DNA of 64,000 bases. It comes from Hippopus hippopus (lineage: Eukaryota; Mollusca; Bivalvia; Cardiida; Cardiidae). This document shows positions 1 through 64,000 of the stretch, piece by piece; position 1 is the stretch's first letter; each line of letters begins with the position of its first letter. Position numbers and translations under genes: made by a program. The notes under the pieces are model-generated. The model saw only the letters and a list, made by a program, of their open reading frames with translations, ran no database searches and was not told the DNA's origin. The stretch is from assembly GCA_946811185.2 (NCBI GenBank), contig OX328109.1, positions 43,508,129 to 43,572,128 on the forward strand, given 5' to 3'.

Positions 1-1928
1 GGGGATAAACGCTGAAAATGTTGAATACAAACTATCACAGTTCGCTGACGACACCACAATTATACTTGACGGTTCCGTAAGCTCTTTTAGTGAAACACTT
101 GAAACACTTAATTTTTTTAGTTACATATCTAGTCTGAAAGTGAACTTAGACAAAACAAAAGTCATCTGGACAGGAAAAGAAAAATAGTCTAAATAGTATA
201 AAAAACAGATGGAAACTATCTTAGAATCAGACTATTTTGATATTCTCGGAACAAAATTTCACATAGACCTTGATAAAATGATCGAATTAAACTATAATGA
301 AAAAATAAGAAATATTAAATCCATTCTAAGTACGTAGAAAAAAAAAGAATTCTTGCGCCAATCGGAAAAATAAGTCCTAAAAACACTCCTTATATCAACA
401 TTGAACCGTCTATTCATTTTGCTTCCAAACCCACTAAATTGCATATTTATTGATATGGAATGCACCAAATAGAATTAAAGCAACACTTTATGTAAAGATA
501 TTAAAGATGGAAGACTAAAAATGGTTGATGTCAATGCGTTCATCATGTCAATGAAACTAAACTGGATACAAAGAATCTTAAATAATGACACCCTACAGGG
601 AATCTACAACCTATATACGCTCGTATAGATAAATGCAAATTAATAAACTTTGCACAGATTGTTTTGAAGTCAATGCTCGAAACATCAAACACTTTCTGGA
701 AAGACACTTTAAAAGCATATATAGAATTATGTAAAAAACATAAATTTAACTCCTTTATTATTTTATATTACCCACTATCTGCTGTACAGATTGAAAAACA
801 GAGTATCTATCTGAATTCGTGGTTCAAGACAGGTGTACACTGTATAGGGGATCTAGTTAACACTTCAAGTAGATCATTTCTGAACCGAAAAGATTTCAAG
901 CTTAAATCAGTTTGAAAGCGAATCATATACATGTACCCCATATGAGCGTAATTAAATCCGTTAAAAACTTTTCCAGACAAAAAATATTTCAAAACATATT
1001 GAAAATATTAGAAATTTTCAGAAACATATGATTCCACCACTAATCGAAACAATTCAAAAGGGACAACAAGGATCAAAAGGAATATATCAAATTCTAATTG
1101 AAAATAACACAAAACCAGCCTGTGAAAAAAGGGATCAAAAGCACTGAATATAAATATTTCCAACGAAATATGGCCAGAAATCTAGTCTGTCTTTTTTCAT
1201 AGAAAATACGACACTACAATGGTTCAAGTTCAGAATTAACCATAAAATCCTTGGGACAAGCTTTCTTTCCACAAAATTGGATACAAAAACTCGCCTGCGT
1301 GTAACTTTTGTGAAGACGAACCAGAATCAATTGAGCATTTGTTTGTCGACAGTAATTACACACAAGATTTGTTTGCAGGTTTATTCCATGACAGTCCCCA
1401 GTTCAAAAATTGGCTTACTAAAATTCATGTGTGGCGTCCGTGGTCGTGAGGTAGAGCGTCGGCCTCGTAACCAAAAATTCCTGAGTTCGATACCCGGGAA
1501 CGGGTGTCAACTTTTGGATATTTCATTGGCCCACACATTCAGGTCGAGTACTGGTGCAGTTCCCAGGAAGCAGAATCGAGAGAGATAAGAATAAGTTGTA
1601 TGAACTTATTTCTCAATCGATGTAAAATAAATATGTTTAAACTAAAATACATATCATTTTTGGCATTTTAAAAAAGGGACAAAAAGCGCTCAACTTTATA
1701 CTTCTTTTAACAAAACGCTACATTTATATAGCTAAAACAAAACAACAAAAGCTAGTGCTAAATCGACTTAAACAATATATTTTAAATGAATGCAAAACTT
1801 TAAAACATATATACACAGTTGAAAAACATTATGAGTTATGCGAACGTGATTTCAAAACCACCTTAGTGGCAATCTTTCCTAACGATTTTCACTCAGTCTT
1901 TAACCCTGAGAAACAGGCCAGAATGTAA
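1..1928 (+). mobile_element. Degenerate L1/Tx1-like LINE, 3' half of ORF2, split by a SINE
   Basis: The plus strand encodes the second half of a non-LTR retrotransposon polyprotein. At 41-52 it reads FADD, the reverse transcriptase active-site motif, followed by a conserved thumb-like stretch to about 186 and then stops. Further fragments in shifting frames follow (for example LKMVDVNAFIMSMKLNWIQR near 510-580). A cysteine/histidine cluster (CNFCEDEPESIEH) lies near 1300-1345, and the frame resumes after the SINE with a basic C-terminal tail ending at the TAA at 1926-1928. This order (RT, linker, late Cys/His motif, helical tail) is that of L1/Tx1-like elements. It enters the window already open, so its 5' part lies outside. 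Stops and frameshifts make it inactive. Clade assignment is by pattern only. Confidence 0.8.
1431..1640 (+). mobile_element. tRNA-derived SINE, copy 1
   Basis: The head resembles a tRNA: an A-box-like segment (gtgaggtagagcgtcggcc) and a B box (gagttcgatacc) at normal spacing, then a unique body and the tail TTTCTCAATCGATGTAAAAT. The same head, body and tail recur at 30419-30618, and the tail recurs on the minus strand at 21415-21490. The copy interrupts the LINE frame exactly and is flanked by a 14-bp near-duplicate (actaaaattcatgt at 1417-1430, actaaaatacatat at 1641-1654), a plausible target-site duplication. This dates the SINE insertion after the LINE. Confidence 0.85.
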
Positions 1929-2062
1929 TGAGCACTTCCACAGGTTTAACTCTTAGAGGGCCGAATAAACCCGTATGACATTTTCAGTGTGGAAATACAA
2001 TCAAATTAAGTATTAAGTGCTATTTCAAGGTTGCTTTCATTTGAAGTTTCAGCAAAGGATTC

Positions 2063-2116
2063 TGTGTAGATTAAGAATCAGACTGCACATTTTGTACAGT
2101 CTGATTCTGATCTACA
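2063..2116. repeat. Palindromic core of MITE family P1
   Basis: Near-perfect hairpin whose arms contain TGTAGATnnnnATCAGACTGCAC. The same palindrome recurs at about 9021, 28314, 30184, 30967, 34806 and 34966. Here only the core and short flanks are recognisable; the full ~215-bp form with TTAA ends is seen at 28269, 30138 and 34690. Confidence 0.75.
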
Positions 2117-2139
2117 TTTGCCGCTAAAACAACTATAGT

Positions 2140-3384
2140 TTTGAGAGGCGCTTTAAGTTTCAGATTACATCGATCTCGTCAATTAAGAAATCAAGTCACT
2201 TTTAAGTCCATAACCCGACAGAAAAAGACATTCGTTACAAAAAAGCGAAAGTACGTGTGCGCTGACTATCTCTACTCTCAACTTTCTTTCAACTTAATCT
2301 CAATTAAGTATCATTCGTATCTAACATATACTTAATGTAAACAGTTGTAATACGTATTGAAATAATATTTGTATATTAAAAGTAGAAATGAAGTCGGAAA
2401 AAAATTATAACGGACTACTACGGGTTCAGGATATGTAACAAACAAGGTTACTCTTTGCATTTACAAAAAGTTGTCTGCTTTCAAATGTATGTATCGTTTC
2501 TTTTGAAAGTAAATATACTAAGAATGGCCAGACAAGTTGGCAAGAGCTTTTGTAGAATAATTAGCGATAACCCTGTCTTTGCCAGAGACTTTACCATTTT
2601 TGAATTTTCGAATGCTCTTCGTGACTTGTGTAATTGGGGCATATAGTATTACGCCATATTATTGCATAAACGTCCCTTTCCAGGCCGTTATAAGCATGTA
2701 TTAACGGGTAAAAACGGGGCGTTAACGGGAGAAAACGTGTATTAATCAGTAAATTCACGCGCCGTTAACGCCCGGCTTTGTACTATCAATATCCTTGATC
2801 CGGGCCTGCCTTGTAAACAACGTTTGTCCTTGTTAGAACTCCCCTAGACTCCGACCAACAAACTGTAGGAACTTGTACTATATTAGATCCTCTTTATGGT
2901 TTGTCTTTGATGATATTAGTACACCACAAACAAAATTTTGCACAGAATCTCAGTCGAATCGAGATCTGAACAAAAAAACACTCGTGAAATGCACTCTACA
3001 CCAGCTACATCCCACCCACTTTTTAGCATGATCGGCAATTCTTTTGCTTCATATAGATCTATCTCTTGGACGTCTTTCGGTTGCAGCAATTCATATCCAC
3101 TCATTTATCCTAGTTAATCGATCCAAATCTGTGCAAGTTTATCCCACAAAAGTCCACTTTTTATTAAAAATCATTCGAAGTGAATTTGCACCGAGAGAAT
3201 CAAAACTGACATGTAGGACTAACGGCTCTTCACTGTTCGTAACAAAAACTTTTTCGCCGACTTCCGGTTTTTACCCATTTATGTCCAGTACATTTGAAGT
3301 TCGCTTATTTGCATTTCTATGGAAATATTTTTGCTGTTGTTGCAAATCATTGCTAAAAGACTTTTTCTTTATGCAATAATAGCA
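2140..3384. other. No gene recognised
   Basis: Short frames here look random. At 2690-2780 there is a cluster of the word GTTAACGGG/CCGTTAAC in both orientations (for example near 2731 and 2763), probably the remains of a small palindromic element. I see no exon signals. Confidence 0.4.
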
Positions 3385-3520
3385 TTAATTCACTTTTTTT
3401 TCGGTCGTTAATATTCGCAGAGGCCCTTAAAATACTTTAACACCCTTGTGCTTAATACTCGGGCGTTAAAACATTTTTCAAGCCTCTGCGAATGTTAACG
3501 ACCTCAAAAACGTGAATTAA
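3385..3520. mobile_element. Short foldback MITE with TTAA flanks
   Basis: About 40-bp inverted arms begin TTCACTTTTT at the left and end CGTGAA at the right, with the shared inner block CGTTAAnATTCGCAGAGGC. Both outer ends abut TTAA (3385-3388 and 3517-3520), the target duplication used by piggyBac-type elements. It has no coding capacity. It sits 53 bp beyond the stop codon of the Mab-21 gene. Confidence 0.7.
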
Positions 3521-3572
3521 CCCTATATTCATCGATAAATTTGAACTGCATCCAAATGGCGTTCTATAGCAT

Positions 3573-5744
3573 TCACATTACGTTGCATAAGTATTCTGCT
3601 ACTGTTTCGTTGTAGTCCTCCTTTGGCTTTTTGTTTCTCTTTACATTTAAATTTTTCATATTGTTTTTCAACTTAGTTGGCACCTCACCAAAATGTTTGG
3701 CTGTCATATCAATTTCCCTATGAGTGTAAATGTCCTTTCGCTCTGGACCAAGCGGTTTGTGTGATATTTGTTTTATTCTGTTTGCGGACGTGTTCATCCT
3801 CTCCTTACCAAGCTGTTTGCCTGCCATATGCATTTCTAAATCATTTGAAATGTCTGTTTGCTCCGGACCTGCTATATTTATTGTCCTATCATGGTCTCGT
3901 AAATAATCGAAATTCTTCTGATCATGACTCATGAATTGCTTGGTAGAAGTTGCCAAATTCTGAAGCCCTGAAATAAGTACATTGCTTTTTAAGGAAACTG
4001 TTTTGCCAGGCGGCTTCCTGTAATCTTGATTGGCGTTGCTTTTTTGTGCATATTTGGACTGTTGTTTAAGCCGAGTTTCCTCAAATCTTCTGTCTTTCAT
4101 ATCTGTAATCTCTTGAGCTCTTTCATCGATTCCCGAGCTGCAGCGAGCACCAATAAGATCATTATCTATATCAGTATCCATATATCTTGGAGCTCTTATA
4201 ATTGGCATTGCACCATAGTCATAAATACTGTTAATAGAGACAGTATCTACAGGTTGTGAATATTCATCGTCAGATAAATCTTCTTCACTCAATGCATATC
4301 TACGTTTTTCATGTTTCGACACGTCTGTCTGTATTAAATCCACTACATCTGCAACACTTACACGTTCGGCTTGAATTTTCGAGATATACTTCTGTAGATC
4401 ACCAAGACTTTCCTTCTTTTGTAGCAGGGACCTGTACATCATGTCTGCATTACGCAGGTACGGATATACGATATTGATACAACAGTTGTTGTCCCCAAGT
4501 AAGTCGGCCAAGAGCACAACATGTTTTATTATTTCAAAGCATGTGCTGTACTCTTGAAAGAAAGCTTCATCGAGATGCATGTATTTCTCCAACAAATTAG
4601 GATTTGTGAAAAGATTATACAGTCTCCTGTTTTGAAATGAGATTGACAATAAATCGAAAATGTTACGGAAACAACCAAATTTTGTTACATATTTGTCGTA
4701 GCAAGTTAAAATATGGTGCAAAAATACAGTCTTTATGATGTACGAAGAAACTGGATGGTGTTTTTCTTCAGACCTCCGAAAGGTAAGAAGAACAAACACT
4801 TTTAGAGCCATGAAGACACTTCTGTGATGCTCACTTATTCCCTGAATGATTTTTATCTCCTCTCTCGAATTTGAAATTCGCCAACAGATCTTTTTTTCAC
4901 AGGTATTGCAAACCTTCGGGATAAGACTGCGTGAACCAGTTTCGGATAATAGATACTTCGATTCGTGCAAACCGTATGACGGTAAAAAATCGACCAAAAC
5001 ACAGATTTCATCTGCTGAAATTTCATCGTCTGGTGGTCCTTCAATGTCTTTTACAAACAGTGAGTAAGAAAGGCTTTTCCATTTGAAAATAAGATCACAG
5101 TGCTTTTCAAAGGAATTACCAAATTCAGCCACTGAAGCTATCGTCAAGGATCCACTTTTCTTTTTTACTTTGCACTTTGGACATCCATTCTTGTTCGTTT
5201 GTCCGATACATTCTATTCCGTAGTAAAGTTGAACAATTGAATTGCAATTGCAAGTATTCTCAATAGCACTCAAAAGTTCGTGCTGAAATCGCTGTCTGAC
5301 ATCTGATGGTGAAAGAAATACACCTTTTGACTTATGAAACGAAAAATGCTTACCTCTTTGAGATACTTTGTAGATGTTCCTATGTCCTTCACAGGACTCT
5401 AAAGTTTGTCTGTCTAAATCTTTATCAATAGCTAAACGTGCTAAAAAATCAAACTCAATGACTGGAAATCTCTTCGCGTTTCCCATTCTGTCTCGTCGAG
5501 AGGTTGTTGAATCAAAACTCCAAATCCTTGTTTTTTCGGCCATACTTCCAGCCATTTCAGTATCCAAGACTTTGAAATAGTGACTCCTCTTATTCAGTGC
5601 TGATAAATAACGACCAAGAAGAGTTTCTGTGGCGATAATGATATCCGTTATTTCGGAACGTGAAAAATTAACGGAATAATGGCTGCGTAGTTCTTCTACA
5701 ATACCCTCCATTTGATAAACAGATTGTTTCGAATGACTGAACAT
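3573..5744 (-). CDS. Mab-21 domain / cGAS-like receptor-type protein, single exon
   Basis: A 723-residue uninterrupted frame starting at the ATG at 5744. Residues about 60-350 match the Mab-21 (nucleotidyltransferase-fold) family. A GS pair lies at residues 66-67, E-F-D at 97-99, VDFLP with D252, and the typical C-lobe segment WRISNSREEIKII at 288-300 is followed by VSSYIIKTVFL. In cGAS and cGAS-like receptors the GS motif and three acidic residues bind nucleotide and metal, and all appear present here, so catalytic activity is possible. Two CxxC-like clusters (C188/C191, C279/C282 with C287) might bind zinc, but not in the cGAS pattern. From about residue 470 the protein is polar and low complexity with a basic end. 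Intronless, lineage-expanded Mab-21 genes are characteristic of bivalves. The ligand and product are unknown. Confidence 0.85.
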   Translation of the reverse strand: MFSHSKQSVYQMEGIVEELRSHYSVNFSRSEITDIIIATETLLGRYLSALNKRSHYFKVLDTEMAGSMAEKTRIWSFDSTTSRRDRMGNAKRFPVIEFDFLARLAIDKDLDRQTLESCEGHRNIYKVSQRGKHFSFHKSKGVFLSPSDVRQRFQHELLSAIENTCNCNSIVQLYYGIECIGQTNKNGCPKCKVKKKSGSLTIASVAEFGNSFEKHCDLIFKWKSLSYSLFVKDIEGPPDDEISADEICVLVDFLPSYGLHESKYLLSETGSRSLIPKVCNTCEKKICWRISNSREEIKIIQGISEHHRSVFMALKVFVLLTFRRSEEKHHPVSSYIIKTVFLHHILTCYDKYVTKFGCFRNIFDLLSISFQNRRLYNLFTNPNLLEKYMHLDEAFFQEYSTCFEIIKHVVLLADLLGDNNCCINIVYPYLRNADMMYRSLLQKKESLGDLQKYISKIQAERVSVADVVDLIQTDVSKHEKRRYALSEEDLSDDEYSQPVDTVSINSIYDYGAMPIIRAPRYMDTDIDNDLIGARCSSGIDERAQEITDMKDRRFEETRLKQQSKYAQKSNANQDYRKPPGKTVSLKSNVLISGLQNLATSTKQFMSHDQKNFDYLRDHDRTINIAGPEQTDISNDLEMHMAGKQLGKERMNTSANRIKQISHKPLGPERKDIYTHREIDMTAKHFGEVPTKLKNNMKNLNVKRNKKPKEDYNETVAEYLCNVM

Positions 5745-5772
5745 AAATTAGTTCATGCTTTTTGAACTATCT

Positions 5773-5780
5773 CTATATAA
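5773..5780 (-). promoter_or_regulatory. TATA-like box upstream of the Mab-21 gene
   Basis: On the minus strand the sequence cttatatagag lies about 30-40 nt before the start codon. That is very close for a TATA box, since it would leave almost no 5' leader. It may be fortuitous, or the real start may be a downstream ATG. Confidence 0.25.
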
Positions 5781-6960
5781 GAATTCGACATCGGTTCTTT
5801 AAACTCCCTGAGATTGGAGATGGCTTGATGCGGGCTCCCTGATCCAGTGTATTAAATTGTTAAAATGTTGTTGTAACAGGTGTCACACCATTTAGAATAT
5901 CCTCTGAAACATTAAAAATAAATGTTGAGAAGAGCAAAAAAGCATGTCTATGGATATGCAAAACTAATGTCTCAAATAAAGAAAAAGAAATGTATATAGG
6001 TGTGTGCGGGTGGGTGTGTGTGTGTGTGCAAGCGGAACTTATGTTTCAACCTATCCTCGCTTATGTATGGTTTGTAACTCAATCTTTTTGCAACAGCATA
6101 AGAAATATTTCCGACGTTTGAATCTTGTCATCAAGGAAGGAAATTTCCTCTATTACTGATTACATTTTCATTGATTTATATTCATAAAATCGGAGGCAAT
6201 GCCATATTAGATAACCTAAAAAAAAAAAAGAAAGGACGTAAAGGAAAATATGACACGTGCGATTGTCAATAGGAATGTACAGCTACCTATTTTCGTGTGT
6301 AAAACTGTCACTGTCGGAATATTTCCCTTGACACAAACAATATATTCAAAACATTGAAAAAGTAGCTAAACAACTGTAGATGTCAGTTTACAATCTCCAA
6401 GGTCAGAGGGACAGCAGGTCACATCCACTACATGCAGAATTTTGTCAGCCCCGGTATCTCGTGAACCGCTTGTCTGATTCTGAAATTAGGTTACACAAGT
6501 TTCCATCTTGATGAGAAGACATGCAGAGCGGAGGCTCCACATACCATTTGGGCGGTCAAGAACATAGTCAGTCATATTCACTAAATCTTTCGTCATTACA
6601 TTGGCAGAACAGTCACAAAGCTCTGCGTGGGGAGATATCCGCTTTCGACGAACAGAAACATATTGTATCTGCTGCCTATATAAGAACCGAGCCTTTCTGT
6701 ACATTTGAAATGAAAATGCTTATTTGTAATCTTTGTTTAGCGCTATCATCGTCGCTTCTGTAGGTGATGCATATCCGAAATGATTGTCTGTGGGCTATTA
6801 AACCCCGTTTACAACATTATTTTGATGCATTTACAACCCATGTTTTTTCAAACGTGATCGAGCACATTATATTTCTCACTTATATTTAATCCAATATTTG
6901 CGCTCATGTATCCTCTGGATCCAGTTTTCTTAAAGGAAATTCGTTGATGTTCTTTACTAT
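5781..6960. other. No gene recognised; GT-rich microsatellite
   Basis: No protein or RNA gene is recognised. A short GT/GGGT simple repeat lies at about 6001-6029. The largest frames (60-80 codons) show no family features. Confidence 0.4.
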
Positions 6961-6963
6961 TTT

Positions 6964-6964
<1 letters not shown>

Positions 6965-7033
<69 letters not shown>

Positions 7034-7036
7034 TAT
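6965..7036. repeat. Compound microsatellite (CT)(CA)n(TA)n(GA)n
   Basis: Runs of CT, then about 17 CA units, about 7 TA units and about 10 GA units follow one another, giving a nearly self-complementary CT...AT...AG tract at the outer edge of the foldback structure. Confidence 0.95.
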
Positions 7037-7559
7037 AGAAATATATATCGAGTAAAAAAATATATATTGGGTATAACATATATTTATTGTGTAAAATAAT
7101 TATTTATTTGGTTTAAAGATATATATTGTGTATATATTGTGTATAAAAAAAAAACATTTATTGTGTATAAAATATTTATTGGGTAAAAAAATATACCTTG
7201 TGTATAAAAAAAGAAAAAAAAAATTATTGAGTAAAAAAATATACATTGTGTTTAAAATAAATTTATTGTGTATAGAATATATATATCTTGTAGAAATCAC
7301 GAAAATATTTATGTGCGAAATTAAAATTCATTTGCTAGAAAAAAATATATATGGTATCAGAAGAACTCGTACCCTGGAAAATTCGTACTCGTAGCTCGAG
7401 GGTAATGAGTTTTCGTGCGATCTCCTGTTGAACGGGCATCTGACTCGGCCACAAGGTCTGCAGTCTTAACATGCAAGATTGCAGTTCAGAAAGAATGCAG
7501 TGCTTTGCTAGGATCAGGATTCAGTAGTTATCATCAACAAAAACACACACAAAAAAACC

Positions 7560-7800
7560 TTAGGCAGAGCGTTGATTGATTGTTATATGATGTTTACCGC
7601 CGTTTTTAGTTACATTGCGGCGACCAGTGCAATCCGTGCTTGCCTGGATTTTCTTCTTATCAGTACTCCGCACGATATTCTTTCCAAGCCACTGGCTGAT
7701 TTCCCACATAACCATCGTCGAAACACTGGTCAGCGGTGAGAGAGGAATGGATCCTGTTTCATTGACTATCATCAGTCCTTGGAAATAAATTGGCTGAGCC
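7560..7800. repeat. Bivalve-type interspersed repeat, copy 1
   Basis: Shares the ordered words GCGGCGACCAGTGCA, TGCCTGGAT, CCACTGGCTGATTTCCCACA and CATCGTCGAAAC with the copy at 35120-35345, and more weakly with 18150-18320 and 63840-64000. The 'CACGGCGGCCAGTGCACC' core is, from memory, frequent in bivalve genomes in a tRNA-related short repeat. No intact tRNA head is visible here. Confidence 0.55.
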
Positions 7801-8104
7801 GTAGATCAGACTTGCGACTCCCTGTTCTCAAGTTCTGTGCGCTACCGAGTACCGAGTGAGCTACCGGGGCTCGGCAACAAAGCCAGAGTGAGCAAGTCAG
7901 CACACAACTTCAAAATACATTTTGGCAAACAGATAAATTACCAAATAAGGGGAATTTCTGTTTTGACACATTTTCTTACAAGCCCTTTCATGCTGTAAGA
8001 TTTTTTATTTTCCATAGTAAATGCCAGTATCTCTGAGACACCTGACGGAAAAATTTTGGACTTGCCAAATCCAAAGCATTTAAAGACTACAAATCAAATT
8101 TGGT

Positions 8105-8260
8105 TCAAATTGTGGAATATGTCTCTGGAATAGAAATCATTAACAGAAGACGAGAAAAGGTTTTTGAGAATATATTTGGATAAGGATAAAATGCTGGAAG
8201 CCAGCATTTTCTCGTTTTCTAATAATGATTTCTATTCTAGGGACGTATCCTACAATTTGA
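8105..8260. repeat. 156-bp imperfect hairpin
   Basis: The arms read TCAAATTGTGGAATATG...GAATAGAAATCATT...GACGAGAAAA and the reverse complement with a few differences. The centre contains ATGCTGGAAGCCAGCATTTTCTC, a word also found near 8795, 9225 and 31180. It is probably a MITE of family P4 inside the foldback spacer. Confidence 0.65.
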
Positions 8261-8755
8261 CTTTGTGACTCGTGAGTTTAGAATGCAAGGATCTTTTGCT
8301 TACATCTTACATCCTACATCGTCATCTATGAGCCACGCAGGATCCTGCAGAGATATAAACAATAACACTAAAGGACCAAAAAAGCTACATCATACTTATT
8401 TATCATATAACAAATAGATGCAATGTATTCAGCACACTTTATAACAACTCTTGAAATACACATGCGATGATTTGTTAATAAATGAGCCACGCTCTGGCAA
8501 AAAGGGGCTAAATGCATCTCGGTGATACATGATGTCAAGCAAAGTTTTTTAATAATTATGGATATATAAAAATCCATTATGTCTTACAACCAACAAAATA
8601 ATGAGATAGGATGCTCTCTTGGCCGATTTGGAGAAATCTAATATTTTGCCATCTGATAAGGATTTACTTTTTACAAGGTGGAAAAATTTTATAATGCAAA
8701 TGAAAATCTTTGTAAATGACAAATTAAACGTGACTCAAATTACCAGGAATTGTAT

Positions 8756-8885
8756 TTAAAAGACTAGAAATCATTGTGCGAAAAGGAAAAAATGCTGGTT
8801 ACCAGCTTTTTCTCCTTTTCCAACTATGTATTTAGAAGCCTTTTTCAGAGTCATGAAAACTCAGGATTGTTTGTAAAGGGTTAAA
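8756..8885. repeat. MITE family P4 fragment ending in GTAAAGGGTTAA
   Basis: Contains the palindrome AAAATGCTGGTTACCAGC followed by TTTTCTCCTTTTCC and ends GATTGTTTGTAAAGGGTTAA. The same end occurs at about 21392 and 31260, and in inverse form near 61797. The TTAA terminus suggests piggyBac-type mobilisation. Confidence 0.6.
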
Positions 8886-9019
8886 GTCATTCCAGATATA
8901 TTAACAATTTTACCATATCAACCTTTAGAACTCCAAAGTAACCCCACATTTTCGATCTTCTAAAGGTCCGAATAATTGAATTTCAATGTTGCTATTATCC
9001 ATGATGTTTCAAAGAGAAC

Positions 9020-9250
9020 AGTGTAGATCACAGATCAGACTGCAATTTTGGATAGTCTAATCATGATCTTTACAGGCTGCAACTTCAACTACAGTTGTGG
9101 AAAGTGCTACAACAATAACACTTTACCAAGTAACAATTTTAACGGACTTGTAGAGAACGGAATAACTGATACTGAAAAACTGAAAGTTGCTGGACATGAA
9201 GAAAACATTGTGGGCAAAGGAGAAAATGCTGGTTACCAATGTTTTCAGAT
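9020..9250. repeat. P1 palindrome joined to P4-type sequence
   Basis: The P1 core (TGTAGATCACAGATCAGACTG and its complement) occupies 9021-9075. A P4-like ATTGTGGGCAAAGGAGAAAATGCTGGTTACC follows at about 9209-9238. The same pairing of a P1 hairpin with a P4 end is seen at 30967-31274, so the two cores can belong to one longer element. Confidence 0.5.
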
Positions 9251-9720
9251 GTCTGGGTCAGATGCCCGATCGACAGGAAGTCGTACGAAAACACATTACC
9301 CTCGAGCTAAGGGTACTAGTTCTCCAGGGTACGAGTTCTGATACCATATATTCATTTTTTTTCTAGCAAATTTTAGTTCTGCATATAAATATTTTTGTGA
9401 ATTATCAAAGATATATATATTTTATAAACATTGATTTTTTTTTTAATACACAATATATATATTTTTTCATTTAATAAATATTTTTTTTGTATACAATGAA
9501 TTTATTTTATACACAAGGTTTTTTTTTTTTTTTACCCAATAAATATTTTTATACACAATAAATATTTTTTACACATAATATATATCTTTTAACCAAAATA
9601 AATATTTTTTACACAATAAATATGTTATACCTAATATATAAGTTTTTACTCAATAAATATTTCTATACACAATGAATATATCTTACACACAATATATATA
9701 CATCATTCATTCATAAATTT

Positions 9721-11271
9721 ATTTTATAGACAATAAATATCTTGATATAGAATATGAATTTTAATATGGAAGACATGTATTACCAGATACAATATTGCAA
9801 CTTATTTCACGCCATAATCGGTCTTTTGAACTTTTTGGATTATTATGACAAAATATAAAGTAAACGTAATTACCTGTATGGCACTGTTAGAAAATACCAT
9901 GAATTAGGCATAAAGTTTCGCAGCACAAAAAAAAATCCGTTTTAAGAGCTTCTTTGAACGACCTAGAGCTATTGAATGAATTCTTTCGAACGCATGTTTA
10001 ACCCTTCACCGAATGATCAAGTGATTTTACGACCAAAAACGATTTTGAAAGCACGGTGGGTAAGAAAGATAAAGAATGGCATTCAGCATTTTCTAGTTTT
10101 ACCGCAATGCTTTCTGTTCTTTAGAAAACAAATCATATTGTATCGCCTAATTTGACTTTTTATTTCTAAATGCTTTCAGTAGGGCGAAGTCTCAAATTAT
10201 TCAATGTAAACAATGTTTTGTTAAGGAAGTAAGTAATATAGGATTACATCGACTGTATAATGTTCTTTAAATTGAATTGTTTCGCATGAATAGAAAATAA
10301 TACTGAAAGACAGATTTACACTTTGCAATATCTTCAAAACTTCAAAGTTCTGAAGATATTGCAAACTGTTAATCTGTCTTTCAGTATGTGCTTAATTCCT
10401 TTTTTGAGATTTCTCAAAGATTTTCTTTTCATTTTATAAAGAAGAATACGTCTAAAATCAAAAATGTAGATAGAGTTGTTGTTAGGAAGTAGGTAGTAGA
10501 TATTTGGGAAAAAAATCGACTTCTTCAGAAAGAATATTTTGAAGTATCGTGTACAATTCATAACAGTTAAGATAAAGGTTTCTAACCTCACCTTGACGTG
10601 TGAAAAAGGAGTCCCTTACCGCTACGGGACTAAAAAATTTGGTAATTTACGGAACGTTACTAATCTCAAATATAAATTGAATTAGATACAAGTGTGATTT
10701 CTTTGATACCTGAGACCAAGATGATGTCGCCCAATTTGGCTTGTTAAATTCCCAAGCTACGTGTATGCATTCCTTGCCACCATCGGCCAAAAGAAATGAG
10801 GATAGCTTATAGTACTTTACAGAGTAAAAAAAAAAGACTGGGATAGCAATTTCAAATAACCTGCCTTACTTGATCAAAGTGTTTATCGTCTAGTTTCCTT
10901 GGTTAAGTCAGGAAAGACAGACCGGAATAGAAATGTCGCAACGTAGAGGTCGGGAAATATTGAAACAGTCCAGAAGGCTAGAAGAGAGAGAGAGAGAGAT
11001 AGAGAGAGAGAGAGATGAATTTAAGGAGTCGAGCAAATTTAAAAGAGAGAGAGACAGAGCTTATGAATGCCACTGATTTATGACTTTAACTTATAACAGA
11101 TACGTCCAAATACTTTTTCGTCGTTAACCGGTGGAGCTAATTGGAATTACAAGAAGAATAACTGACAAAACCATATTTGTTTAAAGGCAGACACGCAGTA
11201 ATAAAGCCTCAATTTGACCGTCAAAACTTCTGTGCATCTTGTAGACATCTGTTTGTTACGTAGTATATATA
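9721..11271. other. No gene recognised; hairpin and GA microsatellite
   Basis: At 10298-10388 a hairpin pairs ATACTGAAAGACAGATT with its complement, with inner arms TTTGCAATATCTTCA/TGAAGATATTGCAAA. A GA-rich simple repeat runs from about 10983 to 11062. No coding exon is supported. Confidence 0.5.
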
Positions 11272-12800
11272 CTGAACCAAAAAAGAAACTTCCCCTGTGT
11301 TTAAGTGCAAATGCATATTATTAAAAAAAATCAAAATATCAGATGACCTACATATATTCGGGCGAACGATTATGTGTCCGATAAAACAAATTTTAACTCG
11401 ATTGAAAGCATTTTGCAGAAGAAACCCGCTGAAAGCGATTTTCATGTGCATGCACGGACAAGCATAATTCGTGTATATTTTTTGAAACCTTTCAGTCTAA
11501 TTTTATAGACTTTCGTGTCAATAAGAAAAAGACGTTGAAAAAAATTAAATTCTTTTTAGTTTTCTTTATTTTTGATATGCCTAGAATTCCGCAAAATTTA
11601 CGCGAACGTGCCATTGGCATGTTTAATGCTAGTATGACGATGAATGCTGTTGCTATGAATATTGGATGTTCTACTCGTGCTATTCGACACCTTAGGCAAC
11701 GTTTTCAAGCAACAGGGCGTACGGAAGATCGACCACCTAGTGGACGTCCTCGCGTCACGACGCGCGGCCAAGACCGCTATATTCGGAACACCCACCTGCG
11801 CAATCGCTTCCAAACTGCCACAGCCACTGCTGCTAACACCCCTGGTTCACATAACAACCGTATATCTGCCCAAACTGTGCGCAATCGCTTGCGCGAGGGT
11901 GGGCTACGTGCACGTCGTCCATACGTTGGTTGTGTTTTGACGCGCCGTCACCGCGTAAATCGTGTTAATTGTGCACGTACACACCAACGCTGGCTTAGAC
12001 AACAATGGAATGGCGTTCTATTCTCTGACGAGTCCAGGTTTTCCATTCATCGAGGTGATGGCAAGGTTCGAGTATACCGTAGGAGAAATGAACGTTATGC
12101 CGACTGTTGCGTACTTGAAAGAGATCGTTTTGGGGGTGGGGGTTCTGTCTTGGTCTGGGCGGGCATTGCACATGGCTTTCGCACTAATTTCGTCGTTACC
12201 GAAGGGAATTTGAATGCCCAACGCTACCGAGATGAAATTCTTGCGAGGCACGTTATCCCACTGTTTCAAAATAATGCCAATATCACTCTTTTTCAGCATG
12301 ATAATGCCACAAGCCATACAGCTAGGGACAATGTGAATTTCCTCAGAGCGAATAACATTGCATTTATTAATGACTGGCCTGCCAAAAGCCCTGATCTGAA
12401 TCCCATTGAACACCTTTGGGATAATTTGGACCAGCGTGTTAGACGTCGCCCTATTCCACCGTCAAACGTCATTCAGCTAAGACAAGCCTTAATTCAGGAA
12501 TGGAACAACATTCCACAAGCCGAAATCAATACACTTATCCGTTCTATGCGCCAACGATGCCAGGCAGTCCTTCATGCTGAAGGTGGTCATACCCGGTATT
12601 AATTTGTGATTTTGGTGAGCGACCCCTTCCGCATTTTAACTACCATTTCACTAATTTTGGATAAACCCTCAGCAATAATTTTTTTCACACAAAGTCGCAA
12701 TAAAATACTCTTTTAATGCATATAAATCTAGTTTAATCCTGATTTTCATATTTGTGTATATCTGCACTTAAACACAGGGGAAGTTTCCTTTTTGGTTCAG
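11272..12800 (+). mobile_element. Apparently complete Tc1-like transposon
   Basis: The ends are inverted copies of about 38 bp (CTGAACCAAAAAnGAAACTTCCC... on the left, the complement ending GGTTCAG on the right) with a single mismatch by eye. TA is present outside both ends, as expected for Tc1/mariner insertion. The element is 1.53 kb and encloses one open transposase frame. Near-identical ends and an unbroken frame suggest a recent insertion. Confidence 0.9.
11577..12602 (+). CDS. Tc1-like transposase, intact
   Basis: A 341-residue protein starting at the ATG at 11577 (MPRIPQ...); an earlier TTG in the same frame is not needed. Residues 1-60 form a paired-like helix-turn-helix ending in the GRPR motif that contacts the inverted repeat. 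A second helix-turn-helix region runs to about 130. The DDE domain has D151 (LFSDES), D242 (FQHDNATSHTA) and E278 (SPDLNPIEHLW), the metal-binding residues for cut-and-paste transposition in the nucleus. Between D242 and E278 I count 35 residues rather than the 34 of canonical Tc1. All core motifs and normal family length are retained, so it may be active. It is enclosed by the inverted ends at 11272 and 12800. Confidence 0.92.
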   Translation: MPRIPQNLRERAIGMFNASMTMNAVAMNIGCSTRAIRHLRQRFQATGRTEDRPPSGRPRVTTRGQDRYIRNTHLRNRFQTATATAANTPGSHNNRISAQTVRNRLREGGLRARRPYVGCVLTRRHRVNRVNCARTHQRWLRQQWNGVLFSDESRFSIHRGDGKVRVYRRRNERYADCCVLERDRFGGGGSVLVWAGIAHGFRTNFVVTEGNLNAQRYRDEILARHVIPLFQNNANITLFQHDNATSHTARDNVNFLRANNIAFINDWPAKSPDLNPIEHLWDNLDQRVRRRPIPPSNVIQLRQALIQEWNNIPQAEINTLIRSMRQRCQAVLHAEGGHTRY

Positions 12801-14250
12801 TATATATCCAACAAATAAAGGGGTAGTTAAGTAAACCTTTTAATTCGACTTGTACAAAGTACTTAGTTACAACGATTTACAAGTACATGATAATAAATAC
12901 GTTTTAAGTTTCAAACAGTGCTGACATTATGGAAATACAAAAGTGCCGTCCAGTAAACTATTTGGCGGCGTAGGCGCACATAGAGGCTTTTGCGTTCGGC
13001 ACAGATCAAAATCAGGCTCCACACATAATGAATCATTAACGCCCGTTTGTTGAGTTTAATTGATAAAAATCTGTCGTAAGTTTTTATGGATTGTATTTTC
13101 AGATTATATATTGGGCACTATTCAAGCGTGTTGCCAACTAGTTTTTGTGTATCATCCATCCCGTTTCAACATCGAGATGGCACAAATGTTACCACTCAGA
13201 GCATTTAATGCTGGAAATGTGAAGACAGTATGTCGATTTCTTGACAAAATAACAGAAAATGCACTAAATCCTAATTAGGAGAGACAGGAGCCAGTTGATA
13301 ATAGGGGCAAGTTATTACAATTGAGATGCCGGCGTGGTGACGTAATTTATTTCATTATAATCACTGTCATATTAACCCCCGTATTTTTTGCGCATTGTAC
13401 GTGTTGGTTTGGAAGCAGGACCAGAATTAAATCGCAAACAATCTCCGAAAATCAAGCATGTATATGTAAGTAAGTATTCAGTATTGGTTGCGTGAGGAAA
13501 TTTCGTTTTTCTCAATCATGTATTGATATTGCAATTCCGATTTGATATTTAGGTCTATATTTGTAACAGAATAATCTTGTTTTCCACACAATCACCCTGT
13601 TCTTGCAGAGGCACTTGGGTTCACATATTGTTGTACAGAGCGGTTAGAGTTGTTACAAAGCATTAGGGTCAAATGTTTCGGTGTAACAACTTGTCCCGTT
13701 GAGCATCTTGTCAAATGATAAGCCTGTAAAGCATTTAGATTTTCCAAAAAGAGCAAAACAGACGAGTTCAAAATCTTTGCAAAATGTCGAAATTATTACG
13801 AATATTTAGAACTATATTTAAGTAATGCTTCTGATAGTTAGACGCTGTGAATCTAAATTATTATATCAAGATACAGTTATTTAAAAGAAGCTATATAGAT
13901 CTACATTAGGTTTAACCGGCGTTAAGCGAAATCATTTCGAAAGCATGTCTTGATCAATAGTTCTTTTTTTTTTTTTTTTAATATCATGTCTAGTGAATAA
14001 AAAGCAAATATTTTCATACAACTTTCAAAGCATTGGTTTAAACTCAGAAGAAACTCCAATACTGACTCACTATGCCTTAAAATGTTAAAGAAGTGATCTA
14101 CTGACAATGACAGTGATAACTGATTTTAAATGAACATTTATGCTGTAGAGTTTGAATTCAAAGTCTAATTTCATCAATTTACAAGCGTCGTTCATTTAAT
14201 TGTGTTACTGGGTGTCTATGAGTCGCATTATATTAAATGCATATATTTCG
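12801..14250. other. No gene recognised
   Basis: Unique-looking AT-rich DNA with a poly-T run at about 13961-13979. No homology, splice or RNA gene signal is convincing. Confidence 0.4.
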
Positions 14251-14253
14251 TTA

Positions 14254-14965
14254 TTATTTCATCCTTTCAGAATATTCTCCCTTGACAGAAATACATTTGT
14301 AAAGTCTGGAAATCCAGTCTGTGAAGGCTACAAAATAGGCTTTTCTGGGAATACAAAGCAGACACTGAAAAATGGCACTTCCCAAGGCACTTTCAGTGCC
14401 ATATCGACAACCGGAGAGAGTTTTCTTCAATGAAGGAAAGAGAAAAAAGTCACATGGGCTGAGGTCGGGAGAATAGGGTGGATCGGGAAGCTGTACCTCC
14501 ATTTTCGTTTCCCGGAAATTCTGAACAATTTGAAGACTTGTGAGCAGCTGCATTGTCATGAATAAGGCACAGGCCCCTTAATCCGGTTCTAGGTCTCCGG
14601 TTTTCATACTGTTTCTTCACACGGCCCAGTTTGGTCTTTGTGCAGCCACTGTTTATTATTGACGCTTCTCTGGTGCTCAAAATAATAAATCCGGGTCTTA
14701 TCACCTGTGAACGGATGGGGGACCCATCGAGCGCAAATCTTATGAAGTTTTAATTCCTTGGTCATAATCTTATGAACTGATACCGATGATATACCAACTC
14801 TCTTACCTATTTCTTTCACTGTGACCCCGATAATATGTCAACTCTCTTAGCTATTTCCTTCACTGTAAGCGTGGCATCGTACTTAATTAAATCTGCCACA
14901 GCAACAACATTTTCTTTGGGAGCTGCAGTTTTGGGTTGACCAGGACGGGGGTTGGGGCATCTTTT
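14254..14965 (-). pseudogene. Broken mariner transposase
   Basis: Read on the minus strand in three frames, the pieces occur in transposase order: an N-terminal GRPK-like and helix-turn-helix region near 14790-14960 (VKEIAKRVDI), HDNAAAHKS at about 14550, then PPYSPDLSPCDFFLFP and a C-terminal WISRLYKCISVKGEY. The D...D pattern with SPDLSPCDFF is typical of mariner. Frameshifts divide it, and a short local duplication of the helix-turn-helix segment (CAACTCTCTTA.CTATTTC at about 14793 and 14838) adds to the decay. Terminal repeats were not found. Confidence 0.8.
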
Positions 14966-15138
14966 AAGTAAGTTCTACCATCTTTAAATTCTTATATATC
15001 ACCTGAAAACCGCCCGTTTGGATACTGCAAAAGCCCCATGTATCTGACATAATTCACTAACTATTTTTGAAGCTTAAATAGACTAACGCGACTTTTGATA
15101 TAGGCCCTAATTTAAAGCTTTGCTTTTGGGTTCATTGT

Positions 15139-15284
15139 ACATTCAGTAATATAGCCATTGTATATAACTGCACCTTCGTTAACTTTCAATAACTTTTGAA
15201 AGAATGAACGCACATTCAGTAAAATAGCCATTGTATATAACTGCACCTTCTTTAACTTTCAATAACTTTTGAAAGAATGAAGCT
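15139..15284. repeat. 73-bp tandem duplication
   Basis: The block beginning ACATTCAGTAnnATAGCCATT occurs at 15139 and again at 15212 with only a few differences. It includes the short inverted words CTTTCAATAACTTTTGAAAG. No function is evident. Confidence 0.85.
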
Positions 15285-15539
15285 ATCAAAACAAAATTCT
15301 GTGCCAGTATTCAAAACGACTTGCTTCATTCGATCTAAGATGTTAGACTCTGCAGCCATCGATTCGATCTTTAGCCAAAGAGCTGAACATAAAACCAATG
15401 ACACTTTTGCCGTATGTTAAACGGGCTAAATAAGAGGGGAGCATTAATGAATTAAGCTTTGGGTACGAGTCATCTTCAGATGTATTTAGTCAAAACCGAG
15501 AAATAAAACACCAAAACTGCAAACATATTTTGGTCTTTC

Positions 15540-16947
15540 GCAAAAGGAGGTGAGAATGAAAGTGCGTTCTTCGCCAAACTTACGATACCCGTGTACCGTG
15601 ATCAGATCGCACCCTTTAACCTTTGGAACGTAGATGAAGCTATTGGAATAACAGTTCAGAGACCTAGGTGTATCGTTACGCTAAAAGGGTTGAAACAGGT
15701 TGGATCTCTTACCCTTTGGAACAATGTGTTGTGCTGTAAAGGAAACGAAATGTCTATTTCACCCATATTAAATTCCTTCGTGTCAGGTACTTCGATCATT
15801 TTGTGCGTGATGGACCAGTAGGATATATTGGAGCAGCACATACATGTATGTCTGGATAGATGAACAGCGACAGCTTCTTAGTCTTCATGAAGCACTTCGT
15901 GGACCATGTAAAACCGTCTTTGGACAATCACGACTCCCACAACAGTAATGAGATTATAGATTTTGTTAGAGACAACGGTGTTGTCATCAACCTCACTGCT
16001 CTCAAAAAATGCAACGACTAGATAGATCTATATTTGGGCCATTGAAGAAGTATGTCTCCACTGCGCAAGACGCTTGGATAAGGACGAACCCTTGGAAGAC
16101 CATAAGCATCTATGATCTTCTTCGTATTTTGGCATTGCTTGTTGTATGGCTTCTTTAGTATTGAGATAGCACATTAGGCCTCGTATGAACTACTGATGCA
16201 TTAAGTAGAGCATTTCACAAACATGTACCAAGAATATGTCCTAGAAAATCGTGACGTTGGTGAAAATGTGAAGTAATACGTTAGAGGCAAAAATAACAAT
16301 ACCAGCATTAGTGACATTACTGTAGTAGCCCTATGCAATGCTTTACACACAGTCAGGGCAAAGAGGGCGTGGAGCCTCGCAGCGTTAATGGTGCAGATGC
16401 ATCAGTCCACTACATCTGGACGAGGAAACTCCCCACAGAAATACCATCCTAGAAAAACAATCCGCCGGTCTTCTCCCCAGAAATGGTTCGACCGCATCCA
16501 AAAGCCTCATTAAGAAAAAACTGAAGATAATCCGGAGAAAAAAGAAAAAACGTCAATCATAACGGACACATCAGAAAAGTTGTAAATTAAAGTACAAAAT
16601 TTAGCAAAAGAAAAGAAAGGGAAGAAGTCAAAAGTTGGTAGAAATATTCTAATAAAGACAAATCAGGAGAAGAAAAGGTGAAAAGAAAAGGAAGTAAATT
16701 ACTGTCTACCGATACAGACACCGATCAAGACGAACATCATTTTCTTATATGTGCAGATACATATTCAAACAGAAAATCAAGGGAGAATTGGATCTGGTGT
16801 TATCATTGTAAGGGATTAGCACACGAAAAATCTTGTGACCTCCCTCGAACTGGAGTATACATCTGTATCAAATGTGACCTAGATGATGAAATCTGCTCAT
16901 GCTTACACTACGCCCATATCTTAGCACTCTTAGAAAAGGCAGTTTAA
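15540..16947 (+). pseudogene. Broken pogo/Tigger-like transposase with C-terminal zinc finger
   Basis: Frames on the plus strand give, in order: YRDQIAPFNLWNVDEA (first catalytic D region) at about 15590-15640, a 'KQVGS' strand, FVRDGPVG-like sequence near 15800, FMKHFVDHVKPSLDNHDSHNS (second D, about 15885-15945), then YGPLKKYVSTAQDAW and KTISIYD near 16025-16110. At the end, 16780-16890 encodes a C-C-H-C-C-C cluster (WIWCYHCKGLAHE...CIKCD) like the PHD-type finger seen at the tail of some invertebrate Tigger-like transposases. Frameshifts and missing segments make it inactive. The N-terminal CENP-B-like part is absent. Confidence 0.75.
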
Positions 16948-17039
16948 CTCATCTTGTAATTCAATATACATGTATAAATCCAGTCTTTGCATAATATGGA
17001 TCCAATTTGTCTTTAAAACCGGTTGAATAATACGGTATC

Positions 17040-17240
17040 TATCCAATGGACCATTGACGTGCGGAATTTTAGCTGAGGCAAAAAGTATCGACTTGAAAGT
17101 CAGCTTGCTCAGACTGCGCAGGCTGGCCTGAATCGATACTTTTGCGCATGAAATGAACCTTCTTTTCACAGAGTATGATTCATGAATATTTGCCTCTGTT
17201 AGTCCCTCTGCGTCATTCCGGCTCCGACGCATAATTTTAT
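17040..17240. mobile_element. MITE family P2, copy 1 (diverged)
   Basis: The centre pairs CAAAAAGTATCGA...GTCAGCtTGCtCAGACTGCGCAGGCTGgCcTGAATCGATACTTTTG. The same core is nearly perfect at 31489, 32806 and 34384. Flanks include a TTTTCACAGAGTATGATTCA segment. Non-coding. Confidence 0.65.
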
Positions 17241-18149
17241 GACTGCACGCTGCTCCATGCGATTATGACGTTGACGTTTGACTGTCCAGAAATTCTTCCA
17301 TTGCTATCCAAAACCCTCGTCAAATTTAAGATTATAAATCGACCACGCTAATTCTTCAGAATTATTTTGAAATAACATTGTTGTGACTCCATGCAAAAAT
17401 TCACGACGTTATGGTGGCATTTAATAAAACGTACAACGTTTGTTTATGATCAAAAAATTCCTACACGCTATAATTTTTAAAGTGCTCCGTAACTAAGTAC
17501 CCACCTGTTGTTTAGCATCTGCTATGGAAGAATTATCAAATGTGTTTTCAAACATATGTAAACTAAAGCGGCGAGATGATGTTTACATACATGTATATGT
17601 GTAGAAAATGTTAGCATGATCGAGATGCTGATAAATAAACCAGTCCGGAACGACTGCACCTCGTAGTTAAAAGTTTTGCCAGTTATTGTGTATTTAGCTA
17701 CCGTATTGAAACTTTCCAAAGCAACCTCAAGGAACACGAATGTGTGTGGAGCTGAACGTGAGCGCTTATTTTAAACATTTAATAGCATAAACATTTTTCA
17801 AATATCATTTTGCAGAACTATCAAAACAGCTTGGAAAGAGTACCTATTGTATTGATGAATAATGGCTTCCCTTTCTATGATATTTTCATCTTAAATGACT
17901 TTGGGTAGAGCAGAAAGTGGAATGGGGCCCGAGTTAAATTAAGGTTTCTTTGCAAAGTTTAAGACTGTAGTGGGTTATTGTTTACAGTCTAGGTACAGGT
18001 CGACGCATATGACTGAATTCAAGGAAGAGAGATTTAGATATAAATGTGGAAAAAGTCAATTCCCAAAAAAGCAATTGGCTTCTTTTTCCAACATGATTCC
18101 AATTCCATTGTTTTGGTCACTTTGGTTTGCTTGTTTGTTTATTTGTTGT
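17241..18149. other. No gene recognised
   Basis: No repeat core, transposase fragment or splice-bounded exon was recognised in this stretch. Confidence 0.4.
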
Positions 18150-18320
18150 TTTCGATTTTGACGCCGTTTAAACAGCTTACGTCATATCACGGCGGTCAGT
18201 GCACCTGTGTGTGTGTTACCTGCCTTTCTCACACTAGTAATGATTAACTGTCTTTCAAAGTCACTGACTACCTTTTCCCACATGTATCAGAGATAAGAGG
18301 CAAAAAATTGCTGACCATTG
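18150..18320. repeat. Bivalve-type interspersed repeat, copy 2
   Basis: Contains GTCATATCACGGCGGTCAGTGCACC and, further on, CCCACATGTATCAGAGATAAGAG, both elements of the repeat described at 7560-7800. Diverged and without terminal features. Confidence 0.5.
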
Positions 18321-18971
18321 ATTTTGAATGGGGTGGTTTCATTACCGTAACAACTTACCCCAGTGTGCGTAATAACGCTCCCTATGAACGAGGCATGTTG
18401 ATACAGATTTTTTCGCATACATATTGATGGTCTGTTGGGTCGATAAACGTTTTATTTTTTACGTGTTTGTACAAATACGATACGGCTATTCGAGATCTTT
18501 CAGGGAATAAGTTAGAATTAAAATTCGGATGGTTTACTTGACGTTGACTGGTCATAAAAGAAAAAGTGTAAAAAAAAAAAAACATGAAAGACTATGCTAT
18601 GATAAGACTGAAACACTCCTTTTCAAAGGAGTTCAAAACACGACATAAATCAATCAAGCGTACTTATGTAATTGTCACTATACATAAACGTCGATATTTT
18701 TTCATTTGAATATACACAAAAAATATACAAGAAATGTCTTTAAAGGATATGACGGGCTATGGCCCTTAGAATAAACATCTCTACATTTTGGACCAATCAC
18801 AAATTTCTCTTCATTCATTTTTATGAGTACCAAGAAGTAGATCTAAGTCAAGAACCGGCACATTCAGCTATTTCGAAAAAAATCTATAACTACAGTACGC
18901 GCACTGTGAATGTTTTAATTAGTGTATACGTATAGTCAATATAGTCAATAATGTAGCTTATCGTTTACTAA

Positions 18972-19129
18972 TGTCACGGTGAGAGGTTAGATATATAAAC
19001 ACTTCAAACCTGCCTTGCTGTTAAGCTAGCCTTTACAGCGATGCGGTTTGGTGCATTTCTCTTCGAGGGAGTTAAGCAACGTGCTTTAAGTTAGTGCCTG
19101 GATGGGTGACCAGGCCGTTGCACGTTACA
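18972..19129 (+). repeat. 5' LTR with TATA box and 5S internal promoter
   Basis: TATATAAA lies at 18992-18999. AGTTAAGCAACGT (19070-19082) equals the 5S rRNA box A region, and GTTAGTGCCTGGATGGGTGACC (19090-19111) matches the 5S box C region with about two differences. The distance between the two is one base shorter than in animal 5S rRNA. The rest of the LTR is not 5S-like, so this is not a 5S gene. Confidence 0.75.
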
Positions 19130-19131
19130 TT

Positions 19132-19150
19132 TGGTGTCAGAAGTGGGATT
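19132..19150 (+). promoter_or_regulatory. Primer-binding site complementary to tRNA-Leu 3' end
   Basis: TGGTGTCAGAAGTGGGATT is the reverse complement of the CCA-tailed 3' end of animal tRNA-Leu (…AATCCCACTTCTGACA-CCA). Nineteen consecutive bases match and the site starts two bases after the LTR, the position required to prime minus-strand DNA synthesis. Confidence 0.85.
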
Positions 19151-19263
19151 ATGACTACTGCCGGACTGGAGTTGCCTTACCCATGTATGTTCCCCTGGTT
19201 ATATTCGTATATAAATACTTGTATATGAGTCTCGGGGTCGAGACTTCTCGAAGGCGGTAGTAA

Positions 19264-19421
19264 TGTCACGGAGAGAGGTTAGATATATAAGCACTTCAAA
19301 CGTGCCTTGCTGTCGAGCTAGCTTTTACAGGGATGCGGTTTGGTGCATTTCTCTCCGCAGAAGTTAAACATCGTGCTTTAAGTTAGTGCCTGGATGGGTG
19401 ACCAGGCCGGTGCACGTTACA
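19264..19421 (+). repeat. 3' LTR of the TRIM-type element
   Basis: Same length and termini as the 5' copy. The C-box-like TGGATGGGTGACC is unchanged at 19391-19403, while the A-box-like segment has two changes (AGTTAAACATCGT at 19362). A short purine run (GAAGGCGG) precedes it but is a weak polypurine tract. Confidence 0.75.
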
Positions 19422-19423
19422 TT

Positions 19424-19454
<31 letters not shown>

Positions 19455-19459
19455 GGGGG
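19422..19459. repeat. Poly-T / poly-G homopolymer
   Basis: About 11 T followed by about 27 G. Runs of this kind are prone to assembly error, and the short open frame across it is an artefact of base composition. Confidence 0.9.
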
Positions 19460-20879
19460 CAGGAGAGGAGGGGGAAATACTATTTATTGCTACTGAAGAG
19501 TGATTTAGTTTATACCTTAGCAGTTGACATATTATCACCGTTAAACTATAAAAGTCATTTAATCTGGTATATGTTAGATTCCATTTATTTTCTAATCAGG
19601 TAAACAAAAAGAAATTGGTTTGAAAAAATCTAAATACGCCATATTTCCTTTGACATTCAAAACTGTTAAGCTGTTGAAACATGTAAAATCGATAATACTT
19701 GGCAATTTAACTCTGTTACCACACAGGCTTAGTAAATAAATACAGAACGTGTACAGTATAAAATCTACTTATTGTCATTGCATTAGACAAATCACACCCT
19801 GGAGAGACCTTACGTTCTTGCTCCAGATCAACCTTACTGCTCCTGTCAATTGAACTTACCCGCTCCAGGTAAAAACATGGCCGCGCCATAGAATTTTGCT
19901 AGCTTAGCACTAAAACATACTTCAATGACAACCAGATGGATAGATATCCAGTAGATGGTTGTCGCTCGGAATGTCTGGGATGTCAGTGCATATTTCTGTA
20001 TCGTTCTTTTGGTGGTTGGTTGTTTGTTGATGACATTTAATCCGACAAACTTCTCTCAGCGACTGTGATTTCTTAATAATCAACACGCGGAAGTCAGCAA
20101 AAAGCTTTGTTCTGCATACAAACACAATATTCTGAAGTTTGTGATCTGTCAAGTGATTATTATATGCTTTATTCACCACAATTTTAACCAAAAAATATAC
20201 GATGTTCATTATCGAGCACCTTTCTGTCATTTTTATAGGCAACGCTTCACGCTCCAAAACTCAGTAAAACGATCCAGCTCCCGAGTTGAAACATAGTACG
20301 ATGTTTAAAACGATTGTCAACGAGTGTAATCAAATAATTTTTTTTATCAATATGTATAACTGTCTGTCTGTACGTCTTTCGGTCTTCTGTCAGTCAGGTT
20401 TCTTGTCCTCATTTTTGATGCTTTTGAAATGAAATGTCATTATATACATGAAGAGCTTGATGAAAGACAGTATCATGCACACGATCCATAACTATCATAA
20501 CTATCATGCACAAGATCCATAACTATTATAACTATCATCTTCGATATCGTCATCACAAGACTCCTCTTCGTTAATGTAAATTAATTATAATGATCATCAA
20601 CGAACAACCAACTATACGCCTACACACAGCTACACACCTAAAAGTATCTAGTTATATCTAATAGTACGATGATTTAAATGTGTATAGATTTTTTTCACAC
20701 CTTTGCCAAACAGTAGACCCTAATTAGACCTTAAAGTTGCTTACGAATGTCGAATAATGAATTTCTTTCAAATTAACAAGCTATTTTAATGTGAAGTACA
20801 CTACATAGATGCATAGTTTGTGATTTTTTGCACGAAAACAGATCCGGTAAATACTTAAATATTTTGGCACCAGAAAACG

Positions 20880-21410
20880 ACATAGGCAAATAATGCAGTC
20901 CCAGATCAGCCGCTACCGAAGCTGGCGGAGCCTGATCATGAGATTTCACAATTTGCGTGTATTGTTACTATAGAAAAGGGGTAAAATGGAATTAATGTGA
21001 TTATCTAGGGCAGGTTTTGTAAAAGTGTTTTCATACTGAAAGAAATCATGTTGCAGACGACTTTATTTTCTATTTGACAACCAAAGGGTTAGTACTTCGT
21101 ACAATTAAAACGCTCACTTACAAACCATGTATGTTTTATTTTCAGATAAAATTTGAAAACGATGGGGCAAAGGAAGAAAACAAATCTTTGGCTTATTAAG
21201 CCAAAAAGGCGACCAAAGACATTTTGTACGCCAATAAGAAAAATCAAGTTGCAGAGAACAGTTTAAAATGTGACTTAACTGAAAGATACTTATCTCATTG
21301 GTCAGAATACAATGTTAGAAAGGAAAAAATGCCCATATTTTCTTAGTATTCTACACCAGCTTATTTAAATTAGTAAATATTTGGTAAAGGGTTAAAACAT
21401 ACAAGTTTAG
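20880..21410. other. Spacer with P4-like MITE remains
   Basis: A decayed hairpin lies near 20890-20945 (CAGATCAGCCGC...AGGCTGGCGGAGCCTGATCATG-like pairing). A P4-type end (TTTGGTAAAGGGTTAA) lies near 21390-21398. No gene is present. Confidence 0.35.
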
Positions 21411-21414
21411 TTTA

Positions 21415-21490
21415 AACAAATTTATTTTATATCGATTGAGAAACAAGTTCTTACAACTTATACTAATCTCTCTCGATTCTGCAATTCATA
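21415..21490 (-). mobile_element. tRNA-derived SINE, 3' tail only (copy 3)
   Basis: The reverse complement reads GAATCGAGAGAGATTAGTAT...GTTTCTCAATCGATATAAAAT, matching the tails of the copies at 1431 and 30419. The tRNA-like head is missing, so it is 5'-truncated. Confidence 0.7.
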
Positions 21491-21654
21491 CAAGTTTTAC
21501 AATAGGCTGTGTAAAATATGTTTACGTACCACAATACCAAATAAGGATGACAATGTTACCTTAGAGATGTGGCTAGGCCACAGTGTTGAACACTGAACTT
21601 GTTCTTTTGGGGTGTATTATATTCCTGTAGAATTTTCTATTTAGCTTCAAACTA

Positions 21655-22965
21655 CGAGGGGTGATCAGAAAGAACGTGGACCAGTGCCGGTATCGGAACA
21701 TTGTTATAAAAACACTTGGAGTGCTCACGAATTTTTAAAGTAACCTCCTTTGAGTTCTATGCACTTATTTATTCTTGATTTCCACGGGCGAAGCACGTGT
21801 GGGGGCCCATCACGTGACGTTACTATCAAGGACCCGGTCATAACGATGGTTAGCTCCTCTTTGCTCTCGTAGTGTATACCACATAGAGAATCTTTTAAAA
21901 CAGGAACTAGTCAGTGGTCATATGGAGTCAGGACTAAATTTTACGGAGCGTTGGCAAGTGTTTCTGTGTTTAGTTTATGCAAAGTTTCTAGTACAGGTGT
22001 GGCTTTGTGAGCTAGGGCGTTATCTTGGTGTAAAGTGACGTCACTCCGCAGGACTTCTGACAGTGTTTTTCGTATGGTGTTTGTGAAATTTATTTGAATA
22101 ATGTGGGCATAAAACTCAGTATTGACTGTAGTGTGTATAGATACAACATGATTTAGAAGAAAATCGGAAGAACAGAAATACTTCATTCAGATAGCTTTAC
22201 CAAGTGACTTAGAAAGGTTGGCTTTACCAGCGGAAGGCGATGTTGGATGGTTTGTTGTTTAGATTCAGTCTCGTTAAAGTGTTCCTATGTTTCATCGCAA
22301 GTTACAATACCATCAGTAAAGTTGGACCCCTCTACCCTAATGCGTTCTGAAATTTCTTAGCAGATTTCGACCCTAACCCCCATTTTCTCGGGCATCAGTT
22401 ACCGAGGTACCCACATTGTACAAACACGCGACATTCCAAGATTCTCAGTCAAAATCTCCTGAGCACTTCTATATGAAATGTCAAATGTGTCAGCTATTTT
22501 TCTGACAATATCTCGGCGATCTTGTTTTACATGCTGCTCTACATCCATGATGATTTTATCTATGACTGATTTCGATGGACGGCCAGATTTAGGGTCATCT
22601 TTAACAGTATCGCGTCCTTGTCTAAATCGGTCCGATCCATCTACGAATATCAGATTGCTTGAGTGCAGAGTCCCCTTACACTGTTTCTAAATCGGTTTTG
22701 ATTTCCGATAAATACTTTCCGAGTTTGACGTAAAACTTATGATTATTCTCTGCTCAAATAAATGTCGTCCGATATTTTGGACCACTAATGCAGTATATGA
22801 CGTCATTAAAATGACGCCATACTTAACCTACTTGAATATTACGACAATTGAAAGCTTGAGTCAGTTACCAGATAATTAATGCTCATCTATGCAAATTTTT
22901 GTAATCCTACGTGTAGTAGTTTTCAAAATAACGAGGTGGTCCACCATCTTTCTGACCACCCCTCT
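21655..22965 (-). mobile_element. Decayed mariner element with inverted ends
   Basis: The left end CGAGGGGTGATCAGAAAGAACG and right end (inverse) AGAGGGGTGGTCAGAAAGATGG are imperfect inverted repeats, each bordered by TA. The length of 1.31 kb is normal for mariner. It lies inside the long-TIR element at 19794-23664. Confidence 0.8.
21941..22700 (-). pseudogene. Mariner transposase remnant
   Basis: Minus-strand fragments include GRPSKSVIDKIIMDVEQ and IVRKIADTFDISYRSAQEIL (N-terminal helix-turn-helix, about 22440-22600), IVTCDET (first D, about 22285) and LHQDNALAHKA (second D, about 22010-22040). Stops and frameshifts separate them, and the third aspartate region is not clear. Inactive. Confidence 0.8.
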
Positions 22966-23664
22966 TACATGTAATACATAAACCGATTTCTTTAGATGTT
23001 CAACTGATTTGGAATATATAGTTGTTCGTTCATAATGATAATTATTGCTGTCATCAACGATGACAAACCTATGACTGTGACCACGATAATTAATACACAG
23101 TCTTGACCAAAATGACAAAATTGTTTACTGTAACACGAAGACTTACGCTTACAGAGTTTCAACTCATGAGCTGGATCACCGTATTGAATTCAGGAGCAAG
23201 TTACGTTGTAATGCAAAAATGGCAAAATATCGCTTTATAATTGCAATGTAATTTTTTTCGGTTTATAGTTGTGAGGAATAATCATTATATAGGTCATCTG
23301 ACACGGTACACACTTCAGAATATCGAGTGTGTATGTTTTTTAAAGGTTTTTGGAGACTCCAAGTATTGATTTTCCAGAAATCGTAGGCGCCGACGAAAGT
23401 TTGTCGGATTAAACATTTTCAACAAACGGTTAACCACCAAAAGAACTACAGATTAACTTGCACTGACATCCCAGACATTCCGTGCGACAACTTTCAAGTG
23501 CATATCTATTCATTAACATTTCAAAAAATAATGTTTTTGTGCGTACCTTGCAAAATCTTATGGGCGCGGCCATGTTTTTAGATGTACCTGGAGCGGGTAC
23601 GTTCAAATGACAGGAGCAGTAACGTTGATCTGGAGCAAGAACGTAAGGTCACTCCTGGGTGAAT

Positions 23665-24214
23665 CAAGGGATCTCTAACGGTCTTAATCGTCACATTGTT
23701 TGTTTTTGTAAAGTGGAAAACGCTGGCTACATTGTTTTCAAAAGCCTTTGTCTTCAAAAACAATGTCTACGGATCCTCTAATGGTCACATGAAATTTTAT
23801 TTCGACATATCTTTCAAACTACGTTATGTCATTAAAAGAGTGCTCATTTTACTCGTAGCAACGAGTAATAGTAAATACCAAATACTAATCTGTATCCTAC
23901 TCAATCAAAAAAAAAATCAGGCTAAGCTCTCTGGGTTTATAACTTATTTATAACAACTTATTTATATTTGAATGCTCTATATGGAGTAGCTTATATCAGT
24001 GTAAAACTTACCTTTATTTAACAAATTAATCAAAGTTCGTTAGATTCTAACTGGTAAATGACGAATAATTGAGGCATATTTGATGATACCCAGCTAAAAG
24101 ATTAACTGATGTCGACCCTATCTTCAACATTTAGGCTGCAGACTCCCTTCTCCCCCCAGCTCTCCATCGCGCATTTGTAGGTGCCATGATTCTACTGTAC
24201 ATGGAGTTCATAAG
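23665..24214. other. No gene recognised
   Basis: Short spacer between two transposons; nothing recognised. Confidence 0.4.
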
Positions 24215-24216
24215 TA

Positions 24217-25615
24217 CAGGGTGTTTCATAATATCTGTCCCAATTTTACTCACATATAAATTCAACAAGACTTATCCTTGATTAATCTGAGTTACATAAT
24301 TCAATAAAAGACGTACGGGAGTTTTGTTTGGTGTATATAACCGGTATATTAGTGGAGTACCTTTCATTTCAGAACACATTTTCCAAATTCTCAATTTTAC
24401 AGCACATGCTCCAAATGACGTCCTTTCTGCAGTGCTCGTTTCTCTGTTAATGACACGGATTTCCGTCTTAATGGCAGTTTTCAATTCATCTGTTGTTTTT
24501 GGACTACGGTTATACACTCTGTCTTTTAGATATCCCCACAGGAAAAAATCTAAGGGGCTCAAATCAGGTGAGTGAGGTGGCCATTCAAAATCAGTCTTTA
24601 AAGAAATAATCCTTCGACCGAACGTCTGCTGTAACCATGTGATTACTTCCCCGGCTGTATGTGGAGTTGCCCCATCTTGCTGAAACCAAATGCTGTCTAA
24701 ATTAACACCCCGTCTTCTCAATGCTGGCACAAATTTCTTTCTCAGGAGACTTAAGTATCGGTCCTTGTTTACCATTTCAACTGTTCCCTCATCATCTTCA
24801 AAGAAGAAAGGACCAATTATCCCATTTACACTAATCGCCGCCCGAGCTGTAACTTTTTCACCATGTAATAGCTTTTCAATATAGAAATTAGGTTTCTCAG
24901 ATCCCCAATATCTACAATTTTTCTTGTTTAATTGTGCATTTAAGTAGAAATGTGCCTCGTCCGAGAACCAAATGTTATCAATGATATTCATATTGGCTAT
25001 CATCCAATTAGCAAATGATATTCTACCCTCAATATCTGTAGCTTTTAAATGTTGCATAATGGAAATAGTATAGGGCTTCAGTTTGAGATCATACTTTAGC
25101 ATTCTGTACACACTTGTAGAACTTACAGAGTTGCTGATATAAACCAATACTTTCCGAACTGACCTCTGAGGTGTTTCTTCGATCACTGCTTTCACCTGTT
25201 CAATATTTTCCTCGCTTCTTACGGATTTTGGTCGACCAGAGTTCCTGTGTCTTCTGTCCTCAATAGATCCCGAATCTTCAAATCTTCGTATAATTCTTTG
25301 TATTTGCTTCCTATCCATCTTCCTCAACTCAGGATACTGTTTCCTAATTTTTCTGACGACAACTGTTGTTGAATTTGTTTGATAGTACAGTTTAACAATT
25401 TCTGAAGCTTGTTCTTTTGACGGTGCCATTTTGAAAATAGCTCTGAGGAAATGACGTCATCATAATGTCTTGACGTCAAAGTCTTCCCGTACTTTTATAT
25501 TACCTAAAAACTCCCGCAATTCTTCATTATTTTGATATATGATAACTTAAAATACCTTTCAAAATGACTAAGTTATGTTGATTTGAAACTGGGGCAGATA
25601 TTATGAAACACCCTG
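24217..25615 (-). mobile_element. Apparently complete DD41D mariner ('rosa'-like) element
   Basis: The ends CAGGGTGTTTCATAATATCTG and its inverse (differing at about one of the first 25 bases) are both flanked by TA (24215-24216 and 25616-25617). The 1.4-kb element encloses a single open frame on the minus strand and no other sequence, consistent with recent mobility. Confidence 0.9.
24272..25429 (-). CDS. DD41D mariner-family transposase, intact
   Basis: A 385-residue protein from the ATG at 25429. Residues 1-70 form a helix-turn-helix domain of the type common in arthropod and mollusc mariner relatives (KEQASEIVKLYY...RRFEDSGSIEDRR), ending with GRPKS. A second helix-turn-helix follows to about 130. 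The catalytic core has D157 (WFSDEAHF), D252 (FQQDGATPHTA) and D294 (SPDLSPLDFFLWG). The 41-residue gap between the last two identifies the DD41D group, first described as rosa in tephritid flies. Length and motifs are complete, so it could be functional. It catalyses cut-and-paste transposition at TA targets. Confidence 0.92.
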   Translation of the reverse strand: MAPSKEQASEIVKLYYQTNSTTVVVRKIRKQYPELRKMDRKQIQRIIRRFEDSGSIEDRRHRNSGRPKSVRSEENIEQVKAVIEETPQRSVRKVLVYISNSVSSTSVYRMLKYDLKLKPYTISIMQHLKATDIEGRISFANWMIANMNIIDNIWFSDEAHFYLNAQLNKKNCRYWGSEKPNFYIEKLLHGEKVTARAAISVNGIIGPFFFEDDEGTVEMVNKDRYLSLLRKKFVPALRRRGVNLDSIWFQQDGATPHTAGEVITWLQQTFGRRIISLKTDFEWPPHSPDLSPLDFFLWGYLKDRVYNRSPKTTDELKTAIKTEIRVINRETSTAERTSFGACAVKLRIWKMCSEMKGTPLIYRLYTPNKTPVRLLLNYVTQINQG

Positions 25616-25659
25616 TACATTTATCCTTCTCAACGGAATATTATTTAACTCCAACAAAG

Positions 25660-26440
25660 CAGTTCTTAGTTTGTCAAGAAGAGCGGGGGAATTCTAATTC
25701 CTCTTCATGCTCCTGTAAGATGTTCAGTTAGGGACAAATCCGGACTGTACGGCGGTCAGTCGAGTGACTTAATGTTATGGCTTGCCAGAATCTCACCACA
25801 AACTCTGGCTACATGGACATTGTCATGCTGAAAGATAAGGTTGTGCTCTTGCACATTTTCGCACAGTAACAAAGCGAAAAAAAAATCCATCCGTATATGT
25901 TACGGCAATTAAATTTATACCTAACATTTAGCGGTGACTACGCCGTGCGATATCCTTCACACGACCTTAAACAGAGCCGTCCCCAAACCTATCCCTCTCT
26001 AGAACGCAAGCGTCGGCCAAACATTCACCACGACGTCGATATAACCTAGGAATCCTGAAGCATATGCTGTCAACCAAGCTAAACGAACAAGCGACGTGCA
26101 GGAGTAAGGGGTTGACCAATGTGAGGTTGGCGAGATTGCAGACAAATCGTGGAGCTCTCTTTTCCGTTTGCGCATGAATGTGGCGATTATGATTGCCTAC
26201 AATATCAACAGTCGTCTGTGGCAATTGCGAAAGTGGGGAGGATGTACATATAGGCCTGTCTCGTCCTAGGATGACTGGCAACGCTTCCAGATTCTTACAT
26301 GCTCCTAACAAGTCGTACTACGGTGGACATGTTCACACCAACTCGCCTCGCAACCTGTTGTTGCTCATGGCTTTCCAATAGCAATGCAATAGCACGACGC
26401 TTCTATGCTTGGATCAACCAATGGTAGCAAATGGTTCGAT
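25660..26440 (-). pseudogene. Broken Tc1-like transposase
   Basis: Minus-strand pieces match the neighbouring Tc1 family: RYRRRGECLADACVLERDRFG (about 25978-26055), LIFQHDNVHVARV near 25815-25850, and PPYSPDLSLTEHL near 25725-25760, with a degenerate helix-turn-helix end around 26190-26300. Internal stops and frame changes disable it. It is a different lineage from the intact copy at 11577 (sequence clearly diverged). Confidence 0.75.
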
Positions 26441-26645
26441 TGAACTTATTTAAAAAGCGGAAAGTAATGTATGTGTTTGTCTCAAGAGTAATTGTTTAAC
26501 TGAATAATGTCTCCAAAAAGTCACTCGCTTTGTGACAAGGCCGAACTCAAGGCCGAACTCGAAAAATGGATTTCGCAGGGCAGGTGGGTTGACTAAGTTA
26601 TAATTGCCAAATGTTCTTTTCTTAAAAAGGTAAATTGTATAAAAT

Positions 26646-27808
26646 TTATGCTTTCTTTTCCACCATTCTCTCTTTTTCACCACTGTCATTCATAGCATCT
26701 AACTGTGCATCCTTCTCTTCACTGTTGAATCTACTCCCATGTTGTGCACCAACCAGGTTCAATATAATAGCGAGCACAAATGATCCAATACCATAACCCA
26801 ATAAATGGTAAAGGAATGATCTTGGCCCGAATGTTTCAAAGAGAAAACCAGTCAAACGTAAATAAATAATCCCCCCTATTGAGCCCCCTAAAAGTAAAAA
26901 CGTTATTGCCATTCCAGTCATTTCGACGTGATAATCACCCCAGCCGATACCGGATGGAAACAGGGGCGCATGAAAGAGCCCAGTTGATACAGATAACACC
27001 CACAGGGCTGTTGCATTGGTTGTTGCAAAGATATTTAGAAAAATGGTTGATATCAGAACGCCGGATGTCTCGATGAGAATAAGAATACGAATCGGAATAT
27101 ATCGTGCCGCTATAAATCCCGAAACTCGACCAACAGCGAAACTTATCCAAAATACGGTGTTAATGTAACTTCCATCACTGACTGAAAATCCTAGTTGCTC
27201 TATGGAATATGCACGTATGAATTTTCCGAGTATGCGTTCTCCGCCAACAATGTTGATAAAATAAATGAATAGAAGCCCAAATATTTCGACACCGTACAAA
27301 AATCGTCCACCTGAACATGTTGCAGGATTTATCATCTTTTTTACTCCTTCAATAAAGTTTTTACCGCGTCTATTCGATTTCGCTGATTTATCCTTGTTAG
27401 TGCGCCCGTCTGTTTCTTTTTGCCTGTACTTACGCTGTCCTCGTATGTGATACGTGTAGAAAACAGAGGAAAGCGCTAAAGTTATCAAAGCCGAAATCAA
27501 ATAAGCGATTTCTATCCTAGATTCACGGATGTATTCGATATCCCCGCCATGTTGGTACCCTCGATCTGACACTGAATTGTTCATATGTATTATGGAACTT
27601 TCGGAAATGTCAGCGGTAGATACATTACTGCCAAGTTGTGAACTTTGATTGAAGGACAAATTCTGATTGGTTCTTGGTTTTGGTACAGCAAGAAATGGGT
27701 TTGCGATGAGTGGTATAATGAAGGAACCAATACCAAATCCACCATGAAGGATATGCAGAGGTGACGCAGCTTTCTCTTTCCACAACTTTAGTATTACTTT
27801 CTGGCCGG
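26646..27808 (-). CDS. MFSD4/NaGLT1-like MFS transporter, C-terminal exon
   Basis: This 1163-nt exon follows an acceptor (ttatcattttag) at 27809-27810 and ends at TAA. It encodes the last eight or so membrane segments of a major facilitator protein: HILHGGFGIGSFIIPLIANPFL near the start, a long hydrophilic loop with NxS/T sites, IAYLISALITLALSSVFY, FLYGVEIFGLLFIYFINIVGG, INTVFWISFAVGRVSGFIAARYI, two more helices, then YHLLGYGIGSFVLAIILNLVG and a charged tail. The 'LHGGFGIGSFIIPLI' segment and long loop resemble MFSD4-type (sodium-dependent glucose transporter 1-like) proteins of the plasma membrane. Its phase joins exactly to the exon at 29791. The substrate is not shown by the sequence. Confidence 0.85.
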
Positions 27809-29790
27809 CTAAAATGATAAAAAAGTGAGTCTTAGGAAGCTGTTAAAAAACGCACCAGTTGTGCATGCGTTGAGTTTATCAGATAAAACAGGTTTCAAAA
27901 AAGAAGCACACATGGTTTCTGAAATTTTGTTACCATCGGGAGTTTTCTGAACATAGATGTATCCAGGAATTATAATCATGAATTTTTCGAAATTTTAGGT
28001 TTTGATTTTTCAATTTTAAGTGCGTGAAAATTCAGCTTTGCAGTGTGGTTCTAGGGGGGGACAACCATTCTGCAAAATATCAAATAATATGACTTGTGTC
28101 TTTTCTGACATGGGACGCAAAAAGTGCCTAAGGGGTCTTTTAAGTGACCATGTACAAATGTAGAATACATGTATCTGACTAAATGTTACCCCCCCCCCCC
28201 CAACGAAAAAAACCACAAACAAAACAAAAAACCCGAGGGGCTATGGATTATTTGACGATTAAACTGATTTAATTCTGAAGCTGCTAAGCGCGACTCACTG
28301 GCCTTTTTGCGGACAGTGTAGATCTAAGATCAGACAGCACAGAATGTGCTGTCTGATCTTAGATCTACACTGTCCGATAAGGAGATACTTTTCTTTAAAT
28401 AAATAAGTTTGAGGTAACATTATTCGGGTTTTTACTGTCGGTTTGAAAGGTTTGTTTAATTTATTCTGCGGGATAACGGTTAAAAATGATTACATACGTA
28501 CCGTTTTAACCACTGAGCCATGGATGCAGTTGTATTTCACGGGAACTTACGAATATGGTACACGGAAACAAGTCATGTGTATAGGTAGTTTGAGGTTCAT
28601 AGGGACCCCTGAATTTTGAAATATCTTGAAAAACCCCCTTTCAATTTTTATGAAACTTTTTTTTCAGTCTTTTAAAGTGACCTTACCAAATCTCACAGCG
28701 AAAATTACAACTTTTGTTCCGCAAGAAAGAGCTTTTTGCCTATTCCAGTAACGATAATAATTTTTTGTTCTAAAGCTTAACTTTCACACAGTGACCAGAA
28801 CAGCAAACTTAACTGAACATGTGCATGACTTCAGTGCTTCATTTTAGTTAAATATGAGGCCCTGAAATTGTTTTTTGGACAAACAATTCAGTTCTATACC
28901 TTACCTTAGATATCGTTTTCGTCACTTTCATACAAATCTTCAAAGACGAAAATGATTCGTCTATTGTTCTCTAATATCGTGTCTGTTCTCCAAAATTTGG
29001 TCTCGATTTTATTTTTGGCATGGCTTCATGTTTAAGTATGTGTTTTCGAAACCACCGACACTTGGACTCAAATGACTTAGACTCGAAGATCTTTCATGGT
29101 TTGTTTCGAGTTGTTTTCGCTATTATTTTTTCAGTTTGCCCAAAATTAGCTCAATTGTATTTTGGTCACAATCATACCTGGTCTTGATCTTGAGACACTT
29201 TGTCCCTTTGACCGTAAAAATTCATCTACAACAATACTTTGGAGCTTGATTATGGAACTTAACCAGTTCATAAAATTTACCCATCTTAATTTTATTGTTG
29301 TATGCCATACCACATGATGTGAGCCAACATTTGACGGGGTTTCAGGAAAAAAATCTATTGTTGGCCGTTGAAAAGAAAACAAAGTGTAAACAGGTGCGTG
29401 TAAGTCTATGATGTTGAATCGTTAAAATAAAACTCAAATAAAAAAATGAGATAAGGGCCTCAAGAGTTGAAGGTTTTGCTGTTCAAACAATAGACGGCCA
29501 CATAGACTAACAGTTACAGTACTTGCATGAGAATTGTTTTCATAAACAGGTAAACCCTTTACTTTGAATAGTTTTCAACCCTCCCACCGTTTTTAAGCTT
29601 TTTTGTCCATACATTTTAACATTGCATTGAACGCAAAAAAATCATCATTAACTATGCTTATTTTCAGTACAATAGTCAAAGCATTTTTGAAGATATTTCA
29701 AAATTCAAGAGGTCCCTATGTATCTCAAACTTTTTTTTTTTTTATAAATATAAGTTTAACACTGCCATATGATAAAATCGTTTCACTGAC
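27809..29790 (-). other. MFS gene intron with MITE and C-tract
   Basis: Apart from a poly-C run at about 28189-28201 and the P1 element at 28269-28483, the intron holds no recognised feature. The region 28500-29780 is unique AT-rich DNA. Confidence 0.6.
28269..28483 (+). mobile_element. MITE family P1, full copy 1
   Basis: 215 bp between TTAA at 28269-28272 and TTAA at 28480-28483. The left part reads GCTGCTAAGCGCGACTCAC, the centre is a perfect-looking palindrome (TGTAGATCTAAGATCAGACAGCAC and inverse), and the right part reads CTGTCCGATAAGGAGATA and ends GCGGGATAACGGTTAA. Same order as 30138-30348, and inverse at 34690-34910. Confidence 0.85.
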
Positions 29791-29955
29791 CTATATTGAT
29801 GACCCCTTCAAACGTTCCTTGTACAACGATGATAAACCAAAGCAGTTCTACGACAGGTGAAAAGGGGACAAAGACAGTGGCTGCCGCACCTCCAGTGAGA
29901 CATACAGCAATCATCAAGTCACAAAATGCTCCAAACTTGTCCACCAGTACTCCCC
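29791..29955 (-). CDS. MFSD4-like MFS transporter, internal exon (TM3-TM4)
   Basis: A 165-nt exon bounded by acceptor ctattttacag and donor GTCAGT on the minus strand. It reads GVLVDKFGAFCDLM followed by two hydrophobic segments (IAVCLTGGAAATVFVPF and VELLWFIIVVQGTFEGVINI). 'GxLvDkfG' is the conserved loop between TM2 and TM3 of MFS proteins. It ends in phase 1 and joins the next exon to give ...VINIAGQKVILKLW..., in register with the family pattern. Confidence 0.85.
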
Positions 29956-30137
29956 CTGTAAAATAGTTTCGCGGCCATATTCACCAAGGATTCTTTATTC
30001 CATGCAGGACCCGTACTCATATACCATTCCATATACGTAGATTGCATTCTCAATCTAATTCCCAAGAAATTTAAAAATGTCTAAGTAACGCAATTTCTTA
30101 TCGGCTAATCCAATCAGAAACTGTGTTACTTCAAAAC

Positions 30138-30348
30138 TTAATCTTTAGACTGCTAAGAGCGACTTTTTTTTACCTTTTGCGGACAGTGTAGATCAAGATC
30201 AGACTGCACAGAACGTGCAGTCTGATCTTGGATCTACACTGTCCGATAAGGAGATATTCCTCAAAGCATAACTTTGAAATAGCAAGATTTGGGTTCTTAC
30301 TATCAGATTGAAAATTTCATTTCAGTTATTTAGCGGGATAAGGGTTAA
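30138..30348 (+). mobile_element. MITE family P1, full copy 2
   Basis: 211 bp, TTAA to TTAA, with the palindrome GATCAAGATCAGACTGCACAG and inverse at 30184-30246 and the same flanks as copy 1 (ACTGCTAAGAGCGAC; GTCCGATAAGGAGATA; GCGGGATAAGGGTTAA). Confidence 0.85.
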
Positions 30349-30418
30349 AATTCTTGACAATTAGATTAAGAATATTATTGAGAATGGTGGAAAATACGAA
30401 CCATACGTCTGAAATCCG

Positions 30419-30618
30419 GAGTGTCTGCGGTTGTGAGATAGAGCGTCGGCCTCGTAATCATAAGGTCCCGAGTTCGATACCCGGTAGCGGGTGTCAACTT
30501 TGGGATTTTTCATTTGCCCACACATTCGGCGTGAGCACTGTAGTTACCAGGAAGCATAAATGAGAGATATTAGTATGAGTTGTTATAATTTGTTTCTCAA
30601 TCGATGTAAAATAAATAT
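30419..30618 (+). mobile_element. tRNA-derived SINE, copy 2
   Basis: Head with A-box-like GTGAGATAGAGCGTCGGCC and B box GAGTTCGATACC, then GGGTGTCAACTTTGGGA, CCACACATTCGG, CCAGGAAGCA and the tail TTTCTCAATCGATGTAAAAT. About 80% like copy 1 by eye. Located in an intron of the MFS gene. Confidence 0.85.
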
Positions 30619-30687
30619 TTTCTGAAATTCAAGGGTTGCCATCCAATTAGCTGAGACAGAATATCTCGGCGAAACTATTTATTTCAC

Positions 30688-30894
30688 TTAAGGATAATGC
30701 ACCCTAATGGGATTCGTGTAACATCGCCTTTCATCGTACGGATTCGGCTAAGACTCGGGTAATCCGTAATCGATGTGGGGAACCAGCATCTATCTGCCGA
30801 TTACGGATTACTCGAGTCTTAGCCGAATCCGTACGATTTTCGGCAACTAAAGGCGATGTTATAGGAATCCGCATGAGGGTGCCCTATCCTCAAT
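30688..30894. mobile_element. Foldback MITE family P3, copy 1
   Basis: Long inverted arms: TTAAGGATAATGCACCCT, ACATCGCCTTT, CGTACGGATTCGGCTAAGAC and inverses, ending GGTGCCCTATCCTCAA. It closely matches 33753-33972. The right TTAA has decayed to TCAA. Confidence 0.85.
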
Positions 30895-30959
30895 TCAGAA
30901 TTGGAACAATAGTCAGAATAATGAGTGAAAAAGGCCCCTTTTCAGATAATAACTTAGCA

Positions 30960-31274
30960 AGCGGATGGTGTAGATCCAACATCAGACTGCACGTTCTGTG
31001 CAGTCTGATCTTGATCTATGCCGTCTGCAAAAGTCTCTGCTAGTGCTAAAAGAGTTGACCTTTTGCCAGAAGGCCATATTTTAGGCTCCTTCCCACCAAC
31101 GGCATTTTCAGACAAGTTCAACGTAGATAAAATTATGAAACTATTCTTTGAAAAGGTGAAAGCATTTTGGAGGAAGGGGGAATTGTAACCAGCATTTCCT
31201 CCTTTTCCCACAATGCTTTCGAAGCCCTTCTTCGAAGGGTCCTTAAATTTAGGGATTGTTTGGTAAAGGGTTAA
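30960..31274. mobile_element. Compound MITE (P1 palindrome plus P4 end)
   Basis: Starts with a P1 hairpin (CATCAGACTGCACGTTCTG and inverse, about 30970-31016) and ends with P4 features: GTAACCAGCATTTCCTCC, CCCACAATGCTTTCGAAG and GATTGTTTGGTAAAGGGTTAA with TTAA at 31271-31274. Together with 9020-9250 it indicates one longer family. Confidence 0.6.
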
Positions 31275-31444
31275 CCAGAGGAATCAAGTTTGATACCTAT
31301 CGCTGAGCCGATAAAGTAGCCCACTGAACGACCGGATACTGCCACTGCTACCTGTTCATAGTCAGCCTTGGTTCGAATCTTAAGATCAATCAGGGTTGGA
31401 CCGGTGATTTCTAGGTAGAGCCCCTGAAGTTAGAGAACAGGTAA

Positions 31445-31745
31445 AATGTTTGAGCCGTGCTATGTGAAAAGGGTGTTTAATGCATCTGCAAAAAGTATCG
31501 ACCCATGTCAGCCTGCGCAGTCTGCGCAGGCTGACATGAATCGAAACTTTTTGCTATTAGTCAATTTTCTGCATGTCGAAGGACCGTTCTACCTCCAGAT
31601 CCAGTCGATTGTTAAACAAATGGATTTCGTGAATCTATTATCATGTGATGAATCGCTTTTTATAACGCATCACGGAAATGTGTTAAGCCCACTTTTGCCA
31701 GCACACGTCTCAATTCTTCTATTTTGCCAATTATAAACATTCGAA
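31445..31745. mobile_element. MITE family P2, copy 2
   Basis: GAGCCGTGCTatGTGAAAA lies left of a hairpin GCAAAAAGTATCGACC/CATGTCAGCCTGCGCAG and inverse (31489-31553). To the right is ATTAGTCAaTTTTCTGCAtGTC, as in the copy at 32763. Confidence 0.75.
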
Positions 31746-32762
31746 AAGCATGGCGATCGTTATGCACATGATTTGATAAACTCCAGCAATGTAACTTTGA
31801 CGTTTGAAGTATAAACTTAGCGCTGCGTCGGTATCACATTTAAAAGGCTATTAAACATAAGGGGTCGCGAGACGAATCAAAGATGGGTCATAATCATTTG
31901 TAAGTTAGATGGCAGAACAAAAAGTGCATTCAAATAACGGGTTGGTCGCTTTGCTATCGGTAACTTCGTCTATTTCTATGACATCAAATATGACGTCATC
32001 GTACTTATTTGAATACAATCCAAGATAATCGACGCGTTTAATTGATGGCTTGCATTCCCACAAACCCGTACGAAATACATGCGTAAAATGCATCAACAGG
32101 CTAGGTAGCCGGTTTAAAGGCCCTATAGGTGCCAAGAGTAAACAATTCAGGTGTTAAATACAAAGTATGTAGATCTAAATCATTGTGAAGATTACAATCT
32201 GTTATTGGACGGACGATCTATGTGTTGATTAATGGTAGAAAAATGAAATCTAAAACTAGGTTAAAAGTTGCCTGGTCCCACTATCTTTTTGTTTATTTTT
32301 TACCAGATTTGAAAATTCATTTATCTGCCAGCGATTAACACTTGGACCGAAAGTACAGTAAGAAATTGTCGTCTTCACAAAATTTTCTTTACTTTTAAAT
32401 GGATCTAGTATGACTTAAATTTAAATGTATTTTACCACCCCATTGTTTACTTTTGGCAGCAAAAGAACCTTAAAGGGAAAATACCACTGAAAATATTTGT
32501 CACATTTGTCTTTTTTTTTTCTAAACTGATGTTTTGCCACTTTTACCTTACTTAATTCAAAAATGAATCATTTTTTAAGTAAGTGATGTCATAAAAATTG
32601 GAATAGTCCCCTTTAAATTTCGATATGAAAACATTTAATATGTAATACCTTCAATATGGATTTTCGTGTCGTTGTTATATCGGATTGTGCGATACAACAT
32701 TTTTAATCGAGGGGACTGGAAAAAAAGGGGGGAAAAAGGGCCAATGTTTTCTATCTACTAAT

Positions 32763-33005
32763 GAGCCGTGCTCAGTGAAAACTGAAAAGAGTATTTAATG
32801 TTTTTGCAAAAAGTATCCACCCTGGTCAGCCTGCGCAGATTGCGCAGGCTGACCAGGGTCGATACTTTTTGTTATTGGTCACTTTTCTGCACGTCAAAGT
32901 ACCAGTTCACCTCATGATTCAGCCGCTTGTTAAGCAGTAATCATATCATGACTTGTTTGGTATAATGTTTTATGGAGATGCTTTAAACTCCCTTTGTCAC
33001 AGCAC
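32763..33005. mobile_element. MITE family P2, copy 3
   Basis: Same layout as copy 2. The hairpin at 32806-32871 pairs CTGGTCAGCCTGCGCAG with CTGCGCAGGCTGACCAG almost perfectly and is flanked by CAAAAAGTATC and GATACTTTTTG. Confidence 0.8.
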
Positions 33006-33163
33006 AGCTCCAATGTATAAGCTTATTTTCAAATTAAATCAAATTTTCACCCAAAAAGAGTGGTATAAACGCACTTTATACTAGGTAATGTCAGCGTAAG
33101 AAAGCCGGAAGGAATATGCGTTAAAATCGTTACAGAAAAAAACAAGCAATCTCGTTGAAATGA

Positions 33164-33402
33164 TATCCCCCGCCGAAAAATTTACTTGACCGCGTAACTT
33201 AAAATCGCTCCCCGTCGGCCATTTTTCATCGAATCAAAAAAAAAAAAGTGTATCGGCGGAATGGGTTATTCTACACATGTATAAAGTTTCACGAAATTCC
33301 GTCCAATGGTATTGGAGATATTCTCCCCGACGGACACACGGACGGACAGACGGACGGACGGACAACGCCAAGACTATATCCTTCCGCCTTCGGCGGGGGA
33401 TA
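33164..33402. mobile_element. Short element with TATCCCCCGCCGAA ends and GGAC repeats
   Basis: The terminal inverted words TATCCCCCGCCGAA and TTCGGCGGGGGATA enclose 239 bp. The interior has GTTTCACGAAATTCCGTCC and, at 33329-33365, a (GGAC)n-like run, a combination seen widely in marine invertebrate repeats. Non-coding. Confidence 0.7.
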
Positions 33403-33445
33403 AAAAAACGTTATTGCATATTTCTAAAGGATAAAAAATGCTTAC

Positions 33446-33490
33446 CAAGCACACCCATACCAAGACTAAGAACACAGTCTTTATGATTTT
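33446..33490 (-). CDS. MFSD4-like MFS transporter, probable small upstream exon (TM2)
   Basis: A 45-nt candidate with acceptor aaagtgcag and donor GTAAGC encodes NHKDCVLSLGMGVLG, which fits the SLGxxxGxxxG helix just before GVLVDKFG in MFS proteins. Its phase (2 in, 1 out) matches the next exon. It is short, so it could be coincidental. Earlier exons with the start codon were not identified. Confidence 0.5.
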
Positions 33491-33693
33491 CTGCACTTTA
33501 TTCATTCTAGCATTTCAGTTAAAAGAAAATAATCAGTCTCTTAGTTTTCTGACGGAGTGTTAGATTCGAATTGTACATATTATGACCTATGACCTAACAT
33601 TGTGGCAAATTTTCATTGGTGATCTAATCTGATATTATGCCCAGATAAGGAGGGCCACAAGAAAATCCAGGTGTGCCATACACGATTTCTCTT

Positions 33694-33719
33694 TCCTCCC
33701 CCCCCCCCCCCCCCCCCCA
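33694..33719. repeat. Poly-C tract
   Basis: A long run of C ending in AA. Assembly length is uncertain. Confidence 0.9.
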
Positions 33720-33752
33720 ACCATTTCTCTGCATGTATACAATATATTCTTA

Positions 33753-33972
33753 TTAAGGATAGGGCACCCTAATGGGATTTCTGTAACATCGCCTTTCATC
33801 GCCGAAAAACGCACGGATTCGGCGAAGACTCGGGTAATCAATAATCGATCGGCCGATAGACGCTTGTTCCCCGCATCAATGAAGGATTACCCAAGTCTTA
33901 GCCGAATCACTACGATATTTTGGCGGTGAAAGGCGATGTTACACGAATTCCGTTGTGGTGCCCTATCCTTAA
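33753..33972. mobile_element. Foldback MITE family P3, copy 2
   Basis: 220 bp between TTAA at 33753-33756 and TTAA at 33969-33972. The ends TTAAGGATAGGGCACC and GGTGCCCTATCCTTAA are perfect inverses. The inner arms share ACATCGCCTTTC and GGATTCGGC.AAGACT with copy 1. Confidence 0.9.
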
Positions 33973-34374
33973 TCAAAAGATTGATGGATTTAATTATGTG
34001 TTAAGCCGAACATTGTTTCAGTCCTGTGACGACTAAAAACTCAATCATGTAAGAGTCTAAAAAAAAATAGAATCTAAAAAAATAGTCCCAAGGGTAGCAA
34101 AAATATAAGCTAGAGTAGTTATACTAACTGAACTGTACAAATTTTGCAGGAGACGATTTTGAAAACATCCTTGTAACACACCAAGACCTATGGACGACAT
34201 GAAAAAAAGAATAATACATCAACACGTTTTCATATATTGTGGTGCGTTTAACGTATCTCTGTGATACAAAGTACCGAGCAAGTCATCACATAATTTTGAA
34301 TATATAAAAATCATTTTGCCTTACAACCGATAGGGTCTGAAGGTAAAATGGTTCTTTGACATGTAGAAAACTAA

Positions 34375-34450
34375 CCAATAGCAAATAGTATCGACCCAGG
34401 CCAGCCTGCGCATCCGCGCAGGCTGACCTGGTTCGATACTTTTTGCAAAT
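34375..34450. repeat. MITE family P2, core of copy 4
   Basis: AAATAGTATCGACCCAGGCCAGCCTGCGCA followed by the inverse, ending CGATACTTTTTGCAAAT. Flanks are short and less clear. Confidence 0.75.
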
Positions 34451-34689
34451 GTATTAAACCCCCTTTTGCTTGTTTGTTTGGATAAAACACTAACTTTCAA
34501 CAGTAGTGCAGCGACGTGGCGTCCAAACTGCCCAAAGTCTACTGTAGTCTGTTTACCTGTCTATCGCATGTGACATAAATTCAGGGGTTACCTTATCTTT
34601 TAAAAAGAGAACACTTTTTAACACACAGTAATTGTGACAGCCCTTTCTTTCACTGCCAACTCCATAGATTCGACTGTTCACGAGGCCTT

Positions 34690-34910
34690 TTAAGCCTTAT
34701 TCTGCTAAGTAAGTGAAATGAAACTTTTAAGCCGATAGTAAAAAACCCAAATTTTGCCATTTCAAAGGTTTATTTGGAGTGAGGGGAGAGAAATATGCCC
34801 TTATCGGACAATGTAGATCACAGATCAGACTGCACGTTTTGTGCAGTCTGATCTTTGATCTACACTTTCCGCCAAAGGTCAGTGAGTCGCGCTTAGCAGC
34901 CTAGTGTTAA
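34690..34910 (-). mobile_element. MITE family P1, full copy 3 (inverted)
   Basis: TTAA-bounded, 221 bp, with the palindrome ATCACAGATCAGACTGCACG and inverse at 34806-34872. Read on the minus strand it has the same order of flanking blocks as the copies at 28269 and 30138. Confidence 0.85.
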
Positions 34911-34959
34911 GTATCTTTTCGTTATAATTGAAGTTATTTTAGTCATAGATTAGCATCAG

Positions 34960-35025
34960 GTAGCGGACGGTGAAAATCAGACTGCACGTTTCATGAAGTC
35001 TGATCTTGATCTACACCGATCACAG
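34960..35025. repeat. P1 palindrome, degenerate
   Basis: GAAAATCAGACTGCACG...AAGTCTGATCTTGATCTACACCG; a partial copy 50 bp from the full one. Confidence 0.6.
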
Positions 35026-35099
35026 AAGCAACCAACGCTGAAAATGGCAGTAAAATTGAAGCGCCGTACACAACTTTAGCTGCTTCAGGGTCAGGTCTG

Positions 35100-35345
35100 T
35101 TTGTTTGTCTGTACGCTTGTTTGTTTGTTTGTTTGGTGCTCGGCTTTAGCCGTTTTCAACATTAATTCAATCATGTCGCGGCGGCCAGTGCACCTAATAA
35201 CCTATCCATGCTTTCCTGGAGTTCCCTTTACCACTACCCTGAACAATAATCTTCCAGAGCTACTGGCTGCTATCCCACATAACCATTGTCGAAACAATGT
35301 CTATGCATGTGAAGATCAGATTGCACAAATCGTGCTGCATGACGA
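35100..35345. repeat. Bivalve-type interspersed repeat, copy 3
   Basis: Contains ATCATGTCGCGGCGGCCAGTGCACC, CTTTCCTGGA, CTACTGGCTGCTATCCCACA and CATTGTCGAAACAATG in the same order as 7560-7800. Preceded by a (GTTT)n run. Confidence 0.55.
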
Positions 35346-36740
35346 TTAACTAAAGTGACCGTAAAGCCAACTACCCTGTCCTTCGACAAAATAGGACAAA
35401 AATGAATGCTTTCCTTTTATACAAATAGGTTATCTCAAGGGCATGTCACAGTTTTTTCCTAAGGACAAAGTTGTTTTCATTTTCGCTCGGATGATAATGC
35501 ATCCGAAGTAAAAAAGAAATAAAAAAAAGAAAATCATATGTTGCGAAGCAAAATACAGACACAGATCTTCACAGGGGAAAACTCTTGTCAAACTTACAGA
35601 AAAAAAAAAAGTTACCCTTGTTATTGTCCTTGTTGCTGCCCTTGTTGTTATCTCTGTTGTCCTTGTTGATATATTTTGCTCGTCAAGTTTGCAAAATATT
35701 TATGCTACCAAGTGAGACTTCTTTCATTCTTTTTTTAAGTTTGCATGTCTTGAAAAATGCTTCGAAAACTCCCAAGCTGTTTTTTTTTTTATGTATATGC
35801 CTTCTATTGTACGTGTATATACATTTTTTACTAAGGTGATATGTCAATTTTGATGATTAATTTATTTAGGTCCAGTCCCCGCTTTTTCTCTGAAATATGA
35901 GCCAAATGAGCTGTCTTTAAGTTTATCAGAGATAGGATGAAAAGAATGGGAATTTCATGAGAGACCTAGATAACATTGTTGTTTGAAAGGTCAACTACCA
36001 TGCTATTTCTTCTACCGTTGTTGTTATTAACATACATTTCTTTTTCTTCTTCTTTCATGTAAAATTGAACTGGTAAAGTAACACATATTTTGACAATTTC
36101 CGAGTCTTTCCAACTTCGTTATTTTCCTCATAAAGGATAAAGCTACAAAAGTAACTTGAGGGTACTCCCTTGCAATGGGGGCAGCGTTCACTTCCTTCCA
36201 ATGAGGGACATCATTTCATAATCGATCCACGGAATGAGAATGAAAGTTTTTTTTTTCAAAGCAAAGACAGTACTGTACGAAAAACTTCCATAATAAATCG
36301 CCACTTCAAGAACTTTTCTCTTTTGCAAGTTTGAAGTCGGCATTTTGCTATAATTCTATAGATAAATTGCGATTTTTAATAATCATAGTGATTTCATCCC
36401 AATTTTCGACTTGCAAAGCATTCATTTTCGCCAAATGTGATCCCCGAAAAATGTCAACAAAGAATCAAAAATGGCGGCGATGATGCAATAAATGTAGCCA
36501 AATATGAAGGAGTTTATTCATTTTCAAGCTAACGGCTTTATTCTGCAGGATTTTAATATGGTTCACTTTCATATTTAGTTTCAAAATTTAGATTTAAAAT
36601 CATTTTCCCTGAATGGTTATTTCGATCGTCACAAATACATGGAAAACAGTGCTTAGACCGTTAGTGCCTGGGTTCGCCTCAGTGTTAAGTTCGCCCCATT
36701 TTATCCCATAAGTAGATCTATGCACTTTATTTCTAGGTAA
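35346..36740. other. No gene recognised
   Basis: AT-rich stretch with T-rich runs. The CTT/GTT-rich frame near 35600 is low complexity. No exon is supported. Confidence 0.4.
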
Positions 36741-36762
36741 TTAAAACACTAAATCGAGTGTT

Positions 36763-36951
36763 ATGAGTGAAGATCTATTTGATACGTCTGAGTCAGAGAC
36801 TTGGGAGCAAAGCACCATGATTATATCAGATTCATCTGACACATGTGACACAGGCAAAATTCCAACATTTTCGCCTGGTGATTTTTCAACACTATCTCCA
36901 GAACCGTTCAGTTTTGCTGAACCAGGCCCCGTATTCACCAAACTTTTCTAA
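36763..36951 (+). CDS. Short acidic Ser/Thr-rich open frame, uncertain
   Basis: An ATG frame of 62 codons rich in D, E, S, T and P (MSEDLFDTSESETWEQ...). It runs into a GGCCCCGTATTCACCAA motif that resembles a transposon terminus and stops there. It could be the start of a disrupted gene or chance. No family is recognised. Confidence 0.2.
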   Translation: MSEDLFDTSESETWEQSTMIISDSSDTCDTGKIPTFSPGDFSTLSPEPFSFAEPGPVFTKLF

Positions 36952-37080
36952 ATACTAGAATAAGAGTAAGAATTTTTTCTCAAGTCTAGACTTTCTAAAG
37001 AAAATTCTTAAGTACGTATTCACCAACGCAATTTAGAACGGTCTCAATTTCGAACGGTTTGTACACGGCGTAAGCGGCCA
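36925..37080. mobile_element. Possible Harbinger-like terminal sequence
   Basis: GGCCCCGTATTCACCAAACTTTT at 36926 and a second ACGTATTCACCAACGC at about 37014 resemble the GGGCCnnTATTCACCAA ends of many invertebrate PIF/Harbinger elements. The Myb/SANT-like exon 90 bp further on fits that interpretation. No matching right end was found. Confidence 0.4.
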
Positions 37081-37165
37081 CGCACCGGCGCCGGTTCCCG
37101 AGTACTGTGATTTTCAAGCGCATACACGAAACGTTACCAGCACATAGCGTCTGTTTCTCGTAAAT

Positions 37166-37339
37166 ATGGCGTTGACTCCAGTCAAAAAAGGCTCGATGGA
37201 CCACAGCCAAAGAGACGACATTGATCCAAGCAGTCAACGAGTGCGAATCCAGACTGTTTGGATCAAAGTATGGCTGTGAAAATTACGAAACGAAAAATAA
37301 AAGAAGTCGCGTGGGAGAGATAGCAGATATACTAAACAG
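37166..37339 (+). pseudogene. Myb/SANT-like DNA-binding exon with a frameshift
   Basis: From ATG 37166 the frame starts MALTPVKK. After an A6G2 run (about 37185-37192) it shifts by one base and continues as ARWTTAKETTLIQAVNECESRLFGSKYGCE...RVGEIADILNR up to a perfect donor (CAG|GTAAGT) at 37340. The pattern (RWT...E...LI.AV...LFG.....KR..V..IA..LN) is that of Myb/SANT-like domains found in Harbinger accessory proteins and in host regulators. The one-base shift may be a real lesion or a homopolymer error. Confidence 0.55.
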
Positions 37340-37949
37340 GTAAGTAATTAGCAAAGGATAGAAAGAGAAAACGACCATCATGAACCGAAAAATCTCTGTG
37401 TTTCTATTTTTACATTGAATGGTCTGTTTAACTTTAATGAATGAGAAAAACGCTCGTCGTTTGAATTTATCTTGGAAATGTGAAATGTATTATTTTACTT
37501 TGTCCGCTGCGTTTGCTTCAAAATTTTCGTCCAAGCTGTTTTGGGTGATGGCGATTTGTGTGGGCTCCTACGAAGCCGATGAATAAAAGTCAACACTAGC
37601 ACAATTGGCGTACATGCCCATGTCCCTTTGTTATATTTGAAAAAAAAAACAATCAAGCCAAAACGGATTTTTTTTTTTCGCGTTAATAAGTAGTAAAACA
37701 TACTCCCTGCGGAAAGTACTTATTTGCATATTTTTTTTACGTTTTAAACTACCGATTTCGTGTTTGTCCCGCACCAAGGCCTTTCGGATGATCTGAATTA
37801 TTTTTCATCGTTTGTCTTAATAAAATGTGAATTAATTGCCCTTATTGTACTGAATAAATAAAATTTTAATCAGAAACGGTTACACCTTTTTTCTAACGGA
37901 GTTGACGCTCTTGTAATGGAGTTGACTTTTTTAATCCAGTAGAAGTTGC

Positions 37950-38771
37950 AATGTCGTCTGCGCTTTAGGAATTCAACCATGTCTTTACGGGCCCAGGGCA
38001 CATAATGTCTCTTTGACACGCAAATTAAGAGCCACAGCCTGGCTTGGCAAATATGTTGTGGTTAAGCACTATTCTTACAAAGAAAAGAGCATATTTAATG
38101 AGAAAGAAAATTTACACACATTGTTAAGATATTTATCAAAGCCTTGCATTTAAATATTAGTAAGAACCAAGTATTTTAGAGAAAAGAGAGAGAAAAGAGT
38201 TTAACGAAATAAGAGAGAGAGAATAAAAATGAAGGATTTCAGGTTCGAACCCCTGAAGAACCCCGTGACTAAGACTAGAAATAGTTTCATACTGTCTACC
38301 AAGCCCTCTGGGGCATGGAATCAGTTGAGTTCAACAAGAAAAAATTATCTATTTTTATATATCCCCCACTATTCCAAACATAAAAACGGAACATCGTTTT
38401 TTTCACGTGACCGTGAAAAAAACAGTTGTTATTGTTTTGGAAAAGTGGTTGAAAAGTAAAGTTAATGTCTATTTTGAACGCTGATATGTAATCCTCAGTT
38501 GACCAGCACATATTTCTGATTGATACATGCCAAGAAATATCAAAATTAAGCTCGACTTTGAGTGAAATCTTTCGGTCCCTGGAATGGCAAACTTTAAACA
38601 AACTCGCATTTGGTTTTTCTGTGCGGATAAATGCAATAATTATGTAAGTGGGTGACCGTCCGCTGAAACGAGTTCCGGACTCTAGTCATGTATCAATGTT
38701 GTCTGCGTTTGAGAGATTCAGCCAGCACCAGACCAGCACATATTTCTGATTGATACATGCCAAGAAATATC
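37950..38771 (+). repeat. Rearranged satellite monomer fragments, left edge of array
   Basis: Pieces of the 2.22-kb monomer appear out of normal spacing. 37950-38575 equals monomer sequence around 46600-47230. It then jumps at about 38578 to sequence equivalent to 45950-46100, and at about 38729 to sequence equivalent to 47150. The jumps imply deletions inside the array. It ends at the left terminus of transposon A. Confidence 0.8.
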
Positions 38772-39038
38772 GGCATAATATGCTTTTAGTTCGCATGCGA
38801 ACCATTAGTTTTCAAAACAATGATCTGTGTCGGTAGATGCTTCCAAGAAAGGAATTCAACGCCGTAATACGACACAGATGGAACTATTTTTTATTGCGCA
38901 TATTTCTTTTTTATGACTGTTAAGCGGTCTTTTAAGGGGAATACCTAAATTTCCGCACGGACGCATGATACCGTTTACACCTCAATATACAGATAACAAC
39001 GCTGACATGTAAATAGCATTATTGCAAATATAATTTCT

Positions 39039-41811
39039 TTATATAAAATCATCATCACTGTCTTGAAATGTTCTTTTAACATGAAAATGTTTGGATGTAT
39101 CCTTCGCTTTCCATTCCGCGGGACAAGCTAGTCTTTTGCTGTATTTCGGTCTTCCTCCTTTCTGTGCGGCATCTTTGGCTTTGTCCTGTGTTTTTTTCTG
39201 TTTAGTTACAGGTTGTTTCCCAAGTCCTTTGCTAGTGTCATCTTTTGACGTTGTCAAAAAACAGAAATTAAAAGGTATGTCACCCATGTACAAGTAACAC
39301 ACACGTCCTAATACAATGTGCAGGACATTGCTTTGAAGAAGTGCATTACTCACCAAGTCAGTAATGGCTTCAGTAGTTGTATGTGTACCAAGCGTGCCAC
39401 TATCTTCACCGGTGTCCTCCGACGACGACAGACTTTCAGTCACCTGATGTATTAAATAATACAGACATCAATTCAAGGTATAGAAATGGCGTTCAGAAAT
39501 ATGTGTAATAAGTACGCAATACGATTGAAAGAAACACGAAAAATTAACTGATCACTGTAGCATCCACGTTTGATGGTCCGGCAACAGGTTCATCAGTTTC
39601 TTCAAAAGGGTCTGAAAGATCACCGTCATTGTCGCTGTTACTGTCGTGGCTTTCTATTGCACTTTCAACACGGCTCTACCATGAAATACAAACACAAAAC
39701 ATTACCATGTAATCCCAAATGTATTCTGGAAAAACAATGATAAGCACATTTCATAATTTCATCTTTGCAATGAAGCTTTTCTATGGAATCCACTTACCCT
39801 TTTATATTCCTCCCCTGATGGAAGCGTATTAAAGATTGGGGCCACGTAGCTGTACATAGGGGGACTGTCCAGTGAATAAATATTTGTAAGGTCGTCAAGG
39901 TAGGCACCCATCAGGTACTCGCCCATGTACATATGCCTGTACTTGACCTCACACAGGTGGGACTCAAAATTGGCCAAACCCCTCACACCATTCATTTCTT
40001 TGAAATGAGCTTTGGCATGTTTCCACGCACCCTCTACTGTGTTGGTATGTACAGTTATCACCTCCCCTGTTTGTACATTTTCGTATCTGAAAGAAAAGTC
40101 GCACAGGTATAAACAATATTACAGGTAACTTTTGTTACTGAAAGTGCATATGAGAAAAGCACGGCAAAGTACTGGCATAAGTGTTTCATGAATGAAAAAA
40201 GAACATGGTGGAAAATGGAAGAAAACATGCAACAGGTGATTTCGGTATTTTCCACTGGGAAATATCCCTCTCTTTTGTCACCCCCGTTAAAAAGCCGACA
40301 TTCTTTGCTATACATTTCATGTTATATTTACTTCTGGTAATATCGGTCGTTAATATCAGTATAGCACTTTATATATATATATACTTACTTTTGAGTGAAT
40401 GACATTTTGTGACTCACTACAAAATGTTGGTAACCTTCCTCAATTAGGGTTAAGTATACAGACCAGCCACCCGACAGTATCCTTGACCCTGGAATTATGT
40501 GCCTCTTTATAATTGGTATCATAATTTCTTTACATCTGCTTCCCACAGGATACATTATGAGTCGATTGGACGACCTCTCCACCATTCCGAAAATCCTAAG
40601 ACGTGTACCTGTAAAAGCATTGTAATACATTTATGGGGACAAATGAGCATGGTATATATAGTACAATGGTATACTGTTATTTTACTTTGTTGTACATAAT
40701 GCTTGAAAATGGGATTACTGACCACGTGAAAAAGAAGGAATACCGCACACTTCAACATAACGGACATACCTCTCACCGCACCACAACGATGTTTCATCTT
40801 GCGTCCAAATAATGACTTGTCTATCTCCACGTCGCCACTGAGCTGATTAGTGGGGAGACACCTGTATATCTTGTCCACCATCACTTCTCTGATCATTGAT
40901 CCCCAGTTTACTGCTGTGGTGGAATAATTAACCCCAACCTGTGCACATATTTTTTTCAGAGTCATTCCGTCCAGATACAGCTTAATAAAAAGGACAACGT
41001 CCCTGACTTCGATTTTCACTCTCTGAAACAGAAAAGTGTATACTTTTATATATAATATAAATGTGTCAGTAAAGTATATTGCATTGTATGTATTTACTAA
41101 ATGTGAACGTGTCTTCCATTTCTTTCTTAAATTCTCTTTATTGTACGGCAATTCTTATTGAAGAGAAAATGAAATGTTTTGCACAGGATTAGTTCCTACA
41201 CAGCAAGAAACAGTACCGTGGCAGTGAAAAAGAAGAACGGTGTATGTAATAATTTTATCTGTTCAATATCGCCATGGCAATACAAATGGTAATGGTAAAA
41301 TTGTGGAAAAGGCCAAAAACAATGTTATTTGTAACGGGGTGGATAATACCTTTCCCTATCCAGAGAAGTTAAAAGGGTACAAAACATTGCATGAAAAGTA
41401 CACATACGCATGTAAGAAGATGTTGACATATGAAAAGTATTTCAGGAGAACATTAATAATTTCTGGTATTTATGACCATTGTTATATATTCACACTGTAC
41501 TTAAAAGCCTGTAAAACTTACTTGGAAAAAACTATTGTGCAATGTACTGGTTGAGTGCTTGTTGCTGCACATGTGTACACTCTTCCCAGCTTGTGATGTC
41601 CTCTTGTCCTGGGTCTCCAACTGGCCTGCGAATTACATTGCGGACACTGGATACGAGGTGCAGCTATGTGGTTGTGTTCTCTGAACCACTTTAAGACGTA
41701 TTTGTCTTCACTTTGAAAAAGATAATAAAAATTCCACGGATTCTGAAGGTCTAACTCTGAAATATCCCGGACGTCCGTTTTTCTATTTCTGTAAGTTCCG
41801 AATCCCGACAT
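39039..41811 (-). pseudogene. Multi-exon IS1595/ISXO2-like transposase, copy A (inactive)
   Basis: Six exons with matching phases: 41811-41522 (zinc ribbon, CPQC...), 41022-40782 (helix-turn-helix then VEIDKSLFGRK, first D), 40608-40389 (IFGMVERSSNRLIMYP...IIPGSRILSGGW), 40086-39798 (YENVQTGEVITVHTNTVEGAW, third acidic residue E), 39675 to about 39545 (acidic), and 39443-39039 (acidic, then basic with GRPKYS and a DSDDDFI end). Donors are GTAAGT-like and acceptors are pyrimidine-AG. The fold is the DDE domain of bacterial IS1595/IS1016 and eukaryotic Merlin. Lesions: a 2-nt insertion after the second zinc-ribbon cysteine region (about 41567-41580), and GGT at 40469-40471 where the family's second catalytic aspartate (SDGW) is expected. 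Confidence 0.8.
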
Positions 41812-41866
41812 GCTGATAAAGTATACTATATTACACCGTGATACTTTATAATGTGATTGGACAAGT

Positions 41867-42174
41867 CCACACACGTTTATGTCACATATGTCAGCAGAGG
41901 ACTCACTACATGGGTGCACAAGACAGCACATGAAATAGTGAGTAGAAATCACAGATATAAATAATGGCCTTACCTCCTTATTTTACTTCATTCCACCCTT
42001 CCTTGAAGTACTGAATGGGTCCACACACGTTTATGTCACATATGTCAGCAGAGGACCCACTACATGGGTGCACAAGACAGCACATGAAATAGTGAGTAGA
42101 AATCACAGATACAAACAATGGCCTTACCTCCTTAGTTTACTTCATTCCACCCTTCCTTGAAGTACTGAATGGGT
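41867..42174. repeat. 154-bp tandem duplication in the divergent promoter of copy A
   Basis: 41867-42020 and 42021-42174 are nearly identical (both begin CCACACACGTTTATGTC and end CTGAATGGGT). Copy B has this segment once. It lies between the transposase start (41811, minus) and the accessory gene start (42216, plus), so it doubles the shared intergenic region. Confidence 0.9.
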
Positions 42175-42215
42175 GAACGTAAAGATTGGAAAGTAAAATA
42201 CTTATATTATATGAC

Positions 42216-42545
42216 ATGCCACGACACGGAAAACAATATACGCTATGGTGTGATATACAGGATACCATTGGAAAGTCGGACAGGTGGCCAAAAAATATAA
42301 GGAGACTTTTTTGGAAAACGAATTTGAACAATTTTGAACGTTTACTGTTAGCAGTTTTCGTGTGGGTGAATGGTTTGAACCCAAGTATCTTTATGGAATG
42401 GTGTTCAGTGACGAACTTGTGCAGGGACTTTAATTACCTGTTTGGTGAGTTTGAGAAAGGAAATACGAAGTTAAACAGATATTACGCATATAACGTTACT
42501 AATAGGAGACAAGCATATTTAGACGGAACACAAAGGAAAACGTAA
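42216..42545 (+). CDS. Accessory protein of transposon, unknown function, copy A
   Basis: A 109-residue frame starting MPRHGKQYTLWCDIQD and containing RWPKNIRRLFWKTNLNNFER, LLLAVFVWVNGLNP, FMEWCSV and YAYNVTNRR. It is divergent from the transposase. The same protein is encoded at the same position in copy B with few changes, although both transposases are broken. Relative to B it lacks six residues (SSAVRH) through an 18-nt in-frame deletion. It is rich in W, F and N, with no signal peptide, membrane segment or zinc motif. I do not recognise the family, and it could be an expressed transposon protein or a long untranslated region with fortuitous openness. Confidence 0.55.
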   Translation: MPRHGKQYTLWCDIQDTIGKSDRWPKNIRRLFWKTNLNNFERLLLAVFVWVNGLNPSIFMEWCSVTNLCRDFNYLFGEFEKGNTKLNRYYAYNVTNRRQAYLDGTQRKT

Positions 42546-42805
42546 GGGTATGTGCCGTTTATAAATTCTTACAACAGTTTAAACCGTTAAGTCACCGTTC
42601 GTACCTTATTTCCATGTTAACAGTGTGTGATAAGTAATCAGTCCGAAAATGATCAACTTAAATCCGTTTGTATCGTTAATTTTCCAGTACACTGTTTTCC
42701 TTTATGTAATACTATGGTTATTGAAACATTGCGTGTGTTCTTAAACAAGTGCAAACCCTTATTAAGTAAAGACAGGCATGACTTACTACCAATCCATGCT
42801 TTTCT

Positions 42806-44560
42806 AAGGCATTGCGAAGCGTTAGAAGACCATCAGTATTGGTATGGTAACGCTTCGCCCATGCCTTTGAAACACGCGTTTTAATCTTGTTTTCCCCAAA
42901 AACATTCCGAGCCCCTTTTTGCCTGTGCATTCGTCTCCAAGAGAAACCCTTCTCCTGGGAAGATCTTCCGTTCCGTGCAATATAAAGATTGTCAATTTAT
43001 AGCGTCGTTGCTATATATTGGTATGGGAACGGTTCGCCTATCGTGCATAAATACCCTGTGATTATTGAAACTTACAGCAAATCTCTAACTTTCTCTTACT
43101 GCATGTGCATTAATACGGGTACGTGACTTTTCTACATGCATTTATTTTCTGAATACATTCATAGAAAAGTGTCTTTCTATATCACAACATTTTGTACCTT
43201 AGAAATTAATGATTCGTATCGCTGTAAGGAACGATTGTGCACAAGAAAGTAGCATAATATGCTACAGACAGGCATCACATATCAACAATCTATGCTTTTG
43301 TAAGGCATTGCGAAGCGTTAGAAGACCATCAATATTGGTATGGTAACGCTTCGCCCATGCCTTTGAAACGCGAATATTCTTGTTTTCCGCCAAAACATTC
43401 CGAGCCCCTTTTTGCCTGTGCATTCGTCCCCAAGAGAAACCCTTCTCCTGGGAAGATCTTCCCTTCCGTGCAATATAAAGATTGTCAATTTATAGCATCG
43501 TTGCTATATATTGGTATGGGAACGGTTCGCCTATCGTGCATAAATACACTATGATTATTGAAACTAACAGCAGAACCCTAACTTTCTCTTACTGCATGTG
43601 CATTAATACGGGTACGTCACTTTTCTACAGGTATTTATTTTCTGAATACATTCATAGAAAAGTATCTTTCTATATCACAAAATTTACTACCTTAGAAATC
43701 AATGATTCGTATCAATGTAAGGAAGGATTGTGCACAAGAAAGTAGCATAATATGCTACAGACAGACATTACATATTAACACTCTATGCTTTTGTAAGGCA
43801 GTGCGAAGCGTTAGAAGACCATCAGTATTGGTATGGTAACGCTTCGCCCATGCCTTTGAAACACGCGTTTTAATATTCTTGTTTTCCCCCAAAACATTCC
43901 GAGCCCCTTTTTGCTTGTGCATTCGTCCCCAAGAGAAACCCTTCTCCCGGGAAGATCTTCCCTTCCGTGCAATATAAACATTGTCAATTTATAGCATCGT
44001 TGCTATATATTGGTATGGGAACGCTTCGCCTATCCTGTATAAATACACTGTGATTATTGAAAATGACACAGAACCGTAAGTGTACATGAAGTATAAGTGA
44101 CGTGTACCTTTAAATCAAACTTAGCGACCGTTGAACAAAAGTGTCCATGTCCATTCATCCATAAAAGAAATTGTGTCAGTACCGTGGTAATGTTATGTTG
44201 CGGTAAAACGAATCGCTTTGGGTAAAACCCGGTAATCTTTCGCCATGGTGAAGTATTACGTTTAAACATTGCATGATATTGTAAAGGGTCGCGAACCGTT
44301 ACCTGACTAAAAGTACTGGTATGGTAACACTTAGCCAAAACCATTCTAATGTGCATTTTTAATTTTCTTCTCTTCCCCCCAAAACATTCCGAGCCCCTCT
44401 TTGCCTGTGCATTGGTCCCCAAGAGAAACCCTTCTCCCGGGAAAATCTGCCCTTCCGTGCAATATAAGATTGTCTATATATGACACCGTCGCTATATATT
44501 GGTATGGGAACGCTTCACATACACTCTATAAGCACGATGTTTATACAGTACAGCGAAGTA
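42806..44560. repeat. Subterminal ~495-bp tandem repeats with hairpins, copy A
   Basis: Units start at 42806, 43302 and 43795 (each AAGGCAnTGCGAAGCG), with a diverged fourth near 44280-44560. Each unit contains the inverted pair GCGAAGCGTTA...TAACGCTTCGC around a loop with TATTGGTATGG, then CATTCCGAGCCCCTnTTTGC, a CTTCTCCCGGGAAGATCTTCC block, and TATATATTGGTATGGGAACG. Copy B has fewer units (about 52800-53620, inverse). Such subterminal repeats are often transposase-binding arrays. Confidence 0.8.
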
Positions 44561-44941
44561 TTAGTTTGCCACACAGAGTTATCTTTTTACCTTACATGAA
44601 GTGCACTTTTACCATCCTGTATTAATATATTGGTCTGTACTTAAAATTTTTGTATGGGTTATAAATGGGTACAAGGGGCTTTTATAGAAAAGCGGAAGTG
44701 TCAGAAAATATCATCCTTTTATACATTGTTTAAATTGTATTGTGCTATTATCCGGTATACATTTTTGTTTTTAATGAATAACGGTGAATGAAAAAAACCA
44801 TGATCGTCTGCAATGGTTATTCCCGCCAATTGTACATTGGTACGAAAGTAGTTCCGTCCGCGTATGACTTTTCAAGCGTCTGTTCATCCTGATTGTTTTG
44901 AAAACTAATGGTTCGCATGCGAAGGAAAACTATATTATGCC

Positions 44942-47900
44942 TATTTCTGATTGATACATGCCAAGAAATATCAAAATTAAGCTCGACTTTGAGTGAAATC
45001 AGACTATGAATCTTTCGGCCCCAGCCTTTTTCGTTACTATTTTCAAACTTAATTTCTTTCTTGTCCAGTTTAGCCCACACGCTCCACATTGAAACTTTGC
45101 ATGTGCTGAGACCATCAAGGGGCGATGTAAACGTAATGGGCAATCACGGCATAGCTGGCTGTATAAACCAGCGAGACAACTTTTCCAGGGGCCATTGGTA
45201 CCTGTTGCATAAAAAGGAAAGACACGCAATTGCCCCTTTCTCTCCATTACATTTTTTAACACATCAAAAACAAAATTCTGTTTAAGATCAATCTGAATTT
45301 TTATGATGGTAAATTAAAGACATTTTGACAGGCATAATGGCGTTAGACTGAGTAGAAAGGATAAGGAGCAGTTCTGCTTTGTGCAGTCAGGGAAAATAAT
45401 TCAACTTTGGTTTTGGAATAGCCTGATAGTTTTGAAAGGTTTAATCAGTTATTGTGGCATGAGTAGGCTGAGAGAGGAACAACAAAAGGAAGGGAGTGGT
45501 CACAGTGCACGGTCAAATGTATACAGCTAGCCTGGGCTCAGGCTCGGAATATGTCTTGAGCCGACATGTGCCTCAACTGAACGTAACTACATAGTTGAAC
45601 CCCTATATTGTCCGCAACGGTTTTACAGAGACTAGAATCTGAAGATGGTTTCCGTGACAATGCACTCACATATGGCACTTACTTCCACAGGGAAACATAA
45701 CTGCTACATTTGCAACACAAATATGGCTGTTTTTCCTGAAAGAGAAAATAGCAACAAAACACTAAAATTGTCTTCAAATGAGAATGACAAAATTAATTAA
45801 TGTCATTAGACAGATATGTGCAGAAATGGATTGGAATGGCAAACTTTACACAAACTCACATTTAGAGCTTTTGAAAACATTGTGGAAAAAGGGGAAAATG
45901 CTGAAAACCAGAATTTTTGCATCTCCTTCAATGTTTTGTACCCTTTTTAATGGACTGGAATGGCAAACTTTACACAAATTCGCATTGGGTTTTTGTGTGC
46001 GGATAAATGCAATAATTATGTAAGTGGGTGACCGTCAGCTGAAACCAATTCCGGACTCTAGTCATGTATCAATGTCGTCTGCGTTTTAGAGATTCAGCCA
46101 TGTCATAACAGGCTCAAGGATCATAATGTCAAACTTATTGTGGGTAAACACTACCGCTACAAAGAAAAGGGGTTAATTAATAAGGAATAAACCTGATTTC
46201 GGATTCTAGTCTTCATAGCAATGTCGTCTGCTCTTTAGGAATTCAATCATGTCGTTACGGGCCAAGGGCACATAATGCCTATTTGGTACAAATGTTCAGA
46301 GCCACAGCATGGCCAGGCAAAATTATTGTGGATAAACACTACATTTACCAAGAAAAAGGGTTTAGTAATGAGGAATAAATCCAATTTCGAACTCTAGTCT
46401 GATTAGCAATGTCGTCTGCTCTTAAGGGATTCCATTATGTCATTACGGGGCAAAGGCACATAATGCCTATTTGCCACAAATATTCAGAGCCACAGCATGG
46501 CAAGGCAAAATCACTCTGGGTAAACACTACAGTAACAAAGAAAAGTGGATTTTGAATGAGGAATAAAACCAATTTCGAACTCTAGTCTGCACAGCAATGT
46601 CGTCTGCGCTTTAGGAATTCAACCGTGTCATTACGGGCCCAATGCACATAATGTCTCTTTGACACACAGATTAAGAGCCACAGCCTGGCTTGGCAAATAT
46701 GTTGTGGGTAAACACTATCCTTACAAAGAAAAGAGCATATTTAATGAGAAAGAAAATTTACAGATAATTTTAAGATATTTATCAAAGCCTTGCATTTAAA
46801 TCTCAGTAAGAAACAAGTATTTTAGAGAAAAGAGAGCGAAAAGGGTTTTAAGAAATAAGCGAAAGTCAATAATAATGAAGGATTTCAGGTTCGAACCCCT
46901 GAAGAACCCCGTGACCAAGACTAAAAATAGTTTCATACTGTCTACCAAGCCCACTGGGCCATGGAATCAGTTGAGTTTAACAAGAAAAGATTATCTATTT
47001 ATATATATATCCTCCCCTACTATTCCAAAAGAAAACAACAGAACATCGTTTTTTTTCACGTGACCGTGAAAAAAGAACAATTGTTATTATTTGGAAAAGT
47101 GGTTGAAAAGTAAAGTTAATGTCTATTTTGAAGGCTAATATGTAATCCTCAGTTGACCAGCACATATTTCTGATTGATACATACCAAGAAATATCAAAAT
47201 TAAGCTCGACTTTGAGTGAAATCAGACTATGAATCTTTCGGCCCCAGCCTTTTTCGTTACTATTTTCAAACTTAATTTTCTTTCTTGTCCAGTTTAGCCC
47301 ACACGCTCCACATTGAAACAGTGCATGTGTTGAGACCATCAAGGGGCGATGTAAACGTAATGGGCAATCACGGCATAGCTGGCTATATAAACCAGCGAGA
47401 CAACTTTTCCAGGGGCCATTGGTACCTGTTGCATAAAAAGGAAAAACACACAATTGCCCCTTTCTCTCCATTACATTTTTTAACACATCAAAAACAAAAT
47501 TCTGTTTAAGATCAATCTGAATTTTTATGATGGTAAATTAAAGACATTTTGACAGGCATAATGGCGTTAGACTGAGTAGAAAGGATAAGGAGCAGTTCTG
47601 CTTTGTGCAGTCAGGGAAAATAATTCAACTTTGGTTTTGGAATAGCCTGATAGTTTTGGAAGGTTTAATCAGTTATTGTGGCATGAGTAGGCTGAGAGAG
47701 GAACAACAAAAGGAAGGGAGTGGTCACAGTGCACGGTCAAATGTATACAGCTAGCCTGGGCTCAGGCTCGGAATATGTCTTGAGCTGACATGTGCCTCAA
47801 CTGAACGCAACTACATAGTTGAACCCCTATATTGTCCGCAACGGTTTTACAGAGACTAGAATCTGAAGATGGTTTCCGTGACAATGCACTCACATATGGC

Positions 47901-50900
47901 ACTTACTTCCACAGGGAAACATAACTGCTACATTTGCAACACCAATATGGCTGTTTTTCCTTAAAGAGAAAATAGCAACAAAACACTAAAATTGTCTTCA
48001 AATGAGAATGACAAAATTAATTAATGTCATTAGACAGATATGTGCAGAAATGGATTGGAATGGCAAACTTTACACAAACTCACATTTAGAGCTTTTGAAA
48101 ACATTGTGGAAAAAGGGGAAAATGCTGAAAACCAGAATTTTTGCATCTCCTTCAATGTTTTGTACCCTTTTTAATGGACTGGAATGGCAAACTTTACACA
48201 AATTCGCATTGGGTTTTTGTGTGCGGATAAATACAACAATTATGTAAGTGGGTGACCGTCAGCTGAAACCAATTCCGGACTCTAGTCATGTATCAATGTC
48301 GTCTGCGTTTTAGAGATTCAGCCATGTCATAACAGGCTCAAGGATCATAATGTCAAACTTATTGTGGGTAAACACTACCGCTACAAAGAAAAGGGGTTAA
48401 TTAATAAGGAATAAACCTGATTTCGGATTCTAGTCTTCATAGCAATGTCGTCTGCTCTTTAGGAATTCAATCATGTCGTTACGGGCCAAGGGCACATAAT
48501 GCCTATTTGGTACAAATGTTCAGAGCCACAGCATGGCCAGGCAAAATTATTGTGAGTAAACACTACATTTACCAAGAAAAAGGGTTTAGTAATGAGGAAT
48601 AAAACCAGTTTCGAACTCTAGTATGATTAGCAATGTCGTCTGCTCTTAAGGGATTCCATTATGTCATTACGGGGCAAAGGCACATAATGCCTATATGCCA
48701 CAAATATTCAGAGCCACAGCATGGCCAGGCAAAATCACTCTGGGTAAACACTACAGTAACAAAGAAAAGTGGATTTTGAATGAGGAATAAAACCAATTTC
48801 GAACTCTAGTCTGCACAGCAATGTCGTCTGCGCTTTAGGAATTCAACCGTGTCATTACGGGCCCAATGCACATAATGCCTCTTTGACACACAGATTAAGA
48901 GCCACAGCCTGGCTTGGCAAATATGTTGTGGGTAAACACTATCCTTAAAAAGAAAAGAGCATATTTAATGAGAAAGAAAATTTACATACAATTTTAAGAT
49001 ATTTATCAAAGCCTTGCATTTAAATCTCAGTAAGAAACAAGTATTTTAGAGAAAAGAGAGCGAAAAGGGTTTTAAGAAATAAGCGAAAGTCAATAATAAT
49101 GAAGAATTTCAGGTTCGAACCCCTGAAGAACCCCGTGACCAAGACTAAAAATAGTTTCATACTGTCTACCAAGCCCACTGGGCCATGGAATCATTTGAGT
49201 TTAACAAGAAAAGATTATCTATTTATATATATATCCTCCCCTACTATTCCAAAAGAAAACAACAGAACATCGTTTTTTTCACGTGACCGTGAAAAAAGAA
49301 CAATTGTTATTATTTGGAAAAGTGGTTGAAAAGTAAAGTTAATGTCTATTTTGAAGGCTAAAATGTAATCCTCAGTTGACCAGCACATATTTCTGATTGA
49401 TACATACCAAGAAATATCAAAATTAAGCTCGACTTTGAGTGAAATCAGACTATGAATCTTTCGGCCCCAGCCTTTTTCGTTACTATTTTCAAACTGAATT
49501 TTCTTTCTCGTCCAGTTTAGCCCACACGCTCCACATTGAAACTGTGCATGTGTTGAGACCATCAAGGGGCGATGTAAACGTAATGGGCAATCACGGCATA
49601 GCTGGCTGTATAAACCAGCGAGACAACTTTTCCAGGGGCCATTGGTACCTGTTGCATAAAAAGGAAAAACACACAATTGCCCCTTTCTCTCCATTACATT
49701 TTTTAACACATCAATAACAAAATTCTGTTTAAGATCAATCTGAATTTTTATGATGGTAAATTTAAGACATTTTGACAGGCATAATGGGGTTAGACTGAGT
49801 AGAAAGGATAAGGAGCAGTTCTGCTTTGTGCAGTCAGGGAAAATAATTCAACTTTGGTTTTGGAATAGCCTAATAGTTTTGAAAGGTTTAATCAGTTATT
49901 GTGGCATGAGTAGGCTGAGAGAGGAACAACAAAAGGAAGGGGGTGGTCACAGTGCACAGTCAAATGCATATGGCTAGCCAGGGCTCAGGCTTGGAATATG
50001 TCTTGAGCCGACGTGTGCCTCAACTAAACGCAACTACATAATTGAACCCCTATATTGTCCGCAACGGTTTTACAGAGACTAGAATCTGAAGATGGTTTCC
50101 GTGACAATGCACTCATACATGGCACTAACTTGCACAGGGAAACATAACTGTTACATTTGCAACACCAATATAACTGTTTTTCCTGAAAGAGAAAATAGCA
50201 ACAAAACGCTAAAATTGAATTTTCAAATGAGAAAGACAAAATTAATTGATGTCTTTAGACAGATGTGTGCAGAAATGGATTGGAATGGCAAACGTTACAC
50301 AAACTCACATTTAGAGCTATTGAAAACATTGTAGAAAAAGGGGGAAAATGCTGAAAACCAAAATTTTTGCATCTCTCACAATGTTTTGTACCCTTTTTAA
50401 TGAACTGGAATGGCAAACTTTACACAAACTCGCATTTGGTTTTTGTGTGCAGATAAAGGCAATAATTATATAAGTGGATGACCGTCCGCTGAAACCAATT
50501 CCGGACTCTAGTCATGTATCAATGTCGTCTGCGTTTTAGAGATTCAGCCATGTCATAACGGGCTCAAGGATCATAATGTCAAACTTATTGTGGGTAAACA
50601 CTACCGCTACAAAGAAAAGGGGTTAATCAATAAGGAATAAACCTTACTTTGGGCTCTAGTCTACATAGGAATGCCGTCTGCTCTTTAGGGATTCAACCAT
50701 GTCATTACGGGCCAAGGGCACATAATGCCCAGCTGGCACAAATGTTCAGAGCCACAGCTTGGCCAGGCAAAATTATTGTGGGTAAACACTACATTTACCA
50801 AGAAAAAGGGTTTATTAATGAGGAATAAAACCAATTTCGAACTCTAGTCTGCATAGCAATGTCGTCTGCTCTTAAGGGATTCCATTATGTCATTACGGGC

Positions 50901-52408
50901 CAAAGGCACAAAATGCCTATTTGCCACAAATATTCAGAGCCACAGCATGGCCAGGCAAAATTATTGTGGGTAAACACTAAAAAATACAAAGAAAAGGGTT
51001 TTTTGAATGAGGAATAAAACCAATTTTGAACTCTAGTCTGCATAGCAAATTCGTCTGTGCTTGAGGAATTCAACCATGTCATTACGCGCCCAATGCACAT
51101 AATGTCTCTTTGACACACAGATTAAGAGCCACAGCCTGGCTTGGCAAGTTTGTTGTAAGTAAACACTATCCTTACAAAGAAAAGAGCATATTTAATGAGA
51201 AAGAAAATTTACACACATTTTTAAGATATTTATCAAAGCCTTGCATTTAAATCTTAGTAAGAAACAAGTATTTTAGAGAAAAGAGAGCGAAAAGGGTTTT
51301 AAGAAATAAGAGAGAGACAATAAAAATGAAGGATTTCAGGTTCGAACCCCTGAAGAACCCCATGACCAAGACTAAAAATAGTTTCACACTGTCTACCAAG
51401 CCCACTGGGCCATGGAATCAGTTGAGTTCAACAAGAAAAGATTATCTATTTATATATATCCCCCCCCCCATTGTTCCAAAAAAAAAGAAACGGAACATCG
51501 TTTTTTTTCACGTGACCGTCACAAAAACAATTGTTATTCTTTTGGAAATATGGTTGAAAAATAAAGTTAGTGTCTATTTTGAAGGCTAATATGTAATCCT
51601 CAGTTGACCAGCACATATTTCTGATTGATACATGCCAAGAAATATCAAAATTAAGCTCGACTTTGAGTGAAATCAGACTATGAATCTTTCGGCCCCAGCC
51701 TTTTTCGTTACTATTTTCAAACTGAATTTTCTTTCTTGTCCAGTTTAGCCCACACGCTCCACATTGAAACTGTGCATGTGTTGAGATCATCAAGGGGCGA
51801 TGTAAACGTAATGGGCAATCACGGCATAGCTGGCTGTATAAACCAGCGAGACAACTTTTCCGGGGGCCATTGGTACCTGTTGCATAAAAAGGAAAAATAC
51901 ACAATTGCCTCTTTCTCTCCATTACATTTTTTAACACATCAATAGTAAAATTCTGTTTAACATGAATCTGAATTTTTATGATGGTAAATTAAGACATTTT
52001 GACAAGCATAATGGGGTTAAACTGAGTAGAAAGGATAAAGAACAGTTCTGCTTTGTGCAGTCAGGGAAAATAATTCAACTTTGGTTTTGGAATAGCCTGA
52101 TAGTTTTGGAAGGTTTAATCAGTTATTGTGACATGAGTAGGCTGAGAGAGGAACAACAAAAGGAAGGGGGTTGGTGCACAGTCAAATGCATACGGCTAAC
52201 CAGGGCTCAGGCTCGGAATATGTCTTGAGCCGACATGTCCCACTGGGTCATGGAATCAGTTGAGTTCAACAAGAAAAGATTATCTATTTATATATACTTC
52301 CCCCCCCCCCACTTTTCCAAAGAAAAACGGAACTTCGTTTTTTTCACGTGACCGTGAAAAAAACAATTGTTATTGTTTTGGAAAAGTGGTTGAAAAGTAA
52401 GGTGAATG
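44942..52408 (+). repeat. Higher-order satellite: three full ~2.22-kb monomers and a partial fourth
   Basis: Using the word TATTTCTGATTGATAC as reference, units start at 44942, 47165, 49388 and 51616 (spacings 2223, 2223, 2228). The first two units are almost identical; the third is more diverged. The fourth breaks at about 52238 (GCCGACATGT|CCCACTGGG), losing about 1.4 kb, and ends at transposon B. Each unit contains a T-arm-like palindrome (TTTCAGGTTCGAACCCCTGAA), a TTTTTTCACGTGACCGTGAAAAAA hairpin, a P4-like MITE segment and an internal set of ~185-bp subrepeats. No verified gene is present. Confidence 0.9.
46050..46735 (+). repeat. ~185-bp subrepeats nested in the satellite monomer
   Basis: Four subunits start at CTCTAGTC/TTCTAGTC positions about 46058, 46204, 46392 and 46578. 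Each has CAATGTCGTCTGC, a TTCAnCCnTGTCnTTACGGG block, CACATAATG, AGAGCCACAGC and GGTAAACACTA. The same sets recur in the units at about 48280-48960, 50505-51190 and 58020-58690. Confidence 0.85.
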
Positions 52409-52799
52409 GGCATAATATGGTTTTACTTTGCATGCGAACCATTATTTTTCAAAGCAATCGGGATCAACAGACGCTTGAAAATTCATACGCGGACGGAACT
52501 ACTTTCGTACCAATGTGCAATTGGCGGGAATAAACATTGCACACGATCGTGGTTTTTTTTTTCATTCACCGTCATTCATCACAAACAAAATTGTATACCG
52601 GATAACACCACAATACAGTTTAAAAAATGTATAAAAGGATTATATTTTCTGACACTTCCGCTTTTCTATAAAAGCCCCTTGTACCCATTTATAACCCATA
52701 CAAACATTTTAAGTACAGACCAATATATTAATACAGGATGGTAGAAATGCACTTCATGTAAGGTAAAAAGAAAACTGTACTATATAAACACACCGTGTT

Positions 52800-53620
52800 T
52801 ATAAAGTGTATGCGAAGCGTTCCCATACCAATATATAGCGACGGTGTTATATATAGACAATGTTATATTGCACAGAAGGGAAGATTTACCCGGGAGAAGG
52901 CTTTCTCTTGGGGACGAATGCACAGGCAAAAAGGGGCTCGGAATGTTTTTTTTTTTTTGGGGGGGGGGGGAGAAGAAAATTAAAATCCACATTAGAATGC
53001 TTTTGGCTAAGTGTTACCATACCAATACTTTTAGTCAGGTAACGGTTCGCGACCCTTTACAATATCATGCAATGTTTAAACGTAATACTTCACCATGGAG
53101 AAAGATTAGCGGGTTTTACCCAAAGCGACCCGTTTTACCGCAACATAACATTACCACGGTACTGACACAATTTCTTTTATGGATGAATGGACATGGACAC
53201 TTTTGTTCAACGGTCGCTAAGTTTGATTTAAAGGTACACGTCACTTATACTTCATGTACACTTACGGTTCTGTGTCATTTTCAATAATCACAGTGTATTT
53301 ATACAGGATAGGCGAAACGTTCCCATACCAATATATAGCAACGATGCTATAAATTGACAATCTTTATATTGCACGGAAGGGAAGATCTTCCCGGGAGAAG
53401 GGTTTCTCTTGGGGACGAATGCACAAGCAAAAAGGGGCTCGGAATGTTTTTGGGGAAAACAAGATTAAAACGCGTGTTTCAAAGGCATGGGCGAAGCGTT
53501 ACCATACCAATACTGATGGTCTTCTAACGCTTCGCAATGCCTTAGAAAAGCATGGAGTGTTAATACGTAATGCCTGTCTTTACTTAATAAGGGTTTGCAC
53601 TTGTTTAAGAACACACGCAA
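52800..53620. repeat. Subterminal hairpin repeats, copy B
   Basis: Inverse orientation of the repeats in copy A: one diverged unit (about 52800-53050) and one standard unit (about 53310-53560) with GGCGAAGCGTTACC...CTAACGCTTCGC. A T/G homopolymer lies at about 52947-52970. Confidence 0.75.
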
Positions 53621-53802
53621 TGTTTCAATAACCATAGTATTGCATAAAGGAAAACAGTGTACCGGAAAATTAATGGTTCAAACGGATTTAAGTTGATCAT
53701 TTTCGGACTGATTACTTATCACACACTGGTAACATTAAAATAAGGTACGAACGGTGACTTAACGGTTTAACTGTTGTAAGAATTTATAAACGGCACATAC
53801 CC

Positions 53803-54150
53803 TTACGTTTTCCTTTGTGTTCCGTCTAAAAATTCTTGTCTCTTATTAGTAACGTTATATGCGTAATATTTGTTGAACTTCGTATTTCCTTTCTCAAACT
53901 CACCAAACAGGTAATTAAAGTGCCTTACTGCACTGCTGTCCCTGCACAAGTTCGTCACTGAACACCATTCCATAAAGATACTTGGGTTCAAACCACTCAC
54001 CCACACGAAAACTGCTAACAGTAAACGTTCAAAATTGTTCAAATTCGTTTTCCAAAAAAGCCTCCTTATATTTTTTGGCCACCTGTCCGCCTTTCCAATG
54101 GTATCCTGTATATCACACCATAGCGTATATTGTTTTCCGTGTCGTGGCAT
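53803..54150 (-). CDS. Accessory protein of transposon, unknown function, copy B
   Basis: A 115-residue frame from ATG 54150, closely matching the accessory frame of copy A: MPRHGKQYTLWCDIQD, RWPKNIRRLFWKTNLNNFER, FVWVSGLNPSIFMEWC, then CRDSSAVRHFNYLFGEFEKGN, which keeps the six residues deleted in A. It is 250 bp from the transposase start and transcribed away from it. The longer form is probably ancestral. No known domain is recognised. Confidence 0.55.
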   Translation of the reverse strand: MPRHGKQYTLWCDIQDTIGKADRWPKNIRRLFWKTNLNNFERLLLAVFVWVSGLNPSIFMEWCSVTNLCRDSSAVRHFNYLFGEFEKGNTKFNKYYAYNVTNKRQEFLDGTQRKT

Positions 54151-54399
54151 GTCATATAATATAAGTATTTTACTTTCCAATCTTTACGTTCACCCATTCA
54201 GTACTTCAAGGAAGGGTGGAATGAAGTAAATAATGAGGTAAGGCTATTGTTTGTATCTGTGATTTCTACTCACTATTTCATGTGCTGTCTTGTGCACCCA
54301 TGTAGTGAGTCCTCTGCTGACCTATGTGACATAAACGTGTGTGGACTTGTCCAATCACATTATAAAGTATCACGGTGTAATATAGTATACTTTATCAGC

Positions 54400-56833
54400 A
54401 TGTCGGGATTCGGAACTTACAGAAATAGAAAAACGGACATCCGGGATGTTTCAGAGTTAGACCTTCAGAATCCGTGGAATTTTTTTTTTTTTTTTATCTT
54501 TTTCAAAGTGAAGATAAATACGTCTTAAAGTGGTTCAGAGAACACAACCACATAGCTGCACCTCGTATCCAGTGTCCGCATTGTGATTCGCAGGCCAGTT
54601 GGAGACCCAGGACAAGCGGACACCACAAGCTGGGAGGAGTGTACATGTGCAGCAACAAGCACTCAACCAGTCCATTGCACAATATTTTTTTCCAAGTAAG
54701 TTTTACAGGCTTTTAAGTAGTGTGAATAGTTAACAATGGTCATAAATACCAGAAATTATTCATGTTCTCCTGAAATACTTTTCATATGTCAACATCTTCT
54801 TACATGCGTATGTGTACTTTTCATGCAATGTTTTGTACCCTTTTAACTTCTCTGGATAAGGAAAGGTATTATCCACCCCGTTACAAATAACATTGTTTTT
54901 GGCCTTTTCCGCAATGTTACCATTACCATTTGTATTGCCATGGCGATACTGAACAGATAAAATCATTACATACACCGTTCTTCTTTTTCACTGCCACGGT
55001 ACTGTTTCTTGCTGTGTAGGAACTAATCCTGTGCAAAACATTTCATTTGCTCTTCAATAAGAATTGCCGTACAATAAAGAGAATTTAAGAAAGCAAGGCA
55101 TTTAATATGCATTATACCCAAATTGGTCACCAGAATGGAAGACACGTTCACATTTAGTAAATACATACAATGCAATATATTTTACTCACACATTTATATT
55201 ATATATAAAAGTATACACTTTTCTGTTTCAGAGAGTGAAAATCAGAGTCAGGGACGTTGTCCTTTTTATTAAGCTGTATCTGGACGGAATGACTCTGAAA
55301 AAAATATGTGCACAGGTTGGGGTTAATTATTCCACCACAGCAGTAAACTGGAGATCAATGATCAGAGAAGTGATGGTGGACAAGATATACAGGTGTCTCC
55401 CCACTAATCGGCTCAGTGGCGACGTGGAGATAGACGAGTCATTATTTGGACGCAAGATGAAACATCATCGTGGTGCGGTGAGAGGCATGTCCGTTATGTT
55501 GAAGTGTGCGGTATTCCTTCTTTTTCACGTGGTCAGTAATCCCATTTTCAAGCATTATGTACAGCAAAGTAAAATAACAGTATACTATTGTACTATATAT
55601 ACCATGCTCATTTGTCCCCATAAATGTATTACAATGCTTTTACAGGTACATGTCTTTGGATTTTCGGAATGGTGGAGAGGTCGTCCAATCGACTCATAAT
55701 GTATCCTGTGGAAAGCAGATGTAGAAAAGTTCTGATACCAATTATAAAGAGGCATTGTTTATACCTGTGCGACTTTTCTTTCAGATACGAAAATGTACAA
55801 ACAGGGGAGGTGATAACTGTACATACCAACACAGTAGAGGGTGCGTGGAAACATGCCAAAGCTCATTTCAAAGAAATTAATGGTGTGAAGGGTTTGGCCA
55901 ATTTTGAGTCCCACCTGTGTGAGGTCATGTACAGGCATATGTACAGGGGCGAGTACCTGATGGGTGCCTACCTTGACGACCTTAGAAGTATTTATTCACT
56001 GGACAGTCCCCCTATGTACAGCTACTTGGCCCCAATCTTTAATACGCTTCCATCAGGGGAGGAATATAACAAGGTAAGTGGATTCCATAGAAAACCTTCA
56101 CTGCAAGCATGAAATTATGAAATGTGCTTATCATTGTCTTTCCAGAATACAATTGAGATTACATGGTGATGTTTTGTGTTTGTATTTCATGGTAGAGCCG
56201 TGTTGAAAGTGCAATAGAAAGCCACGACAGTAACAGCGACAATGACGGTGATCTGTCAGACCCTTTTGAAGAAACTGATTAACCTGTTGCCGGACCATCA
56301 AACGTGGATGCTATAGTGATCAGTTAATTTTTCGTGTTTCTTTCAATCGTAAATGCGTACTTATTACACATATTTCTGAACGCCATTTCTATACCTTGAA
56401 TTGATGCCTGTATTATTCAACACATCAGGTGAATGAAAGTCTGTCGTCGGAGGAGGACACCGGTGAAGATAGTGGCACGCTTGGTACACATACAACTACT
56501 GAAGCCATTATTGACTTGGTGAGTAATGCACTTCTTCAAAGCAATGTCCTGCACATTGTATTAGGACGTGTGTGTTACTTGTACATGGGTGACATACCTT
56601 TTAATTTCTGTTTTTTGACAACGTCAAAAGATGACACTAGCAAAGGACGTGGGAAACAACCTGTAACTAAACAGAAAAAAACACAGGACAAAGCCAAAGA
56701 TGCCGCACGGAAAGGAGGAAGACCGAAATACAGCAAAAGACTAGCTTGTCCCGCGGAATGGAAAGCGAAGGATACATCCAAACATTTTCATGTTAAAAGA
56801 ACATTTCAAGACAGTGATGATGATTTTATATAA
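54400..56833 (+). pseudogene. Multi-exon IS1595/ISXO2-like transposase, copy B (inactive)
   Basis: Exon 1 54400-54695 (MSGFGTYRNRK..., zinc ribbon CPHC...CSNKH), exon 2 55232-55472 (RVRDVVLFIKLYLDGMTLKKIC helix-turn-helix, then VEIDESLFGRK), a fused exon 3/4 55646-56073 (WIFGMVERSSNRLIMYP; TVHTNTVEGAWKHAK), exon 5 from 56196, and the last exon 56429-56833 (acidic then basic, GRPKYSKR). Lesions: a poly-T expansion at 54480-54495 shifts the frame in exon 1; a deletion near 55755 removes the second catalytic region and most of intron 3; and TAA at 56280-56282 truncates exon 5. The zinc ribbon is intact here where copy A is broken. Confidence 0.8.
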
Positions 56834-57104
56834 AGAAATTATATTTGCAATAATGCTACTTACATGTCAGCGTTGTTATCTGTATATTGAGGTGTAAACG
56901 TTATCATGCGTCCGTGCGGAAATTTAGGTATTCCCCTTAAAGGACCGCTTAACAGTCATAAAAAAGAAATATGCGCAATAAGAAATAGTTCCGTCTGTCT
57001 CGAATTACGGCGTTGAATTCCTTTCTTGCAAGCATCTACTCACCCAGGTCATTGTTCTGAAAACTGAAAACTGGTTCGCATGCGAACTAAAACCATATTA
57101 TGCC

Positions 57105-59226
57105 GGGGAACCACGGCATAGCTGGCTGTATAAACCAGCGAGACAACTTTTCCAGGGACCATTGGTACCTGTTGCATAAAAAGGAAAGACACGCAATTGC
57201 CCCTTTCTCTCCATTACATTTTTTAACACATCAAAAACAAAATTCTGTTTAAGATCAATCTGAATTTTTATGATGGTAAATTAAAGACATTTTGACAGGC
57301 ATAATGGCGTTAGACTGAGTAGAAAGGATAAGGAGCAGTTCTGCTTTGTGCAGTCAGGGAAAATAATTCAACTTTGGTTTTGGAATAGCCTGATAGTTTT
57401 GGAAGGTTTAATCAGTTATTGTGGCATGAGTAGGCTGAGAGAGGAACAACAAAAGGAAGGGGGTGTTCATAGTGCACGGTCAAATGCATACGGCTAGCCA
57501 GGGCTCAGGCTTGGGATATGTCTTGAGCAAACATGTGCCTCAACTGAACGCAACTACATAATTGAACCCCTATATTGTCCGCAACGGTTTTACGGAGACT
57601 AGAATCTGAAGATGGTTTCCGTGACAATGCACTCGCATATGGCAGTTACTTGCACAGGGAAACATAACTGTTACATTTGCAACACCAATATGGCTGTTTT
57701 TCCTGAAAGAGAAAATAGCAACAAAACACTAAAATTGTCTTCAAATGAGAATGACAAAATTAATTAATGTCATTAGACAGATATGTGCAGAAATGGATTG
57801 GAATGGCAAACTTTACACAAACTCACATTTAGAGCTTTTGAAAACATTGTGGAAAAAGGGGAAAATGCTGATGACTAGAATTTTTTTCCATCTCCCACAA
57901 TGTTTTATACCCTTTTTAATGGACTGGAATGGCAAACTTTACACGAACTCGCATTTGGTTTTTGTGTGCGGATAAATGCAATAATTATGTAAGTGGGTGA
58001 CCGTCCGCTGAAACCAATTCCGGACTCTAGTCATGTATCAATGTCGTCTGCGTTTTAGAGATTCAGCCATGTCATAACGGGCTCAAGGATCATAATGTCA
58101 AACTCACTGTGGGTAAACACTACTGCTACAAAGAAAAGGAGATAATAAATAAACCTGATTTCGGACTCTAGTCTTCATAGCAATGTCGTCTGCTCTTTAG
58201 GGATTCATCCATGTCATTATGGGCCAAGAGCACATAATGCCTATTTGGCACAAATGTTCAGAGCCACAGCATGGCCAGGCAAAATTATTGTGGATAAACA
58301 CTACATTTACCAAGAAAAAGGGTTTATTAATGAGGAATAAAACCAATTTCGAACTCTAGTCTGCATAGCAATGTCGTCTGCTCTTAAGGGATTCCATTAT
58401 GTCATTACGGGCCAAAGGCACATAAGGCCTATTTGGCACATATATTCAGAGCCACAGCATGGACGGGTAAAATCATTGTGGGTAAACACTACAGTTGCAA
58501 AGAAAAGGGGTTTTTGAATGAGGAATAAAACCAATTTCGAACTCTAGTCTGCATAGCAATGTCGTCTGCACTTCAGGAATTCAACCACGTCATTAGGGGC
58601 CCAGGGCACATAATGTCTCTTTGACACACAGATTAAGAGTCACAGCCTGGCTTGGCAAATATGTTGTGGGTAAACACTATCCTTACAAAGAAAAGAGCAT
58701 ATTTAATGAGAAAGAAAATTTACACACATTTTTAAGATATTTATCAAAGCCTTGCATTTAAATCTTGGTAAGAGCCAAGTATTTTAGAGAAAAGAGAGAG
58801 AGAAAAGGGTTTAAAGAAATAAGAAAGAGAGAATAAAAATGAAGGATTTCAGGTTCGAACCCCTGAAGAACCCCGTGACCAAGACTAAAAATAGTTGCAT
58901 ACTGTCTTCCAAGCCCACTGGACCATGGAATCAGTTGAGTTCAACAAGAAAAAATTATCTATTTATATATATCCCTCCCCATGTTCCAAAAAAAAATCGG
59001 AACACCGATTTTTTAGTGACCGTGTAAAACACGATTGTTATTGTTTTGGAAAAATGGTTGGAAAGTAAAGTTAATGTCTATTTTGAAGGCTGATATGTAA
59101 TCCTCAGTTGACCAGCACATATTTCTGATTGATACATGCCAAGAAATTTCAAAATTAAGCTCGACTTTGAATGAAATCAGACTATGAACCTTTCGGCCCT
59201 AACCTTTTTCGTTACTATTTTCAAAC
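57105..59226 (+). repeat. Satellite monomer, right edge of array
   Basis: One nearly full ~2.2-kb monomer, starting mid-unit after transposon B (CACGGCATAGCTGG) and ending at TTACTATTTTCAAAC, where a LINE fragment begins. It includes the subrepeats at about 58020-58690 and the T-arm-like palindrome near 58849. Confidence 0.85.
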
Positions 59227-60310
59227 GTGCGGCCTTCGATACCATTGATATCCCAACATTGATTAAAATTCTTCAAGTTCATTTTGGTATCTGCAACACT
59301 CCCTTGACATGGATCGAATCTTACCTCACAAACCGAACAATGAAAGTTAGAGTAGAACAGTCAGCATCTGATTATGAGCCGGTAAAGTTCCGAGTACTGC
59401 AAGGCTCTAAGTTTAAGTTTAAGTTGCACTGAAAGTTGAAGCTCGAAATTCCCAAAACCAGACAAGTGTTCTTCAACACCTTGACAGTTGCCTCAATGAA
59501 ATACTTACCTGGATGACAACCTTCAAACTGAAAATGAATCAGTCTAAAACTGAAATAATTATTTATGGGACAAGAAAACAGCTGGCCAAAATTGAAAATC
59601 ACAAGTATAAACGTTGGTGGATGTAATGTAGAATGTGTCAATCATGTCAGGGACCTAGGTGTCATAATGACTAATACACTCAACTTTGACCAACACATCC
59701 AGAAAGTGTCAAATTGCTGGTGTTCAGCTACGAAATCTTAAAGCATTAAGAAAACATCTCACACAAAAGTCAACTTAATCATTAGTGCAAGGATTATTTC
59801 ATTCCCACATTGATTTCTGTAACGGTCTGTTTACTGAAATACCAGAGTATCAAATCAACAAACTACAATGTATCCAAAACTATGCAGCTAAAAGCCAGAA
59901 TCATGTTCAAGATCCTAGTAACTGTCTTCCGTGTCATCAACGGCACAGCTCCAGCATATCTGCGGGAACTGTTTGTACCTACTAGACTATGTTACAGACT
60001 GCAATCAATTTCAACATCCCTAGGCGGCGAACAAAATTAGCAGACAGATCATTGGCCGCCGTTGGTCCCAAATGGTGGAACAATCTACCTTGTCATCTAA
60101 AAGAAACTATGTCAGAAAGCAATTTTAGATCAAAACTGAAAGCATATTTGTTTAGTCAATTCCATAAAGAACAAATGAGACTTCTGTAGATACAAAACAT
60201 GTGAAATACAAAATGTGTATTAGGTACTTGTGAAGCGCAATAGAATATGACTGTTTCATAACTTTTGTGCTATATAAATGCCATGTAATTGTATTTGTAT
60301 TTATTTGTAT
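59227..60310 (+). mobile_element. CR1/L2/Jockey-type LINE fragment, frameshifted
   Basis: Plus-strand pieces follow the order of a reverse transcriptase C-terminal half: AAFDTIDIPTLIKILQ...WIESYLTNRTMKV...FRVLQGS (59227-59405), a jump, LKMNQSKTEIIIYGT (about 59530-59575), then RDLGVIMTNTLNFDQHI, the thumb/tail segment VFRVINGTAPAYLREL, and AVGPKWWNNLPCHLKETMS...FRSKLKAYLF at about 60060-60155. The YADD active-site part is missing between 59405 and 59420. The tail (GTGCTATATAAATGCC, then TTTGTATT repeats) is typical of this LINE group. Inactive. Confidence 0.8.
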
Positions 60311-60331
60311 TTGCGCCTCATAACTCACAAC

Positions 60332-60357
60332 CGTGGTTTATTGAACGATAAACCACG
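60332..60357. repeat. Perfect short hairpin
   Basis: CGTGGTTTATTGAACGATAAACCACG: a 10-bp perfect stem with a 6-nt loop. Function unknown. It lies in otherwise unrecognised sequence. Confidence 0.7.
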
Positions 60358-62280
60358 ATAGAAAGATAATTATTTCGATTCTAACATGACCAACTCTTGA
60401 TCAAAGGAAAACAAGTTCACACTTAGTGTGAAAACGCGGATGCGGATAATACTCCCTTGAATAAACCACAGCTCTTCCACTTACTGACCAAAACAAAACG
60501 CCACTGCCAAGTCGGTAAATATAAAAAGAATGAAAATATTTAATTAAATCTTAAGCATCAAACACAACATAAAAAAACCGCACCGTTTTACAATTAAATT
60601 TTCTCCCTTTTAAATGACAAAGAAGAATGAATGTATCGTCAAGCATTTGAGTCGCACTTGCTTTAGATGCTCTGAATATTGCTCCACCCACTTCCGATCC
60701 CATTTCCAATGCAACGCCGGTCAATTTTGAACTGACTTCGACATGCAAAGACACTTGAATTACATGTATATACTGGTAACATTTCAAATAGTTGCATCGT
60801 TGTGAATTTTTATCAAAAACAGTTACCATTGGTATATCCTTGAGGTTTTCCTTTCTCCTTGGTAAAGTAGCGGAAAATGACGTTTTGTTTACTTCAAGTG
60901 ACTTTCCACTAATAAAATATCGAAAGGCGGAGATATGGAACAGCCACGGGCGACTTACTTCATACAGAATGACGTCACTCTATATAGTATGACGTCGATT
61001 TTACCACGATTTCGTTGCAATGTGTTTATAAAGCCGAATTCACGTATCATGTTAGAATATAATTTGACTTATGATATGTATGTAAGGTCTTCATAATATT
61101 TGCAAATCGAATTTCATTCGCTATTACCATTGAAATGCATCAAATAGATCAAATTTGTGATTTGAAGAAGATATCTAAACCTGATCATTCCTAAACAGTG
61201 TAAAGGATGTCAAGGATAAAAACCAAGTATTACCTTATTCAGGACCTAGTGAGTAGTGGAAAGCGATCAAGGGAAGTAACTGTCTTTTGTCTCCCATTAC
61301 ATTTGTAGTCTTTTTCTTAGTAAAAAGAAACACAATTTCTGATTGGCTAAAACAATTGGTTTAGCAAATCTGAGAAAGAGTTACTTTGAAACTTGGAACA
61401 TTCTTGAAGAACAAGAATTATATTTAGTATTTTGCGTCACTGTGGGTCCTGGATTAGCTCCATAATACTTACAAGTGAGAAACGTGCTTTTCATCACGTT
61501 TTCAAACCAGACTAGGGCTTGGTTTTGAGGTATGACTTTTTGTGTATTCTTTTCATATATCGTTCGTGCATATCTTAAGGGGTTTTTTTTCCGAAGAACG
61601 AAGGGAAGTTTTATGTTATGCCCTTGGTTATCTCTACGTGAGAATTTTCATGTTAGCTCTCTATCTCGTGTACCTGATTATGAAAATATTTCACACATAT
61701 GCACAACTTGATGAGATGCCTTGCAGAGCAGAAATTTCAGACAACGGGCCCAAGGGTAGGGTAAAAGCAGCGTGGGTGTCAAAGGTCACATGCTCTTAAC
61801 TCTTTGCCGAACAATCCAAAGTTTTAATGACCCTTTGGAAATAAGGTTTTTAAAAACTTTGTGCATATAAAAGAAAGTACTGGTTAACATTCCACCATTT
61901 GAGCCACAATAAATATGTCGTCTGCAACTGCTTTCAGTTTGGACAAGTCTAAAATCTTTGTCGTTTAGTAGAATTAAATCCTGTCTGCTCTATGATTTTG
62001 AAAGTATTTCACAAAAGTGTGCACTTTGATGACATGACAGAGATTTCAGATCCTACACTTTAAGGACAATGTCACACCTAGGGGTAAAGGTGACATGCTC
62101 TTTCTAGCTTTATAGGTGTGCAATTACCTCTTTCTGAGAAGCTCTTGTTTGTTTTGGATAGTTTACAATCAGCCTACATGGTAAACCCATGGTAAAATAT
62201 ATTGATCAGTGGTTTACATGTAATTCCAATGACAATATGGTTGAAACAAGAGCAGCAATGAAACTGTACAAACCTTACAT
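60358..62280. other. No gene recognised
   Basis: No exon or transposase was recognised. Near 61797 the sequence TTAACTCTTTGCCGAACAATCC is an inverted P4-type MITE end. Two TGACGTC/GACGTCA-type words lie near 60970-60992. Confidence 0.4.
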
Positions 62281-62289
62281 GGCACTTAC

Positions 62290-62548
62290 TTTGATACCCT
62301 TTTCAAGGAATATCCTTCTTAGCATTTCCTTTCCACATCTTGGAAACTCGGATATGGTCTTCAAGATGACAGCGTCTAACTGTGTGTCAGTCATGGTTGA
62401 AAATTTTTGTTTTGATATCCCGCACTCTCACTTTTCGGTTCAAAGTACTTTCAGATGCACCAAGTGCAATACAAGCATCTTTCACAGAATAACCTGCTTC
62501 GAATAAACTCTCTATCGTGATACTTGGAATTTCAAACTCTCTCGACAT
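62290..62548 (-). pseudogene. First exon of an integrase-core (rve) type transposon protein, frameshifted
   Basis: From ATG 62548: MSREFEIPSITIESLFEAGY..VKDACIALGASESTLNRK, a helix-turn-helix resembling the 'LGFSxxxIAxxLGVSxxTLxRR' leader of a metazoan integrase-core protein family. After a one-base loss near 62425 the next frame continues FSTMTDTQLDAVILKTISEFPRCG.EML, equivalent to that family's 'ISDxELDxxV...FPxxGxxML'. It ends at a perfect donor (GTAAGT) at 62289-62284. The catalytic domain was not found in the window. Confidence 0.5.
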
Positions 62549-62825
62549 GGTCGTAGTGGACATGTACAGCGAGAGTCGAAAGTCGAGAACGAAAGTAGAA
62601 AGCGGAGAAACACAAGGGGTCGTTTCAATATTACCAACGACAATTATGGAGTATGTAAAACTCATTCAAATTGGACAGCGATGGTCGAAAGCCGAGAACG
62701 AAAGCCGAAAGGGGAAAAAGTCAAGGGGACATTTATGTGCTCCATTGATGTATGTTAAACTGATTCCAATAGCGTTAGCTTTTTCGAATAATATTTCAGT
62801 TTCAGAGGATACCAGAGGATAAGAC

Positions 62826-63056
62826 CTATGTTTTTCCTACGGCATACGAATGCACCACACGGATATAAACTGTTTCGGTTGTATATCTGCTTGGGTTTCT
62901 CCAAACACTGCTGATGGCCTTGTAAACTTTAATTCGTGCAATGGCATGCTCAACAGCCACACAGTATCGTCTATGATAGCGGTGGAACTTCCTGTAAGGG
63001 CGTGCGTCTCGAACTTTTAATACATGTAGTTTTGCTGCAGTGAATGAAGTTATCAC
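62826..63056 (-). pseudogene. Harbinger/DDE_4-like transposase C-terminal fragment
   Basis: The minus frame includes RKFHRYHRRYCVAVEHAIARIKVYKAISSVWRNPSR, with the 'R..VEHAIGRLK..KAISSVWR' pattern that contains the last catalytic glutamate of DDE_4 transposases. Only this end is present. Confidence 0.55.
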
Positions 63057-63469
63057 TGGAAGACTGTTAGGATAAACTGTACATGTATATACCTGATATG
63101 TTCGTAACCACGTCCTAAATAAGAGAATTCTGTTGCGTTTCGACGAAATATTTGGGAACTCGGGTAATTCTACCCTATTGACTAACTGAAGAAATGTTTT
63201 TGGATCTCACCCATTGCTAGAAAAAACTCGTGTTATTGACAACATATCATTCGAGAAACATTTCTCCAAGAATACTGTCATAATCATAATATAATCTATT
63301 GCGAATATCAAGATACGGGATTAGCGGTAAATGGCACATAATTTGCCGTAAAACCGATGCATATTTACGATACTGTACGAAATTGGGTGGCGGTTGGCAC
63401 AAGGTATTGCCTTAGTAAGCTATTGGTGTCTGCGAGTATTTCATTTCACAAGAATATATATATTGATTG

Positions 63470-63578
63470 TGAAAATTTATGTTTTGAAAGTGGTTGATTG
63501 TGTACATTCAGTTTTCGAAACGTATTATAAGAATTTAATTAATACGAGAAGCATTGACCGTACACAATCACCACTTTC

Positions 63579-63633
<55 letters not shown>

Positions 63634-63815
63634 GTGTGTGTGTTATGTGTATTTAATCCGTTTCCAAAACCGAATGTACACGTGTATATGTGTAGAGCAT
63701 TGCAACTAGCCTAAAATATCTCGTGCAAGACGTTGTCAAACAGTCGTTTATTTTCTATGCAGATTTTATTAACATGCTTCACAGACCGTACACAATCACC
63801 ACTTTCAAAACGTAT
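63470..63815. repeat. Microsatellite flanked by inverted and direct copies of a 26-bp word
   Basis: GTTTTGAAAGTGGTTGATTGTGTAC (about 63481-63505) is inverted as GTACACAATCACCACTTTCAAAAC at about 63560-63583 and occurs again in that orientation at about 63787-63811. Between them lies (AC)n(AT)n(GT)n at 63583-63642, itself self-complementary. Confidence 0.8.
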
Positions 63816-63839
63816 ATTCTCATAATCAAAGTATACAAT

Positions 63840-64000
63840 TGATTTTTTGAATTGGGTTTTACGTCGCTTTCAACATTATTTCAGTCATATCACGGCGACA
63901 GCTGGCATATTCATGTATTTCCTGGGTTTCGCTGGTACTAGCTAGGACTCTGAGTGTCTTGCCTAGCGACACTCCCTTGGGAAAACCAAATGGATCCAAT
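63840..64000. repeat. Bivalve-type interspersed repeat, copy 4 (cut by window end)
   Basis: TTTACGTCGCTTTCAACATTATTTCAGTCATATCACGGCGACAGCTGGC and TTTCCTGGGTT correspond to the left half of the repeat at 35120. It runs off the window. Confidence 0.5.

Follow-up and report, generated by a model that had tools for sequence, protein, structure and literature searches.

An old TRIM-type LTR retrotransposon copy from a bivalve with a probable 5S rRNA-type promoter in its LTRs

A 450-bp element at positions 18972-19421 of the 64-kb window, by which we mean the whole stretch of DNA analysed, is probably an old copy of a TRIMp3-type LTR retrotransposon, non-autonomous and about 450 bp long, that carries an RNA polymerase III (Pol III) promoter of the 5S type (type 1) in its LTRs and resides in a bivalve. 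Its plan is closest to that of Ajax, a group of elements from nemerteans. The earlier note had already read this stretch as a bivalve TRIM with a 5S-type promoter in its LTRs, and the LTR pair, the primer-binding site, the alignment to 5S rRNA and the promoter boxes all support that anatomy. What is new relative to Ajax is the phylum, Mollusca, and a TATATAA motif 23-29 bp upstream of the predicted transcription start.

Structure of the element

All features of the element are given on the forward strand (+). It is composed of a 158-bp 5' LTR (18972-19129), a 134-bp interior (19130-19263) and a 158-bp 3' LTR (19264-19421), which gives a size within the limits for TRIMs (LTRs of about 100-250 bp, total below 1 kb). 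The two LTRs align without gaps, with 144/158 positions identical and 14 mismatches, bearing out the two 158-bp TG...CA direct repeats described earlier. Both start with TGTCACGG and close with CGTTACA, the 5' LTR ending in GCACGTTACA, and over a short length the termini are imperfect inverted repeats of one another (TGTCACGG / TGTAACGT). Because the LTRs differ at 14 of 158 positions, the copy appears to be old. Two of these 14 differences fall in box A and none in box C. A mismatch-free run of 38 bp around box C (LTR positions 109-146) was not significant by a rough reckoning, and the LTR-end motif TGTMACG was not enriched in the window (14 observed against 11.9 expected).

The interior begins with a putative primer-binding site of 18-19 nt (TGGTGTCAGAAGTGGGATT, 19132-19150), two bases past the 5' LTR, which we take to be complementary to the 3' end of an animal tRNA-Leu. 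The stretch TGGTGTCAGAAGTGGGAT starts at the third base of the interior, so the site follows the 5' LTR directly, as in TRIMs. The earlier note had placed a 19-nt tRNA-Leu site here, and its position was confirmed. ARAGORN found no tRNA in the 64-kb window. At the other end of the interior, a weak polypurine-like stretch (GAAGGCGGTAG, 19250-19260) with 9/11 purines stops three bases short of the 3' LTR. The interior has no coding capacity, as had been proposed for these 134 bp: the longest stop-to-stop frame that touches it has 56 amino acids, and frames of 73 and 70 amino acids touch only the 3' LTR and its flank.

A target-site duplication abutting the LTR ends, of the 4-6 bp typical of TRIMs, was absent in the single copy examined, with ACTAA before the element and TTTTT after it; the earlier note had made no such claim for this copy. 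The site where the downstream duplication would sit is occupied by a run of T12 followed by G26 (19422-19459). A displaced duplication was considered and rejected: the 5-mer TACTA occurs both 6-2 bp ahead of the 5' LTR and 57-61 bp beyond the 3' LTR, past the T12G26 tract, and chance alone would give 0.6 matches of this kind.

RNA folding predictions gave -43.5 kcal/mol for the interior (z -2.66), a value reached by 1 of 200 shuffles and by 13 of 1000 in a larger set. The predicted fold is closed by a 9-bp stem in which ACTACTGCC (19154-19162) pairs with GGCGGTAGT (19253-19261), the latter adjoining the 3' LTR, and this stem would bring the primer-binding side close to where the 3' LTR begins. 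For the full element the predicted energy was -154.2, a value reached by 1 of 100 plain shuffles. Controls that kept a direct repeat with 14 changes were as good in 3 of 150 cases, and controls that kept the real interior with shuffled LTRs in 8 of 150. Cassandra elements are described with a predicted super-hairpin that brings the primer-binding site and polypurine tract close (PMC7215508); the fold predicted here recalls it, on moderate evidence from one sequence.

5S rRNA-derived boxes in the LTRs

The LTRs were compared with a presumed bivalve-type 5S gene sequence, and all box scores are relative to that reference. Its positions +35 to +57 agree except at one base with a published insect primer, TCGTCCGATCACTGAAGTTAAGC (PMC11202950). 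A search of viral_contigs for a real animal 5S gene to serve as reference returned none.

In each LTR one stretch aligned to 5S positions +32 to +92, at 19057-19111 in the 5' LTR and 19349-19403 in the 3' LTR, with 44/55 aligned bases identical and three gaps in both cases. The local score was 24 for each LTR, and the best of 1000 dinucleotide shuffles reached 17 for each, so that none scored as high. Away from the element, the best of 3194 tiles on both strands scored 14.5. With a human 5S gene as the reference, each LTR scored 19.5, which again exceeded all 1000 shuffles. No such likeness was detected in the interior, for which 984 of 1000 shuffles scored as high.

Within this stretch, box A of the 5' LTR (AGTTAAGCAACGT, 19070-19082) matches the reference 5S positions +50 to +62 at 13/13 bases; its counterpart in the 3' LTR (19362-19374) is decayed and matches at 11/13. 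The box C core (TGGATGGGTGACC) matches +80 to +92 at 13/13 bases in both the 5' LTR (19099-19111) and the 3' LTR (19391-19403), and the only two exact occurrences of TGGATGGGTGACC in the window are these. The spacing from box A to box C is 17 nt, one base short of the 18 nt in 5S. A 5S box A in the left repeat and a box C in both, at near-native spacing, is what the earlier note had claimed, and the comparison upholds it. At +67 to +72, where 5S has its intermediate element, both LTRs keep only 2/6 bases, and the element is lost. Boxes A and C together retain 26/26 bases in the left LTR and 24/26 in the right, whereas the remaining aligned stretch retains only 18/29 and 20/29, respectively.

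Rfam gave no match at gathering level anywhere in the window, and at E<=10 the region 18900-19500 gave two weak matches, neither of them to 5S. The missing 5S match may be expected because the LTR holds only a fragment of the gene (+32 to +92).

An upstream TATA motif at the distance found in 5S genes

If box A is set to +50, the predicted start falls at LTR position 50, which is position 19021. A TATATAA motif is present at 18992-18998 in the 5' LTR (LTR positions 21-27), i.e., at -29 to -23 from the predicted start, and occurs a second time in the 3' LTR at 19284-19290. A TATATA starting between -31 and -25 appeared in only 4 of 5000 shuffles of LTR positions 1-98, and its frequency in the window gives an expectation of 0.011. 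For 5S genes of Donax clams, a TATA-like motif is reported at about -28, two of the four species having it intact as TATATA, and boxes A, IE (the intermediate element) and C are placed at 50-64, 67-72 and 80-97 (PMC6204057). Because the TATATAA sits at the native 5S distance, the upstream and internal parts of the promoter may be combined in one LTR, judging from position in one copy.

The only T4 run of the element, at 19323-19326 (LTR positions 60-63, 3' copy only), is a possible candidate for a Pol III terminator. A depletion of T4 runs in the element was not significant, with one run against 2.7 expected and at most one run in 16% of 2000 shuffles.

Copies, partner and surroundings

No further copy of the LTR or the interior was found within the 64-kb window. 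None was found in phage records either, nor with an exact pattern in viral_contigs or genome_contigs; these collections hold viral and prokaryotic DNA, and absence from them therefore says little. The end of the 5' LTR and the interior, read as the 56-amino-acid frame, gave no candidate among chance open reading frames of other genomes. No reverse transcriptase was detected among the 16 window frames given to Pfam (9 of the 12 in one set and 7 of the 22 in another). Five of the nine frames had transposase, MFS or helix-turn-helix matches and four had nothing, as did the other seven.

The window contains several other repeats and frames. A unit of about 2.2 kb is repeated near 45.0, 47.3, 49.5 and 51.7 kb, with another copy near 57.0 kb (45040-52112 and 57007-59304), and the stretch at 37.9-38.8 kb resembles it in part. 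A 188-bp repeat forms arrays at 46130-46732, 48354-48956, 50580-51183 and 58108-58695. A 493-bp tandem satellite covers 42770-44467, with 2.6 copies called by TRF at 42770-44079 and a further copy to 44467; by eye, a related sequence on the reverse strand near 52860-52960 includes a T13G12 tract similar to the one flanking the TRIM. A 73-bp tandem pair with 97% matches lies at 15139-15281.

Long transposase frames at 11433-12602 (+) and 24272-25456 (-) have DDE_3 and helix-turn-helix matches and are Tc1/mariner-like. Two frames on opposite strands, 40555-41154 (-) and 55106-55699 (+), are nearly identical by eye and match HTH_23; we assume that they may belong to an IS1595-like DNA transposon. 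The frame at 26646-27842 (-) resembles an MFS sodium-dependent glucose transporter, and among the best 120 of its 151 matches the closest named relatives were in Mya (62%), Mercenaria (61%), Mactra (59%) and then Ruditapes (52%), the top match being an ENA protein at 86%. Judged from this one gene, the host is probably a heterodont bivalve. An open frame of 724 amino acids at 3573-5747 (-) matched nothing in Pfam at E<=0.001, and nothing in NCBIfam came near its cut-off.

Relation to Ajax and other elements

The closest known counterparts are the Ajax families Ajax-1_NGe and Ajax-1_LiLo, TRIMs of 434 and 421 bp described from two nemerteans, Notospermus geniculatus and Lineus longissimus; their LTR contains the 5S promoter portion, tRNA-Leu serves as primer, and the target duplications are 5 bp long (Kojima 2024, PMC10886601). 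That report unites Ajax, Cassandra and the tRNA-type Helenus as TRIMp3, and by its account Pol III transcription is unproven for Ajax too (PMC10886601). The earlier note knew of no described animal case; Ajax, an animal TRIM that combines part of the 5S promoter with a tRNA-Leu primer, is one (PMC10886601). The independent acquisition that the note inferred would compete with an Ajax that is older or more widely distributed than published. The clam element shares with Ajax an LTR that contains only the promoter part of 5S, the tRNA-Leu primer-binding site and a similar size (450 bp compared to 421/434 bp). By published description, Ajax differs in being reported from two nemerteans only, in having kept the intermediate element that is lost here, and in its 5-bp duplications, of which the single copy here has none (PMC10886601).

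A true member of the Ajax family, either inherited within Lophotrochozoa or moved horizontally between nemertean and bivalve, would be a special case of the 5S-type TRIM reading, and we regard it as a serious possibility that we stop short of favouring. The shared class of LTR promoter, the shared tRNA-Leu primer and the lengths of 450 and 421/434 bp speak for such descent. Against it, primers of the tRNA-Leu type are not rare among animal Gypsy elements. Ajax is also reported with box A, the intermediate element and box C, whereas the clam copy has lost the second of these, and the likeness is one of plan and not of compared sequence.

Cassandra of vascular plants is likewise a TRIM whose LTR contains boxes A and C of 5S (PMC7215508, PMC10853983). 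We searched the window on both strands with a plant-derived pattern of the Cassandra boxes (box A RGTTAAGYRHGY and box C RRRATRGGTRACY, 15-25 nt apart). With at most three and one mismatches, respectively, the pair was found solely at 19070/19099 and 19362/19391; limits of three and two mismatches added four sites in the window, and four and two gave many more. The aligned box A site misses 2/12 bases of the pattern in the left LTR and 3/12 in the right, at the spacing of 17 nt, and equally good alternatives exist at position 48 of the left LTR and at five positions of the right LTR. The box C pattern has one mismatch in each LTR. The Cassandra primer-binding site TGGTATCAGAGC differs from TGGTGTCAGAAG of the clam element at 3/12 positions, and membership in Cassandra was rejected on this mismatch. 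The two are probably of separate origin.

Other short elements are further away. Helenus, with 51 families in pteriomorph bivalves, also belongs to TRIMp3 and has a Pol III promoter in its LTR, but that promoter is tRNA-derived and its animal target duplications are reported as 4 bp (PMC10886601). The biv-TRIM of heterodont (and pteriomorph) bivalves is ruled out by its published dimensions, with terminal repeats of 202-218 bp and an interior of 77-80 bp; it is further described with a polypurine tract that is mostly GGGGAGA and with no unambiguous primer-binding site, and the term '5S rRNA' is absent from the main text of that paper (PMC6934838). SINE3 elements, the 5S-derived SINEs such as HaSE3, also use 5S boxes as promoter, but they are without LTRs or a primer-binding site and are mobilised by non-LTR retrotransposons. 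A survey of open-licence journal papers, mostly at title level, found no 5S-LTR element from a mollusc, and a snail genome paper mentioned neither Cassandra nor Ajax.

Promoter class and proposed cycle

The TATATAA motif would serve Pol II equally well. The element might accordingly be a TRIM transcribed by Pol II from this motif, in which the 5S-like stretch is a relic, e.g., of a SINE3 in an ancestral LTR, with no promoter function. Given the usual distance from a TATA box to a Pol II start, the motif at LTR positions 21-27 fits a start near LTR position 50, and the loss of the intermediate element (2/6) also agrees with a relic. Cassandra-like TRIMs that lack 5S and have TATA boxes are known in Asteraceae (PMC10853983). 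Retroposed promoters of the 5S type are, moreover, presumed weak or silent because such promoters are considered to depend strongly on upstream signals (PMC3272025). On the other hand, it is boxes A and C that are best kept (26/26 and 24/26, versus 18/29 and 20/29 for the remainder), and we consider transcription by Pol II from an LTR with a mere 5S relic improbable.

A degenerate 5S pseudogene repeat that was tandemly duplicated and resembles an LTR pair by chance is hardly credible: the lack of a target duplication at the ends and of an additional copy in the window and in the viral and prokaryotic collections would agree with it, but the TG...CA ends and the primer-binding site of 18-19 nt two bases past the first repeat argue against it, as do the presence of only 5S +32 to +92, the missing Rfam 5S match and the absence of a further unit in 64 kb.

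For a TRIM with a 5S-type Pol III promoter, the following cycle can be proposed. TFIIIA and TFIIIC would bind boxes A and C of the 5' LTR, and TFIIIB would bind the TATATAA. Transcription by Pol III would begin near 19021, cover the rest of the LTR, then the primer-binding site and interior, and terminate within the 3' LTR or shortly past it. The RNA would be packaged by the proteins of an autonomous partner, probably of the Gypsy type, and tRNA-Leu would prime its reverse transcription, which would be followed by integration. Each new copy would regenerate the full LTR and carry the upstream TATA and the internal boxes along. A retroposed 5S copy of the SINE3 type, unlike an LTR element, does not bring the upstream TATA along. 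The LTR would regenerate upstream and internal parts together, and the loss of activity presumed for retroposed 5S copies would therefore be avoided.

A more far-reaching idea, which we put forward tentatively and think rather unlikely, is that LTR retrotransposons captured a 5S promoter independently for a third time, here in bivalves, the earlier cases being Cassandra and Ajax. The LTR would then hold the main parts of a type 1 Pol III promoter, namely the TATA at the native -28 in addition to boxes A and C, and each insertion would bring its own upstream signal. If true, this would account for the repeated appearance of 5S promoters in LTR elements despite their presumed weakness in SINEs.

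Implications

As a 5S-promoter TRIM, the clam element would extend the distribution of such elements from nemerteans to molluscs. Ajax-like elements would then date far back in spiralian animals, have moved horizontally, or have arisen more than once. From the TATA motif at the native 5S distance comes a testable explanation of how a 5S promoter can work in LTR elements, namely that the upstream signal travels along. In work on bivalve 5S genes, copies of this kind may be mistaken for 5S pseudogenes.
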